Part shown: positions 1 through 64,000 of the stretch, one piece after another | Position numbering within the stretch: position 1 is the first letter of the stretch | How the letters are laid out: every line of letters begins with the position of its first letter | NCBI RefSeq assembly: GCF_040802235.1 | Contig: NC_133166.1 | Span: 113,350,991 to 113,414,990 of the forward strand | DNA from: Manis javanica | Taxonomy: Eukaryota; Chordata; Mammalia; Pholidota; Manidae | Direction: 5' to 3' | Length of the DNA stretch: 64,000 nucleotides | Notes under the pieces: model-generated | What the model was told of the DNA's origin: nothing | Seen by the model: only the letters and a program-made list of their open reading frames with translations | Databases searched by the model: none | Made by a program: the position numbers and the translations under genes

Positions 1-11
1 GGTCTTTTTCC
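1..11 (-). CDS. ANTXRL: ANTXRL copy A exon 10, first 11 nt
   Basis: The acceptor CTTGCAG and first bases of exon 10 are identical to 41,417-41,427. The rest of the exon lies left of the window. Confidence 0.8.
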
Positions 12-3000
12 CTGCAAGAGTAATATCCAGACGTCTGTGTGGGGAAGCGTGGCGGTGTTTTCCTCAGATCACAGCTATGGCAGGCCGCCCCCACAACAGA
101 ATTCCCATGAACCCTTGGGGCGTGCAGCTGTAGCTGAACCCACATCTGGGCAACCCCCTGGCCAAATCTTCTCCTTTCGGTCATTGACGGCGTACTCCCG
201 GGAGCCTGGGCTGGGTGCAGCCTTAGGTGCCTCTCCCCACTTCCCATGACCCACGAAGTCCATCCATTAAAGGCCCCCAGCCTAGTTCCCTCCATAGGTG
301 CAAACCCAGCCAGGGGTTTCTGCTCTGAAATCCCGACGTGCCCCCTAATGGGCGCAGGCAGGGACCAGGCAACCCTGAGACTATACACATTCACACCACA
401 TGTGCCACACGCGCCACACACACACACACACGGTGCGCTCATACACACCACACAGACTGGAACCACATACAACACTCCCACCACACACATGGCACATTCA
501 CAAAACACACACACACACACACACACACACTCCTGCGTTTACAACAGCGACCCCAGTTATCACCTCTAGTGCACAGAGAGGAGAAGTCCACAGACGTAAT
601 CTCTACACAAGACCTGGCTATGAGCTGCAATAGAGAGAGAGAGGAGTGGCAGGGTCACGGGCGTGGACGGCGGGGGCGCGGCGTGCAGCCCCCTCCATGC
701 CCCCTCACTCACGGGGTCAACGATGTCTTCCAGTCCGCTGTATCCAGTGTCCACTGCAAGCACATGACCCACTGTGCCAGCAATTTCCAGGAGCTGAAAG
801 GGAGAGGAGACAGCCTGGGCCCACAGCCAGGGGTGATGACCCAGAGGTCCCCGTCCCAGGACACAGACACGGAGGGCTACACCCCGGCACCTCCAGCAGC
901 CCCCGCTCAGGGGAGGGAAAACACTTCCACGCTCACCTCTGCTGTGTAGGTCTTACACAACACTTGCTACTCATTCTGAACGGCCACCTTGCACATCTTT
1001 CAACTCCCTGGGCCCAGCCTCAGCGGACAGGCCCCCCCTACTCCCCAGGGACCTCCTGGGGGGTGGAGGCCCATCGTCTGGGCGACCCTGAGAGCGCCGT
1101 CTTTGAAGCTTTCCCCTGCGAGGCTCCCAAGGGACCCCCCTTTCGCTGCTCAGAATTACCTGGTATTTCTGGGAATCTTCCACACCCACGAAATACACAG
1201 TTGCCCCCAACTGCCTGGATTTTTCAGCCTGAGAAAGAGGAAGTCATGGGTATAATAAATTTGGTCCAAATATGTGGACCCAAAGGCTGGTAACAATGGG
1301 CTTAACTCACTTCATCTTTTGTCTCCGCAAAGGATTCTGGTAGGAGTGGTCCACCTGTCAGCGCGATGATGAGGCTGGGGACCCTCTCTCCTGCGGGAGA
1401 GGCAGGGCGTGACTGGGTCAATGAGAGCAACGGCCACCGGCTTCCAGGACCCGAGCACTGCTCCCCATGCCTCACCCTCCTGGGGAGAGGCCACCCCGAC
1501 CTGAGCACCTGCCACCCACATGCCTGGAAGGCTTTGCAGCTTATCATGCAACAAGGAGGGCCTCCAGCCCAGGACCCACTTTGCAGATGAGGAGACTGAG
1601 CCCAGCTTAGGGTTCCTCCTACAGAACTGTCACTTCTCCCAGATGGCACAACCTTAGCCCTGAAAGGCAACGCCAGCAATTTCACAGGACAAGCGCCAGC
1701 CTTCCAGGAGAGCAAAAACAGGAGGGGGCACCCCTACTGTGCGCGACTCCCGCCCGGCCACGCAGGCCCGTTCCAGCTCTGGGCCTCACCCACAGCTCTC
1801 CCGTGGGCACCTGCACACCCAGGCTCAGGGCTCGAGTAAGAGGCAGGTGAGCAGTAGACCCCCTCCCAGGCTCAGTGCCTCTCCCGGGGCCACACAGCTT
1901 CCCTAGACCCTACAGCCAAGGTGAGGATGCTTCTGGGACAGGCACAGTCGCTCACACTGCGGGAGACCCAGAGCAGGAGCCTCAGCCCAAGGGCGGGAGC
2001 TGGAGGGAGAAGGAGTCAGGGCGGAGCGCCTGCTCAGCAGGGGGAAGCGCGGGCTCTCTCCTCACCCTGAGGCCCCGCCGCTCCAGGACCCTCTGGGTCT
2101 CCCCCTCTCTCCTTCCTGCAGCCCGGCTCCAGGGCCAGCGCCCCCCACTTCCTAGGAACCATGGCGTCGTCCGCGTGACCCCTGGCTGTGCTGCGGAACA
2201 TCACGGGGTGGCTTTCAGCCCCACCCCTCAGAGCGGGAGGCTGCCGCTCAGAGAGGGCAAGCAGCTGGTCCCGGCGTCAGCGCCAGAACGCGGCCTGGGC
2301 AGGGCCGCCCCGGCCTCAGGAAGGCCCAGGCCTGGCTCTTTCCCGGGACTCCACCGCCAGGAAGGAGGAAGCAGCTCCCTTACCTGCAGCACGTGTTCTT
2401 TCCATCTGCTCATTCGCCTGCAGCAAAAGGAAGGAAGATGTTGGGGGGGGACAGTGAGACGACCCAGTGATGACCCTCTGCCAACCTCATAAAGCAGAGG
2501 CACATCCCAGAAATCCAGATTCCGTACCCTTTTCAATCCGTGCTGCATATTTATGGCTCCTGAAGGTATGACATTCAACAGATCGACAAGACCAGTGTTT
2601 ATTTTATTTCTGAAAAGAAAAAAATCAGAGCAGGTGGGAGATGGAATGAGGGGTTGCCTCTTACAAGCGGCCCCAGGCTGCCCTTGTCCGTCTGCACGAG
2701 CAGCCCTTCCGGGACGGGTGAGGGCCACGTCAAGCAGCCCTGGCCCGGCCCTCTGCCCCGTGCCTTTGGCATTGGCTGGCCTGGTTCCCACCGTCCCAGT
2801 CCCGTATCCGGTGAGTGGGGTGGGGAGGGCACGCGTCTGTCTAGCCCCATAGGTGTGGCCTGGGCTCTCTGCGCTCAGCTCTGTCTAAGCCGTGCAGAAC
2901 TGGGGACCTCACCCCGGGATACACCCTGACTGGCCCCGGTGAGTACGGGGAGATGCCAAGTGTGATTCCATCACAGTGTGACTGGCAGCACGCCCGCCCC

Positions 3001-6000
3001 CCGGGGGCCCTGGTGAGGGCGCACTCTTCTCCCACCCTTAAGGCAGAGCTTGGGAAGGTCACCGTGGCCCCTCCTGTCCACGGGCCCTGGGCCCCTCAAG
3101 TGCAGGGTCCTCGGGCCGTCTGCTGCTCCTCCCACTCCCAACCATTTTCCTCCATGAGAATCTGAACCTCCCTGCTACTCAGAAGCTCCATCCCCTCCCG
3201 CCTCCCGCCTAGACCCTCCTGGGATGCAGGCCCATGGGGCCTTCCTCCAGCACCCTGCCCCAGCCTGGTGTTCAGGACCCACTCCTGGGCTCCCCTCACC
3301 AGACTTGGGGGGAACACGCTCCCCTCCACTGCAGCACCCACACTTGGGTGATACCATCCCTTCGTCCCTGGTTCTGACTGTCCCCTCTTCCCCAGTGGCC
3401 CGGGGCAGAAAGTGACACACAACCGCAGGTGCCAGGCTGTGTCCCTAGAGGCCCCCACATCTGCTCCACCTGATCTGGGAATCTTCGCAGTCGGCCTGCT
3501 CTAGGGAAGGGGTCGAGCACGGAGGGCTGGGCTCGGAGGGGAGGAGTCTGCCTACCAGCACAGGGTCTGGCCAGGGCCAGTGCAGAGGCCCCAGTGGGGC
3601 CCGGGGGCCCAGGGCTGAAGGTCAGGGTGCGCAGAGAGGGGAGGGCCCAGGACACCGTGCCTGCACACCCGTGTGCTCCTCGGTGCGGCTCAGGGACCCC
3701 CTCTGCTCCCTGGCCCTCCCTGTGGCCTGATCGCTGGGTCTGCTCTAGGGGATCAATGAAACACTTACCTGTCCGAGGTCAGCTGCATATTGACGTGGCC
3801 TTGCGTCGAGTATGTAATGAATGACATGCGCTGTTCAGGGCTTGGGAGGAAACATGGACTTGTGAGCAACTATACACACAGGGTGAAAGTGATGCTGATG
3901 TGCAACAGGCAGGGGGCGCCCCCCAAGTTCCCTGCTCTCCGTTCTGTCTCTTAGTGTGGAGCCCATTTCCTGGACTCCACAAGTTCTCATCACTTTAGTG
4001 AAGGATCATGAGGCCCGGCAGGCGCGCAGCCCTCCTGTCAGAGTGCGGCAGAGCGCCCTGCGGACCCAAAGCCCGGAAGTCTGTTTCCCTCTCTGCCCTC
4101 TCTCTCTCTCTCACTCCACACACACGCGCACAGGGCTGCTGCGTGCACAGGAGACAGGCAGCTACCTGCTTCTTCACGAGGGGCCTCCCTCGCTGGCCGC
4201 CCCTCTCCCCTCCTGACAGATTCTTGGTCCTTTCCCTTCTCCTCCTCCCTGGACGATCTTCCCCACCTCCCTCCCCCTCGCCTCAAAGAAATTATGCTCC
4301 CTCCTCAGCCATTCATATTTCCTAATCTGTGAGGGCCTCCAGGGAAGATGTGCCCCTGAAAACAAGGACAGACCCCCAGGAAGGAGCCACGCAGGGCTGC
4401 AGAGATCTTAGGAAACAAGTGTGATCTGTCCTTCTCTCCTGTTCGGAACACTGCCCTGAGCTTTGCGACCTGAGGCAGGCCCGGGGTCCACTGCATCTAA
4501 ACAGCAAAGTACTCAGAGAGGAAATCGCCCTGCAACACAGAGCTGAAAAGCCGTACTTTTTAAATCTGTTCACCAAATCCCGCACAAAGCTCTGTGTGAA
4601 CATCCAGTTGTGTACACCTTGTGATCTGAAAAAGAAGAAGACGTGAGTCAGAGACGGAGGTGCATGTATCATGTGAGCACGGTTGCTGCCTCTCCTGCCT
4701 TCCACTGGCCCTTAGCAGGCTCCTCCGTGTGTGTGTGTGTGTGCATGCGTGTGTGTGTGTGTGCGTGCGCGCGTGCGTGTGTGTGTGTGTGCGCGTGCGT
4801 GGTGTGTGGTGCGTGTGTGTGGGTGTGTGCTGTGCGTGCGTGTGTGTGTGCGTGTGTGTGCGTGTGTGTGTGTGTGTGTGTTGTGTGCATTTGTAATGTG
4901 TTCTATCTTAAATTTATGTTCAAGCATTTCCTTGATAAATTTAAAAATGAAATTACAGACAAACTTGTGGCATGAAGTGTGAAAAAGACAGACTGGGAAG
5001 CTCTAAGCCTTAGTTTCCACAAAGAAACACTGACCAAACAGAGGCTTAAACTGGAAACAGTATACTTCCACGGAAAACAACAAAGGTGGGCAGAAACCGA
5101 GGGAAAAAGAAAGAATGGACATACAAGACAAGCAGAAGCAAACAATAAGATGATACAGCCAGGCCTTACACACCAAGCATCACTCTAAATGTGTGTGGCA
5201 CCGGGGTGGCTGAGTACATAATAAAACCCAAATATTTGCTGCTTACAAAAGACTCATTCAGCTCTAAAGATATATGTCGGTTAAAAGTGAAGTGATAGAA
5301 GAAGAAATTCCATGCAAGTGGAAATCAGAAGAAATCAGCCATAGTTATATCAGATAAAATAGTCTTCAAGCCAAAAATGGTAACAAGAGCCAGTGAAACA
5401 GGATTCTGAGGTAAATGGTGGAGTAGAGAGAGCCTGAAGTCACCTTCTCCACCAGATCTACACTTACACACAGAGTCCTTTCACCCTGAAGAAGAGTGGA
5501 GGACTGAAGTGACCACCACCTTCTACACAGAGAGGGACAGAAAGATCACGCACACATGGAACCCCAAAGCAGCAGGAGACACAGAGACGCAGGAACCCCA
5601 GGAACCCCAATCCCAGCACAGCAATTTCCCCGCCCGCTGATTAAGGGGCATGCAGGCCACACATCTGGGCCATGTGGGTGGGGGGGCTGAGTCCTCTAGA
5701 AACCACATGGTGGCCTTCAATCCTTTTCAAGAGGAAAGTCCCAGGGAACAAATGCCTGGGGCATTCTTTCTGCCCCAGGGAGTCCGCAGAGAGTCTGTTC
5801 CTTGAATGTGACCGGACAGTCCCTGCTTCCCTCTCTCAGAGCCTGGGGCCCCCTACTGACCCCAGGGACAGCACTGTTCTATGGCAGCTACTAGAGCAGG
5901 TGGGCCACTCACGAGTCTAGGACGAAGTACACGTCGTAAGTGCTCCAGCAGGATTCCCCATCTGCTGGGCTCTCCTGGAGCCTGGAGCTGGGGTCGTGAC

Positions 6001-6097
6001 CTTGGTCCTGGGTGGGGTAGCGGAGGGTGCTCCTGGTGGTCGGGAGCGGAGATGGCGGCAGCAGCAGCAGGAAGACCACCAGCATGGGGCCCCGCAT
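1..6097 (-). CDS. ANTXRL: ANTXRL copy A, 5' part (exons 1-9 and the first 11 nt of exon 10)
   Basis: Paralogue of copy B. Exons: 5913-6097, 4557-4625, 3769-3840, 2528-2609, 2384-2417, 1311-1390, 1160-1228, 713-793, 564-624 and 1-11 (cut by the window edge). Junction phases are the same as in copy B and no stop interrupts the 245 residues visible. It encodes the signal peptide, the whole VWA domain and the start of the Ig-like domain. Shared coding sequence (733 nt for exons 1-9) differs from copy B at nine sites: seven replacements (M5V, Y27H, D46A, D173V, V185L, E191Q, V222I, A to B) and two silent. The three MIDAS replacements are shared, so they predate the duplication. Whether the gene is complete to the left cannot be seen. 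Confidence 0.88.
407..532 (+). repeat. (CA)n tracts in intron 9, unit A
   Basis: Two CA-rich runs (about 414-431 and 505-531) around an imperfect CACACCA stretch. Lengths differ from unit B. Confidence 0.9.
564..624 (-). CDS. ANTXRL: ANTXRL copy A exon 9 (Ig-like domain start)
   Basis: 61 nt, acceptor TATTGCAG, donor GTGATA. Encodes [20 protein letters not shown]. The two cysteines (230, 242) match the conserved pair opening the ANTXR extracellular Ig-like domain. Confidence 0.88.
713..793 (-). CDS. ANTXRL: ANTXRL copy A exon 8
   Basis: 81 nt, 27 codons, phase 0 at both ends, donor GTGAGT. Encodes [20 protein letters not shown] and LEDIVDP, the end of the VWA domain (HVF-V--GF-AL---I in ANTXR1/2). 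Confidence 0.9.
1160..1228 (-). CDS. ANTXRL: ANTXRL copy A exon 7
   Basis: 69 nt, acceptor TTTCTCAG, donor GTAATT. Encodes [20 protein letters not shown] then KYQ, the LGA-VY-VGV strand of the ANTXR family. Confidence 0.92.
1311..1390 (-). CDS. ANTXRL: ANTXRL copy A exon 6 (VWA central strand)
   Basis: 80 nt, donor GTGAGT. Encodes [20 protein letters not shown], the hydrophobic VWA strand. The family TDG motif reads TGG (codon GGT), which removes the metal-binding Asp. Confidence 0.92.
2384..2417 (-). CDS. ANTXRL: ANTXRL copy A exon 5
   Basis: 34-nt micro-exon, acceptor TGCTGCAG, donor GTAAGG. Encodes [11 protein letters not shown] plus one base of Gly148. Too short to stand alone, but it bridges exons 4 and 6 in phase and matches the family's ANEQ helix. 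Confidence 0.87.
2528..2609 (-). CDS. ANTXRL: ANTXRL copy A exon 4
   Basis: 82 nt, acceptor TTTTCAG, donor GTACGG. Encodes [20 protein letters not shown] followed by MQHGLKR. The MIDAS threonine position of the family is Ile128. Confidence 0.9.
3769..3840 (-). CDS. ANTXRL: ANTXRL copy A exon 3 (VWA strand 2)
   Basis: 72 nt, donor GTAAGT. Encodes [20 protein letters not shown], a close match to the second strand region of the ANTXR VWA domain. Confidence 0.9.
4557..4625 (-). CDS. ANTXRL: ANTXRL copy A exon 2 (VWA helix 1)
   Basis: 69 nt, acceptor TTTTCAG, donor GTACGG. Encodes [19 protein letters not shown], matching the first VWA helix of the family. The fifth residue of DxSxS is Gly65 instead of Ser. 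Confidence 0.88.
4725..4882 (+). repeat. Compound (TG)n/(CG)n tract in intron 1, unit A
   Basis: About 158 bp of alternating TG with CG steps (Z-DNA-prone pattern), 70-100 bp upstream of exon 2 in transcript sense. Confidence 0.92.
5130..5400 (+). mobile_element. Old L1 ORF2 fragment, unit A
   Basis: Recognised by the diverged endonuclease-region reading (CTGCTTACAAAAGACTCATT, then ATATCAGATAAAATAGTCTTC and AAAAATGGTAACAAGAG), typical of L1M elements. No open frame. Confidence 0.75.
5913..6097 (-). CDS. ANTXRL: ANTXRL copy A exon 1: signal peptide and VWA start
   Basis: The start ATG (6095-6097) has A at -3 and opens a hydrophobic leader ([13 protein letters not shown]). The exon ends with the first VWA strand (YDVYFVLD) and the MIDAS Asp61, then a GTGAGT donor. 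The frame stays open upstream to an in-frame Met at 6,223; I prefer the ATG directly before the leader. Confidence 0.9.
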
Positions 6098-6334
6098 CCT
6101 GGGGCCGCTGTTCTTGCCTCGGCCCAGTCCCTGGGGGCCCAGGCGGGCCCCGTAAACTGCAGGCCACCTCAGGCTAACACCTCCTCTGCTTCCTCGCGCG
6201 CTCAGGGTCCTCGGCACTCCCAAACTCAGCTCTACTCACGCTCTGATCAGTATACCTTGCACCTGCCAGCAGCCACCTGATACCTGCCCTGTGGGTCCAA
6301 GTAGCAAGTGGTGGGCTGTGGGGTGATGGCCCCG

Positions 6335-6369
6335 CTACTTATGCACCTTCACCCCGCCCTGCTGACGTA
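6335..6369 (-). promoter_or_regulatory. Putative ANTXRL core promoter, copy A
   Basis: Read on the minus strand: a CRE-like TACGTCA (6363-6369), a GC box GGGCGGGG (6352-6359) and a TATA-like GCATAAGTAG (6335-6344), in order and closely spaced about 240 bp before the ATG. A start site near 6,310 would give a 5'UTR of about 210 nt. Positional inference only. Confidence 0.35.
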
Positions 6370-7029
6370 GGTCCATTATGATGGACAATAGGTTGCCCTG
6401 GTGACCTTGTGAACTGCAGCTCTGCCCGGTGCTCTCCCTGTGGGCATCCCCAGGCAGGAGTTTGAAGGGGCAGTAAGATGAGGCCTCCATTTGTCCCTTA
6501 TCCCAAACCCTCCCAGGGAGTCTACAATTTCAAGGAAACCCGGCCCTTTGGTAAACTGACAGAGGGCAGCTGAGGGGGCCTCCACACAGACATCACTGAG
6601 TGTGGGGAGGTGGAGAGAAGAATGCTCTAAGTTTATTTGTGGGGACACTGAAGTCACCCAAGGGATAGAAGGATCTAGAAGAAGGCTGTGAAAGCAGGCC
6701 AGTGTCCTTTGTGAATGCGGGACATTCCAGTTATCTGCTCTGTGTATTGAACCATCGCAGACCTAGGGACATAAAGCAGGAAAATTTCATATGCGCACAG
6801 GTTCTGTGGATTAGAAATTCAGAGATGTCTGAGGCGGGCACGGGTTGACTTTCCCTCCATGGAAAACCCACTTGCTCTTTCATGTAAATTCTGGAATCAT
6901 ATCATACATTCTCCACTCTCCTAAACCTCTCTTAGTATTTTAGCAAAACAAAGTTACATATGTAGATACATTTGGAGGGATTTGAATCTGCTGTCTGGAC
7001 CACTCCCACCAGTGAACATCAGGCACCCG

Positions 7030-7660
7030 CCCTGCTTCCCTCCTTCGGGGCAAAACCAGCCACGGGTTTCTGATCTGAAATGCCCAGGTGCCCCCTACTG
7101 GGTGCAGGCAGGGGCGCACAGAGGGGGACGCAGCTCTGAGGGCCACCCTGCCCCAATCCCAGCGTCAGCTGCAGTGAAGGCTACTCCCTGGTGCCCGGTG
7201 GTGCTGGGGACGGATTAGTTCCTGGGTGTCACTGGCAGGTGTCCAGGCTGGGCTCACTGTGGGGAGGCAGCCCGATGCGGGACGGTTGTCACTGGAGGAA
7301 AGGAGGGCCTACTTATCGGGAATTTCTCGTTACCAAATCTGAATTGACAAATAACTTCCTCCCTGTTGTCTACATCTTGGAAGCCTTTTCCGATAACCTT
7401 CGATTTCTCGTTAACTGCAACAGTAACATCCATATGTCTGTGCGAGGAAGGGCTGAAGTGTTTTCCTCAGATCACAACTATGGCAGGCGGCCCCCAAAAC
7501 AGAACTCCCAGGAACTTGTGGGGATGTGCCTGCATCTGAACCAGCCCCCGGCCTACTTCCCTCCATAGGTGCAAACCCAGCCAGGGGTTTCTGCTCTGAA
7601 ATCCCAAGGTGCCCGCTAATGAGTGCAGGCAGGGACCAGGCAACCCCGACATAACTGAGA
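7030..7660 (-). repeat. Internal duplicate of the intron 9 - exon 10 - intron 10 block, unit A
   Basis: Both flanks of the exon-10-like segment match the real locus. 7,415-7,650 resembles 41,428-41,790 (shared TTTTCCTCAGATCACA-CTATGGCAGGC and GCAAACCCAGCCAGGGGTTT). 7,190-7,320 resembles 41,150-41,334. A third shorter match to the 80-bp motif is at 7,045-7,110. Confidence 0.7.
7321..7414 (-). pseudogene. Decayed duplicate of ANTXRL exon 10, unit A
   Basis: The minus-strand reading gives [20 protein letters not shown] then ICQFRFGNEKF, clearly homologous to exon 10 (shared KVIGKGFQ and CQFR). The acceptor GTTGCAG is intact. The donor position reads CGATAAG where exon 10 has CGTAAG, so no GT remains. 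It lies upstream of exon 1, out of exon order, with flanking intron-9-like sequence. Probably an old block duplication, not used in the mRNA. Confidence 0.8.
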
Positions 7661-10600
7661 GAGGAGCCAAGACCTCCTGGTGAGTCAGCCCTGGGTCATG
7701 TCTGAGCTGCACACGCACACCTGGGGGCCTGGGGACTTTCTGCCGCCTGGAGTCAATTGTCTAACCCTCCCCCCACCCCCGTCTTTCTGGGGGCCTACGG
7801 CAGAATGGAAGCCAGAGAAGCCAGACCCGTGCTTGAGGAAAGAGAATGTGGGGTTTCAACAGGGTACGTGGCTTCCCCAACACTTGGCAGTCAGAGGGTC
7901 AGGATCTGCTGTCCGTGCCCAATCCAGGGCCACAGAGGATGCCACCTCTGCTCTAGACCCGGCTGAACAGCTGTCACGCAGCTCCTCTGGAATGCCCTGG
8001 GCTCTTGTTTTCAACGCGTGGGGCTGTGACTGCTGAGCCTGAAACCCTAGAGGGGACCTGGCTGGCCTGAGCCTCGTGGGGAAGTTTGGCCACAGCCTCT
8101 ACTCGCATGTCTGAGACACGCAGGGAGTGTGGCAGCTGAGGGCAGGGCTGAGAGCCCAGAGCGCGGCAGGTGCCGGCACTCCTGGGAACGGTGCACAGCG
8201 CCCCTCTGCTCCGTGCATCGTCCCCTGCCTTGCGTCCCTGCTGCCCTGCAGGCCCTGCTCTTGACCGCTTGTCCTCTTGTAGGAACTACAGCTCCCAGGG
8301 GTCTGGTTCACCCTGGGAATTGTAGGTAAGTGGGGGCAGGAGGATGGTTTCCGGGTTTTGAGCAGAAGAGATGTTGAGGTAAAGGACTGTGCTCTGCCCA
8401 GACAGCTGCTCCCTTTACATGCTATCTGCCCTCACCCTGTGCCTCCACCAGTAAGAACCCCAAGGAGAAAGTGACCCCAAGAGTGAGCACAGCCGGCTTG
8501 CAGGCAGCTGTACTTCCCCCGCTGCACTCCCGCTGCCCACCGGCTCTGAGAGCGCAGAGGGACCTGCCGCCCCAGGACAGAGACAGATCCTTTCTGGAAG
8601 GGAGGGCACTCTTTCTGGGAGAACAGTTACATACCAGGCTGCCTGGGCTCCAAGGACAGGGGACTGAAGGCGGGCGGCTCCCCGGGAAGGCCAGGTGGAG
8701 CTGGGCGGTGAGGAAGGGTGGCTGACCACCAGGACTGGCAGGGGCACAGAGGGAGGTGCCTGCCCTGGGGCGGCCAGGTGGGGGCTAGGGCACCACGTGC
8801 TGCCCAGCGCAGGTTTGTGGAGAGAATTCCCACACTGTGCACCCACTGTTCACCTGTGTGTCCCCTGCCTGCAGCAATTCTACTGCTGGGACTGATCCCG
8901 GGAGAAACCCTGCCCCACGCCCGCAGAGAGGTGCGCTTGGGAAAGCCCCCCAGGGCGGCTTGTAGCAGCGTCTCCTTCAGAACGATCTTACTAGTGGAGA
9001 CTAATGACATTAATTTGGTCCTTCAACGTACCGGACTGCTGTGCAGATGGCTGCAAATTACAGGACTTACAAACCAGCAACAAATGGAGGAGAAAAGTCG
9101 AATTAGAAATAATTGGGAGCAGACCAGGGAAACTCAAGGAAGCTCTGAAAGTAAGTAGTGGGCAGGAAGGAAAGAGTCAGGAAAACTACACAGACACAGA
9201 AGCTCAAACAACACACTGCAGCCGGCAGCCTCCACGCTTCAACTGCTTCAACGGCTGTTGAGGGCAGCGCTCGGGTTTTCACAACTAACTAGGATGTGCC
9301 TGGAGGTGATATCAAGCCATTTAAAGGAGATTAAACGCCTTACACGGGTTTTAAAAGGACATGAAAGCACATAATTAATCTTGGAAGGATTCCTGTCCCA
9401 AGTCATTTGTCGCCACAAATCTTTTTACATGTTCAAAAGTTAACTCACTACAAAATTCAGATGAGGAGTTTCTCCGGATGCATGCGCCAAGGAACCTCTG
9501 CAATTACACCAGCAATTTTTTAAACAAACTGTGCAGTGTTTCAGGGTGACAGCCTAAGACAGCATCATTTCCCTAAGAGGTAAAAACAAGATAAAGTCTT
9601 GGCCCTCATCGCTCTTAAGTGTTTTTCATCTGCCAGACAGACGCAAACGTGTGCCAGTAGATCTCTTCCCGCCTCAACTTCCTACATCCTGAAGGCAGTA
9701 AGAAGCGACAAATGCCTGTTCCTCACTGCAGAGCTGACAACCCCCAAATGACGATTTTACATAATAAAAGATGTTTACTGAGGCTTACAGATTCCCTGGT
9801 CACCCGCTTCAAAGGCAGCTGGCAAATAACAGATCCAAAGATTAGCAAATTAAGGCCAGTAAACAATTTCCCTAAGGAGAATGCTAGCTCTCTTGGGCCT
9901 CTGGTACTTCCCGAGACACCCAGAAAATAGCAGATGAAAAAAGACTAAATCCGATGGCAGCTGAACAAGAAAACAGACTGTGCCAACCTGGACTCACTCT
10001 ACCACCACTGAAGCAGCTTCCATGGGCCCTGCCTAGAGAAACACGGGTGCATTCTGGCAGTGATCACCCGCTGTCCAGCCCAAGGGGGGTCGGCACTCCC
10101 CAGTTAAAGGCATTCACCTTACCACAAACAGAAACTACAAAATCTCATCTGTAAGGGCCCTAAACCCTACGACATTATAGACAATTTTAACTCTACAAGT
10201 TCTCTTACAGAGTTGAACACCCAAAAGTGAGTGCGAGGCGGTCTTCAGTCAGTAGCCCCGGCTCCTCTTTCTGCGTCTGCCTCTGCATGAATCAAGTGAC
10301 CTGGAGAAAGTTCTCTCATCTCTTTATTTATCCCCTTTTCCCTGCCAGGTACAAAATTAGGTCAAAGCCACCAATTCTTTTGGAAAATAAAATGAATTTC
10401 TTAGATTGGTTATGTCTACACTGTCATGCAAATACCTCCTGGCCACTGCGCAGCTATAGCCAACCCTCAAGTACGTACGATGCGGCTCGTGCCCATATTA
10501 ACGCAGGAAACTGTGCACCTTTACTCTGCACAGGAAACACCCTTCCCGGAGAGGCCGGCAGACCCAGGGGCTTCCGGAACAGGCTCCTTTAGGGGTCCCC

Positions 10601-10706
10601 AGTTTCAAATGTGGAAATCCTTAGCAAATTAACATGCCATGCAAGTTACAAGAGCATACACTATTTTTTCATTAAGGAAAACCAAACAACCTGTCTGGCG
10701 CACTAA

Positions 10707-11271
10707 TGTTGGGGGGACGTTGTGTATTTTCCTCGGTTCTTGTCCCTGGCGCGACAAAGACATGAAGGGCAGAGACACAGTAGTGGAGCAGAGCACAGGT
10801 TTTATTTAAAGTTCCTTAAAGAGAGAAAAAGTGCAGCAGGCAACCTCAGCGAGGAGAGGCGCCTTGAAAGGTTGGAGAAAGTTTAAGATTAAAAGGTTAC
10901 ACACTTAGAAAGTGTGGGCGACCTCAGAGAGAGGAGTGCCCTGAAAGGTTGGGGGTTCCCCCTTTTAAGGATTTTTCAGGAATGTGATCATGGGCTGAGG
11001 GTGCAGACCTGTTAAGCGGTCCCTGAATATTTAAAATTAACTTAATACAGGAAGTTTACTGCTCTGATTTCTCCTGAGATAACTGGCCTCTGGGTCTGAG
11101 AGCCTATCAAACAAGACCACCTGCCCAGCCCCCCAGGTGGGCTGAGTGCTTGTCTGCTGAAGAGGACGTTAAGAATCTTCCTCACTTCCTGCCTTTTCCT
11201 ATGTTGTTTATTGCTGGGCCTGCGTCCCAAATTCCTCCCATCTCCTCCCATCTCGCATACCACCAGGCACA
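10707..11271 (-). mobile_element. Solo LTR-like element, unit A
   Basis: On the minus strand it begins TGTGCC, has AATAAA before CCTGTGCTCTGCTCC and TGTCTCTGCCCTTC, and ends CCCCCCAACA: the TG...CA ends and late poly(A) signal of a retroviral LTR R-U5. No internal viral genes are adjacent, so a solo LTR is likely. Family not identified. Confidence 0.55.
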
Positions 11272-11293
11272 GTGTGGCTGGACGGTAAGTGTA

Positions 11294-11295
<2 letters not shown>

Positions 11296-11338
<43 letters not shown>

Positions 11339-11364
11339 CACACACACACACACACACACACACA
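11296..11364 (+). repeat. (TG)n(AG)n(AC)n palindromic microsatellite, unit A
   Basis: A TG run, a short AG run and a CA run in series. The outer arms are reverse complements, so the tract can fold into a hairpin with an AG loop. Confidence 0.93.
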
Positions 11365-11439
11365 TTTCACATATTGTTAAATGAATGAGATGAATACATT
11401 CCCAAAGTCTAATGAGCCCTGGACCGGCCCAAAACTTCC

Positions 11440-12060
11440 GGAGAAAACGCCAGTGTTCGGGCCGCTCCGTACTTCAAGCTGCTGCTGCTGGGAGGCGGCG
11501 AGGTCTGCGTGGGAGCAGGCAGCGGGGTCCCCGGGAAGGGCGGCCCCCTGCGGGTGGTGCGCGGAGTCTGAGGCCGGAGGCGGGGGCGGCCGGCGGCGCA
11601 GGGTCCCGGCGGTGTCAGCCCGCGGAGGTGCGGCCCCAGCGGCGGGGGCAGGCGGGCGAACTGGGGATCCGCGGAGCCTGGCGCTGATGGCACCCGCTGG
11701 GGGCACGGAGTCGTCGGTAGCGGCCGCCACCGCCCTCCTACGACGCTGCGCTCCCAACAGCCGCTCCCGCCGCCCACCGACACGGCCCGCGGCTGCCACC
11801 CCCAGTCCTGGGGCCGCCGCCCCCTCTTCCCAAGCCACCCGCCGCCGGTGCTCGCCCGCGCCGCCTCCCGCCTCCGCCCCGCGCTGCCACCCTGCGGGCC
11901 CTGCTCTGAGGCACATCTAACTCAGAAAGGGTCAGCAGACAGTCTCCAGTGCCGGGGGTCCTGACGGGGCATTGGGAGGCTTCACGGGGGAGATGACGGG
12001 ACAGGGCAACATTCCAGGCATTGCTCACGGTTTAAACCGGGCTTAGCCCCGGGGGGGCGC
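11440..12060. promoter_or_regulatory. CpG island 1, unit A
   Basis: Dense CpG (GCGGCCGCC, CCGCCGCCGG and similar) over about 600 bp within ordinary flanks. Possible unmethylated promoter or alternative 5' exon. I cannot assign a transcript or strand. Confidence 0.6.
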
Positions 12061-12714
12061 TGTGCTCCTCGGCAGGGAGCAGCTGTGAACTTGGAGTGTT
12101 CTAGGCACCGGAATCTGGCGGGATATGTTGAGTGGAGGCCATATGAGGGTGACAGGGGTCGGCAGCCCCTGGAGAGACTATGGGCGGCAAGAAATTGGAG
12201 AAAATGTCAGGGGCTGAATCGTCAGCAGTCATCTGTGGAGTACCTGCTACGGGGTTTCCTGGGTCCTGGGAACCAGCCCCTGCCTCCTGGCAAATTGCAC
12301 CTTGGGGGAGACCCACAGCCAGTACAATGGTGGAGAGAAACGCCCAGCAGGCTGCTTAGAGGGAGCAGAGGGCGCCTAACTACGACTGGGGGGCATGTGC
12401 CCAAACCAGGGGACAAGGGAGAGACCACGTGAAGGGAGGGTGGCTTTGCAGGCAGAGGGAGCAGCCTGTGCACAGCCTGAGCGAGTCTGAGGATCTAAGG
12501 AAGGCCAGGGCTGAGAGACAACTGCACGCCAGCCAGGTGGTCAAGGGCGCAAAGGGCTCATTGGAACCATTCACACAAACCACATGCTCAGTTTTCAGCA
12601 TCCTTTTGGCCCTCGGAGGCCTGGGTTACATCTCCTTGCATTGCATCCCACGCACACACTGCAAGCATCCTTCAGAGAGGAGAGTTCCGTTTTCTGCAAG
12701 GTTATACGAAGGGA

Positions 12715-12900
12715 CTGCAGGCCTGAGCTCTCCCATGCACTCGCTGTGTGACCCTGGACAAGGCACTTTACCTCTCTGTGCCTTGGTTCCATTATCTGTA
12801 AAATGGGGGTTGGCCTAGTATCTCCCTCATGGTGTCTTTGTGAAAATTAAGACATTAAAGGACCTAGCAGTTTCCTGGCAGATAGGAAGGGCTTAAAAAA
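12715..12900 (+). mobile_element. MIR SINE, unit A
   Basis: Contains the MIR core: CTGTGTGACCCTGGACAAG, CTCTGTGCCTTGGTTCC and ATCTGTAAAATGGGG, then a decayed 3' part. Confidence 0.9.
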
Positions 12901-13208
12901 TGGAAGATGCCATATGATGAACAATTCCATGTCCAAATGACCATCTAAGAAGGTGGAAGTAGTGAGAAATGTGTGTCTCAAAGTATAAGCCGAGGTAGTG
13001 GGGGCTATACCTGGTCAGGGTCTAGTGGGTAGAAGAGTTTTCCATCAAGAAGCAAAGCCTTTGTGTCTAGGGGGAGAGAGCCTGGCTTGGAAATCCTCCC
13101 TGGCTGGGCAATCTATTGTTTTATCCTTTGTCACCAATGAACCCTGCCGACTGTCACCAATTATCTTGCCAATGGGTTTCAGCCCCGGGCAAGTTCACTA
13201 TGGTTCAA

Positions 13209-13589
13209 TGTGACCAAAGAAATGACAGTAGAGTGTTCTTGGGGTGAAAGGGTTATACCCAACTTTATTTCCACGGTGGCAGGTCAATCGCTAATATCCA
13301 TCACTCAGCGTGAGTCTGCAGGAAGCAAGCCGGTCTCTGCCTCTGGGCCTCTCTGCCCGCAGTCATCCCGCACAGCCGTCCTCTGGGCCTCTGTCCTCAG
13401 CGCTGCCACCACGCCAGTTCTCTGATCTGCTCTCCTGCACCTTGCAGCCGTGCCACCGTATCACCCAGAGCCCTAGGCAGTGCTCTTTATGTAGAGTCAG
13501 TAGCAATGTATTGCTCACACGTGTGTAGTGAGCAAGCCAGCCAGGGCCAGTTGAGGATCCTGGCCACAGGAACGTTCATTTTATCCACA
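13209..13589 (-). mobile_element. Second solo LTR-like element, unit A
   Basis: On the minus strand: begins TGTGGATAAAATG, has TATA-like CTACATAAAG and poly(A) signal GGAAATAAAGTTGGG, and ends near TTTCTTTGGTCACA. No adjoining viral coding sequence. Family unknown. Confidence 0.55.
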
Positions 13590-14929
13590 CACGGAAGCTG
13601 CTGTCCCTCCAGACCAGACTGCACAGACCTGGGTCAAAGCTCACGTGGGTGAGGCTTGGCCTACACCCCAAGGTCTCCTTAGGCCTTCATGGGAATTCAT
13701 GGTGGTAAGTAGGGGAAATATTGGCAAAAATGCTTTCTAAAAATATCCTTGCAGGGAAGGGACAGGAAGTTGTGAATTTGTAAAGAACAATGACTGCTCT
13801 TCCCACTGGTGTGGCAAATCTGTAAAGGTGAGTAGATCACAAAAAACACCCTTGCACATGCACACCTGCTACCTGGAGTTTTCTTAGGGTTGATGAAAGA
13901 ATTGGAAACAGCAGGACTGCCAACTCAGCCACGAACAGCTCTAAGCTCCTTAAGACAGAAAACAGGAACTGGTGAAAATGTAAGGCCACAGAAGGTGTTG
14001 GGGGTGCAGCAGGGAGATAAAAGTGTCCCTGGGGTGAGGGGCCTGGGTCCCCACACAATGCTACCCTGGTGTGACAAGCAAGGACCGGCTTCTGGCAGGC
14101 TCGAGGAGCAGAGGCCCATTGTAGGACAGTGGTCAACCCTGCAGGGGCCTGAGGCCAGGGAGGTCTGCCTCCCCAAACAGGTGCTGTCAGCCAGGGTGAC
14201 TGGGGGTGCCCAGGACCAGTCCAGAGAGAACTCAGCAGGCCCCAAGCCTCAGTGACCTGGCTGTGCTTCCTCTGAGAAGCATCCTCAGCAAGACATCAGA
14301 GCGTCTTTGGGCCACATCCAGGCCACTGGGGGTGGGAAGTCAGATCCCGGGTGGGGACGAGCCGTGCTCACTCGTGCCTGTGCAATTCGCCTGGGGCACG
14401 CCTAGTGGCTTTGTCCTCCTGACCTGCTCCACGAGGTGGCCCCCAGCCCACAGTTCAAAGAGGCCTGAGGCACCCTGGGGACAGTGGGAAGTGAGGGGCC
14501 TGCCACCTGCGGCACCTTGGCCCTCAGAGGGAAGAGGACAGGGGACAGGGTTCTCTGGGGCTTGAGGAAGAAGGAAAGGGGAGCAGGGTCCAGGGTCCAC
14601 AGGGGAAGAGCAGGAGGCCCACACGGGCCTCAGCTGCAGTTCTCTGCCCGAGACAGGGCAGGGTCGGCTGTGCGGCAGCGGGGCGGCCCCCCTGCCTGCA
14701 TATTCTTCACAAGATGCGCTCATGACTCACGCAGAGAGCAAGGCTGAGTCTGGGGAAAATGAAATTCATAATGAAAGACTTTAGCATGATAATAATGTAA
14801 ATCTAATAATAAAGTTTATAGCAGTAAGTGTGTTTGTTGTAGAAAGTTCAAAGAAAGCAAATAAAAGAAAACAAGAACTCTACTATGCACAGCTCAAATC
14901 ACTAAGCGAATATAAATATCAAATATTTA
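13590..14929. other. Intergenic, unit A, nothing recognised
   Basis: GC-rich to 14,750, then AT-rich. Open frames on both strands are short and lack splice or homology support. Unit B counterpart is 54,725-56,061. Confidence 0.5.
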
Positions 14930-15260
14930 ATGTGCTCTTCCAGTATTTTAATGCATTTTAAATTCGTTGAGATTTGTAAAAGTGCATATTTGCAATCTGT
15001 GTTTTCACTTCAATTGTAACACGAGCATCTTCCTGCGTTGTCATAAACTCTTCGAAAGGGTCGTTTTTAAGAGCAGCCCAATCAGCATGAGTATTCCGTG
15101 GCTGCCCATGCTGTCCCCAGTGCTGAACATCTAGGTGGTTTACAGTTTTTGCCTCAAAAACCACATTTATACATATTTGCATTCTTTTGGATTTTTTTTC
15201 TTAGGATAGTTTCCAAAGAGTAAACTAATGGACCAAAGTATGACCAGTTTGCAGGCTTTT
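14930..15260 (-). mobile_element. Ancient LINE-type fragment, unit A (tentative)
   Basis: Resembles the antisense 3' region of old mammalian L1 elements (AGTATTCCGTGGCTG, GAACATCTAGGTGGTTTACAG, TTAGGATAGTTTCC). Heavily decayed, so the assignment is uncertain. Confidence 0.45.
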
Positions 15261-16389
15261 GGTTCTCATTGCTCACCTTTGTTCTGAAAGGGCTGTACGG
15301 GGCTTCTCTTCAGGTGGGACCAGGCAGAATCTGCCCTCACTGCCCATCGCCCACCGAGGGTCAGGAAGTGACTCCAGTGCCCCCACCCCCCGCCACAACC
15401 GCCCGCGTTAGAGGCGCTGCCTTTGCTCCGAGGGCCACAGGTACAGCTGTTGAGGAGCAAGGGCCCCATGTAACTCAGGTTCCCTAGCACCTGGGGAAGG
15501 TGGGAGCGAGAAGCAGTGTTTCTGTGGGAATAACCTAGGGACTGTGAGTAAAGACACTGAAAAAGAGAGCGGCTGGGTAGACACGGGAGATGACCCATCA
15601 ATCCCCGACGGCTAGCGGCCCAACACCGTGAAGATGTGAGCGCAGAGCATACTGAGACGGGGGCGTGACGGAGAGTCCAGCAGCTCAGTGGGCATGTGGA
15701 CCTTGAGTTCCACTCGCTGAAGCCCAGAAGCCCTTGCGGAGTCCGGTTCCTGAGCACTAACAGCGCCGAGGCCCTCCGGCCGGAGCAGGCTGCTGAGTGC
15801 CCCCGGGACCTGCCGACCTTCGTCCTCAGGAGGGCAGCCGGACTTCCCGGGCTCCCTGCAGCGAGGTGTGGCCGGCGGCCGTCCCTGTGAAGGGCGGGGC
15901 GCGCCTCCCTCCCTCTCCTCTTCCTGCCTCGAAGGCGGCTGGGATGCCTGGTGCTTGAGTAGCCATTCTGAGCCGTGTGGTGAGCCCATGTGCTCAAGAC
16001 GGCAGAGCAAAAAGTGCCGCTCCTCCTGGACCGGTGGCCTCCCGAGAAACAGACAGACTTAATGAAGCCACTACAGTTTGTGGCGGTTTTCTGTCCCTCC
16101 ACCTTGGCGGTGTTTGTCCACATTTGCTCCATCAGAGTTGCACAGGGTCTGTGCTGCCAGACGCCCCCCCCCTCCCGCCTCTGCCACCTCGCAGGTCGGC
16201 CCTGGTCCTGTCCCAGCCTGCCGTGGGGCCCCCAAGCAGAAGTGTGGGTGGGGCCATGCTATCCCGGGAGAGCCTGGGGTGGCCCGTTTCAACTCCGGAT
16301 CAACCCAGGCTTGCATGGGCTGCGTAGTGCTGCCCCCCGACACTAGGGGAGCTCCTAACCCCCGTGACGTTGCGGCGCCTCCCTACCGG
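15261..16389. other. Intergenic, unit A; long GC-rich open frame of doubtful meaning
   Basis: A 288-codon minus-strand frame (15,266-16,132) stays open and is open in unit B too (56,398-57,264). Composition is Arg/Ser/Pro-rich, as in chance GC-rich frames, and I recognise no domain. Confidence 0.4.
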
Positions 16390-17290
16390 CCACGCCCCCA
16401 CACGCAGCTCAGCGTCTCCGTGTGCCTTGCCCAGCTGAGCTCCTGCCCCGAGTCCCAGCTTCACCCCAACCTCCTCCGGGGGCAGTTACTGTCTCCCAAA
16501 GGACAGGCCCGCCCTGGGGGCCTGGAGCCGTCTGCGGCTGACCCACAGGAAGCGGTGAAGCCGCCCCTCGGTCCTGCAGCCCAGGGCCAGCCCCCCGCCC
16601 TAAGGACCCCGAGGCTGCCCTCCCCACCGGGCCCACAAAGCCTAGGCTCAGGCCGGGAGAAGGCTGGGTTCTTGGGCATCTGCCCCACCCTCGGCCCTCC
16701 CGCCGCGGTTTCTCCTCTTAGGGGATCGGCCTCGGGGGCTGATGAGGGTGGGGTCCTGGGGTCAGCAAGGAGGACTGAGGCAGCCCCCCCCCCAATGAAC
16801 GGGAAGCGTCCCCGCAGGTGGGGGCGACGGCCTCCGGAGGCGGGAGGGGTCCCCGGAAGGCGCCAGGGAAGGGCAGGGGCGTGGCGGGAGCAGGTGGCAG
16901 GGGCGGGGAGGGAGCGGCGAGCCCCACGCGGAAGTCAGGGCGGGCGCACACCGGGCCGCCAGCCGCTGCCAACTCCGCGGGGCCGCGTCCATGCAGGTGA
17001 GTCGCCCGCGCTGCCCCGGCTGCGCACCGACCCCTGCCCCCGCCGCCGCCCGCCCCGGCCACGCCGCGCACCTGCAAGGCGCCGGTGGGGGCCCCTGCAT
17101 CGCACAAGGCTGAGGAGAGGGTGGCCACAGCCAGACAGAACCCAGGTCACTGGTGTCAAGGCAGGACAGGGGAGGGCAGCTGTCCTCCTGCCCAGCCAGA
17201 GACTGTGGTTCCAGGCCGGGCTGTTAGTGAGCGTGTGGGACCCAGGTGGGGAGGGCGTGTCCACCCTCGCGCGCGCCCTGAGTCTAGGCA
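16390..17290 (+). promoter_or_regulatory. CpG island 2, unit A only
   Basis: CpG-dense to about 17,100 with GC boxes. At 16,991-17,002 the plus strand reads ATGCAG|GTGAGT, a strong donor consensus directly after an ATG codon, followed by GC-rich sequence. Could be a first exon of a plus-strand transcript. Unit B lacks 16,400-17,271. Confidence 0.5.
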
Positions 17291-18959
17291 GGTCCCCAGA
17301 CCTTGCAGCTTTGCCCTGCAAACGGGGAGGGGAATGTGGCTTACTAGGTAGGGACGCCCAGGGTGGCCCATTGCATTGGGTCCTCTGCCTCCTGGGGGTT
17401 CTGCCACCGGAGGGGTGCTTATGGGTCAATGTGTATTTGGTTACAGTCACCCTGCTGGCCTTTGGTTCATCTCAATAGCTGGAGTATTTCTTGGGTCTCC
17501 CTTGGCTGGGTCTGATCTCATCGCTACTTACGAGCAGAAGCAACCTCCCTGTGGTTCTGGAAAGCCCAGTGGACCCCCTAAATGTCCACCACGTCCTTCA
17601 TCTAGTCCCTGACCCAAGCTGTCCCAACCACATGCTGTCCATTCGTTATCTTCTTGTCACACTGTGCCCCATGCCAGGCCCATGGCTCAGCTCAGTACCT
17701 ACCTGGGGAAGGACTAGAGGGGGAGGCCTTACCTCCTTGCCAGGTCACCCTAATTTGCCCACTCATCTAAATTAGACACAAGTTTGTGCCAATTTAGGAA
17801 AGTTCTTCCATTTTCTAGATGTTTTTGAAGCCGTTTCCCCAATTCCACGTTAAGCCTCTATGATTCCAGCTTTGCTCTCCTGACTCCTCCCGGCTTTCCT
17901 CTTCTTTGATCCCCACGCCAAGAAGGGGCAGGATTCTCGTTCCTCTTACATCCTATCCTTGACCTCATGACACTAGTTGCCACATTAGAACATAGGAGTT
18001 CCTTTCAGAAGCATTCCTTTGAGGTAGGTGTGATTATCACCATTATAGTCAGATGAGGATATTAGACAAGAAATTGAATTACCTCCTTCTTTAGTAGAAT
18101 GTTGACTCTAGATCTGGATCTTGATTATGTTAAACGGGAGCTAAGCGAATATTATTCTTCCCTTAGAGTCCAGATTTCAAGCCTATTGCATTGCTAGAAA
18201 ATCCTTTTGAATTTCAGTAGATGCATAATAAATGCATAATTAGCTCTTTTCTTCTCTTTATATTCCTGCTGAAACAATCCTAACCTCCTCACAAGCAGCT
18301 TGATGCCACAACCAAAAAAGGGGGAAGTCACTTCGTTTCTGAGGGCAGAGATCAAAGGACATCAGTAGTTTCTCCATACATTACCTGTTCCAGCTCCCAG
18401 CTTCCACCCGACTTACCTACTCCAAAGTCTAGTGAATTTTTATCTAGTTCTTTGAATGTGTACATGCAGATGTGAGTCAGTGTGTGTGTCTGTTTGTGCA
18501 CACATGTATCAGTGTTTATGTATATATGTGACAGTGTTGAAAAAAATCAACTCTTGAATTATTCTTCCAAAGCTGTTTTTTTTATCATGCCTCGAGTCTT
18601 TGGATTTTAACATCCCAAAGAAAAAATTTTGACTCATTTATAATTGGTGTTCTACGGTCATTCATTTCTAGAGATAATAAACCCAGAACCCCCTTTTTTT
18701 GTGATTGGCATAGGGACAGGGGTTACCAGAATATAGGATAGTAAGTTCATGTTTTTAAAATCTTGTATCTGCAGGGTCTAAGGCAATGGCAATAGGGATG
18801 AAAGAGAGGACAGTGGAGGTGTGGCCCAACCAAACTGCCCCTGAGCCGCCCAGCCTGCTGTCTACCTCGCTGTCTTCCTTGAGTCATCACCCCAGTTCCC
18901 CAACCTCCAAATGCAGGAAAATGAAGCCAAGATATTTTTGAGTCGCAACCCTATGCTCA
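17291..18959. other. Intergenic, unit A
   Basis: AT-rich from 17,760. A decayed antisense MIR is likely at 17,985-18,100 (pattern ATTATCACCATTATAGTCAGATGAGG). Nothing else identified. Unit B counterpart (57,540-59,219) is almost identical. Confidence 0.55.
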
Positions 18960-19185
18960 ACAATATGTTTTGTACTTTCCTGTATGTGTCCTCATTTTTT
19001 CCTCAGAGCAATCCTCTGAGGTAGGTAGCAGCATTCTCATTTTTTAATGATGAAGGAGCACAGACCGAAAGAGGTTGGATACCTCATCCAAAGCTCCACA
19101 GCTAAAACACGAAAGAGGTGGAGTCCAAACCCTGCCCCCTGGGCCTGCTGACCTCACCATCCATTCCCTACGTATAGGTAAGGGC
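18960..19185 (-). mobile_element. MIR SINE, antisense, unit A
   Basis: Antisense MIR pattern: CAATCCTCTGAGGTAGGTAG, CTCATTTTTTAATGATGAAG, then a TCCACAGCTAAAACACG-like segment and GGAGTCCAAACCCTG. Confidence 0.85.
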
Positions 19186-21119
19186 GCCTCATGAGGGCAC
19201 GCACTGACACCACACGGGGCGGAGCGGAGACACTAGAGGCGGCGGCAGCAGCAACATGTTTGGGACTCCGAAATCTGAGAAGTAAATTGTGACTAGTTTA
19301 GCCGATTGGGGAAAGCAGAGAAGCAATCAGATTTACATCACAGAAGCTGCAAAAGGAATCAGTGACACTAGTCACCTATGGAGGTGAGTATGGGGCTAAA
19401 AACAGAATGTTTGGTTGAAAGTCCACTTAACCCGATACCTCTCCTCTGAGAGCAAGTGTGTGACTTCCCTGCCTCGACCAGCACAGGTCTGAGAATTTAT
19501 ACCATGAAAAGCACCAATTATAGAGTCTCTGGTCAGGGGGACCCCAGAAGTCAAGGGTGTCATCCTGAAATAGGAAGAGTAAGTGAAAGTTTAGTCTCCC
19601 ACTGAATGTCAAGACTCCCAGCCGGTCCTCCCCTGGAACCCTGGTTAATCTTCTGGTAATCCTTGAACCAGAGAGCTCAGAACTCAGGCAGCCAGGCTGG
19701 AACCCTCCAGACAAGAGATGTCCAGAAAAATATGGACAAAAGGAAAAAACAAAAGAATACAGATGGGAGTTCCCAAGTAACAGCCCAGCCAGGTCGCCAC
19801 AGCAGACATCACTGCCCGCCCCCCGCTAACGGCCTGGGCAGCCCCGCTTCAGTGAACTGCTGCTGACGTCTAACTGCCAGTATCTGGCTCTCTTTTGCCT
19901 GATAGTCTCTCCAAAGCCAGGGAAGGCTGCTCTGTGGGGTTCATAGCAGGCCAGAAGTGCTGGGGAATTACTACCCTCCTCCCTGGGAGCAGCTGCCAGC
20001 CGCTGACTGTGAGGATGTCACGTGCACACACACACAGTTTCCTTGTCCTTGCACACATGAACTCTGAGATGTATGTTTGCCACCATTTCCCCAAAATCTC
20101 TATGCAGAGCTAAGCCTTAGACATGCTCAGTCCCTCAGTCACAGTCAGCATGGTGACCGCCTTCTCTCCCCTGATCCCTTCCCTGCTCCCCTCTGCGTGT
20201 CTCCACTGAGTGACTCCACGTGCACACATGTCTCAGGGTCTCTTGGGGAACCCGAACTAAGAGGAAAAACAGGTTTTATGCCAAGATCAAGAGCTAGAAT
20301 GTCATCCGCTGGAGGAAAGAACACAGTGAAGCAATGACTTCAAATTTCTGAGGGAATATTTTTCCAATATAGGACTCTGTAAGCAACTAAGCAATGACTT
20401 ACGTGTGAGAACGGCATACATACATTTTCAGACATGCAAGACCTCGAAGCTTTGCTTCCCATGCCCCTTTTCTCAGGAAACTTTTAGAAGAGGTTTCCTG
20501 CTCCACCAGGACAAGGAAATAAAGATGACTTGGTACGTATGAAACAGGAGATCCAACACAGGAGAGGAGGGAGCGGTCTCCCAGGAAGGCCGTGAGGGGC
20601 GTGCCGAAGCCCACAGCTGTTCAGCAGGGCTGGAGGGGAGCCGGTCCCACTGGAGCAGGTGAGGACTGAGAGAAGGGATGTCATTCAGAGTACGTGGCAG
20701 GCTACTGAGTGTGTCTGCGCAAACTGGGGAATATTTGGGGGTTATAGAGTAATGAACGGTAAGCACATGCAAACAGTACACAAAAAGACATTTATTAGAT
20801 CAAGGGGAACGGAGAGGTTATGCAGCGAGTCACGCCTGTGCAGTCGTAACAGCTGTATTGGACGGATGGGATGAGACAAGAGCCGATGAGGTTGGGGGAG
20901 GGGTTTTCTACAACAAGCCCCAGAGAACTGTTTGGACCTTTACACCGTGTGCATGAATAACTTTGATAACAATAAATAAAACTATGAAATTAGTAACAAA
21001 ACAAACAGCTCAAGTAAAATAAAGACCGGGACCTCTAAACAGGAATGGAGGTGAAACTAGGGATCAGCGACCTGTTGTTTTTTGTGAAAGTCTCAAAAAA
21101 TAATGGGATTTTTTTGTTT
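19186..21119. other. Intergenic, unit A
   Basis: Starts with a GC-rich patch (19,190-19,270) containing a GGCGGCGGCAGCAGCA repeat that is two CAG units longer in unit B. The rest shows no supported exon. Unit B counterpart (59,446-61,419) has an extra about 35 bp near 61,117-61,151. Confidence 0.5.
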
Positions 21120-22090
21120 TTGCTTCTTCCTTAACATTTTTGATTGACGTAGAACATACATACCCAAAGTGCACATATCATAAATATACTACTTGATTTT
21201 TTTCACAGTGTGAACACAGCTTTGCAACTACCACTCAGATCAGGGGACAGTTACAGTATATTCTTATCAGACAGCCCCATGGACCCCCATCCAATCACTG
21301 TCCCCAAGGGTGAGACCCTCCTGACTCTGACATCATAGATTAACATCCACTATTTTGTATTTTATACAAATAAGAGCCACACAGTCTGTCATCCTTCGTG
21401 TCTGACTTCCTCCATTCAGTGTCATGTCAGTGAGACTCACCCATGGTGTGTGTGCGGTTGCAGAGTCGTGGTCCACCCGGTTTCATTCCGTGATACCCCG
21501 TAGTGAGAATACGCCACGATTCACCTGTTCTCCTGTTAATGGCGTCCGTACGGTTTCCGGTCTGGAGCCACTGCGGTGCTTCTACTGGTGCAGCTATAAA
21601 CATTTTAGTGAATGTTTTTGCTCGACATTATATATGTATTTCTGTGGGATATATATACCTCAGAATGGAATTGCTTGGCCATGGGATTCATGTATGCTCA
21701 GTTTGGACATTGCCAGACAATCTTCCAAAGTGATTCACCAATTTGCATTCCCACCAACGGTGTAAAAGAGTTCCAGTTGCTCCACGTCCTGGCCAACTCT
21801 TGCTGCTGGTGATGTTTTTCATATCAGTCATTCTGGGGACATGTGGTGGTATTGCATTGTGGTTTTAGTAAACATCTCTCTGATGACTAATGAAACTGAG
21901 TACTTTTTCATCGATGTATTGGCCACTTGAATGTCATCCTTCATGAAGTGTCTCTCCAAGTTTTTTGCTCATTTTTTATTGTGTTTTCTGTCTTCTGTTG
22001 ATTAGTAGAAATTCTTCATTATTTCCTTATTGGTCTTTTGTTGCCTATATGTATTGGGAATATTTTCACTCATTCTGTGGGTTAACTTCT
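21120..22090 (-). mobile_element. Old L1 3' end, antisense, unit A
   Basis: Antisense to the L1 ORF2 carboxy-terminal region and 3'UTR: GGAATTGCTTGGCCATGGG, CAATCTTCCAAAGTGATTCACC, CATTCCCACCAACGGTGTA and TCTCTGATGACTAATGA. Frame broken many times. Confidence 0.85.
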
Positions 22091-22109
22091 ATTTTTGAAC
22101 TTACAAAAT

Positions 22110-23405
22110 ACAAAAATAAAAGGAAGACCCAAATATGCTCTCAATAAATACGAATATAAAGCCATATTTAAGTTAAAAAGAAAAGGATGCAAATGCGAAA
22201 AGATTTACTATGCAAACACTCATCAAAGGAAAGCAGAGGGACTCCATTCACATCAGACAAACTAGACTTCACAATAAGGAGTGTTACCCGGGATGAGAGG
22301 GCACAGCAACAAAGGAATCAATTCTTGAATAAGACATGACGGCCCCAAGTGTTCATGCTGAACACAGCCTCAAAATACATGTAATACAACTTACAGAACT
22401 AAAAGGCAAAAGAGATACATCCACGATTACAGTCAGATACTTTCATACTCCTGTCTCAGGAATGGGTAACGCAAGGAGACAGGAAATCAGCAAAGACAGA
22501 AACACCTGAACACACTATCAGTGCATTTCACCTGACTTCTAGAGAACATCTCACTCAACAGTGGAAGAGCAGCATTCTGTTCGGAAGTATACGGGAGTTC
22601 ATCAAGACAGATCATATTCTGGGTTATAACACAGCCCTTAGCAAATTTAAAATAATTGAAAGCATGGAAGGTATGTTCCCTGACCACAGCTGAATTAAAT
22701 TGGAAATCAATAACAGAATGATACCTGAAAAAACTCACAAATATTTGCAAATTAAACAACACACTTCTAAGTAACCCATGGATCAAAGAGGAAGTCACAA
22801 TGGAAATTGGAAAATGTTTTGAATTGAACTAAAATGAAATCACAACATTCCACAATTTACGGGATGCAGCCAAAGTGGTGCTTGAACAGAAACTTAAACA
22901 TTAAACCAGAAATAAGAGAAGGTTCAAATCAGAAAGCTAATCTTCTGCCTTAAGAAACCAGAAAAAGAAAAGCTAATTAAATCCAAAATGAGTAAGGAAG
23001 GGAATAAAAAAAGAGCAGGAATCAATTAAATTGAGAAGAACAATAAAGAAAAATCAAGCCAAATTGCGTTCTTTGAAAAGATCATTAAAATCAATAAGCC
23101 TCTACACAAACACATCAAGGAAAACTATTTAAAAAATCTGTAGGGGCAGAAATCAGATCACTATTGACCAGTAATTTCACACTGGGGAGGGAGTTCACTG
23201 CAAAGGAGCAGAGGAGTATTGAGGGAAATGGAATGTTCTCTGACTTGATCGTGGCGATGTATCCTATTGTATACACTTGTCAAAAACAGAAAACTGTGCA
23301 CCTCAAAAGAATGCAGTTCACTGTGTGTAAATTATATCTCAATGAATCTGATGTTGAAGAAAATACCAGAGTGCATCTCAGCAATTTATGAAGAATTTCA
23401 CGACA
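22110..23405 (+). mobile_element. Old L1 ORF2 and 3'UTR fragments, sense, unit A
   Basis: Decayed ORF2 linker-to-RT lead sequence (ATTAAACAACACACTTCTAAG, CGGGATGCAGCCAAAGTGG, GAAAAGATCATTAAAATCAA). After an internal deletion, an L1M-type 3'UTR follows (TACACTTGTCAAAAACAGAA, TAAATTATATCTCAATGAA). Arranged head-to-head with 21,120-22,090, as in a 5'-inverted or nested insertion. Confidence 0.85.
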
Positions 23406-23500
23406 CCTTTGTTTTAGATGCGTGTGTAATGCAGGGTAAAATGTGTTTTTCTGAATCCCGTATACTGTGGTTAAAAAAGAAAAAAAGCGACAAGGGAGCC

Positions 23501-23510
23501 AAGATGGCGG
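23501..23510 (+). promoter_or_regulatory. YY1-type site at the L1 5' end
   Basis: AAGATGGCGG within the first 20 bp. In human L1 a YY1 site at this position sets accurate transcription initiation; the same role is inferred here. Repeated at 63,801. Confidence 0.6.
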
Positions 23511-23582
23511 CGTGAGTAGAGCAGTGGAAATCTCCTCCCAAAAACACATAGAGCTATGAAAATATAACAAAGAAAAATCTTC

Positions 23583-24980
23583 CTAAAATAGAGACCACAG
23601 GACACAGGACAACATCCAGACCACATCCACACCTGCAAGGAACCAGCGCCTTGCGAAGGGGGTAAGATACAAGCCCCGGCCCGGCGGGACCCCCGGCTCC
23701 CGGCGGGTGGAGAGAAACCGGAGCGGTTTTTTTTTTTTTTCTTGGCGAGCGCTTTTTGGAAGCCTTAGAGGGACGGGCCCCCGTTGCTGGGGAGGCAGGG
23801 TGGCGGGACCGGTGAGCAGGTGCCTGGGAACGGCGCCGGAGGACAAAGAATATCCCGCGTTTCTCCCTGCGGGACCGGCGGGCGGGTGCCTGAGACCGGT
23901 GCCTGAGGACGGAGGAGGTCGCGCGTTTTTCCTTTTTTTTTTTCTCTCTTTTTGGCGAGCGCTTTTTGGAAGCCTTGAAGGGACGGGGACCCCAGTGCTA
24001 GGGAGGCAGGGTGGTGGGACTGGTGAGCGGGTGCCTGGGACCGGCGCCTGAGGACAAAGAATATCCCACGTTTTTCCCTGCGGGACCGGTGGGCGGGTGC
24101 CTGAGACCGGCACTTGAGGACAGAGGAAATCGCGCGTTTTTCCCCTTTTTTTTTTCTTTTCTGCGAGTGCTTTTTGGAAGCCTAAAAGGGACAGGGACCC
24201 CGGTGCTAGGGAGGCAGCGCGGCGGGACTGGTGAGCGGGTGCCTGGGACCGGCACCTGAGGACAAAGAATATCCCGCGTTTTTCCCTGTGGGACCGGTGG
24301 GTGGGTGCCTGAGACCGGCACCTGAGGACGGAAGAAATCGCGTGTTTTTCCCCTTTTTTTCTCTCTTTTTGGCGAGTGCTTTTTGGAAGCCTTGAAGGGA
24401 CAGGGACCCCGGTGCTAGGGAGGCAGGGCGGCGGGACTGGTGAGCGGGTGCCTGGGACCAGTGCCTGAGGACAAAGAATATCGAGCGTTGCTTCCCTGCG
24501 GGACCGGTGGGTGGGTGCTTTTTGGAAACCTTGAAAGGACAGGGACCCTGGTGCTAGGGAGACAGGGCAGCAGGACCAGTGAGTGGGTGCCTGGGACCGG
24601 CAACTGAGGGAAAAAAAAAAAAAATCGCTTGTTTTTTCCTTTTTTTTTTCTTTCTTTCTGTTCCCTCTCTCATTGTTGCTGTTGTTGTTTTGGTTTGGAG
24701 AGTGCTTTTTGGAAGTCTTAAAGGGGCAGGACAGGTCACTTAGACCAGAGGCAGGGAATCTGGGGATCTCTGGGCACTCTAACCCCCTGGGCAGCAGGGA
24801 GCACAGAGGCCCCTTACGGAGATAAATAGCCTCCTGGCCGCTCCCCATCCAATGGGGCTCCACCATTTTGGAGGAACAGCCCCAGCCAGGCCAAGCCCAC
24901 AGCAACAGCGGAGATAAACCCCAAAGCAACTGGGCGGGAAGCAGAAGCCCTGTCTGCGCACAGCTGCCCAGCACAAGCAA
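23583..24980 (-). other. 465-codon antisense open frame across the L1 5'UTR
   Basis: ATG at 24,978-24,980, stop at 23,583-23,585. It crosses all monomers and, because monomer lengths are not all multiples of three, reads them in more than one frame (repeated SQAPTH and LPSTGVPVPSRLPKS segments). No domain seen. Position is analogous to the antisense ORF0 of primate L1; could equally be a chance product of stop-poor GC-rich repeats. Confidence 0.35.
23744..24740 (+). repeat. L1 5'UTR tandem monomers (about 209 bp)
   Basis: Units start at the recurring GCGAG(C/T)GCTTTTTGGAAGCC: 23,744; 23,954; 24,162; 24,371; a shortened unit from about 24,512; and a partial one at 24,697. The three complete spacings are 210, 208 and 209 bp. 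Each unit has GCGGGACCGG-type CpG-rich boxes followed by a T-rich run. Layout resembles the tandem promoter monomers of mouse L1. Confidence 0.92.
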
Positions 24981-25080
24981 CTAGAGGTCGCTATTCTCCC
25001 AGGAAAAGGCTACAAACCAACAAGAAGGGAAGCTCTTCCAGCAGTCACTTGTACCAGCTCTGCAAACTATCTCTATCACC

Positions 25081-26004
25081 ATGAAAAGGCAAAACTACAG
25101 GCAGACAAAGATCACAGAGACAACACCTGAGAAGGAGACAGACCTAACTAGTCCTCCTGAAAAAGAATTCAAAATAAAAATCATGAACATGCTGACAGAG
25201 ATGCAGAGAAAAATGCAAGAGCAATGGGATGAGATGCAGAGAAAAATGCAAGAGCAGTGGGATGAGATGCAGAGAAAAATGCAAGAGCAGTGGGATGAAG
25301 TCCGGAAGGAGATCACAGATGTCAGGAAAGAGATCACAGAAGTGAAACAATCCCTGGAAGGATTTATAAGCAGAATGGATAAGATGCAAGAGGCCATTGA
25401 AGGAATAGAAGCCAGAGAACAGGAACGTATAGAAGCTGACATAGAGAGAGATAAAAGGATCTCCAGGAATGAAACAACACTAAGAGAAATATGTGACCAA
25501 TACAAAAGGAAAAACATTCGTATTATAGGGATACCAGAAGAGGAAGAAAGAGGAAAAGGGATAGAAAGTGTCTTTGAAGAAATAATTGCTGAAAACTTCC
25601 CCAAACTGGGGGAGGAAATAATCGAACAGACCATGGAATTACACAGAACTCCCAACAGAAAGGATCCAAGGAGGACAACACCAAGACACATAATAATTAA
25701 AATGGCAAGGATGAAGGACAAGGAAAGAGTTTTAAAGGCAGCTAGAGAGAAAAAGGTCACCTATAAAGGAAAACCAATCAGGCTAACATCAGACTTCTCA
25801 ACAGAAACCCTACAGGCCAGAAGAGAATGGCATGATATACTTAATGCAATGAAACAGAAGGGCCTTGAACCAAGGATACTGTATCCAGCACGACTATCAT
25901 TTAAATATGATGGTGGGATTAAACAATTCCCAGACAAGCAAAAGCTGAGGGAATTTGCTTCCCACAAACCACCTCTACAGGGCATCCTACAGGGACTGCT
26001 CTAG
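25081..26004 (+). CDS. L1 ORF1 protein (307 aa)
   Basis: Trimeric RNA-binding chaperone of the L1 ribonucleoprotein. In the sequence: a coiled-coil region about residues 40-120 rich in Glu/Lys/Gln, including a triplicated 11-residue segment (EMQRKMQEQWD). Then an RRM-like domain (RKNIRIIGIPEEEERG, about 142-240) and a C-terminal domain (ending RLSFKYDGG and the KLREFA region). Length is close to the usual 300-340 aa. Start ATG is in CACCATGAAA context. Intact frame. The stop is about 170-195 nt upstream of ORF2, as in other L1s. Confidence 0.95.
   Translation: MKRQNYRQTKITETTPEKETDLTSPPEKEFKIKIMNMLTEMQRKMQEQWDEMQRKMQEQWDEMQRKMQEQWDEVRKEITDVRKEITEVKQSLEGFISRMDKMQEAIEGIEAREQERIEADIERDKRISRNETTLREICDQYKRKNIRIIGIPEEEERGKGIESVFEEIIAENFPKLGEEIIEQTMELHRTPNRKDPRRTTPRHIIIKMARMKDKERVLKAAREKKVTYKGKPIRLTSDFSTETLQARREWHDILNAMKQKGLEPRILYPARLSFKYDGGIKQFPDKQKLREFASHKPPLQGILQGLL
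25198..25296 (+). repeat. Three 33-bp repeats inside ORF1
   Basis: Units at 25,198-25,230, 25,231-25,263 and 25,264-25,296 differ at one base (CAATGG versus CAGTGG). Each codes for EMQRKMQEQWD. An 11-residue unit keeps coiled-coil register as a hendecad, so copy number can change without breaking the rod. Confidence 0.95.
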
Positions 26005-26172
26005 ATGGGAGCACCCCTAAAAAGAGCACAGAACAAAACACACAACATATGAAGAATGGAGGAGGAGGAATAAGAAGGGAGAGAAGAAAAGAATCTCCAG
26101 ACAGTGTATATAACAGCTCAATAAGCGAGCTAAGTTAGGCAGTAAGATACTAAAGAAGCTAACCTTGAACCT

Positions 26173-29100
26173 TTGGTAACCACGAATCTAAAGCCTGAAA
26201 TGGCAATAAGTACATATCTCTCAATAGTCACCCTAAATGTAAATGGACTTAATGCACCAATCAAAAGACATAGAGTAATAGAATGGATAAAAAAGCAAGA
26301 CCCATCTATATGCTGCTTACAAGAAACTCACCTTAAACCCAAAGATAAGCATAGACTAAAAGTCAAGGGATGGAAAAACATATTTCAGGCAAACAACAGT
26401 GAGAAGAAAGCAGGGGTTGCAGTACTAACATCAGACAAAATAGACTTCAAAACAAAGAAAGTAACAAGAGATAAAGAAGGCCACTACATAATGATAAAGG
26501 GCTCAGTCCAACAAGAGGATATAACCATTCTAAATATATATGCACCCAATACAGGAGCACCAGCATATGTGAAGCAAATACTAACAGAACTAAAGAGGGA
26601 AATAGACTGCAATGCATTCATTGTAGGAGACTTCAACACACCACTCACCCCAAAGGATAGATCCACCGGGCAGAAAATAAGTAAAGACACACAGGCACTG
26701 AACAACACACTAGAACAGATGGACCTAATAGACATCTATAGAACTCTACATCCAAAAGCAACAGGATATACATTCTTCTCAAGTGCACATGGAACATTCT
26801 CCAGAATAGACCACATACTAGCTCACAAAAAGAGCCTCAGTAAATTCCAAAATATTGAAATTCTACCAACCAATTTTTCAGACCACAAAGGTATGAAAGT
26901 AGAAATAAATTCTACAAAGAAAACAAAAAGGCTCACAAACACATGGAGGCTTAACAACATGCTACTAAATAATCAATGGATCAATGAACAAATCAAAATA
27001 GAGATCAAGGAATATATAGAAACAAATGACAACAACAACACTAAGCCCCAACTTCTGTGGGATGCAGCGAAAGCAGTCTTAAGAGGCAAGTATATAGCAA
27101 TCCAGGCACACTTGAAGAAGGAAGAACAATCCCAAATGAATAGTCTAACATCACAATTATTAAAACTGGAAAAAGAAGAACAAATGAGGCCTAAAGTCAG
27201 CAGAAGGAGGGACATAATAAAGATCAGAGAAGAAATAAACAAAATTGAGAAGAATAAAACAATAACAAAAATCAACGAAACCAAGAGCTGGTTCTTTGAG
27301 AAAATAAACAAAATAGATAAGCCTCTAGCCCAACTTATTAAGAGAAAAAGAGAGTCAACACAAATCAACATAATCAGAAATGAGAATGGAAAAATCACGA
27401 CAGACTCCACAGAAATACAAAGAATTATTAAAGACTACTATGAAAACCTATATGCCAACAAGCTGGAAAACCTAGAAGAAATGGACAACTTCCTAGAAAA
27501 ATCCAACCTCCCAAGACTGACCAAGGAAGAAACACAAAAGTTAAACAAACCAATTACAAGCAAAGAAATTGAAACAGTAATCAAAAAACTACCCAAGAAC
27601 AAAACCCCGGGGCCGGACGGATTTACCTCGGAATTTTATCAGACACACAGAGAAGACATAATACCCATTCTCCTTAAAGTGTTCCACAAAATAGAAGAAG
27701 AGGGAATACTCCCAAACTCATTCTATGAAGCCAACATCACCCTAATACCAAAACCAGGAAAAGACCCCACCAAAAAAGAAAATTACAGACCAATATCCCT
27801 GATGAATATAGATGCAAAAATACTCAATAAAATATTAGCAAACAGAATTCAACAGTATATCAAAAGGATCATACACCATGACCAAGTGGGGTTCATCCCA
27901 GGGATGCAAGGATGGTACAACATTCGAAAATCCATCAACATCATCCACCACATCAACAAAAAGAAAGACAAAAACCACATGATCATCTCCATAGATGCTG
28001 AAAAAGCATTTGACAAAATTCAACATCCATTCATGATAAAAACTCTCAGCAAAATGGGAATAGAGGGCAAGTACCTCAACATAATAAAGGCCATATATGA
28101 TAAACCCACAGCCAGCATTATACTGAACAGCAAGAAGCTGAAAGCATTTCCACTGAGATCGGGAACCAGACAGGGATGCCCACTCTCCCCACTGTTATTT
28201 AACATAGTACTGGAGGTCCTAGCCACGGCAATCAGACAAAACAAAGAAATACAAGGAATCCAGATTGGTAAAGAAGAAGTTAAACTGTCACTATTTGCAG
28301 ATGATATGATACTGTACATAAAAAACCCTAAAGACTCCACTCCAAAACTACTAGAACTGATATCGGAATACAGCAAAGTTGCAGGATACAAAATTAACAC
28401 ACAGAAATCTGTAGCTTTCCTATACACTAACAACGAATCAATAGAAAGAGAAATCAGGAAAACAATTCCATTCACCATTGCATCAAAAAGAATAAAATAC
28501 CTAGGAATAAACCTAACCAAAGAAGTGAAAGACTTATACTCTGAAAACTACAAGTCACTCTTAAGAGAAATTAAAGGGGACACTAATAAATGGAAACTCA
28601 TCCCATGCTCATGGCTAGGAAGAATTAATATCGTCAAAATGGCCATCCTGCCCAAAGCAATATACAGATTCGATGCAATCCCTCTCAAATTACCAGCAAC
28701 ATTCTTCAATGAATTGGAACAAATAATTCAAAAATTCATATGGAAACACCAAAGACCCCGAATAGCCAAAGCAATCCTGAAAAAGAAGAATAAAGTAGGG
28801 GGGATCTCACTCCCCAACTTCAAGCTCTACTACAAAGCCATAGTAATCAAGACAATTTGGTACTGGCACAAGAACAGAGCCACAGACCAGTGGAACAGAT
28901 TAGAGACCCCAGAAATTAACCCAAACATATATGGTCAATTAATATTTGATAAAGGAGCCATGGACATACAATGGCAAAATGACAGTCTCTTCAACAGATG
29001 GTGCTGGCAAAACTGGACAGCTACATGTAGGAGAATGAAACTGGACCATTGTCTAACCCCATATACAAAGGTAAACTCAAAATGGATCAAAGACCTGAAT

Positions 29101-30015
29101 GTAAGTCATGAAACCATTAAACTCTTGGAAAAAAACATAGGCAAAAACCTCTTAGACATAAACATGAGTGATCTCTTCTTGAACATATCTCCCCGGGCAA
29201 GGAAAACAACAGCAAAAATGAGCAAGTGGGACTACATTAAGCTGAAAAGCTTCTGTACAGCGAAAGACACCATCAATAGAACAAAAAGGAACCCTACAGT
29301 ATGGGAGAATATATTTGAAAATGACAGATCCGATAAAGGCTTGACGTCCAGAATATATAAAGAGCTCACACGCCTCAACAAACAAAAAACAAATAACCCA
29401 ATTAAAAAATGGGCAGAGGAACTGAACAGACAGTTCTCCAAAAAAGAAATACAGATGGCCAAGAGACACATGAAAAGATGCTCCACATCGCTAATTATCA
29501 GAGAAATGCAAATTAAAACTACAATGAGGTATCACCTCACACCAGTAAGGATAGCTGCCATCCAAAAGACAAACAACAACAAATGTTGGCGAGGCTGTGG
29601 AGAAAGGGGAACCCTCCTACACTGCTGGTGGGAATGTAAATTAGTTCAACCATTGTGGAAAGCAGTATGGAGGTGCATCAAAATGCTCAAAACAGACCTA
29701 CCATTTGACCCAGGAATTCCACTCCTAGGAATTTACCCTAAGAACGCAGCAATCAAGTTTGAGAAAGACAGATGCACTCCTATGTTTATCGCAGCACTAT
29801 TTACAATAGCCAAGAATTGGAAGCAACCTAAATGTCCATCGGTAGATGAATGGATAAAGAAGATGTGGTACATATACACAATGGAATACTACTCAGCCAT
29901 AAGAAGTGGAAAAATCCAACCATTTGCAGCAACATGGATGGAGCTGGAGAGTATTATGCTCAGTGAAATAAGCCAAGCGGAGAAAGAGAAATACCAAATG
30001 ATGTCACTCATCTGA
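26173..30015 (+). CDS. L1 ORF2 protein: endonuclease and reverse transcriptase (1,271-1,280 aa)
   Basis: Enzyme of target-primed reverse transcription. The frame opens at 26,173, but Met10 (26,200) best matches the usual start, placing TLNVNGLN at residue about 13 as in other L1s. Endonuclease motifs: [18 protein letters not shown], and SDH near its end. Linker, then RT with [43 protein letters not shown] and the catalytic FADD (about residue 707 from the first Met). C-terminal cysteine motif CWRGC...HCWWEC from about 1,138. No stop or frameshift over 1,280 codons. Confidence 0.96.
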
Positions 30016-30396
30016 GGAGTATAGGAACAAAGGAAAAACTGAAGGAACAAAACAGCAGTGGAATTACAGAACCCAAAAATGGACTAACAGGTACCAAAGG
30101 GAAAGGAACTGGGAGGATGGGTGGGCAGGGAGGGATAAGGGGGGGGAAGAAGAAGGGGGGTATTAAGATTAGCATGCATGGGGGGGAGGGAACAAGGGGA
30201 GGGTGGGCTGCACAACACAGAGAGGACAAGTAGTGACTCTACAACATTTTGCTAAGCTGATGGACAGTAACCGTAATGTGGTTGTTAGGGGGGACCTGAT
30301 ATAGGGGAGAGCATAGTTAACATAGTATTCTTCATGTAAGTGTAGATTAAAAATTAAAAAAAAAAAAAAAGAAAGAAAGAAAGAAAGAAAGAAAAG
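30016..30396 (+). other. L1 3'UTR and A-rich tail
   Basis: Contains a purine/G-rich tract (GGGATAAGGGGGGGGAAGAAG), typical of L1 3'UTRs, then GTAGATTAAAAATTAAAAAA and a (GAAA)n run to about 30,396. No canonical AATAAA seen. Confidence 0.85.
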
Positions 30397-30399
30397 GGG

Positions 30400-32222
30400 G
30401 ATTACTCCTTAACAGGATAAAACTATTGGTAAATCAAAGATCAACGCATGCTTTAAATATCCTTAATGTTGATCACTTAAAGGGTGTCAGATGATCAGCT
30501 ATGGAGGTACTCTTTTCTGATAATATTCCTTTCTCTTAATTTAAAAAAAAAAAAAAAAAAAAAAGCAGTTACTGTGTGCTGACCTCCAATGAGTTCTGCA
30601 CAGTGGTATAGAGGGCATGTCAAAGTGTGGGCAAAGGGTCTCTTTGTTTCTATGCAGAAGATCAAGGCCTAGCTTGGATACCCAGAAAATGAACTAAGAT
30701 ACGATATGAGGAGGAGCTTCCGGCATCAGCACTCTCTGGAGGACTCGTGCCGGGGGATGATCATCAAAAAGCCTCCACAGGGATCCGGGCGATGCTGCGG
30801 TTGTGGCTGCATCCAGCCCACCGTCTCCTGGACTTGCCATAGGAATGAGGAGGGAGATGTCTAGGCTGGCATGTGCATACAGTGAGACAACGAATTTGAC
30901 CGGATCTGTACTGTTGGAACTCAACCAGGAGTTGGGAGGGGTGCAAGTTGTAGCACCCCAAAATCTCATGACTATAGACTATCTATGGTTAAAAGAACAT
31001 ATGGGATGTGAACAGATCCCAGAAATGGGCTGCTTTAATTTGTCTGATGGTTCAAGTACAGTTGGACAATATCCATCATATCATAGATAAATTTTCACAA
31101 ATGCCTAGGGTGCCTAACTGTTTTTCTTGGCTTCACTGGAGATGGATGGTAATTATAGATTTGCTTTGTTTATGTCACCGTATTCCTATTATGTTAATAT
31201 GTGTGTGCAAATTAGTTAGTAGTTTAAAACCTATACATACTTAAGGTACTCTACAAGAAGATATGTCAAAGAAATAATCAATCCTCCCAAGTTTCCTTCA
31301 TATGCTACATCTATAGCTTTTCTTCTTCCTTCCTAATTACAACCCTTAAATAGAATTCGTGCCTCAGATCGAATTTACCGAGTATCATAATTCCTCCAGG
31401 TGGTAAAGATACCTCGAGACAAATGCTGGGCATAGAAGCCACAGGGCATAAATCTGCAAAGAAGTAAAAAGCTAACCTTTGCAAACAATATGGCTTCTCT
31501 CTCACTTACCAACTTTACATTTCCCTGTATGGCCCCGGAAGATGACTGGTTAGCCAGAGACGGGTAAGATTCCTCAAGGGAGGAACAACCTAAGACAGGC
31601 ACAGTCGCAGGGGGGCCATCAGGTGAGAATTTGGGGATCAACAGAGGTGAGGCTCAGAACCTCACCCCCCCTGCTTCGAGAGAAATCTTCTGCATCCGTG
31701 GATGTCTTGCTGCCCTTGTCTAGCCTGGATTAATACTTAGTCCATAGGCACACACCTGATCATCTGATCATCTACATTTGCCTTCTTACAGCACTAAACT
31801 ATGTTTTCTACCTTTATCTTGCATCTACCTACCACTTCAGCATTTTATTAAAAATAAAAATAATAATAATAATAGGAGAAATGTGGGATCAACATATAAA
31901 TCAAGTACAAAAATCAAACGAATATTCATATTTGACCTGATTGTTTATAGGTCATATTGCATGATCAAAACCGAAAGTTTCTGTGATGACTGCCCTTGTA
32001 CTGTTCACCATGTAAGAATTTATTCACTATGTAAGAATTCGTTCACCATGTAAGAACTTGTTCGTTATGCTTCAGAAGATTGGAGACTGACGAGAATTAG
32101 GCTTGAGATGGATTAATGATTGTACATTGAGCGTTGACCACCCTATACTGAATTTTATTGTTGTTAACAACCATTTGATCAATAAATATGAGAGATGCCC
32201 TCTCAAAAAAAAAAAAAAAAAA
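30400..32222 (+). mobile_element. Unidentified polyadenylated retroelement
   Basis: After the L1 tail comes about 1.8 kb of coherent sequence, ending ATTTGATCAATAAATATGAG (AATAAA signal) and AGATGCCCTCTC followed by about 18 A. An internal A-run (30,541-30,564) may mark an older insertion or the boundary of two pieces. Three direct repeats of CA(C/T)(C/T)ATGTAAGAA lie at 32,008-32,056. No long ORF. Possibly a retroposed LTR-element transcript; family not recognised. Confidence 0.5.
31855..31874 (+). repeat. (TAA)n microsatellite
   Basis: ATAATAATAATAATAATAGG within the unidentified element. Confidence 0.85.
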
Positions 32223-32237
32223 GATCCAGCAAAGCAC

Positions 32238-32271
<34 letters not shown>

Positions 32272-32276
32272 AAGAA
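32223..32276 (+). repeat. Second A-tail after a very short insert
   Basis: About 18 bp (GATCCAGCAAAGCACATT) followed by about 28 A and GAAAGAAAG. Looks like the stub of another truncated retroposition into the first A-tail. Confidence 0.5.
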
Positions 32277-32280
32277 AGCC

Positions 32281-32400
32281 ATTGTCCTAGAATATGCCAA
32301 GGTCTTTCCTGCCGTGAGACTTCCAACTAGCTGCTCCCTGGAATGCTGGGGTTGTTCATTCTCCCACTTCAAGTCACCTTAGGGAGGCCTTTCCACGCCA
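32281..32400. mobile_element. L2-like relic (tentative)
   Basis: CTGGAATGCTGGGG and TCAAGTCACCTTAGGGAGGCC resemble the L2 3' region. Strand not assigned. Confidence 0.45.
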
Positions 32401-32960
32401 CTCTTTCTAGTAACTGATTGTTACTAGAAACACTATCTCTCTAACTCCCTGAGGGTAAAATTGTAGCATTTCCAGAGTATCTCGCCGGCTTTAGTGCATT
32501 TGCATAACCTCAGGAGTGGAGAGAAGTGCATCTCCATGTCAACGGGTAATTGCCTGGGCAACCAAGGACGTGTCTGAACCTGAGAGTTTAAGGGGAGGCG
32601 CTGGCTGCTGGCCTGCTTGCTTCTGCCAGAGCTGCGGGGGGAGCCGGCCCTGGACTGCAGTTTGTGAGGTATTTTTCCCCAGGATTTCCTCTCCCGGGAC
32701 TTACACTCCCTCTCAAACTGTTCATTGCCTTCATATCACTTTCTACAATCTGTCATTTTGCTACTTCTGAAGCAAGACATTCTCTGTGGCCTTGTGGATT
32801 ATACTCAGGTAACAGCTTCAGCCTGACCCCCACTGGCCCCTCGCGATCTGCCCGCGGGAACTGCTTCTTCCACTGCCCCTGAACAATACGCAGAACCACA
32901 GAGCCTGTCCGCTCAATCTCTGGTATAGAAAGTCCTCCGAAGTTTATTTTAAATGAAGTT
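32401..32960 (+). other. Unassigned sequence, LTR-like in composition
   Basis: Contains GTTTAAGGGGAGG and a poly-pyrimidine-rich downstream part, ending TTTATTTTAAATGAAG. LTR-like, but I cannot place ends or family. No gene seen. Confidence 0.3.
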
Positions 32961-32965
32961 TCTTC

Positions 32966-33478
32966 TATGTGGTACATATACACCATGGAATATTATTCAG
33001 CCATAAGAAACAAACAGATCCTACCATTTGCAACAACATGGATGGAGCTGGAGGGTATTGTGCTCAGTGAAATAAGCCAGGTGGATAAAGACAAGTACCA
33101 TGTGGTTTCCCTCATTTGCGGAGTGTAACAGCAAAGCAAAACTGAAGGAACAAAACAGCAGCAGATTCACAGACTCCAAGGGACTAGCGGTCACCAAAGG
33201 GGAGGGGTGGGGGAGTGCGGGTGGGTTCGGAGGGAGAAGGGGATTGAGGGGTATTATGATTGGCACACATGGTGTGGGGGGGATCACAGGGAAGACAGTG
33301 TAGCACAGAGAAGCAAATAGTGACTCTGTGGCATCTTACTCCACTGATGGACAGTGACTGCAGTGGGGTATGGGGGGGCTTGATAATATGGATGAATGTA
33401 GTAACCACAGTTTTTCATGTGAAACCGTTATAAGAGTGTCTATCAATAATACCTTAATAAAAATAAAAAATAAAATAC
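32966..33478 (+). mobile_element. 5'-truncated L1 (3' end)
   Basis: Starts in the last ORF2 codons (TATGTGGTACATATACACCATGG), then a 3'UTR homologous to 29,865-30,355 with the G-rich tract, and ends CTTAATAAAAATAAAAAATAAAA. More diverged than the full-length L1. Confidence 0.92.
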
Positions 33479-33552
33479 ATAAAAGGGACTTACATCAAGC
33501 CCCACAGCAACCTGGGATGATAACTGAGGGTCTGATACTCCTCAAGTGGCAG

Positions 33553-34012
33553 GTAACAAATCCTACCATTTGCAGCAACATGGATGGAGCTGGAGGGTAT
33601 TATGCTCAGTGAAATAAGCCAGGCGGAGAAAGACAAGTATCAAATGATTTCACTCATCTTTGGAGTCTAAGAACAAAGCAAAAACTGAAGGAACCAAACA
33701 GCAGCAGGTTCACAGAACCCATGAATGGACTAACAGTTACCAAAGGGAAAGGGTCTGTGGGGGATGGGTGGGAAGGGAGGGATAAGGGGAGAAATGGGCA
33801 TTATGATTAGCACACTAATGTGGGGGGGCACGGGGAGGGCAGCACATCACAGAGAAGACAAGCAGTGGTTCCAGAGCATCTTACTATGCTGATGGACAGT
33901 GACTGTAATGGGGTATGTGGGGGGGACTCGATAATGGGGACAATCTAGTAACCACAGTGTTGCTCATGTAAGTGTATATTAATCACACCAAAATATTAAA
34001 AAAACAATACGG
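33553..34012 (+). mobile_element. Second 5'-truncated L1 (3' end), abutting the ANTXRL stop
   Basis: Begins AAATCCTACCATTTGCAGC (ORF2 end). The 3'UTR is closer to the full-length L1 than the previous fragment. Ends AATATTAAAAAAACAATA about 26 bp before the ANTXRL copy B stop codon, in antisense to that gene. Confidence 0.92.
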
Positions 34013-34037
34013 GGATTTGGGTGCCGTAGAAATCGCG

Positions 34038-34256
34038 TTATGGGCTGAGACTTTCACAGCTGCTTTCCAGAGCCTCCAGGTTGCAGCAGGTATGAATGGC
34101 ATCATTCCGCTGGTAGCGAATGGGTTGCGCACGCTGGCACCATGAGCAGATTTTGCTGAAGTGGGAGCAATGGACGCTGGGTTGATGGTAGATCCACGTG
34201 CCGCAGGACAACGACTCACAATGGGGCATCATTAGGGGGACGGCAGAATCACACCT
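34038..34256 (-). CDS. ANTXRL: ANTXRL copy B exon 16 (last, cysteine-rich tail)
   Basis: Acceptor CTTCTCCCCAG, then 72 codons and TAA (34,038-34,040). Begins [19 protein letters not shown] and holds nine cysteines. It lacks the actin-coupling tail sequence and long proline runs of ANTXR1/2. L1 sequence begins within 30 bp past the stop. Confidence 0.8.
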   Translation of the reverse strand, partial: RCDSAVPLMMPHCESLSCGTWIYHQPSVHCSHFSKICSWCQRAQPIRYQRNDAIHTCCNLEALESSCESLSP

Positions 34257-37200
34257 CTGGGGAGAAGAGGAGAGAGAGAAAATGTCACTGACAAGCCACT
34301 GGAATTGGGGGCTGAAGGCTGTGATTTCCCTCACTCCTGGGGTTGCCAGGTTCCTTGTCTTCTCAAGCCCACCCTTGTCCTAATGGCCCGAGTTCCACGG
34401 ATACACACCCAGGTCTGCCTAGCGGCACCGTGTAGCGTGCTAACATCAGGCTTCCGAGAACCTGTCTGCATGCAGCCTCAGAGCGCAGTCTGCCCATATC
34501 CTGTCCTGGGCGCCTCTGTCTCTGGCCGGAAGTCCACACTCACCTTCCTGTGTGCCTACTGCCTGGCCGGGCCCTTGGCCTCCCTGCTCAGGCCTCCTCG
34601 AGCGTCTCCTCTCCCCTGGGCACCTGGCTCTGCCCTATCCTACTCCAGGCCTCACACAACCACCCTCCCCGAGAAGCAGCTCCTGGCAGCTGCCACCTTC
34701 AGCTGTGCTTCCCCTCTGCCCGGGCCTCCAGCCCCGGGGCCCAGCTGGCTTGCTAGACTCCTCACCACCACGCCCTGCCCTTGTCAGCAGCCTGGCCTGC
34801 GTGCACGCAAAGCCTGTGACCCTGCCCTGCATGGGGCAGGCACTGTGGCAGAATGAACCCCAGCAAGGGGCTTCTATCTCTGGCAGGTGTGTTTTGGGCT
34901 CCCCGGGGCCCCACACTGCCTGCAGGGAGAGCAGGACGGCTCTCATCTGCCCCTTGACACTTAGAAGGACTTAATGGATCTGTCAAAACTAATGTAGAAT
35001 CAGGGAGACCGGGGCAGAGCCTGACAGACACCACAGGGCTCTTTCTTTCTCAACACCTGCAACCGGGAGCCCATCCACCCCTGTCATCTCTGTGCCCTGC
35101 AGGACGGGGTTCTCCTCACTGCATGGGGCCCTGGTTCTGGGGTGGGGGTTACTTCAGGCCCCTCCTCCAGGTGCCCGTCTCCCTTCCTCAGTGGGTTCCC
35201 GGGAACCTGCAGTCCTCTCCCTCACTCTGCTGAGGAGACGTCTGCAGGAGCAGCAGGTGACACTCTGCTTTTTGGGGAGTGTTCATGGCAGGAAGAACTT
35301 GGCACAAAACTTCCATGGTTTTTCCTGACCTGGGCGATCTCTGCCGTCCCGTGTGTTCTCACCAATCCACCCAAGGGCCGAGGAAGCCCGAGCTTGGCTG
35401 GAGTGGACGACAAGCTCTGCCAGCACCGCGGACGGGGGCACCTGTCGGGCAGCCACCCACATCTAGAAGCCTGGGCCTGTGATAAGGGGAGACCCGGGGA
35501 CGGGGACCAGCTGGGGGTGGGGAATATGGGCCCTCACGCCTTTTCTCTGTCCCAGGCCTCTAGGGCCCAGATGATGTCCTTACTGTGATGCCGGGTGATC
35601 AAAGCCCAGCACCCATAACCTCACCACCACAGAAGCCAGGCCTTCTGGGCCCGTGTCTGTGGGGCAGGAGCCGCCTGCCCCTGGCTGCCCTCGGCCCAGC
35701 CTGGGGCATCAGCACCTGTCTAGGGCCCTTCTCACCTCTGGTACCTTCATCTTCTCTTTATCAGGATTCCTACAGCACGATACAATGACCGAGGGGCACT
35801 TCTGGGCCAGTGCGGCTGGGCTCTAGAAGGAGAAAACAGTGTCTGCTTCTTGGCGGGCAGCTCCTGGGGTAGGGACACTGTGGCTGTTGCCCTGCACCTG
35901 TCACTTCCTGGCCACTCCGCCAGTGTTTGCTGGGAGAACTCAAGGACCAAGGGGCAGCACCGTGTCCCTTAGGAGAGAGCCGCCCTAGTGCAAACCCGGC
36001 AAACTCTTAGTTTGCAAATAAGGCTGCTCCCCAAAAGGGCAAGAAATTCTATCACCTCGCCTTCGTTCCCGGGGCAGCCCTCCTTAGAGAAGCCTGGCCC
36101 TGGGACTCTGGGACTCAGAGGAGGGGACCAGGTCTGAAACCGAGCCCCTTTACCATAACCCACCTGCGTCCTATGGAAGACCCTCCTACACACAGGCGTT
36201 TGAACAAAAGCCCCTTGTCTCAGAGGGAATCACAGCAGTTGCTGAAACAGGCCCCTGAGTTGCTCATTCAGTGACAGAGGCCCTCGGTCAGGCTCTGAAG
36301 GGAGCACGAGAAGGGTGTCCTCTGTGTGACACTGGGAGCCCCACATCTTATAGGGGGCCCACCATGGCCCTGTCACCCTCTTCTGCCAGCTCTCCCTGCC
36401 CAGGTCATGAGGGCTGGGGGTGGGGGAGACTGCCCTAGGCTGCGGGGGGGCTCACTGTGAAGGCCAGTGTGCCCGCAGGCTCTGACACCATCACAACCAA
36501 AGCAAACACGACCTACCTTGTGTGGTGCTGGTGGTGGCTTCTGGGAAATAGAAAGATGGAGTGATAAACACAGGTTGGAAGGCTCTGGCTCAGCCTTGTA
36601 CACAGGAGGGGGCCTGCTCTGCAGCAGAGGGACAGAGCAGGGCCTTGGGTGTCCACCTGAGTGCTCGCTGCGTGTGGGTCTGTGGTCGGCTGGCTCCACC
36701 TGCCTGCGCTGAGCCCACCCTTCCCTGTGGGTCCCCGGGGAGACATTCAGCCTAGGATGCCTGGTGCTGCTGCAGGCATCTAACGGGGGGTTTTCATCAG
36801 CACCCTATACGTCTTATGAAGACAAGAGATCCTCCCCTTCCCTTCCTGCTCCTCCCCCCTTCCTCCGCACACCCTGAACCGCCCCTGTGCCCGGCCCTCA
36901 GGGAAGTCCACCTGGCACCCTGGCTTCCTGTCCTCAGGCCCCCAGTGTGCAGACCTCAGGCCTTCCGGCGTCTTGCTGGGGCTGCGCCCTCACACCCCCG
37001 GGGTCCTTCCTCCCATAGTGCTCCCGGGCCTGCCCTTGGGAGCCCAGCTAGCCGGGCCTCTGCGCCCGCCCTACCCGGGGCCCGCCTCTGCCCTCTGCTG
37101 TTGCCCTGGTTAGGCAGCACAATGGCCACATGCCATGAAGGTGACATTTTCCCCCAGTATCTCAGGGACCAAGGCCCATCGAGACACCAGTCCTGGAGCT

Positions 37201-40200
37201 GCCATGGCAGGAATGGGGGCACTTCACATCTGTCCCCTGCCCAGCCTGGCGCCCAGCCCTGACAACTGGGCCCTGAGTAGTGACTGGGAAGGAAGGACAG
37301 GGCTCCAGAGATGGGCAGAGGCCATGTGTGTTTTGAAAGGTACAGCTGACCCAGAGGAGAGCATTCGGGGGGCACCTGGCCCTCCCTTTGGGGCCATCGC
37401 TGCCCAGGCAGGGTCTGTGCTTTCCTCCAATCCACAGCAGAGGCCCCTCCCTGGCCTTTGTCCCTGTGGGTCCTTCAGAAGCCTGAGTCGGGCCTGGGGT
37501 CACTTCTCCTCAGGGGTAGGGCCGCTCACAGGTCCCCTCTCTGGGCCAAGCCTGAGGCACAAAGCCCCTCAGAGGCCAGGCTGTGTGCCCAGGAATGGGA
37601 GGGTGGCTCTGAGCCCCCATGTGCGCAGGTGATGACCTCAGAACTGACGGGAACCTTCCCACAGGTGGAATCCCGGGGCAGCCAGGAGTCCCCATACTTT
37701 GGGGGACGGCTGGGGAGTGCCTGGGCCACAGGGCTGTGTAGTCAGGGGTCACTCACACTTTTACTGCGCCATCGCCAGATACAGCAGCAGCACAGCACCA
37801 GGAAAAAGGGCAGCGTCAGGAGGGGCACAGCCCAGTAGAGAGAGTGTAAACTGAGGAACACCCCTCTGGGAGGCCCTCCATCTGGCTGAGTATCCTCTTT
37901 GTCTTCCGGCCCACCATCTGGAAGGGCTCTTTGTTGGGCAGGCGGTGGTGTGGCACCCAGTAAGGCAGGTGGGGTCCCCTCCTGAGGAAAGCACACGTGT
38001 TAAGTCCTCGTGCACCTGGGCAGCTTCCTGTGGTGCCCATCACTTGGCATCCCACCCCACACCTCCAAATCCACCTTTCCCCCTTACACTCAGATTACCC
38101 CACTCTGAGAGGCCACAGCAGGACTAGGAGCCAGGGGCTGGGCCCTGAGGGCCCTGAAGCACCCTGGGCCACAGACCCTGCTCAGAGGCTCTGACCCAGA
38201 ACCCTGCCAGGGTGTCCGGCATCCTCCGTGCTGGGCCACAGGCAGTGCCCACTGCATGCCCGGGCTGACAGCACAGGGGCCTGGGGAGGTGCCCACCAGT
38301 GAAGGCACACATGGGGTGCAGGGGGGCTCCTGGGGCCGGGATGAAGGGGGTCTGCAGCATCAGGGCAGCACCCTGGGTCTATCTCCCCATAGCCTGGCCC
38401 TCCCTGGCCCCTACCCAGAGCTGCTCAGCCCCTCTGAGCTGCACTTCCACATCCGGAGGAGCGAGTGAGGGGACACCTGTGAGGTTTAGGGTTCAAACCC
38501 CATCCTGGTACAGGGCAGGCCCGTAAGGAATGGGGGCTCCTGTCCTGTTCTTCTTCATAGTCACGGAGAAGCCCACTGTATCTGTGCAGTCAGGGGCTGC
38601 AAGGCCTGAACCGGTCACCCAAGTGCGATGCTTCAGGTTAGGGGGAGAGGGACAGGGCGACGTGGACTCGTGCCCAGGAGGCAGGGCCGAGGAGAGGGGA
38701 GGCCAGGCCAGGGCGGGGGGGAAGCCACTGTGCTGGGAGTAGACACCGGTTGGCTCCTGAGTTCTTCTCCCAATGTGCCTGTTGAAGGGCGCTTGTCACC
38801 AGGTGGGACCCCAATGGGCAAGTGGGTCAGTTCCGTCTGCTGCCGGGAGCAGACATCCAGGGATAAGTATAAACAGACATGCCCAGGAGTGTCAGTGCTG
38901 TCGGAAGCCAGGCGTGGGAGCAGGGGCTGTACCCGCAGCGGGGCCCGAGCACCAGTGCAGTGGAATTCACCTCCACTATGCAGGGCCGGAGGGGGTCCCA
39001 GCCTCCAGGGCTCCTGGGTCTGAGACCCCAGTTTTGAGGGCCTGGACTCTAGCTCCCTGCACACAGCCTCCAGCCTCCACCCCCCACCTAAGCCAGACCC
39101 AGAGGGAGCTCTGAACTCCCCACCAGGAGACCCAGGCCAGGGAGGCGGCAAGGTGGGAGTCAAGGGGCCGCTCTCAGCACTGTCCCGGAGTCTGCTTGGA
39201 GCTCCAAGTGCAGGGTGCCATGTGCCTTCAGGGACCCTGGGCTTGCAACAGGGCAGAGGAGCTGCACGGCCGCAGACACCTTCACAGGGGTACCCCGAGG
39301 GCACTTCTGAAGCCTGAGCGGGGGCACCGCTCCCCAGGGAAAGGTTCAGGGGCTGCCGTGGCTGTGAGGTGCTGCCCAGGTGCCCAGCTGCCCAAGCGAC
39401 TTGCTGGGCCTGCCCTGGACACTGTTCCTGCCTTTGGCTTCCCAGTGTGTCTCCCTGTCCGGGGATGCACAGAGTACAGTCCCAGGGGGCGGCAGTAGTC
39501 TCACCCTGGACGTCGCACAGGTCGTCCTGCTGATCTCTAAATCCTTCTTGATGAAGGTGAGGCCATTATCCAGGCTGATATCGATGAGGACGGCCCTAGA
39601 GCACAGAAAGGGCAGACGGTGACCCGCAGCCCAGACGGCACCGTGCGTGCGCTTGGCTCAACCTGCACCCGACCGTGGTCCTCGTTGTAACAGCTCTGAT
39701 CAGCGGGTATTCAGGACCCTGAGTAGGGGGCAGCACGGGGCAGGAGGGCCCACCCCAGGACAGATGAGGCCCCCTGTGCAATGAAGGCTGAGCAGGCTGT
39801 GAGGAGCCCTGCAGGGCCCAGATGCCCTCGTGGCCACGGGCCAAGTGGCCAGGCGGGCTGTTTGGTGTCACCTCCCAAACTCTTTTCCATGACAGAGCAT
39901 GCTGGCTTGGCCCTGAAAGGTGCCTGGGCCACAGGTACCGTCCCTGGGGCCCGGCACCTCCTGCATCCTGCCCTCCTTGAGAGAGCCTGGGTGACAGGGG
40001 ATCACAGCCCCTCAGGGGACCACCCGCACAGGTGGGTGCAGAGGAAGCCCTGAGCCCTCCCAGAACTGGTGTGAGCAGCTCCTCCAGAGGACGCATCACG
40101 CACGCTGGTCCCGCCATAGTGCCCATAACTGACCACATTCCCTGAGCTTTACGCTTACCGGCCCCGATTATTCATCTTCAGTCCTGGGCAGGTAACGGAG

Positions 40201-43200
40201 GTGTCTTCCACCGATAAAGCCTTCATTCCTGGAAGAAAGTGACACGCAAATAATGTCAATGGACATGTCCCCACATCCCCGACGCCCCTCCTGTGGCCCT
40301 TGGCAAGCAGAGCTCGCCCCTTGGCGGATGTCGGCTTCCGTTCTCTGCCTGCCTGGGAGCACCTGCCTCACACCAAGTGCCGTGCTGCTGACCCGACTGT
40401 CATTTCAGCTGCGACCTTCTGAACATTCTTACCCTTCGTTGGAGCTCAGAATGAAAACTCAATGCTAAGTATGGTCAGGGGAAAGGATTGGTGTCTGGGT
40501 GGGGAAAGGCTAGGATTAAATGGGCAAAAATACCCAAAGCGGTGCAAACTGACTTTCCCGTTGGATGTGCCCAGTCCGGAGAGGAGGAGGATGGGACGGC
40601 AGCCCAGCACGCAGAGGGGCCTGGACAGGCATGAGTGACTGGAAAGGAGTTTTCAAACCAGTATTACATGCATGGGATGAACTCCCATTTATTAGTGTCC
40701 TCTCTAATTTCTCTTAAGAGTGTCCTTCACTTTCTTGGTTAGGTTCATTTCTAGGTAGTTTATTCTTTTTGATGCATTTGTGAATGGAATTGTTTTCCTG
40801 ATTTCTCTTTCTGCTAGTTCATCATTAGGGTATAGGAATGCAACAGATTTCTGTGTACTAATTCTGTATCCTGAGAATTGGCTGAATTCAGATATTAGTT
40901 CCAGTAGTTTTGGAATGGAGCCTTTAGGGTTTTTTATGGCATCATGTTTCAATCTCAAGTGAACACACCATCCTGGCAGACCTGGCAGAGACTCAGAGCC
41001 CTGGGGCTGCGTCGACTTCCCTCCCATAGACTCATGGACTCGAGTCCTTGCCTCCCAAGGGAAGGGAGAGCCCAGGAAAGGGAGGGCGTGCATCTCTTAG
41101 GGCGCACCCCACCCCACACCCCGCCAGGGCTACAGGACAGGCTGCTCCCGGGGGTATGATGGTGCTGGGGATCGATTCAGTCCTGGGCACGAGCGGCAGG
41201 TGCCCAAGCACCCAGCCAGTGACCCCTTCCACTGTCCATGCTGCTGGTTTTTGGGGTGTGCACAGTGAATGGCCAGCATGGGCCCTGGTTTGCTGGGGGA
41301 CAGCTGTCACCGGGGGACAGGAGGGGCTGCTTACGGATGATTTCCTTCCCAGTGCGAAACTGACAGACAACGTCATCGTTGCGGACGCCCTGAAAACCTT
41401 TTCCAATAACCTTGACGGTCTTTTTCCCTGCAAGAGTAATATCCAGACATCTGTGTGGGGAAGCGTGGCGGTGTTTTCCTCAGATCACAGCTATGGCAGG
41501 CCGCCCCCACAACAGAATTCCCATGAACCCTTGGGGCGTGCAGCTGTAGCTGAACCCACATCTGGGCAACCCCCTGGCCAAATCTTCTCCTTTCGGTCAT
41601 TGACGGCGTACTCCCGGGAGCCTGGGCTGGGTGCAGCCTTAGGTGCCTCTCCCCACTTCCCATGACCCATGAAGTCCATCCATTAAAGGCCCCCAGCCTA
41701 GTTCCCTCCATAGGTGCAAACCCAGCCAGGGGTTTCTGCTCTGAAATCCCGACGTGCCCCCTAATGGGCGCAGGCAGGGACCAGGCAACCCTGAGATTAT
41801 ACACATTCATACCACATGTGCCACACACGCACACACACACACACATGCACACGGTGCGCTCATACACACCACACAGACTGGAACCACATACAACACTCCC
41901 ACCACACACATGGCACATTCACAAAACACACACACACACACTCCTGCGTTTACAACAGCGACCCCAGTTATCACCTCTAGTGCAGAGAGAGGAGAAGTCC
42001 ACAGACGTAATCTCTACACAAGACCTGGCTATGAGCTGCAGTAGAGAGAGAGAGGAGTGGCAGGGTCACGGGTGTGGACGGCGGGGGCACGGCGTGCAGC
42101 CCCCTCCATCCCCCTCACTCACGGGGTCAATGATGTCTTCCAGTCCGCTGTATCCGGTGTCCACTGCAAGCACATGACCCACTGTGCCAGCAATTTCCAG
42201 GAGCTGAAAGGGAGAGGAGACAGCCTGGGCCCACAGCCAGGGGTGATGACCCAGAGGTCCCCATCCCAGGACACAGACACGGAGGGCTACACCCTGGCAC
42301 CTCCAGCAGCCCACCCTCAGGGGAGGGAAAACCCTTCCACCCTCACCTCTGCTGTGCAGGTCTTACACAACACTTGCTACTCATTCTGAACGGCCACCTT
42401 GCACATCTTTCAACTCCCTGGGCCCAGCCTAAGCGGACAGCCCCCCCTCCTACTCCCCAGGGACCTCCTGGGGGGTGGAGGCCCATCGTCTGGGCGACCC
42501 TGAGAGCGCCGTCTTTGAAGCTTTCCCCTGCGAGGCTCCCAAGGGACCCCTCTTTCGCTGCTCAGAATTACCTGGTATTTCTGGGAATCTTGCACACCCA
42601 CGAAATACAGAGTTGCCCCCAACTGCCTGGATTTTTCAGCCTGAGAAAGAGGAAGTGTTGGGTATAATAAATTTGGTCCAAATATGTGGACCCAAAGGCT
42701 GGTAACAATGGGCTTAACTCACTTCAACTTTTGTCTCCGCAAAGGATTCTGGTAGGAGTGGTCCACCTGTCAGCGCGATGATGAGGCTGGGGACCCTCTC
42801 TCCTGCGGGAGAGGCAGGGCGTGACTGGGTCAATGAGAGCAACGGCCACCGGCTTCCAGGACCCGAGCACTGCTCCCCATGCCTCACCCTCCTGGGGAGA
42901 GGCCACCCCGACCTGAGCACCTGCCACCACATGCCTGGAAGGCTTTGCAGCTTATCATGCAACAAGGAGGGCCTCCAGCCCAGGACCCACTTTGCAGATG
43001 AGGAGACTGAGCCCAGCTTAGGGTTCCTCCTACAGAACTGTCACTTCTCCCAGATGGCACAACCTTAGCCCTGAAAGGCAACGCCAGCAATTTCACAGGA
43101 CAAGCACCAGCCTTCCAGAGGAGCAAAAGCAGGAGGGGGCACCCCTACTGTGCACGACTCCCGCCCGGCCACGCAGGCCCGTTCCAGCTCTGGGCCTCAC

Positions 43201-46200
43201 CCACAGCTCTCCCGCGGGCACCTGCACACCCAGGCTCAGGGCTCGAGTAAGAGGCAGGTGAGCAGTAGACCCCCTCCCAGGCTCAGTGCCTCTCCCGGGG
43301 CCACACAGCTTCCCTAGACCCTACAGCCAAGGTGAGGATGCTTCTGGGACAGGCACAGTCGCTCACACTGCGGGAGACCCAGAGCAGGAGCCTCAGCCCA
43401 AGGGCGGGAGCTGGAGGGAGAAGGAGTCAGGGCGGAGCGCCTGCTCAGCAGGGGGAAGCGCGGGCTCCCTCCTCACCCTGAGGCCCCGCCGCTCCAGGAC
43501 CCTCTGGGTCTCCCCCTCTCTCCTTCCTGCAGCCCGGCTCCAGGGCCAGCGCCCCCCACTTCCTAGGAACCATGGCGTCGTCCGCGGGACCCCTGGCTGT
43601 GCTGCGGAACATCACGGGGTGGCTTTCAGCCCCACCCCTCAGAGCGGGAGGCTGCCGCTCAGAGAGGGCAAGCAGCTGGTCCCGGCGTCAGCGCCAGGAC
43701 GCGGCCTGGGCAGGGCCGCCCCGGCCTCAGGAAGGCCCAGGCCTGGCTCTTTCCCGGGACTCCACCGCCAGGAAGGAGGAAGCAGCTCCCTTACCTGCAG
43801 CACGTGTTCTTTCCATCTGCTCATTCGCCTGCAGCAAAAGGAAGGAAGATGTTGGGGGGGGGACAGTGAGACGACCCAGTGATGACCCTCTGCCAACCTC
43901 ATAAAGCAGAGGCACATCCCAGAAATCCAGATTCCGTACCCTTTTCAATCCGTGCTGCATATTTATGGCTCCTGAAGGTATGACATTCAACAGATCGACA
44001 AGACCAGTGTTTATTTTATTTCTGAAAAGAAAAAAATCAGAGCAGGTGGGAGATGGAATGAGGGGTTGCCTCTTACAAGCGGCCCCAGGCTGTCCTTGTC
44101 CGTCTGCACGAGCAGCCCTTCCGGGACGGGTGAGGGCCACGTCAAGCAGCCCTGGCCCGGCCCTCTGCCCCGTGCCTTTGGCATTGGCTGGCCTGGTTCC
44201 CACCGTCCCAGTCCCGTATCCGGTGAGTGGGGTGGGGAGGGCATGCGTCTGTCTAGCCCCATAGGTGTGGCCTGGGCTCTCTGCGCTCAGCTCTGTCTAA
44301 GCCGTGCAGAACTGGGGACCTCACCCCGGGATACACCCTGACTGCCCCCGGTGAGTATGGGGAGATGCCAAGTGTGATTCCATCACAGTGTGACTGGCAG
44401 CACGCCCGCCCCCCGGGGGCCCTGGTGAGGGCGCACTCTTCTCCCACCCTTAAGGCTAGGTTGGGAAGGTCACCGTGGCCCCTCCTGTCCACGGGCCCTG
44501 GGCCCCTCCAGTGCAGGGTCCTCGGGCCTTCTGCTGCTCCTCCCACTCCCAACCATTTTCCTCCATGAGAATCTGAACCTCCCTGCTACTCAGAAGCTCC
44601 ATCCCCTCCCGCCTCCCGCCTAGACCCTCCTGGGATGCAGGCCCACGGGGCCTTCCTCCAGCACCCTGCCCCAGCCTGGTGTTCAGGACCCACTCCTGGG
44701 CTCCCCTCACCAGACTCGGGGGGAACACGCTCCCCTCCACTGCAGCACCCACACTTGGGTGATACCATCCCTTCGTCCCTGGTTCTGACTGTCCCCTCTT
44801 CCCCAGTGGCCCGGGGCAGAAAGTGACACACAACCGCAGGTGCCAGGCTGTGTCCCTAGAGGCCCCCACATCTGCTCCACCTGATCTGGGAATCTTCGCA
44901 GTCGGCCTGCTCTAGGGAAAGGGTTGAGCATGGAGGGCTGGACTCGGAGGGGAGGAGTCTGCCTACCAGCACAGGGTCCGGCCAGGGCCAGTGCACAGGC
45001 TGCAGTGGGGCCCGGGGGGCCAGGGCTGTAGGTGGGGGTGGGCAGAGAGGGGAGGGCCCAGGACACCGTGCCTGCACACCCGTGTGCTCCTCGGTGCGGC
45101 TCAGGGACCCCCTCTGCTCCCTGGCCCTCCCTGTGGCCTGATCGCTGGGTCTGCTCTAGGGGATCAATGAAACACTTACCTGTCCGAGGTCAGCTGCATA
45201 TTGACGTGGCCTTGCGTCGAGTATGTAATGAATGACATGCGCTGTTCAGGGCTTGGGAGGAAACATGGACTTGTGAGCAACTATACACACAGGGTGAAAG
45301 TGATGCTGGTGTGCAACAGGCAGGGGGCGCCCCCCAAGTTCCCTGCTCTCCGTTCTGTCTCTTAGTGTGGAGCCCATTTCCTGGACTCCACAAGTTCTCA
45401 TCACTTTAGTGAAGGATCATGAGGCCCGGCAGGCGCGCAGCCCTCCTGTCAGAGTGCGGCAGAGCGCCCTGCGGACCCAAAGCCCGGAAGTCTGTTTCCC
45501 TCTCTGCCTCTCTCTCTCTCTCACTCACACACACGCGCACAGGGCTGCTGCGTGCACAGGAGACAGGCAGCTACCTGCTCTTCACGAGGGCCTCCCTCGC
45601 TGGCCGCCCCTCTCCCCTCCTGACAGATTCTTGGTCCTTTCCCTTCTCCTCCTCCCTGGACGATCTTCCCCACCTCCCTCCCCCTCGCCTCAAAGAAATT
45701 ATGCTCCCTCCTCAGCCATTCATATTTCCTAATCTGTGAGGGCCTCCAGGGAAGATGTGCCCCTGAAAACAAGGACAGACCCCCAGGAAGGAGCCAAGCA
45801 GGGCTGCAGAGATTTTAGGAAACAAGTGTGATCTGTCCTTCTCTCCTGTTCGGAACAGTGACCTGAGCTTTGCGACCTGAGGCAGGCCCGGGTCCACTGC
45901 ATCTAAACAGCAAAGTACTCAGAGAGGAAATCGCCCTGCAACACAGAGCTGAAAAGCCGTACTTTTTAAATCTGTTCACCAAATCCCGCACAAAGCTCTG
46001 TGTGAACATCCAGTTGTGTACACCTTGTGATCTGAAAAAGAAGAAGACGTGAGTCAGAGACGGAGGTGCATGTATCATGTGAGCACGGTTGCTGCCTTCC
46101 CTGCCTTCCACTGGCCCTTAGCAGGCTCCTCCGTGTGTGTGTGTGTGTGTGCGTGCGTGTGTGTGTGTGTGTGCGTGTGTGTGTGTGTGCGCGTGCGTGT

Positions 46201-47502
46201 GTGTGTGTGTGTGCGTGCGTGTGTGTGTGTGTGTGCGTGCGTGCGTGTGTGTGTGTGCGTGTGTGTGCGTGTATGTGTGTGTGTGTGTGTTGTGTGCATT
46301 TGTAATGTGTTCTATCTTAAATTTATGTTCAAGCATTTCCTTGATAAATTTAAAAATGAAATTACAGACAAACTAGTGGCATGAAGTGTGAAAAAGACAG
46401 ACTGGGAAGCTCTAAGCCTTAGTTTCCACAAAGAAACACTGACCAAACAGAGGTTTAAACTGGAAACAGTATACTTCCACGGAAAACAACAAAGGTAGGC
46501 AGAAACCGAGGGAAAAAGAAAGAATGGACATACAAGACAAGCAGAAGCAAACAATAAGATGATACAGCCAGGCCTTACACACCAAGCATCACTCTAAATG
46601 TGTGTGGCACCGGGTGGCTGAGTACATAATAAAACCCAAATATTTGCTGCTTACAAAAGACTCATTCAGCTCTAAAGATATATGTCGGTTAAAAGTGAAG
46701 TGATAGAAGAAGAAATTCCATGCAAGTGGAAATCAGAAGAAATCAGCCATAGTTATATCAGATAAAATAGTCTTCAAGCCAAAAATGGTAACAAGAGCCA
46801 GTGAAACAGGATTCTGGGTAAATGGTGGAGTAGAGAGAGCCTGAAGTCACCTTCTCCACCAGATCTACACTTACACACAGAGTCTTTCACCCTGAAGAAG
46901 AGTGGAGACTGAAGTGACCACCACCTTCTACACAGAGAGGGACAGAAAGATCACGCACACATGGAACCCCAAAGCAGCAGGAGACACAGAGACGCAGGAA
47001 CCCCAGGAACCCCAATCCCAGCACAGCAATTTCCCCGCCTGCTGATTAAGGGGCATGCAGGCCACAGATCTGGGCCATGTGGTTGGAGGGACTGAGTCCT
47101 CTAGAAACCACATGGTGGCCTTCAATCCTTTTCAAGAGGAAAGTCCCAGGGAACAAATGCCTGGGGCATTCTTTCTGCCCCAGGGAGTCCGCAGAGAGTC
47201 TGTTCCTTGAATGTGACCGGACAGTCCCTGCTTCCCTCTCTCAGAGCCTGGGGCCCCCTACTGACCCCAGGGACAGCACTGTTCTATGGCAGCGACTAGA
47301 GCAGGTGGGCCACTCACGAGTCTAGGACGAAGTACACGTCGTAAGTGCTCCAGCAGGATTCCCCAGCTGCTGGGCTCTCCTGGAGCCTGGAGCTGGGGTC
47401 GTGACCTTGGTCCTGGGTGGGGTGGCGGAGGGTGCTCCTGGTGGTCGGGAGCGGAGATGGCGGCAGCAGCAGCAGGAAGACCACCAGCACGGGGCCCCGC
47501 AT
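34038..47502 (-). CDS. ANTXRL: ANTXRL copy B, complete 16-exon gene (503 aa), anthrax toxin receptor-like
   Basis: Predicted single-pass type I cell-surface protein of the ANTXR family. Coding exons, 5' to 3' on the minus strand: 47318-47502, 45963-46031, 45180-45251, 43940-44021, 43795-43828, 42723-42802, 42572-42640, 42123-42203, 41975-42035, 41335-41427, 40159-40228, 39505-39595, 37757-37981, 36517-36540, 35745-35801, 34038-34256. All have AG/GT borders, and lengths sum to 1,512 nt with no phase conflict, internal stop or frameshift. Order: signal peptide about 1-20; VWA domain about 55-230; ANTXR Ig-like domain about 231-329; Pro/Asp-rich stalk 330-368; membrane segment about 370-398; short cytoplasmic tail 399-503 with nine cysteines in the last exon. 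Odd: MIDAS ligands are replaced (DxSxS reads DSSQG, the conserved Thr is Ile128, the TDG motif is TGG at 159-161). The fold and exon plan are those of ANTXR1/2; the tail resembles ANTXRL rather than ANTXR1/2. Transcription was not tested. Confidence 0.92.
35745..35801 (-). CDS. ANTXRL: ANTXRL copy B exon 15
   Basis: 57 nt, acceptor TGGCCCAG, donor GTACCA. Encodes [19 protein letters not shown], the counterpart of the CPTVI/WPTVD segment that starts the ANTXR cytoplasmic domain. Confidence 0.82.
36517..36540 (-). CDS. ANTXRL: ANTXRL copy B exon 14 (proline micro-exon)
   Basis: 24 nt, acceptor TTTCCCAG, donor GTAGGT. Encodes KPPPAPHK, a short version of the proline-rich cytoplasmic linker of ANTXR proteins. 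Supported by strong splice sites and phase. Confidence 0.75.
37757..37981 (-). CDS. ANTXRL: ANTXRL copy B exon 13 (stalk and membrane segment)
   Basis: 225 nt, 75 codons, phase 0 at both ends. The acceptor TTTCCTCAG at 37,982 was chosen because the closer AG at 37,866 throws the membrane segment out of frame. The first 38 residues form a Pro/Gly/Asp-rich linker. Then comes a hydrophobic stretch ([20 protein letters not shown]), followed by basic WRSKS, as expected for a type I anchor with a positive inner flank. Confidence 0.85.
39505..39595 (-). CDS. ANTXRL: ANTXRL copy B exon 12
   Basis: 91 nt, acceptor GCTCTAG, donor GTGAGA. Encodes [20 protein letters not shown] then [10 protein letters not shown]. 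The SL-NG-TF and TTC motifs end the Ig-like domain in this family. Confidence 0.92.
40159..40228 (-). CDS. ANTXRL: ANTXRL copy B exon 11
   Basis: 70 nt, acceptor CTTCCAG, donor GTAAGC. Encodes [20 protein letters not shown] then NRG. The CPG triplet is the family's conserved CP-P segment of the Ig-like domain. Confidence 0.92.
40695..40960 (-). mobile_element. L1 ORF2 fragment in ANTXRL intron 10
   Basis: Minus-strand reading [20 protein letters not shown] then [15 protein letters not shown] matches the RT region just after FADD in the full-length L1 (28,320-28,540). Frame mostly open, flanks unique. Same sense as ANTXRL. Confidence 0.92.
41335..41427 (-). CDS. ANTXRL: ANTXRL copy B exon 10 (Ig-like domain)
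   Basis: 93 nt, acceptor CTTGCAG, donor GTAAGC. Encodes [20 protein letters not shown] then [10 protein letters not shown]. The G-GF motif and the cysteine before FR match the ANTXR Ig-like domain. A diverged duplicate lies at 48,724-48,817. Confidence 0.92.
41822..41942 (+). repeat. (CA)n tracts in intron 9, unit B
   Basis: Counterpart of 407-532, with the second run shorter than in unit A. Confidence 0.9.
41975..42035 (-). CDS. ANTXRL: ANTXRL copy B exon 9
   Basis: One silent change (Leu codon CTC for CTG) against copy A. Opens the Ig-like domain with Cys230 and Cys242. Confidence 0.88.
42123..42203 (-). CDS. ANTXRL: ANTXRL copy B exon 8
   Basis: One replacement (Ile222) and one silent change (Thr213) against copy A. 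Confidence 0.9.
42572..42640 (-). CDS. ANTXRL: ANTXRL copy B exon 7
   Basis: Two replacements against copy A (Leu185, Gln191). The LGA-LYFVGV strand and splice sites are intact. Confidence 0.92.
42723..42802 (-). CDS. ANTXRL: ANTXRL copy B exon 6
   Basis: As copy A, with Val173 for Asp. The TGG in place of TDG is shared. Confidence 0.92.
43795..43828 (-). CDS. ANTXRL: ANTXRL copy B exon 5
   Basis: 34-nt micro-exon identical to copy A; keeps exons 4 and 6 in phase. Confidence 0.87.
43940..44021 (-). CDS. ANTXRL: ANTXRL copy B exon 4
   Basis: Identical to copy A exon 4, including Ile128 at the MIDAS Thr position. Confidence 0.9.
45180..45251 (-). CDS. ANTXRL: ANTXRL copy B exon 3
   Basis: Identical to copy A exon 3; splice sites preserved. 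Confidence 0.9.
45963..46031 (-). CDS. ANTXRL: ANTXRL copy B exon 2
   Basis: Identical to copy A exon 2, including Gly65 in the DxSxS motif. Confidence 0.88.
46131..46290 (+). repeat. Compound (TG)n/(CG)n tract in intron 1, unit B
   Basis: Counterpart of 4,725-4,882 with a rearranged TG/CG order, as expected for a fast-mutating tract. Confidence 0.92.
46535..46805 (+). mobile_element. Old L1 ORF2 fragment, unit B
   Basis: Counterpart of 5,130-5,400. Confidence 0.75.
47318..47502 (-). CDS. ANTXRL: ANTXRL copy B exon 1
   Basis: As copy A exon 1 with three replacements (Val5, His27, Ala46) and no silent change. Leader [13 protein letters not shown]; ends at Asp61 with a GTGAGT donor. Confidence 0.9.
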
Positions 47503-47739
47503 CCTGGGGCCGCTGTTCTTGCCTCCGCCCAGTCCCTGGGGGCCCAGGCGGGCCCCGTAAACTGCAGGCCACCTCAGGCCAACACCTCCTCTGCTTCCTC
47601 GCGGGCTCAGGGTCCTCGGCACTCCCGACCTCAGCGCTACTCACGCTCTGATCAGTATACCTTGCACCTGCCAGCAGCCACCTGATACCTGCCCTGTGGG
47701 TCCAAGTAGCAAGTGGTGGGCTGTGGGGTGATGGCCCCG

Positions 47740-47774
47740 CTACTTATGCACCTTCACCCCGCCCTGCTGACGTA
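47740..47774 (-). promoter_or_regulatory. Putative ANTXRL core promoter, copy B
   Basis: Same three elements conserved without change at offset 41,405. Confidence 0.35.
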
Positions 47775-48432
47775 GGTCCATTATGATGGACAATAGGTTG
47801 CCCTGGTGACCTTGTGAACTGCAGCTCTGCCCGGTGCTCTCCCTGTGGGCATCCTCAGGCAGGAGTTTGAAGGGGCAGTAAGATGAGGCCTCCATTTGTC
47901 CCTTATCCCAAACCCTCCCAGGGAGTCTACAATTTCAAGGAAACCCGGCCCTTTGGTAAACTGACAGAGGGCAGCTGAGGGGGCCTCCACACAGACATCA
48001 CTGAGTGTGGGGAGGTGGAGAGAAGATTGCTCTAAGTTTATTTGTGGGGACACTGAAGTCACCCAAGGGATAGAAGGATCTAGAAGAAGGCTGTGAAAGC
48101 AGGCCAGTGTCCTTTGTGAATGCGGGACATTCCAGTTATCTGCTCTGTGTATTGAACCATCGCAGACCTAGGGACATAAAGCAGGAAAATTTCATATGCG
48201 CACAGGTTCTGTGGATTAGAAATTCAGAGATGTCTGAGCGGGCACGGGTTGACTTTCCTCCATGGAAAACCCACTTGCTCTTTCATGTAAATTCTGGAAT
48301 CATATCATACATTCTCCACTCTCCTAAACCTCTCTTAGTATTTTAGCAAAACAAAGTTACATATGTAGATACATTTGGAGGGATTTGAATCTGCTGTCTG
48401 GACCACTCCCACCAGTGAACATCAGGCACCCG

Positions 48433-49063
48433 CCCTGCTTCCCTCCTTCGGGGCAAAACCAGCCACGGGTTTCTGATCTGAAATGCCCAGGTGCCCCCTA
48501 CTGGGTGCAGGCAGGGGCGCACAGAGGGGGACGCAGCTCTGAGGGCCACCCTGCCCCAATCCCAGCGTCAGCTGCAGTGAAGGCTACTCCCTGGTGCCCG
48601 GTGGTGCTGGGGACGGATTAGTTCCTGGGTGTCACTGGCAGGTGTCCAGGCTGGGCTCACTGTGGGGAGGCAGCCCGATGCGGGACGGTTGTCACTGGAG
48701 GAAAGGAGGGCCTACTTATCGGGAATTTCTCGTTACCAAATCTGAATTGACAAATAACTTCCTCCCTGTTGTCTACATCTTGGAAGCCTTTTCCGATAAC
48801 CTTCGATTTCTCGTTAACTGCAACAGTAACATCCATATGTCTGTGCGAGGAAGGGCTGAAGTGTTTTCCTCAGATCACAACTATGGCAGGCGGCCCCCAA
48901 AACAGAACTCCCAGGAACTTGTGGGGATGTGCCTGCATCTGAACCAGCCCCCGGCCTACTTCCCTCCATAGGTGCAAACCCAGCCAGGGGTTTCTGCTCT
49001 GAAATCCCAAGGTGCCCGCTAATGAGTGCAGGCAGGGACCAGGCAACCCCGACATAACTGAGA
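48433..49063 (-). repeat. Internal duplicate of the intron 9 - exon 10 - intron 10 block, unit B
   Basis: Copy of 7,030-7,660 at offset about 41,403. Confidence 0.7.
48724..48817 (-). pseudogene. Decayed duplicate of ANTXRL exon 10, unit B
   Basis: Identical to 7,321-7,414, with the same broken donor, so the decay predates the 41-kb duplication. Confidence 0.8.
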
Positions 49064-52000
49064 GAGGAGCCAAGACCTCCTGGTGAGTCAGCCCTGGGTC
49101 ATGTCTGAGCTGCACACGCACACCTGGGGGCCTGGGGACTTTCTGCCGCCTGGAGTCAATTGTCTAACCCTCCCCCCACCCCCGTCTTTCTGGGGGCCTA
49201 CGGCAGAATGGAAGCCAGAGAAGCCAGACCCGTGCTTGAGGAAAGAGAATGTGGGGTTTCAACAGGGTACGTGGCTTCCCCCAACACTTGGCAGTCAGAG
49301 GGTCAGGATCTGCTGTCCGTGCCCAATCCAGGGCCACAGAGGATGCCACCTCTGCTCTAGACCCGGCTGAACAGCTGTCACGCAGCTCCTCTGGAATGCC
49401 CTGGGCTCTTGTTTTCAACGCGTGGGGCTGTGACTGCTGAGCCTGAAACCCTAGAGGGGACCTGGCTGGCCTGAGCCTCGTGGGGAAGTTTGGCCACAGC
49501 CTCTACTCGCATGTCTGAGACACGCAGGGAGTGTGGCAGCTGAGGGCAGGGCTGAGAGCCCAGAGCGCGGCAGGTGCCGGCACTCCTGGGAACGGTGCAC
49601 AGCGCCCCTCTGCTCCGTGCATCGTCCCCTGCCTTGCGTCCCTGCTGCCCTGCAGGCCCTGCTCTTGACCGCTTGTCCTCTTGTAGGAACTACAGCTCCC
49701 AGGGGTCTGGTTCACCCTGGGAATTGTAGGTAAGTGGGGGCAGGAGGATGGTTTCCGGGTTTTGAGCAGAAGAGATGTTGAGGTAAAGGACTGTGCTCTG
49801 CCCAGACAGCTGCTCCCTTTACATGCTATCTGCCCTCACCCTGTGCCTCCACCAGTAAGAACCCCAAGGAGAAAGTGACCCCAAGAGTGAGCACAGCCGG
49901 CTTGCAGGCAGCTGTACTTCCCCCGCTGCACTCCCGCTGCCCACCGGCTCTGAGAGCGCAGAGGGACCTGCCGCCCCAGGACAGAGACAGATCCTTTCTG
50001 GAAGGGAGGGCACTCTTTCTGGGAGAACAGTTACATACCAGGCTGCCTGGGCTCCAAGGACAGGGGACTGAAGGCGGGCGGCTCCCCGGGAAGGCCAGGT
50101 GGAGCTGGGCGGTGAGGAAGGGTGGCTGACCACCAGGACTGGCAGGGGCACAGAGGGAGGTGCCTGCCCTGGGGCGGCCAGGTGGGGGCTAGGGCACCAC
50201 GTGCTGCCCAGCGCAGGTTTGTGGAGAGAATTCCCACACTGTGCACCCACTGTTCACCTGTGTGTCCCCTGCCTGCAGCAATTCTACTGCTGGGACTGAT
50301 CCCGGGAGAAACCCTGCCCCACGCCCGCAGAGAGGTGCGCTTGGGAAAGCCCCCCAGGGCGGCTTGTAGCAGCGTCTCCTTCAGAACGATCTTACTAGTG
50401 GAGACTAATGACATTAATTTGGTCCTTCAACGTACCGGACTGCTGTGCAGATGGCTGCAAATTACAGGACTTACAAACCAGCAACAAATGGAGGAGAAAA
50501 GTCGAATTAGAAATAATTGGGAGCAGACCAGGGAAACTCAAGGAAGCTCTGAAAGTAAGTAGTGGGCAGGAAGGAAAGAGTCAGGAAAACTACACAGACA
50601 CAGAAGCTCAAACAACACACTGCAGCCGGCAGCCTCCACGCTTCAACTGCTTCAACGGCTGTTGAGGGCAGCGCTCGGGTTTTCACAACTAACTAGGATG
50701 TGCCTGGAGGTGATATCAAGCCATTTAAAGGAGATTAAACGCCTTACACGGGTTTTAAAAGGACATGAAAGCACATAATTAATCTTGGAAGGATTCCTGT
50801 CCCAAGTCATTTGTCGCCACAAATCTTTTTACATGTTCAAAAGTTAACTCACTACAAAATTCAGATGAGGAGTTTCTCCGGATGCATGCGCCAAGGAACC
50901 TCTGCAATTACACCAGCAATTTTTTAAACAAACTGTGCAGTGTTTCAGGGTGACAGCCTAAGACAGCATCATTTCCCTAAGAGGTAAAAACAAGATAAAG
51001 TCTTGGCCCTCATCGCTCTTAAGTGTTTTTCATCTGCCAGACAGACGCAAACGTGTGCCAGTAGATCTCTTCCCGCCTCAACTTCCTACATCCTGAAGGC
51101 AGTAAGAAGCGACAAATGCCTGTTCCTCACTGCAGAGCTGACAACCCCCAAATGACGATTTTACATAATAAAAGATGTTTACTGAGGCTTACAGATTCCC
51201 TGGTCACCCGCTTCAAAGGCAGCTGGCAAATAACAGATCCAAAGATTAGCAAATTAAGGCCAGTAAACAATTTCCCTAAGGAGAATGCTAGCTCTCTTGG
51301 GCCTCTGGTACTTCCCGAGACACCCAGAAAATAGCAGATGAAAAAAGACTAAATCCGATGGCAGCTGAACAAGAAAACAGACTGTGCCAACCTGGACTCA
51401 CTCTACCACCACTGAAGCAGCTTCCATGGGCCCTGCCTAGAGAAACACGGGTGCATTCTGGCAGTGATCACCCGCTGTCCAGCCCAAGGGGGGTCGGCAC
51501 TCCCCAGTTAAAGGCATTCACCTTACCACAAACAGAAACTACAAAATCTCATCTGTAAGGGCCCTAAACCCTACGACATTATAGACAATTTTAACTCTAC
51601 AAGTTCTCTTACAGAGTTGAACACCCAAAAGTGAGTGCGAGGCGGTCTTCAGTCAGTAGCCCCGGCTCCTCTTTCTGCGTCTGCCTCTGCATGAATCAAG
51701 TGACCTGGAGAAAGTTCTCTCATCTCTTTATTTATCCCCTTTTCCCTGCCAGGTACAAAATTAGGTCAAAGCCACCAATTCTTTTGGAAAATAAAATGAA
51801 TTTCTTAGATTGGTTATGTCTACACTGTCATGCAAATACCTCCTGGCCACTGCGCAGCTATAGCCAACCCTCAAGTACGTACGATGCGGCTCGTGCCCAT
51901 ATTAACGCAGGAAACTGTGCACCTTTACTCTGCACAGGAAACACCCTTCCCGGAGAGGCCGGCAGACCCAGGGGCTTCCGGAACAGGCTCCTTTAGGGGT

Positions 52001-52110
52001 CCCCAGTTTCAAATGTGGAAATCCTTAGCAAATTAACATGCCATGCAAGTTACAAGAGCATACACTATTTTTTCATTAAGGAAAACCAAACAACCTGTCT
52101 GGCGCACTAA

Positions 52111-52675
52111 TGTTGGGGGGACGTTGTGTATTTTCCTCGGTTCTTGTCCCTGGCGCGACAAAGACATGAAGGGCAGAGACACAGTAGTGGAGCAGAGCAC
52201 AGGTTTTATTTAAAGTTCCTTAAAGAGAGAAAAAGTGCAGCAGGCAACCTCAGCGAGGAGAGGCGCCTTGAAAGGTTGGAGAAAGTTTAAGATTAAAAGG
52301 TTACACACTTAGAAAGTGTGGGCGACCTCAGAGAGAGGAGTGCCCTGAAAGGTTGGGGGTTCCCCCTTTTAAGGATTTTTCAGGAATGTGATCATGGGCT
52401 GAGGGTGCAGACCTGTTAAGCGGTCCCTGAATATTTAAAATTAACTTAATACAGGAAGTTTACTGCTCTGATTTCTCCTGAGATAACTGGCCTCTGGGTC
52501 TGAGAGCCTATCAAACAAGACCACCTGCCCAGCCCCCCAGGTGGGCTGAGTGCTTGTCTGCTGAAGAGGACGTTAAGAATCTTCCTCACTTCCTGCCTTT
52601 TCCTATGTTGTTTATTGCTGGGCCTGCGTCCCAAATTCCTCCCATCTCCTCCCATCTCGCATACCACCAGGCACA
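52111..52675 (-). mobile_element. Solo LTR-like element, unit B
   Basis: Counterpart of 10,707-11,271; no difference noticed. Confidence 0.55.
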
Positions 52676-52697
52676 GTGTGGCTGGACGGTAAGTGTA

Positions 52698-52699
<2 letters not shown>

Positions 52700-52746
<47 letters not shown>

Positions 52747-52772
52747 CACACACACACACACACACACACACA
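52700..52772 (+). repeat. (TG)n(AG)n(AC)n palindromic microsatellite, unit B
   Basis: Same structure with two more AG dinucleotides than unit A. Confidence 0.93.
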
Positions 52773-52849
52773 TTTCACATATTGTTAAATGAATGAGATG
52801 AATACATTCCCAAAGTCTAATGAGCCCTGGACCGGCCCAAAACTTCCGG

Positions 52850-53200
52850 AGAAAACGCCAGTGTTCGGGCCGCTCCGTACTTCAAGCTGCTGCTGCTGGG
52901 AGGCGGCGAGGTCTGCGTGGGAGCAGGCAGCGGGGTCCCCGGGAAGGGCGGCCCTCTGCGGGTGGTGCGCGGAGTCTGAGGCCGGAGGCGGGGGGCGGCC
53001 GGCGGCGCAGGGTCCCCGGCGGTGTCAGCCCGCGGAGGTGCGGGCCCCAGCGGCGGGGGCAGGCGGGCGAACTGGGGATCCGCGGAGCCTGGCGCTGATG
53101 GCACCCGCTGGGGGCACGGAGTCGTCGGTAGCGGCCGCCACCGCCCTCCCAGGCATTGCTCACAGTTTAAACCGGGCTTAGCCCCGGGGGGGCGCTGTGC
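52850..53200. promoter_or_regulatory. CpG island 1, unit B (shortened)
   Basis: Matches 11,440-11,738. The next 276 bp (11,739-12,014) are absent, with the join at 53,149/53,150 reading CCCTCCCAGGCATTG. Confidence 0.6.
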
Positions 53201-53849
53201 TCCTCGGCAGGGAGCAGCTGTGAACTTGGAGTGCTCTAGGCACCGGAATCTGGCGGGATATGTTGAGTGGAGGCCATATGAGGGTGACAGGGGTCGGCAG
53301 CCCCTGGAGAGACTATGGGCGGCAAGAAATTGGAGAAAATGTCAGGGGCTGAATCGTCAGCAGTCATCTGTGGAGTACCTGCTACGGGGTTTCCTGGGTC
53401 CTGGGAACCAGCCCCTGCCTCCTGGCAAATTGCACCTTGGGGGAGACCCACAGCCAGTACAATGGTGGAGAGAAACGCCCAGCAGGCTGCTTAGAGGGAG
53501 CAGAGGGCGCCTAACTACGACTGGGGGGCATGTGCCCAAACCAGGGGACAAGGGAGAGACCACGTGAAGGGAGGGCGGCTTTGCAGGCAGAGGGAGCAGC
53601 CTGTGCACAGCCTGAGCGAGTCTGAGGATCTAAGGAAGGCCAGGGCTGAGAGACAACTGCACGCCAGCCAGGTGGTCAAGGGCGCAAAGGGCTCATTGGA
53701 ACCATTCACACAAACCACATGCTCAGTTTTCAGCATCCTTTTGGCCCTCGGAGGCCTGGGTTACATCTCCTTGCATTGCATCCCACGCACACACTGCAAG
53801 CATCCTTCAGAGAGGAGAGTTCCGTTTTCTGCAAGGTTATACGAAGGGA

Positions 53850-54035
53850 CTGCAGGCCTGAGCTCTCCCATGCACTCGCTGTGTGACCCTGGACAAGGCA
53901 CTTTACCTCTCTGTGCCTTGGTTCCATTATCTGTAAAATGGGGGTTGGCCTAGTATCTCCCTCACGGTGTCTTTGTGAAAATTAAGACATTAAAGGACCT
54001 AGCAGTTTCCTGGCAGATAGGAAGGGCTTAAAAAA
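53850..54035 (+). mobile_element. MIR SINE, unit B
   Basis: Counterpart of 12,715-12,900. Confidence 0.9.
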
Positions 54036-54343
54036 TGGTAGATGCCATATGATGAACAATTCCATGTCCAAATGACCATCTAAGAAGGTGGAAGTAGTGA
54101 GAAATGTGTGTCTCAAAGTATAAGCCGAGGTAGTGGGGGCTATACCTGGTCAGGGTCTAGTGGGTAGAAGAGTTTTCCATCAAGAAGCAAAGCCTTTGTG
54201 TCTAGGGGGAGAAAGCCTGGCTTGGAAATCCTCCCTGGCTGGGCAATCTATTGTTTTATCCTTTGTCACCAATGAACCCTGCCGACTGTCACCAATTATC
54301 TTGCCAATGGGTTTCAGCCCCGGGCAAGTTCACTATGGTTCAA

Positions 54344-54724
54344 TGTGACCAAAGAAATGACAGTAGAGTGTTCTTGGGGTGAAAGGGTTATACCCAACTT
54401 TATTTCCACGGTGGCAGGTCAATCGCTAATATCCATCACTCAGCGTGAGTCTGCAGGAAGCAAGCCGGTCTCTGCCTCTGGGCCTCTCTGCCCGCAGTCA
54501 TCCCGCACAGCCGTCCTCTGGGCCTCTGTCCTCAGCGCTGCCACCACGCCAGTTCTCTGATCTGCTCTCCTGCACCTTGCAGCCGTGCCACCGTATCACC
54601 CAGAGCCCTAGGCAGTGCTCTTTATGTAGAGTCAGTAGCAACGTATTGCTCACACGTGTGTAGTGAGCAAGCCAGCCAGGGCCAGTTGAGGATCCTGGCC
54701 ACAGGAACGTTCATTTTATCCACA
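54344..54724 (-). mobile_element. Second solo LTR-like element, unit B
   Basis: Counterpart of 13,209-13,589. Confidence 0.55.
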
Positions 54725-56061
54725 CACGGAAGCTGCTGTCCCTCCAGACCAGACTGCACAGACCTGGGTCAAAGCTCACGTGGGTGAGGCTTGGCCTACA
54801 CCCCAAGGTCTCCTTAGGCCTGTGGGAATTCATGGTGGTAAGTAGGGGAAATATTGGCAAAAATGCTTTCTAAAAATATCCTTGCAGGGAAGGGACAGGA
54901 AGTTGTGAATTTGTAAAGAACAATGACTGCTCTTCCCACTGGTGTGGCAAATCTGTAAAGGTGAGTAGATCACAAAAAACACCCTTGCACATGCACACCT
55001 GCTACCTGGAGTTTTCTTAGGGTTGATGAAAGAATTGGAAACAGCAGGACTGCCAACTCAGCCACGAACAGCTCTAAGCTCCTTAAGACAGAAAACAGGA
55101 ACTGGTGAAAATGTAAGGCCACAGAAGGTGTTGGGGGTGCAGCAGGGAGATAAAAGTGTCCCTGGGGTGAGGGGCCTGGGTCCCCACACAATGCTACCCT
55201 GGTGTGACAAGCAAGGACCGGCTTCTGGCAGGCTCGAGGAGCAGAGGCCCATTGTAGGACAGTGGTCAACCCTGCAGGGGCCTGAGGCCAGGGAGGTCTG
55301 CCTCCCCAAACAGGTGCTGTCAGCCAGGGTGACTGGGGGTGCCCAGGACCAGTCCAGAGAGAACTCAGCAGGCCCCAAGCCCCAGTGACCTGGCTGTGCT
55401 TCCTCTGAGAAGCATCCTCAGCAAGACATCAGAGCGTCTTTGGGCCACATCCAGGCCACTGGGGTTGGGAAGTCAGATCCCGGGTGGGGACGAGCCGTGC
55501 TCACTCGTGCCTGTGCGATTCGCCTGGGGCACGCCTAGTGGCTTTGTCCTCCTGACCTGCTCCACGAGGTGGCCCCCAGCCCACAGTTCAAAGAGGCCTG
55601 AGGCACCCTGGGGACAGTGGGAAGTGAGGGGCCTGCCACCTGCGGCACCTTGGCCCTCAGAGGGAAGAGGACAGGGGACAGGGTTCTCTGGGGCTTGAGG
55701 AAGAAGGAAAGGGGAGCAGGGTCCAGGGTCCACAGGGGAAGAGCAGGAGGCCCACACGGGCCTCCGCTGCAGTTCTCTGCCCGAGACAGGGCAGGGTCGG
55801 CTGTGCGGCAGGGGCGGCCCCCCTGCCTGCATATTGTTCACAAGATGCACTCATGACTCACGCACAGAGCAAGGCTGAGTCTGGGGAAAATGAAATTCAT
55901 AATGAAAGACTTTAGCATGATGATAATGTAAATCTAATAATAAAGTTTATAGCAGTAATGTGTGTTTGTTGTAGAAAGTTCAAAGAAAGCAAATAAAAGA
56001 AAACAAGAACTCTACTATGCACAGCTCAAATCACTAAGCGAATATAAATATCAAATATTTA

Positions 56062-56392
56062 ATGTGCTCTTCCAGTATTTTAATGCATTTTAAATTCGTT
56101 GAGATTTGTAAAAGTGCATATTTGCAATCTGTGTTTTCACTTCAATTGTAACACGAGCATCTTCCTGCGTTGTCATAAACTCTTCGAAAGGGTCGTTTTT
56201 AAGAGCAGCCCAATCAGCATGAGTATTCCGTGGCTGCCCATGCTGTCCCCAGTGCTGAACATCTAGGTGGTTTACAGTTTTTGCCTCAAAGACCACATTT
56301 ATACATATTTGCATTCTTTTGGATTTTTTTTCTTAGGATAGTTTCCAAAGAGTAAATTAATGGACCAAAGTATGACCAGTTTGCAGGCTTTT
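56062..56392 (-). mobile_element. Ancient LINE-type fragment, unit B (tentative)
   Basis: Counterpart of 14,930-15,260. Confidence 0.45.
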
Positions 56393-59219
56393 GGTTCTCA
56401 TTGCTCACCTTTGTTCTGAAAGGGCTGTACGGGGCTTCTCTTCAGGTGGGACCAGGCAGAATCTGCCCTCACTGCCCATCGCCCACCGAGGGTCGGGAAG
56501 TGACTCCAGTGCCCCCACCCCCCGCCACAACCGCCCGCGTTAGAGGCGCTGCCTTTGCTCCGAGGGCCACAGGTACAGCTGTTGAGGAGCAAGGGCCCCA
56601 TGTAATTCAGGTTCCCTAGCACCTGGGGAAGGTGGGAGCGAGAAGCAGTGTTTCTGTGGGAATAACCTAGGGACTGTGAGTAAAGACACTGAAAAAGAGA
56701 GCGGCTGGGTAGACACGGGAGATGACCCATCAATCCCCGACGGCTAGCGGCCCAACACCGTGAAGATGTGAGCGCAGAGCATCCTGAGACGGGGGCGTGA
56801 CGGAGAGTCCAGCAGCTCAGTGGGCATGTGGACCTTGAGTTCCACTCGCTGAAGCCCAGAAGCCCTTGCGGAGTCCGGTTCCTGAGCACTAACAGCGCCG
56901 AGGCCCTCCGGCCGGAGCAGGCTGCTGAGTGCCCCCGGGACCCGCCGACCTTCGTCCTCAGGAGGGCAGCCGGACTTCCCGGGCTCCCTGCAGCGAGGTG
57001 TGGCCGGCGGCCGTCCCTGTGAAGGGCGGGGCGCGCCTCCCTCCCTCTCCTCTTCCTGCCTCGAAGGCGGCTGGGATGCCTGGTGCTTGAGTAGCCATTC
57101 TGAGCCGTGTGGTGAGCCCATGTGCTCAAGACGGCAGAGCAAAAAGTGCCGCTCCTCCTGGACCGGTGGCCTCCCGAGAAACAGACAGACTTAATGAAGC
57201 CACTACAGTTTGTGGCGGTTTTCTGTCCCTCCACCTTGGCGGTGTTTGTCCACATTTGCTCCATCAGAGTTGCACAGGGTCTGTGCTGCCAGACGCCCCC
57301 CCCCTCCCGCCTCTGCCACCTCGCAGGTCGGCCCTGGTCCTGTCCCAGCCTGCCGTGGGGCCCCCAAGCAGAAGTGTGGGTGGGGCCATGCTATCCCGGG
57401 AGAGCCTGGGGTGGCCCGTTTCAACTCCGGATCAACCCAGGCTTGCATGGGCTGCGTAGTGCTGCCCCCCGACACTAGGGGAGCTCCTAACCCCCGTGAC
57501 GTCGGGGCGCCTCCCTGCCGGCCACGCCCCCCGCGCCCTGAGTCTAGGCAGGTCCCCAGACCTTGCAGCTTTGCCCTGCAAACGGGGAGGGGAATGTGGC
57601 TTACTAGGTAGGGACGCCCAGGGTGGCCCATTGCATTGGGTCCTCTGCCTCCTGGGGGTTCTGCCACCGGAGGGGTGCTTATGGGTCAATGTGTATTTGG
57701 TTACAGTCACCCTGCTGGCCTTTGGTTCATCTCAATAGCTGGAGTATTTCTTGGGTCTCCCTTGGCTGGGTCTGATCTCATCGCTACTTACGAGCAGAAG
57801 CAACCTCCCTGTGGTTCTGGAAAGCCCAGTGGACCCCCTAAATGTCCACCACGTCCTTCATCTAGTCCCTGACCCAAGCTGTCCCAACCACATGCTGTCC
57901 ATTCGTTATCTTCTTGTCACACTGTGCCCCATGCCAGGCCCATGGCTCAGCTCAGTACCTACCTGGGGAAGGACTAGAGGGGGAGGCCTTACCTCCTTGC
58001 CAGGTCACCCTAATTTGCCCACTCATCTAAATTAGACACAAGTTTGTGCCAATTTAGGAAAGTTCTTCCATTTTCTAGATGTTTTTGAAGCCGTTTCCCC
58101 AATTCCACGTTAAGCCTCTATGATTCCAGCTTTGCTCTCCTGACTCCTCCCGGCTTTCCTCTTCTTTGATCCCCACGCCAAGAAGGGGCAGGATTCTCGT
58201 TCCTCTTACATCCTATCCTTGACCTCATGACACTAGTTGCCACATTAGAACATAGGAGTTCCTTTCAGAAGCATTCCTTTGAGGTAGGTGTGATTATCAC
58301 CATTATAGTCAGATGAGGATGTTAGACAAGAAATTGAATTACCTCCTTCTTTAGTAGAATGTTGACTCTAGATCTGGATCTTGATTATGTTAAACGGGAG
58401 CTAAGCGAATATTATTCTTCCCTTAGAGTCCAGATTTCAAGCCTATTGCATTGCTAGAAAATCCTTTTGAATTTCAGTAGATGCATAATAAATGCATAAT
58501 TAGCTCTTTTCTTCTCTTTATATTCCTGCTGAAACAATCCTAACCTCCTCACAAGCAGCTTGATGCCACAACCAAAAAAGGGGGAAGTCACTTCGTTTCT
58601 GAGGGCAGAGATCAAAGGACATCAGTAGTTTCTCCATACATTACCTGTTCCAGCTCCCAGCTTCCACCCGACTTACCTACTCCAAAGTCTAGTGAATTTT
58701 TATCTAGTTCTTTGAATGTGTACATGCAGATGTGAGTCAGTGTGTGTGTCTGTTTGTGCACACATGTATCAGTGTTTATGTATATATGTGACAGTGTTGA
58801 AAAAAATCAACTCTTGAATTATTCTTCCAAAGCTGTTTTTTTTATCATGCCTCGAGTCTTTGGATTTTAACATCCCAAAGAAAAAATTTTGACTCATTTA
58901 TAATTGGTGTTCTACGGTCATTCATTTCTAGAGATAATAAACCCAGAACCCCCTTTTTTTGTGATTGGCATAGGGACAGGGGTTACCAGAATATAGGATA
59001 GTAAGTTCATGTTTTTAAAATCTTGTATCTGCAGGGTCTAAGGCAATGGCAATAGGGATGAAAGAGAGGACAGTGGAGGTGTGGCCCAACCAAACTGCCC
59101 CTGAGCCGCCCAGCCTGCTGTCTACCTCGCTGTCTTCCTTGAGTCATCACCCCAGTTCCCCAACCTCCAAATGCAGGAAAATGAAGCCAAGATATTTTTG
59201 AGTCGCAACCCTATGCTCA

Positions 59220-59445
59220 ACAATATGTTTTGTACTTTCCTGTATGTGTCCTCATTTTTTCCTCAGAGCAATCCTCTGAGGTAGGTAGCAGCATTCTCAT
59301 TTTTTAATGATGAAGGAGCACAGACCGAAAGAGGTTGGATACCTCATCCAAAGCTCCACAGCTAAAACACGAAAGAGGTGGAGTCCAAACCCTGCCCCCT
59401 GGGCCTGCTGACCTCACCATCCATTCCCTACGTATAGGTAAGGGC
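59220..59445 (-). mobile_element. MIR SINE, antisense, unit B
   Basis: Counterpart of 18,960-19,185. Confidence 0.85.
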
Positions 59446-61419
59446 GCCTCATGAGGGCACGCACTGACACCACACGGGGCGGAGCGGAGACACTAGAGGC
59501 GGCGGCAGCAGCAGCAGCAACGTGTTTGGGACTCTGAAATCTGAGAAGTAAATTGTGACTAGTTTAGCCGATTGGGGAAAGCAGAGAAGCAATCAGATTT
59601 ACATCACAGAAGCTGCAAAAGGAATCAGTGACACTAGTCACCTATGGAGGTGAGTATGGGGCTAAAAACAGAATGTTTGGTTGAAAGTCCACTTAACCCG
59701 ATACCTCTCCTCTGAGAGCAAGTGTGTGACTTCCCTGCCTCGACCAGCACAGGTCTGAGAATTTATACCATGAAAAGCACCAATTATAGAGTCTCTGGTC
59801 AGGGGGACCCCAGAAGTCAAGGGTGTCATCCTGAAATAGGAAGAGTAAGTGAAAGTTTAGTCTCCCACTGAATGTCAAGACTCCCAGCCGGTCCTCCCCT
59901 GGAACCCTGGTTAATCTTCTGGTAATCCTTGAACCAGAGAGCTCAGAACTCAGGCAGCCAGGCTGGAACCCTCCAGACAAGAGATGTCCAGAAAAATATG
60001 GACAAAAGGAAAAAACAAAAGAATACAGATGGGAGTTCCCAAGTAACAGCCCAGCCAGGTCGCCACAGCAGACATCACTGCCCGCCCCCCGCTAACGGCC
60101 TGGGCAGCCCCGCTTCAGTGAACTGCTGCTGACGTCTAACTGCCAGTATCTGGCTCTCTTTTGCCTGATAGTCTCTCCAAAGCCAGGGAAGGCTGCTCTG
60201 TGGGGTTCATAGCAGGCCAGAAGTGCTGGGGAATTACTACCCTCCTCCCTGGGAGCAGCTGTCAGCCGCTGACTGTGAGGATGTCACGTGCACACACACA
60301 CAGTTTCCTTGTCCTTGCACACATGAACTCTGAGATGTATGTTTGCCACCATTTCCCCAAAATCTCTATGCAGAGCTAAGCCTTAGACATGCTCAGTCCC
60401 TCAGTCACAGTCAGCATGGTGACCGCCTTCTCTCCCCTGATCCCTTCCCTGCTCCCCTCTGCGTGTCTCCACTGACTGACTCCACGTGCACACATGTCTC
60501 AGGGTCTCTTGGGGAACCCGAACTAAGAGGAAAAACAGGTTTTATGCCAAGATCAAGAGCTAGAATGTCATCCACTGGAGGAAAGAACACAGTGAAGCAA
60601 TGACTTCAAATTTCTGAGGGAATATTTTTCCAATATAGGACTCTGTAAGCAACTAAGCAATGACTTACGTGTGAGAACGGCATACATACATTTTCAGACA
60701 TGCAAGACCTCGAAGCTTTGCTTCCCATGCCCCTTTTCTCAGGAAACTTTTAGAAGAGGTTTCCTGCTCCACCAGGACAAGGAAATAAAGATGACTTGGT
60801 ACGTATGAAACAGGAGATCCAACACAGGAGAGGAGGGAGCGGTCTCCCAGGAAGGCCGTGAGGGGCGTGCCGAAGCCCACAGCTGTTCAGCAGGGCTGGA
60901 GGGGAGCCGGTCCCACTGGAGCAGGTGAGGACTGAGAGAAGGGATGTCATTCAGAGTACGTGACAGGCTACTGAGTGTGTGTGAGCAAACTGGGGAATAT
61001 TTGGGGGTTATAGAGTAATGAACGGTAAGCACATGCAAACAGTACACAAAAAGACATTTATTAGATCAAGGGGAACGGAGAGGTTATGCAGCGAGTCACA
61101 CCTGTGCAGTCGTAACAAGTGAACAGCGACTATCCATCCAACCAAAGTGAGCTGTATTGGACGGATGGGATGAGACAAGAGCCGATGAGGTTGGGGGAGG
61201 GGGTTTCTACAACAAGCCCCAGAGAACTGTTTGGACCTTTACACCGTGTGCATGAATAACTTTGATAACAATAAATAAAACTATGAAATTAGTAACAAAA
61301 CAAACAGCTCAAGTAAAATAAAGACCGGGACCTCTAAACAGGAATGGAGGTGAAACTAGGGATCAGCGACCTGTTGTTTTTTGTGAAAGTCTCAAAAAAT
61401 AATGGGATTTTTTTGTTTT

Positions 61420-62390
61420 TGCTTCTTCCTTAACATTTTTGATTGACGTAGAACATACATACCCAAAGTGCACATATCATAAATATACTACTTGATTTTT
61501 TTTCACAGTGTGAGCACAACTTTGCAACTACCACTCAGATCAGGGGACAGTTACAGTATATTCTTATCAGACAGCCCCATGGACCCCCATCCAATCACTG
61601 TCCCCAAGGGTGAGACCCTCCTGACTCTGACATCATAGATTAACATCCACTATTTTGTATTTTATACAAATAAGAGCCACACAGTCTGTCATCCTTCGTG
61701 TCTGACTTCCTCCATTCAGTGTCATGTCAGTGAGACTCACCCATGGTGTGTGTGCGGTTGCAGAGTCGTGGTCCACCCGGTTTCATTCCGTGATACCCCG
61801 TAGTGAGAATACGCCACGATTCACCTGTTCTCCTGTTAATGGCGTCCGTACGGTTTCCGGTCTGGAGCCACTGCGGTGCTTCTACTGGTGCAGCTATAAA
61901 CATTTTAGTGAATGTTTTTGCTCGACATTATATATGTATTTCTGTGGGATATATATACCTCAGAATGGAATTGCTTGGCCATGGGATTCATGTATGCTCA
62001 GTTTGGACATTGCCAGACAATCTTCCAAAGTGATTCACCAATTTGCATTCCCACCAACGGTGTAAAAGAGTTCCAGTTGCTCCACGTCCTGGCCAACTCT
62101 TGCTGCTGGTGATGTTTTTCATATCAGTCATTCTGGGGACATGTGGTGGTATTGCATTGTGGTTTTAGTAAACATCTCTCTGATGACTAATGAAACTGAG
62201 TACTTTTTCATCGATGTATTGGCCACTTGAATGTCATCCTTCATGAAGTGTCTCTCCAAGTTTTTTGCTCATTTTTTATTGTGTTTTCTGTCTTCTGTTG
62301 ATTAGTAGAAATTCTTCATTATTTCCTTATTGGTCTTTTGTTGCCTATATGTATTGGGAATATTTTCACTCATTCTGTGGGTTAACTTCT
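61420..62390 (-). mobile_element. Old L1 3' end, antisense, unit B
   Basis: Counterpart of 21,120-22,090. Confidence 0.85.
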
Positions 62391-62409
62391 ATTTTTGAAC
62401 TTACAAAAT

Positions 62410-63705
62410 ACAAAAATAAAAGGAAGACCCAAATATGCTCTCAATAAATACGAATATAAAGCCATATTTAAGTTAAAAAGAAAAGGATGCAAATGCAAAA
62501 AGATTTACTATGCAAACACTCATCAAAGGAAAGCAGAGGGACTCCATTCACATCAGACAAACTAGACTTCACAATAAGGAGTGTTACCCGGGATGAGAGG
62601 GCACAGCAACAAAGGAATCAATTCTTGAATAAGACATGACGGCCCCAAGTGTTCATGCTGAAGACAGCCTCAAAATACATATAATACAACTTACAGAACT
62701 AAAAGGCAAAAGAGATACATCCACGATTACAGTCAGATACTTTCATACTCCTGTCTCAGGAATGGGTAACGCAAGGAGACAGGAAATCAGCAAAGACAGA
62801 AACACCTGAACACACTATCAGTGCATTTCACTTGACTTCTAGAGAACATCTCACTCAACAGTGGAAGAGCAGCATTCTGTTCGAAAGTATACGGGAGTTC
62901 ATCAAGACAGATCATATTCTGGGTTATAACACAGCCCTTAGCAAATTTAAAATAATTGAAAGCATGGAAGGCATGTTCCCTGACCACAGCTGAATTAAAT
63001 TGGAAATCAATAACAGAATGATACCTGAAAAAACTCACAAATATTTGCAAATTAAACAACACACTTCTAAGTAACCCATGGATCAAAGAGGAAGTCCCAA
63101 TGGAAATTGGAAAATGTTTTGAATTGAACTAAAATGAAATCACAACATTCCACAATTTACGGGATGCAGCCAAAGTGGTGCTTGAACAGAAACTTAAACA
63201 TTAAACCAGAAATAAGAGAAGGTTCAAATCAGAAAGCTAATCTTCTGCCTTAAGAAACCAGAAAAAGAAAAGCTAATTAAATCCAAAATGAGTAAGGAAG
63301 GGAATAAAAAAAGAGCAGGAATCAATTAAATTGAGAAGAACAATAAAGAAAAATCAAGCCAAATTGCGTTCTTTGAAAAGATCATTAAAATCAATAAGCC
63401 TCTACACAAACACATCAAGGAAAACTATTTAAAAAATCTGTAGGGGCAGAAATCAGATCACTATTGACCAGTAATTTCACACTGGGGAGGGAGTTCACTG
63501 CAAAGGAGCAGAGGAGTATTGAGGGAAATGGAATGTTCTCTGACTTGATCGTGGCGATGTATCCTATTGTATACACTTGTCAAAAACAGAAAACTGTGCA
63601 CCTCAAAAGAATGCAGTTCACTGTGTGTAAATTATATCTCAATGAATCTGATGTTGACGAAAATACCAGAGTGCATCTCAGCAATTTATGAAGAATTTCA
63701 CGACA
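62410..63705 (+). mobile_element. Old L1 ORF2 and 3'UTR fragments, sense, unit B
   Basis: Counterpart of 22,110-23,405. Confidence 0.85.
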
Positions 63706-63793
63706 CCTTTGTTTTAGATGCGTGTGTAATGCAGGGTAAAATGTGTTTTTCTGAATCCCGTATACTGTGGTTAAAAAAGAAAAAAAGCGACAA

Positions 63794-64000
63794 GGGAGCC
63801 AAGATGGCGGCGTGAGTAGAGCAGTGGAAATCTCCTCCCAAAAACACATAGAGCTATGAAAATATAACAAAGAAAAATCTTCCTAAAATAGAGACCACAG
63901 GACACAGGACAACATCCAGACCACATCCACACCTGCAAGGAACCAGCGCCTTGCGAAGGGGGTAAGATACAAGCCCCGGCCCGGCGGGACCCCCGGCTCC
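63794..64000 (+). mobile_element. L1 5' end in unit B, cut by window edge
   Basis: Identical junction and leader to 23,494-23,700. Whether the second L1 copy is full length cannot be seen. Confidence 0.93.

What the first reader, a model, noticed from the sequence alone, without database searches (positions are those of the whole stretch)
1311..4625. ANTXRL VWA domain has lost three of five MIDAS metal ligands
In the assembled protein, DxSxS reads D61-S-S-Q-G65 (last Ser is Gly), the conserved loop-2 Thr is Ile128, and TDG is T159-G160-G161 (Asp replaced). In ANTXR1/2 these side chains hold the divalent cation that contacts anthrax protective antigen and collagen-type ligands. The rest of the fold, the cysteines and every splice phase are kept in 16 exons, so this is not simple pseudogene decay. 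Both copies share the changes, so they predate the duplication. Inference: a receptor-like protein with a metal-independent or lost ligand function.
Basis: partly seen in the sequence, partly recalled or inferred. Interest (0 to 1): 0.75.

Follow-up and report, generated by a model that had tools for sequence, protein, structure and literature searches.

The report
Pangolin receptor family without metal site
A pangolin gene related to the anthrax toxin receptors, one of a large pangolin-only family, has lost the metal-holding site that its relatives use to grip partners, while the rest of the protein is kept.

Summary
The window is Malayan pangolin (Manis javanica) or a very close relative: the complete minus-strand copy, 34038-47502 (16 exons, 513 aa, no stop), matches M. 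javanica protein P0001 at 503 of 505 residues. A second copy, 564-6097, runs off the left edge. Both read D61-S-S63-Q-G65, I128 and T159-G160-G161, so three of five MIDAS ligands are gone.

The copies belong to a pangolin ANTXRL family (30 of 40 database hits, two Manis species). The Asp of TDG is Gly in 30 of 30 pangolin rows; the Thr is Ile or Leu in 27 of 27 readable rows. Only Ser65 to Gly is special to the window-like subgroup. Of 71 readable rows of other placental ANTXRL, 51 keep the full site; a second laurasiatherian lineage and a mole-rat also lost the Asp.

The predicted VWA-Ig fold is intact, and in the one cross-species pair compared the VWA is the best kept part, so a metal-independent binding domain is likelier than decay. 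But the two young copies diverge at a near-neutral rate, and no ligand, expression or metal data exist here. Human ANTXRL is reported spermatid-specific; a sperm-surface role is my inference.

The parts
34038..47502 (-). Complete ANTXRL copy (copy 2): 16 exons at 47318-47502, 45963-46031, 45180-45251, 43940-44021, 43795-43828, 42723-42802, 42572-42640, 42123-42203, 41975-42035, 41335-41427, 40159-40228, 39505-39595, 37757-37981, 36517-36540, 35736-35822, 34038-34256; 513 aa
   Evidence: GT-AG sites, phases, open frame; P0001 identical at 503 of 505 aligned residues
564..6097 (-). Second ANTXRL copy (copy 1), exons 1-9: 5913-6097, 4557-4625, 3769-3840, 2528-2609, 2384-2417, 1311-1390, 1160-1228, 713-793, 564-624; runs off the window
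1353..1355 (-). Copy 1 codon for Gly160 (Asp of TDG in intact relatives); copy 2 equivalent 42765-42767
2552..2554 (-). Copy 1 codon for Ile128 (MIDAS Thr in intact relatives); copy 2 equivalent 43964-43966
4616..4618 (-). Copy 1 codon for Gly65 (last Ser of DxSxS in intact relatives); copy 2 equivalent 46022-46024
42018..47361 (-). Copy 2 region coding the VWA domain, residues about 48-230 (exons 1 to 9)
   Evidence: Pfam PF00092 over residues 55-221; model of P0001
39514..42026 (-). Copy 2 region coding the Anth_Ig domain, residues 228-326 (exons 9-12)
   Evidence: Pfam PF05587, E 5.6e-23
37757..37981 (-). Copy 2 exon 13: linker and transmembrane helix
   Evidence: helix 375-403 in the model of P0001
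1..23700 (.). Tandem segmental duplication unit 1 (pairs with 41417-64000, 98.8-99.3% identical), which carries copy 1
41417..64000 (.). Tandem segmental duplication unit 2, as far as the window shows

Best explanation
The gene is one member of a pangolin-specific, multi-copy ANTXRL family. Every readable pangolin member has a dismantled MIDAS in its VWA domain: D160 is Gly and T128 is Ile or Leu (shown), so the loss most simply dates from their common ancestor. The window-like subgroup also lost Ser65 (shown). The protein is still a signal peptide-VWA-Ig-TM membrane protein with a short cysteine-rich tail (sequence and model). Most likely mechanism (inferred): the VWA domain no longer grips an acidic residue of a ligand through Mg2+, but binds by side-chain contacts on its surface, as VWF A3 does, in a rapidly duplicating set of receptors that probably sit on sperm or spermatids, because human ANTXRL is spermatid-specific.
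Against: The two young copies differ by 7 nonsynonymous and 2 synonymous changes, pN 0.0126 and pS 0.0114, which is neutral-like (P 0.63) and unlikely under omega 0.2 (P 0.02). Four of the seven fall in the VWA. Among paralogues the N-terminal 47 residues (0.141) are even more uniform than the VWA, so gene conversion may be keeping paralogues alike. The clustering of changes at the MIDAS is not significant (3 of 7 changed conserved sites, p 0.095). The two model blocks under 90 are 61-70 and 121-130 (86 and 88), which hold MIDAS loops. No ligand, expression or metal data. The sperm role is carried over from human.
Confidence: 0.5

Rival explanations
1. Relaxed constraint: the family, or at least the window copies, has lost ligand function and drifts; open frames persist only because the copies are young or homogenised by gene conversion.
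For: Neutral-like ratio between the copies. Copy divergence of 1.38% in introns gives about 3.5 My with the rate in PMC9848057 (passage). Long stem of 0.72. Short or variable tails in several predicted paralogues. N-terminal segment unusually uniform among pangolin paralogues, 0.141 against 0.489 in intact orthologues.
Against: VWA better kept than the rest in the cross-species pair compared. Cysteines nearly invariant. Many full-length predicted paralogues in two species.
Confidence: 0.3
2. Weakened but not absent metal site: D61 and S63 remain and water or backbone atoms complete a low-affinity site, so the receptor is still partly metal-dependent.
For: D61 is Asp in 22 of 22 and S63 Ser in 25 of 25 readable pangolin rows. 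T118A of ANTXR2 still binds its ligand, while D50A does not (PMC1762376, passages).
Against: In the window gene two of the three direct ligands (S54 and T118 equivalents) and the second acidic residue are gone together; Ile128 puts a hydrophobic side chain at the site.
Confidence: 0.17
3. The Asp loss is not pangolin-made but inherited from an older laurasiatherian ANTXRL duplicate with TAG/TTG in place of TDG.
For: A separate clade of 19 rows (rhino, horse, cattle, goat, whales, cats, bats and others) lacks the Asp where readable. Holding pangolins with that clade is not rejected: AU p 0.299 and 0.108 in a smaller set with more columns, the badger row P0053 left out because it switched sides between the two trees.
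Against: Both free trees put pangolins apart from it; replacing letters differ (Gly against mostly Ala/Thr).
Confidence: 0.3
4. The two window copies are one gene assembled twice (unmerged haplotypes).
For: 98.8-99.3% identity over about 23 kb; not verified in reads.
Against: Indels and 1.38% intron divergence; D173, V185 and E191 of copy 1 differ from copy 2 and from the five other pangolin rows inspected. It does not touch the MIDAS finding.
Confidence: 0.15

Closest known systems
ANTXRL of other placental mammals (human, horse P0031, cat, cattle, whales)
   Same: VWA + Anth_Ig + TM; one clade in the tree; a similar cysteine-rich tail in horse P0031 by eye
   Different: Full MIDAS in 51 of 71 readable placental rows, Ser allowed for Thr, pangolins excluded; no comparable run of paralogues seen in these searches
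Second laurasiatherian ANTXRL lineage (rhino P0033/P0039, horse P0068/P0079, cattle P0082, bats P0069/P0102 and others)
   Same: Asp of TDG lost; Thr often lost too
   Different: Ala or Thr in place of Asp as a rule; Thr kept in 11 of the 24 non-pangolin rows without Asp; separate clade in both trees
ANTXR1 (TEM8) and ANTXR2 (CMG2)
   Different: Intact MIDAS with Mg2+; cytosolic Ant_C domain (PF05586) in most ANTXR1 hits, not found here
VWF A3 and collagen VI alpha3 N5 VWA domains
   Same: VWA domains without a conserved MIDAS; VWF A3 still binds its ligand (PMC3919171, passages)
   Different: Secreted matrix or plasma proteins, 14-19% identity in the structural alignment, unrelated loss

Membership tests
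ANTXRL | VWA domain followed by Anth_Ig domain | tested here: met
   PF00092 64.5 bits, PF05587 81.7 bits, both above cut-off
ANTXRL | Groups with mammalian ANTXRL rather than ANTXR1 | tested here: met
   Placental ANTXRL branch with support 100/100, stem 0.66; ANTXR2 rows were not in the tree
ANTXRL | Single-pass transmembrane segment and short tail without Ant_C | tested here: met
   Helix 375-403 in the model of P0001; no PF05586
MIDAS-type (metal-dependent) VWA receptors | DxSxS, Thr and TDG ligands present | tested here: not met
   DSSQG, I128, TGG
MIDAS-type (metal-dependent) VWA receptors | Bound divalent metal | not testable with these tools
   needs purified protein
Anthrax toxin receptors in the functional sense | Binds protective antigen | not tested
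   step referred
Processed or decayed pseudogene | Stops, frameshifts, broken splice sites or no introns | tested here: not met
   16 exons, GT-AG sites, open frame; copy 1 tested for exons 1-9 only

The most novel reading that the evidence does not exclude
Pangolins carry a large, fast-turning-over family of ANTXRL sperm-surface receptors that switched as a whole from metal-dependent to metal-independent binding, with a hydrophobic residue (Ile/Leu128) and a polar or basic residue at 64 (Gln, His or Arg) filling the vacated cation pocket; similar switches happened independently in other mammals, with the TDG Asp going first.
Probability: 0.25. Interest if true: 0.7.

Novelty: new variant of a known kind. 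Interest (0 to 1): 0.52.

Why it matters
ANTXRL has little literature (49 papers hold the name; I saw titles and abstract openings of 40). A family-wide loss of the MIDAS in one mammalian order, with intact orthologues in neighbouring orders and further losses elsewhere, gives a natural experiment on how an integrin-like VWA domain gives up its metal. I did not find the expansion in print: 0 papers hold both 'pangolin' and 'anthrax toxin receptor'; the pangolin genome paper PMC9848057 has no hit for ANTXR or anthrax in its main text (supplements not read); the 8 of 34 papers listed do not hold ANTXRL.

Tried and rejected
Cryptic exons restoring the site: none seen with ten proteins against the whole window at E 0.01 (horse ANTXRL missed even the real exon 2, so exon 2 rests on pangolin queries). 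Enrichment of pangolin changes at MIDAS loops among 57 conserved VWA sites: 3 of 7, p 0.095, not claimed. Unusual variability of the MIDAS face in pangolins: top loops 0.224 against other loops 0.207; in intact orthologues 0.261 and 0.347; a mild relative shift without a test, not claimed. Grouping pangolins with the second MIDAS-poor lineage: neither supported nor rejected. Neighbouring annexin gene (fused to ANTXRL in P0060, Bos mutus): no match of that part in the window. Rfam: 0 matches. Codon-based dN/dS on the family branch could not be run, as no pangolin DNA other than the window was at hand; only the two copies were compared. Literature on ANTXRL and MIDAS: of the 8 listed papers none holds ANTXRL (1,117 papers held two of the four terms, so this search says little). 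First two exon assemblies had a frame error at exon 3 and were replaced.

Full report
What was checked. The gene lies on the minus strand. From splice sites and phase I rebuilt a complete copy, 47502 to 34038, with 16 exons and 513 residues, and a partial copy, 6097 to 564, with exons 1-9, cut by the window edge. The complete copy matches Manis javanica protein P0001 (NCBI name: anthrax toxin receptor-like) at 503 of 505 aligned residues. So the window is Malayan pangolin, or a very close relative. The three claimed changes are present in both copies and sit in columns where intact relatives carry Ser, Thr and Asp.

What the residues do. In ANTXR2 the five ligands are D50, S52, S54, T118 and D148; D50A abolishes binding of the known ligand while T118A weakens it (PMC1762376, passages). 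In ANTXR1, S52, S54 and T118 contact Mg2+ directly and D50, D150 and E152 through water (PMC2887854, passages). The window protein keeps the D50 and S52 equivalents (D61, S63) and lacks the other three of the five. Loss of a normal MIDAS is therefore a safe inference; complete loss of metal binding is not measured.

A pangolin family. Searching with the window protein gave 40 hits, 30 of them pangolin, at 51-98% identity, from M. javanica and M. pentadactyla; the largest contigs named differ (119 and 71 Mb in M. javanica, 131 and 80 Mb in M. pentadactyla). A profile search gave 58 hits, 31 pangolin. Hits are clusters at 90% identity and include isoforms and partial models, so they are not a gene count. 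Both searches scored only the roughly 8,000 candidates that share most words. In the alignment of the window copies with 149 proteins, 7 rows with locally misjoined models were dropped before counting, leaving 142. Among 30 pangolin rows column 160 is Gly in 30; column 128 is Ile in 22, Leu in 5, unread in 3; column 65 is Ser in 19, Gly in 3, Cys in 3, unread in 5. The three Gly65 rows are P0001 and the Chinese pangolin rows P0002 and P0021. So the Asp and Thr losses are seen throughout the family, and the Ser65 change is special to the window-like group. No pangolin row with an intact site was seen or 36 (one search listed 120 of 139 hits); the one row outside the alignment, P0150, reads TGE.

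Other mammals. Of 71 placental ANTXRL rows outside pangolins that are readable at all five columns, 51 are intact, Ser being allowed for Thr; of 25 readable ANTXR1 and non-placental rows, 25 are intact. All 82 non-pangolin rows with Asp160 and a readable column 128 have Thr (77) or Ser (5) there. Of 24 without Asp, 11 keep Thr and 13 have Arg, Ala, Ile or Leu. The pattern suggests that the Asp goes first. Parsimony on the 109-row tree gives 3 changes for the Asp column and 7 for the Thr column; by their places in the tree I read the three as pangolins, a second laurasiatherian lineage, and the mole-rat Fukomys, itself on a very long branch. The pangolin clade itself is solid (100/100, stem 0.72), but its place among laurasiatherian lineages is not: joining it with the second MIDAS-poor lineage is not rejected (AU p 0.299, 0.108). 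So two or three independent losses fit.

Mechanism. Shown: ligand loss, kept fold (model), kept membrane architecture, family expansion. Inferred: binding without metal, for which VWF A3 is a precedent (PMC3919171, passage), and a role on sperm, from the statement that human ANTXRL is testis-specific and restricted to spermatids (PMC9834233, passages). The neighbouring residue 64, Gly in 46 of 46 comparison rows, is Arg 14, His 8 or Gln 3 in the 25 readable pangolin rows and Asp in 9 of 11 readable rows of the other MIDAS-poor lineage, which hints at local rebuilding of the site, untested. Mice lacking ANTXR1 and ANTXR2 resist high doses of the toxin tested (PMC3564063, abstract), so ANTXRL is not known to serve as such a receptor even where its site is intact.

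Novelty. Loss of MIDAS in VWA domains is known in general; here it is a new variant, in a family whose pangolin expansion I did not find in print within the searches named. For one search, 49 papers hold ANTXRL and 40 were listed; I saw titles and abstract openings only. For one search, 10 of 11 papers were listed.

Noticed in passing
23727-30012: A LINE-1 lies between the two ANTXRL copies: ORF1 24985-26001 (339 aa; L1 RBD and dsRBD Pfam matches) and ORF2 26146-30012 (1289 codons open; endonuclease and reverse transcriptase), preceded by 3.8 copies of a 208-bp tandem unit at 23727-24518. Both frames open, so possibly a young element.
   Followed up: partly
7326-7400 and 48729-48803 (minus): An exon-10-like ANTXRL relic upstream of exon 1 in each unit; the surrounding 270 bp is 72% identical to the real exon 10 region, so probably an older partial duplication.
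   Followed up: partly
1-23700 and 41417-64000: About 23-kb tandem segmental duplication, 98.8-99.3% identical, broken by indels.
   Followed up: partly
pangolin proteins P0007-P0015, C-terminal part: Predicted cytoplasmic tails of pangolin ANTXRL paralogues differ strongly in length and sequence while the ectodomains stay alike; gene-model error not excluded.
   Followed up: no
window protein residues 1-47 (exon 1): The N-terminal segment is the most uniform part among pangolin paralogues (0.141) but very variable among intact orthologues (0.489): gene conversion or new constraint.
   Followed up: no
P0123 (Fukomys damarensis): A mole-rat ANTXRL on a very long branch also lost the Thr and the Asp of the MIDAS.
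   Followed up: no
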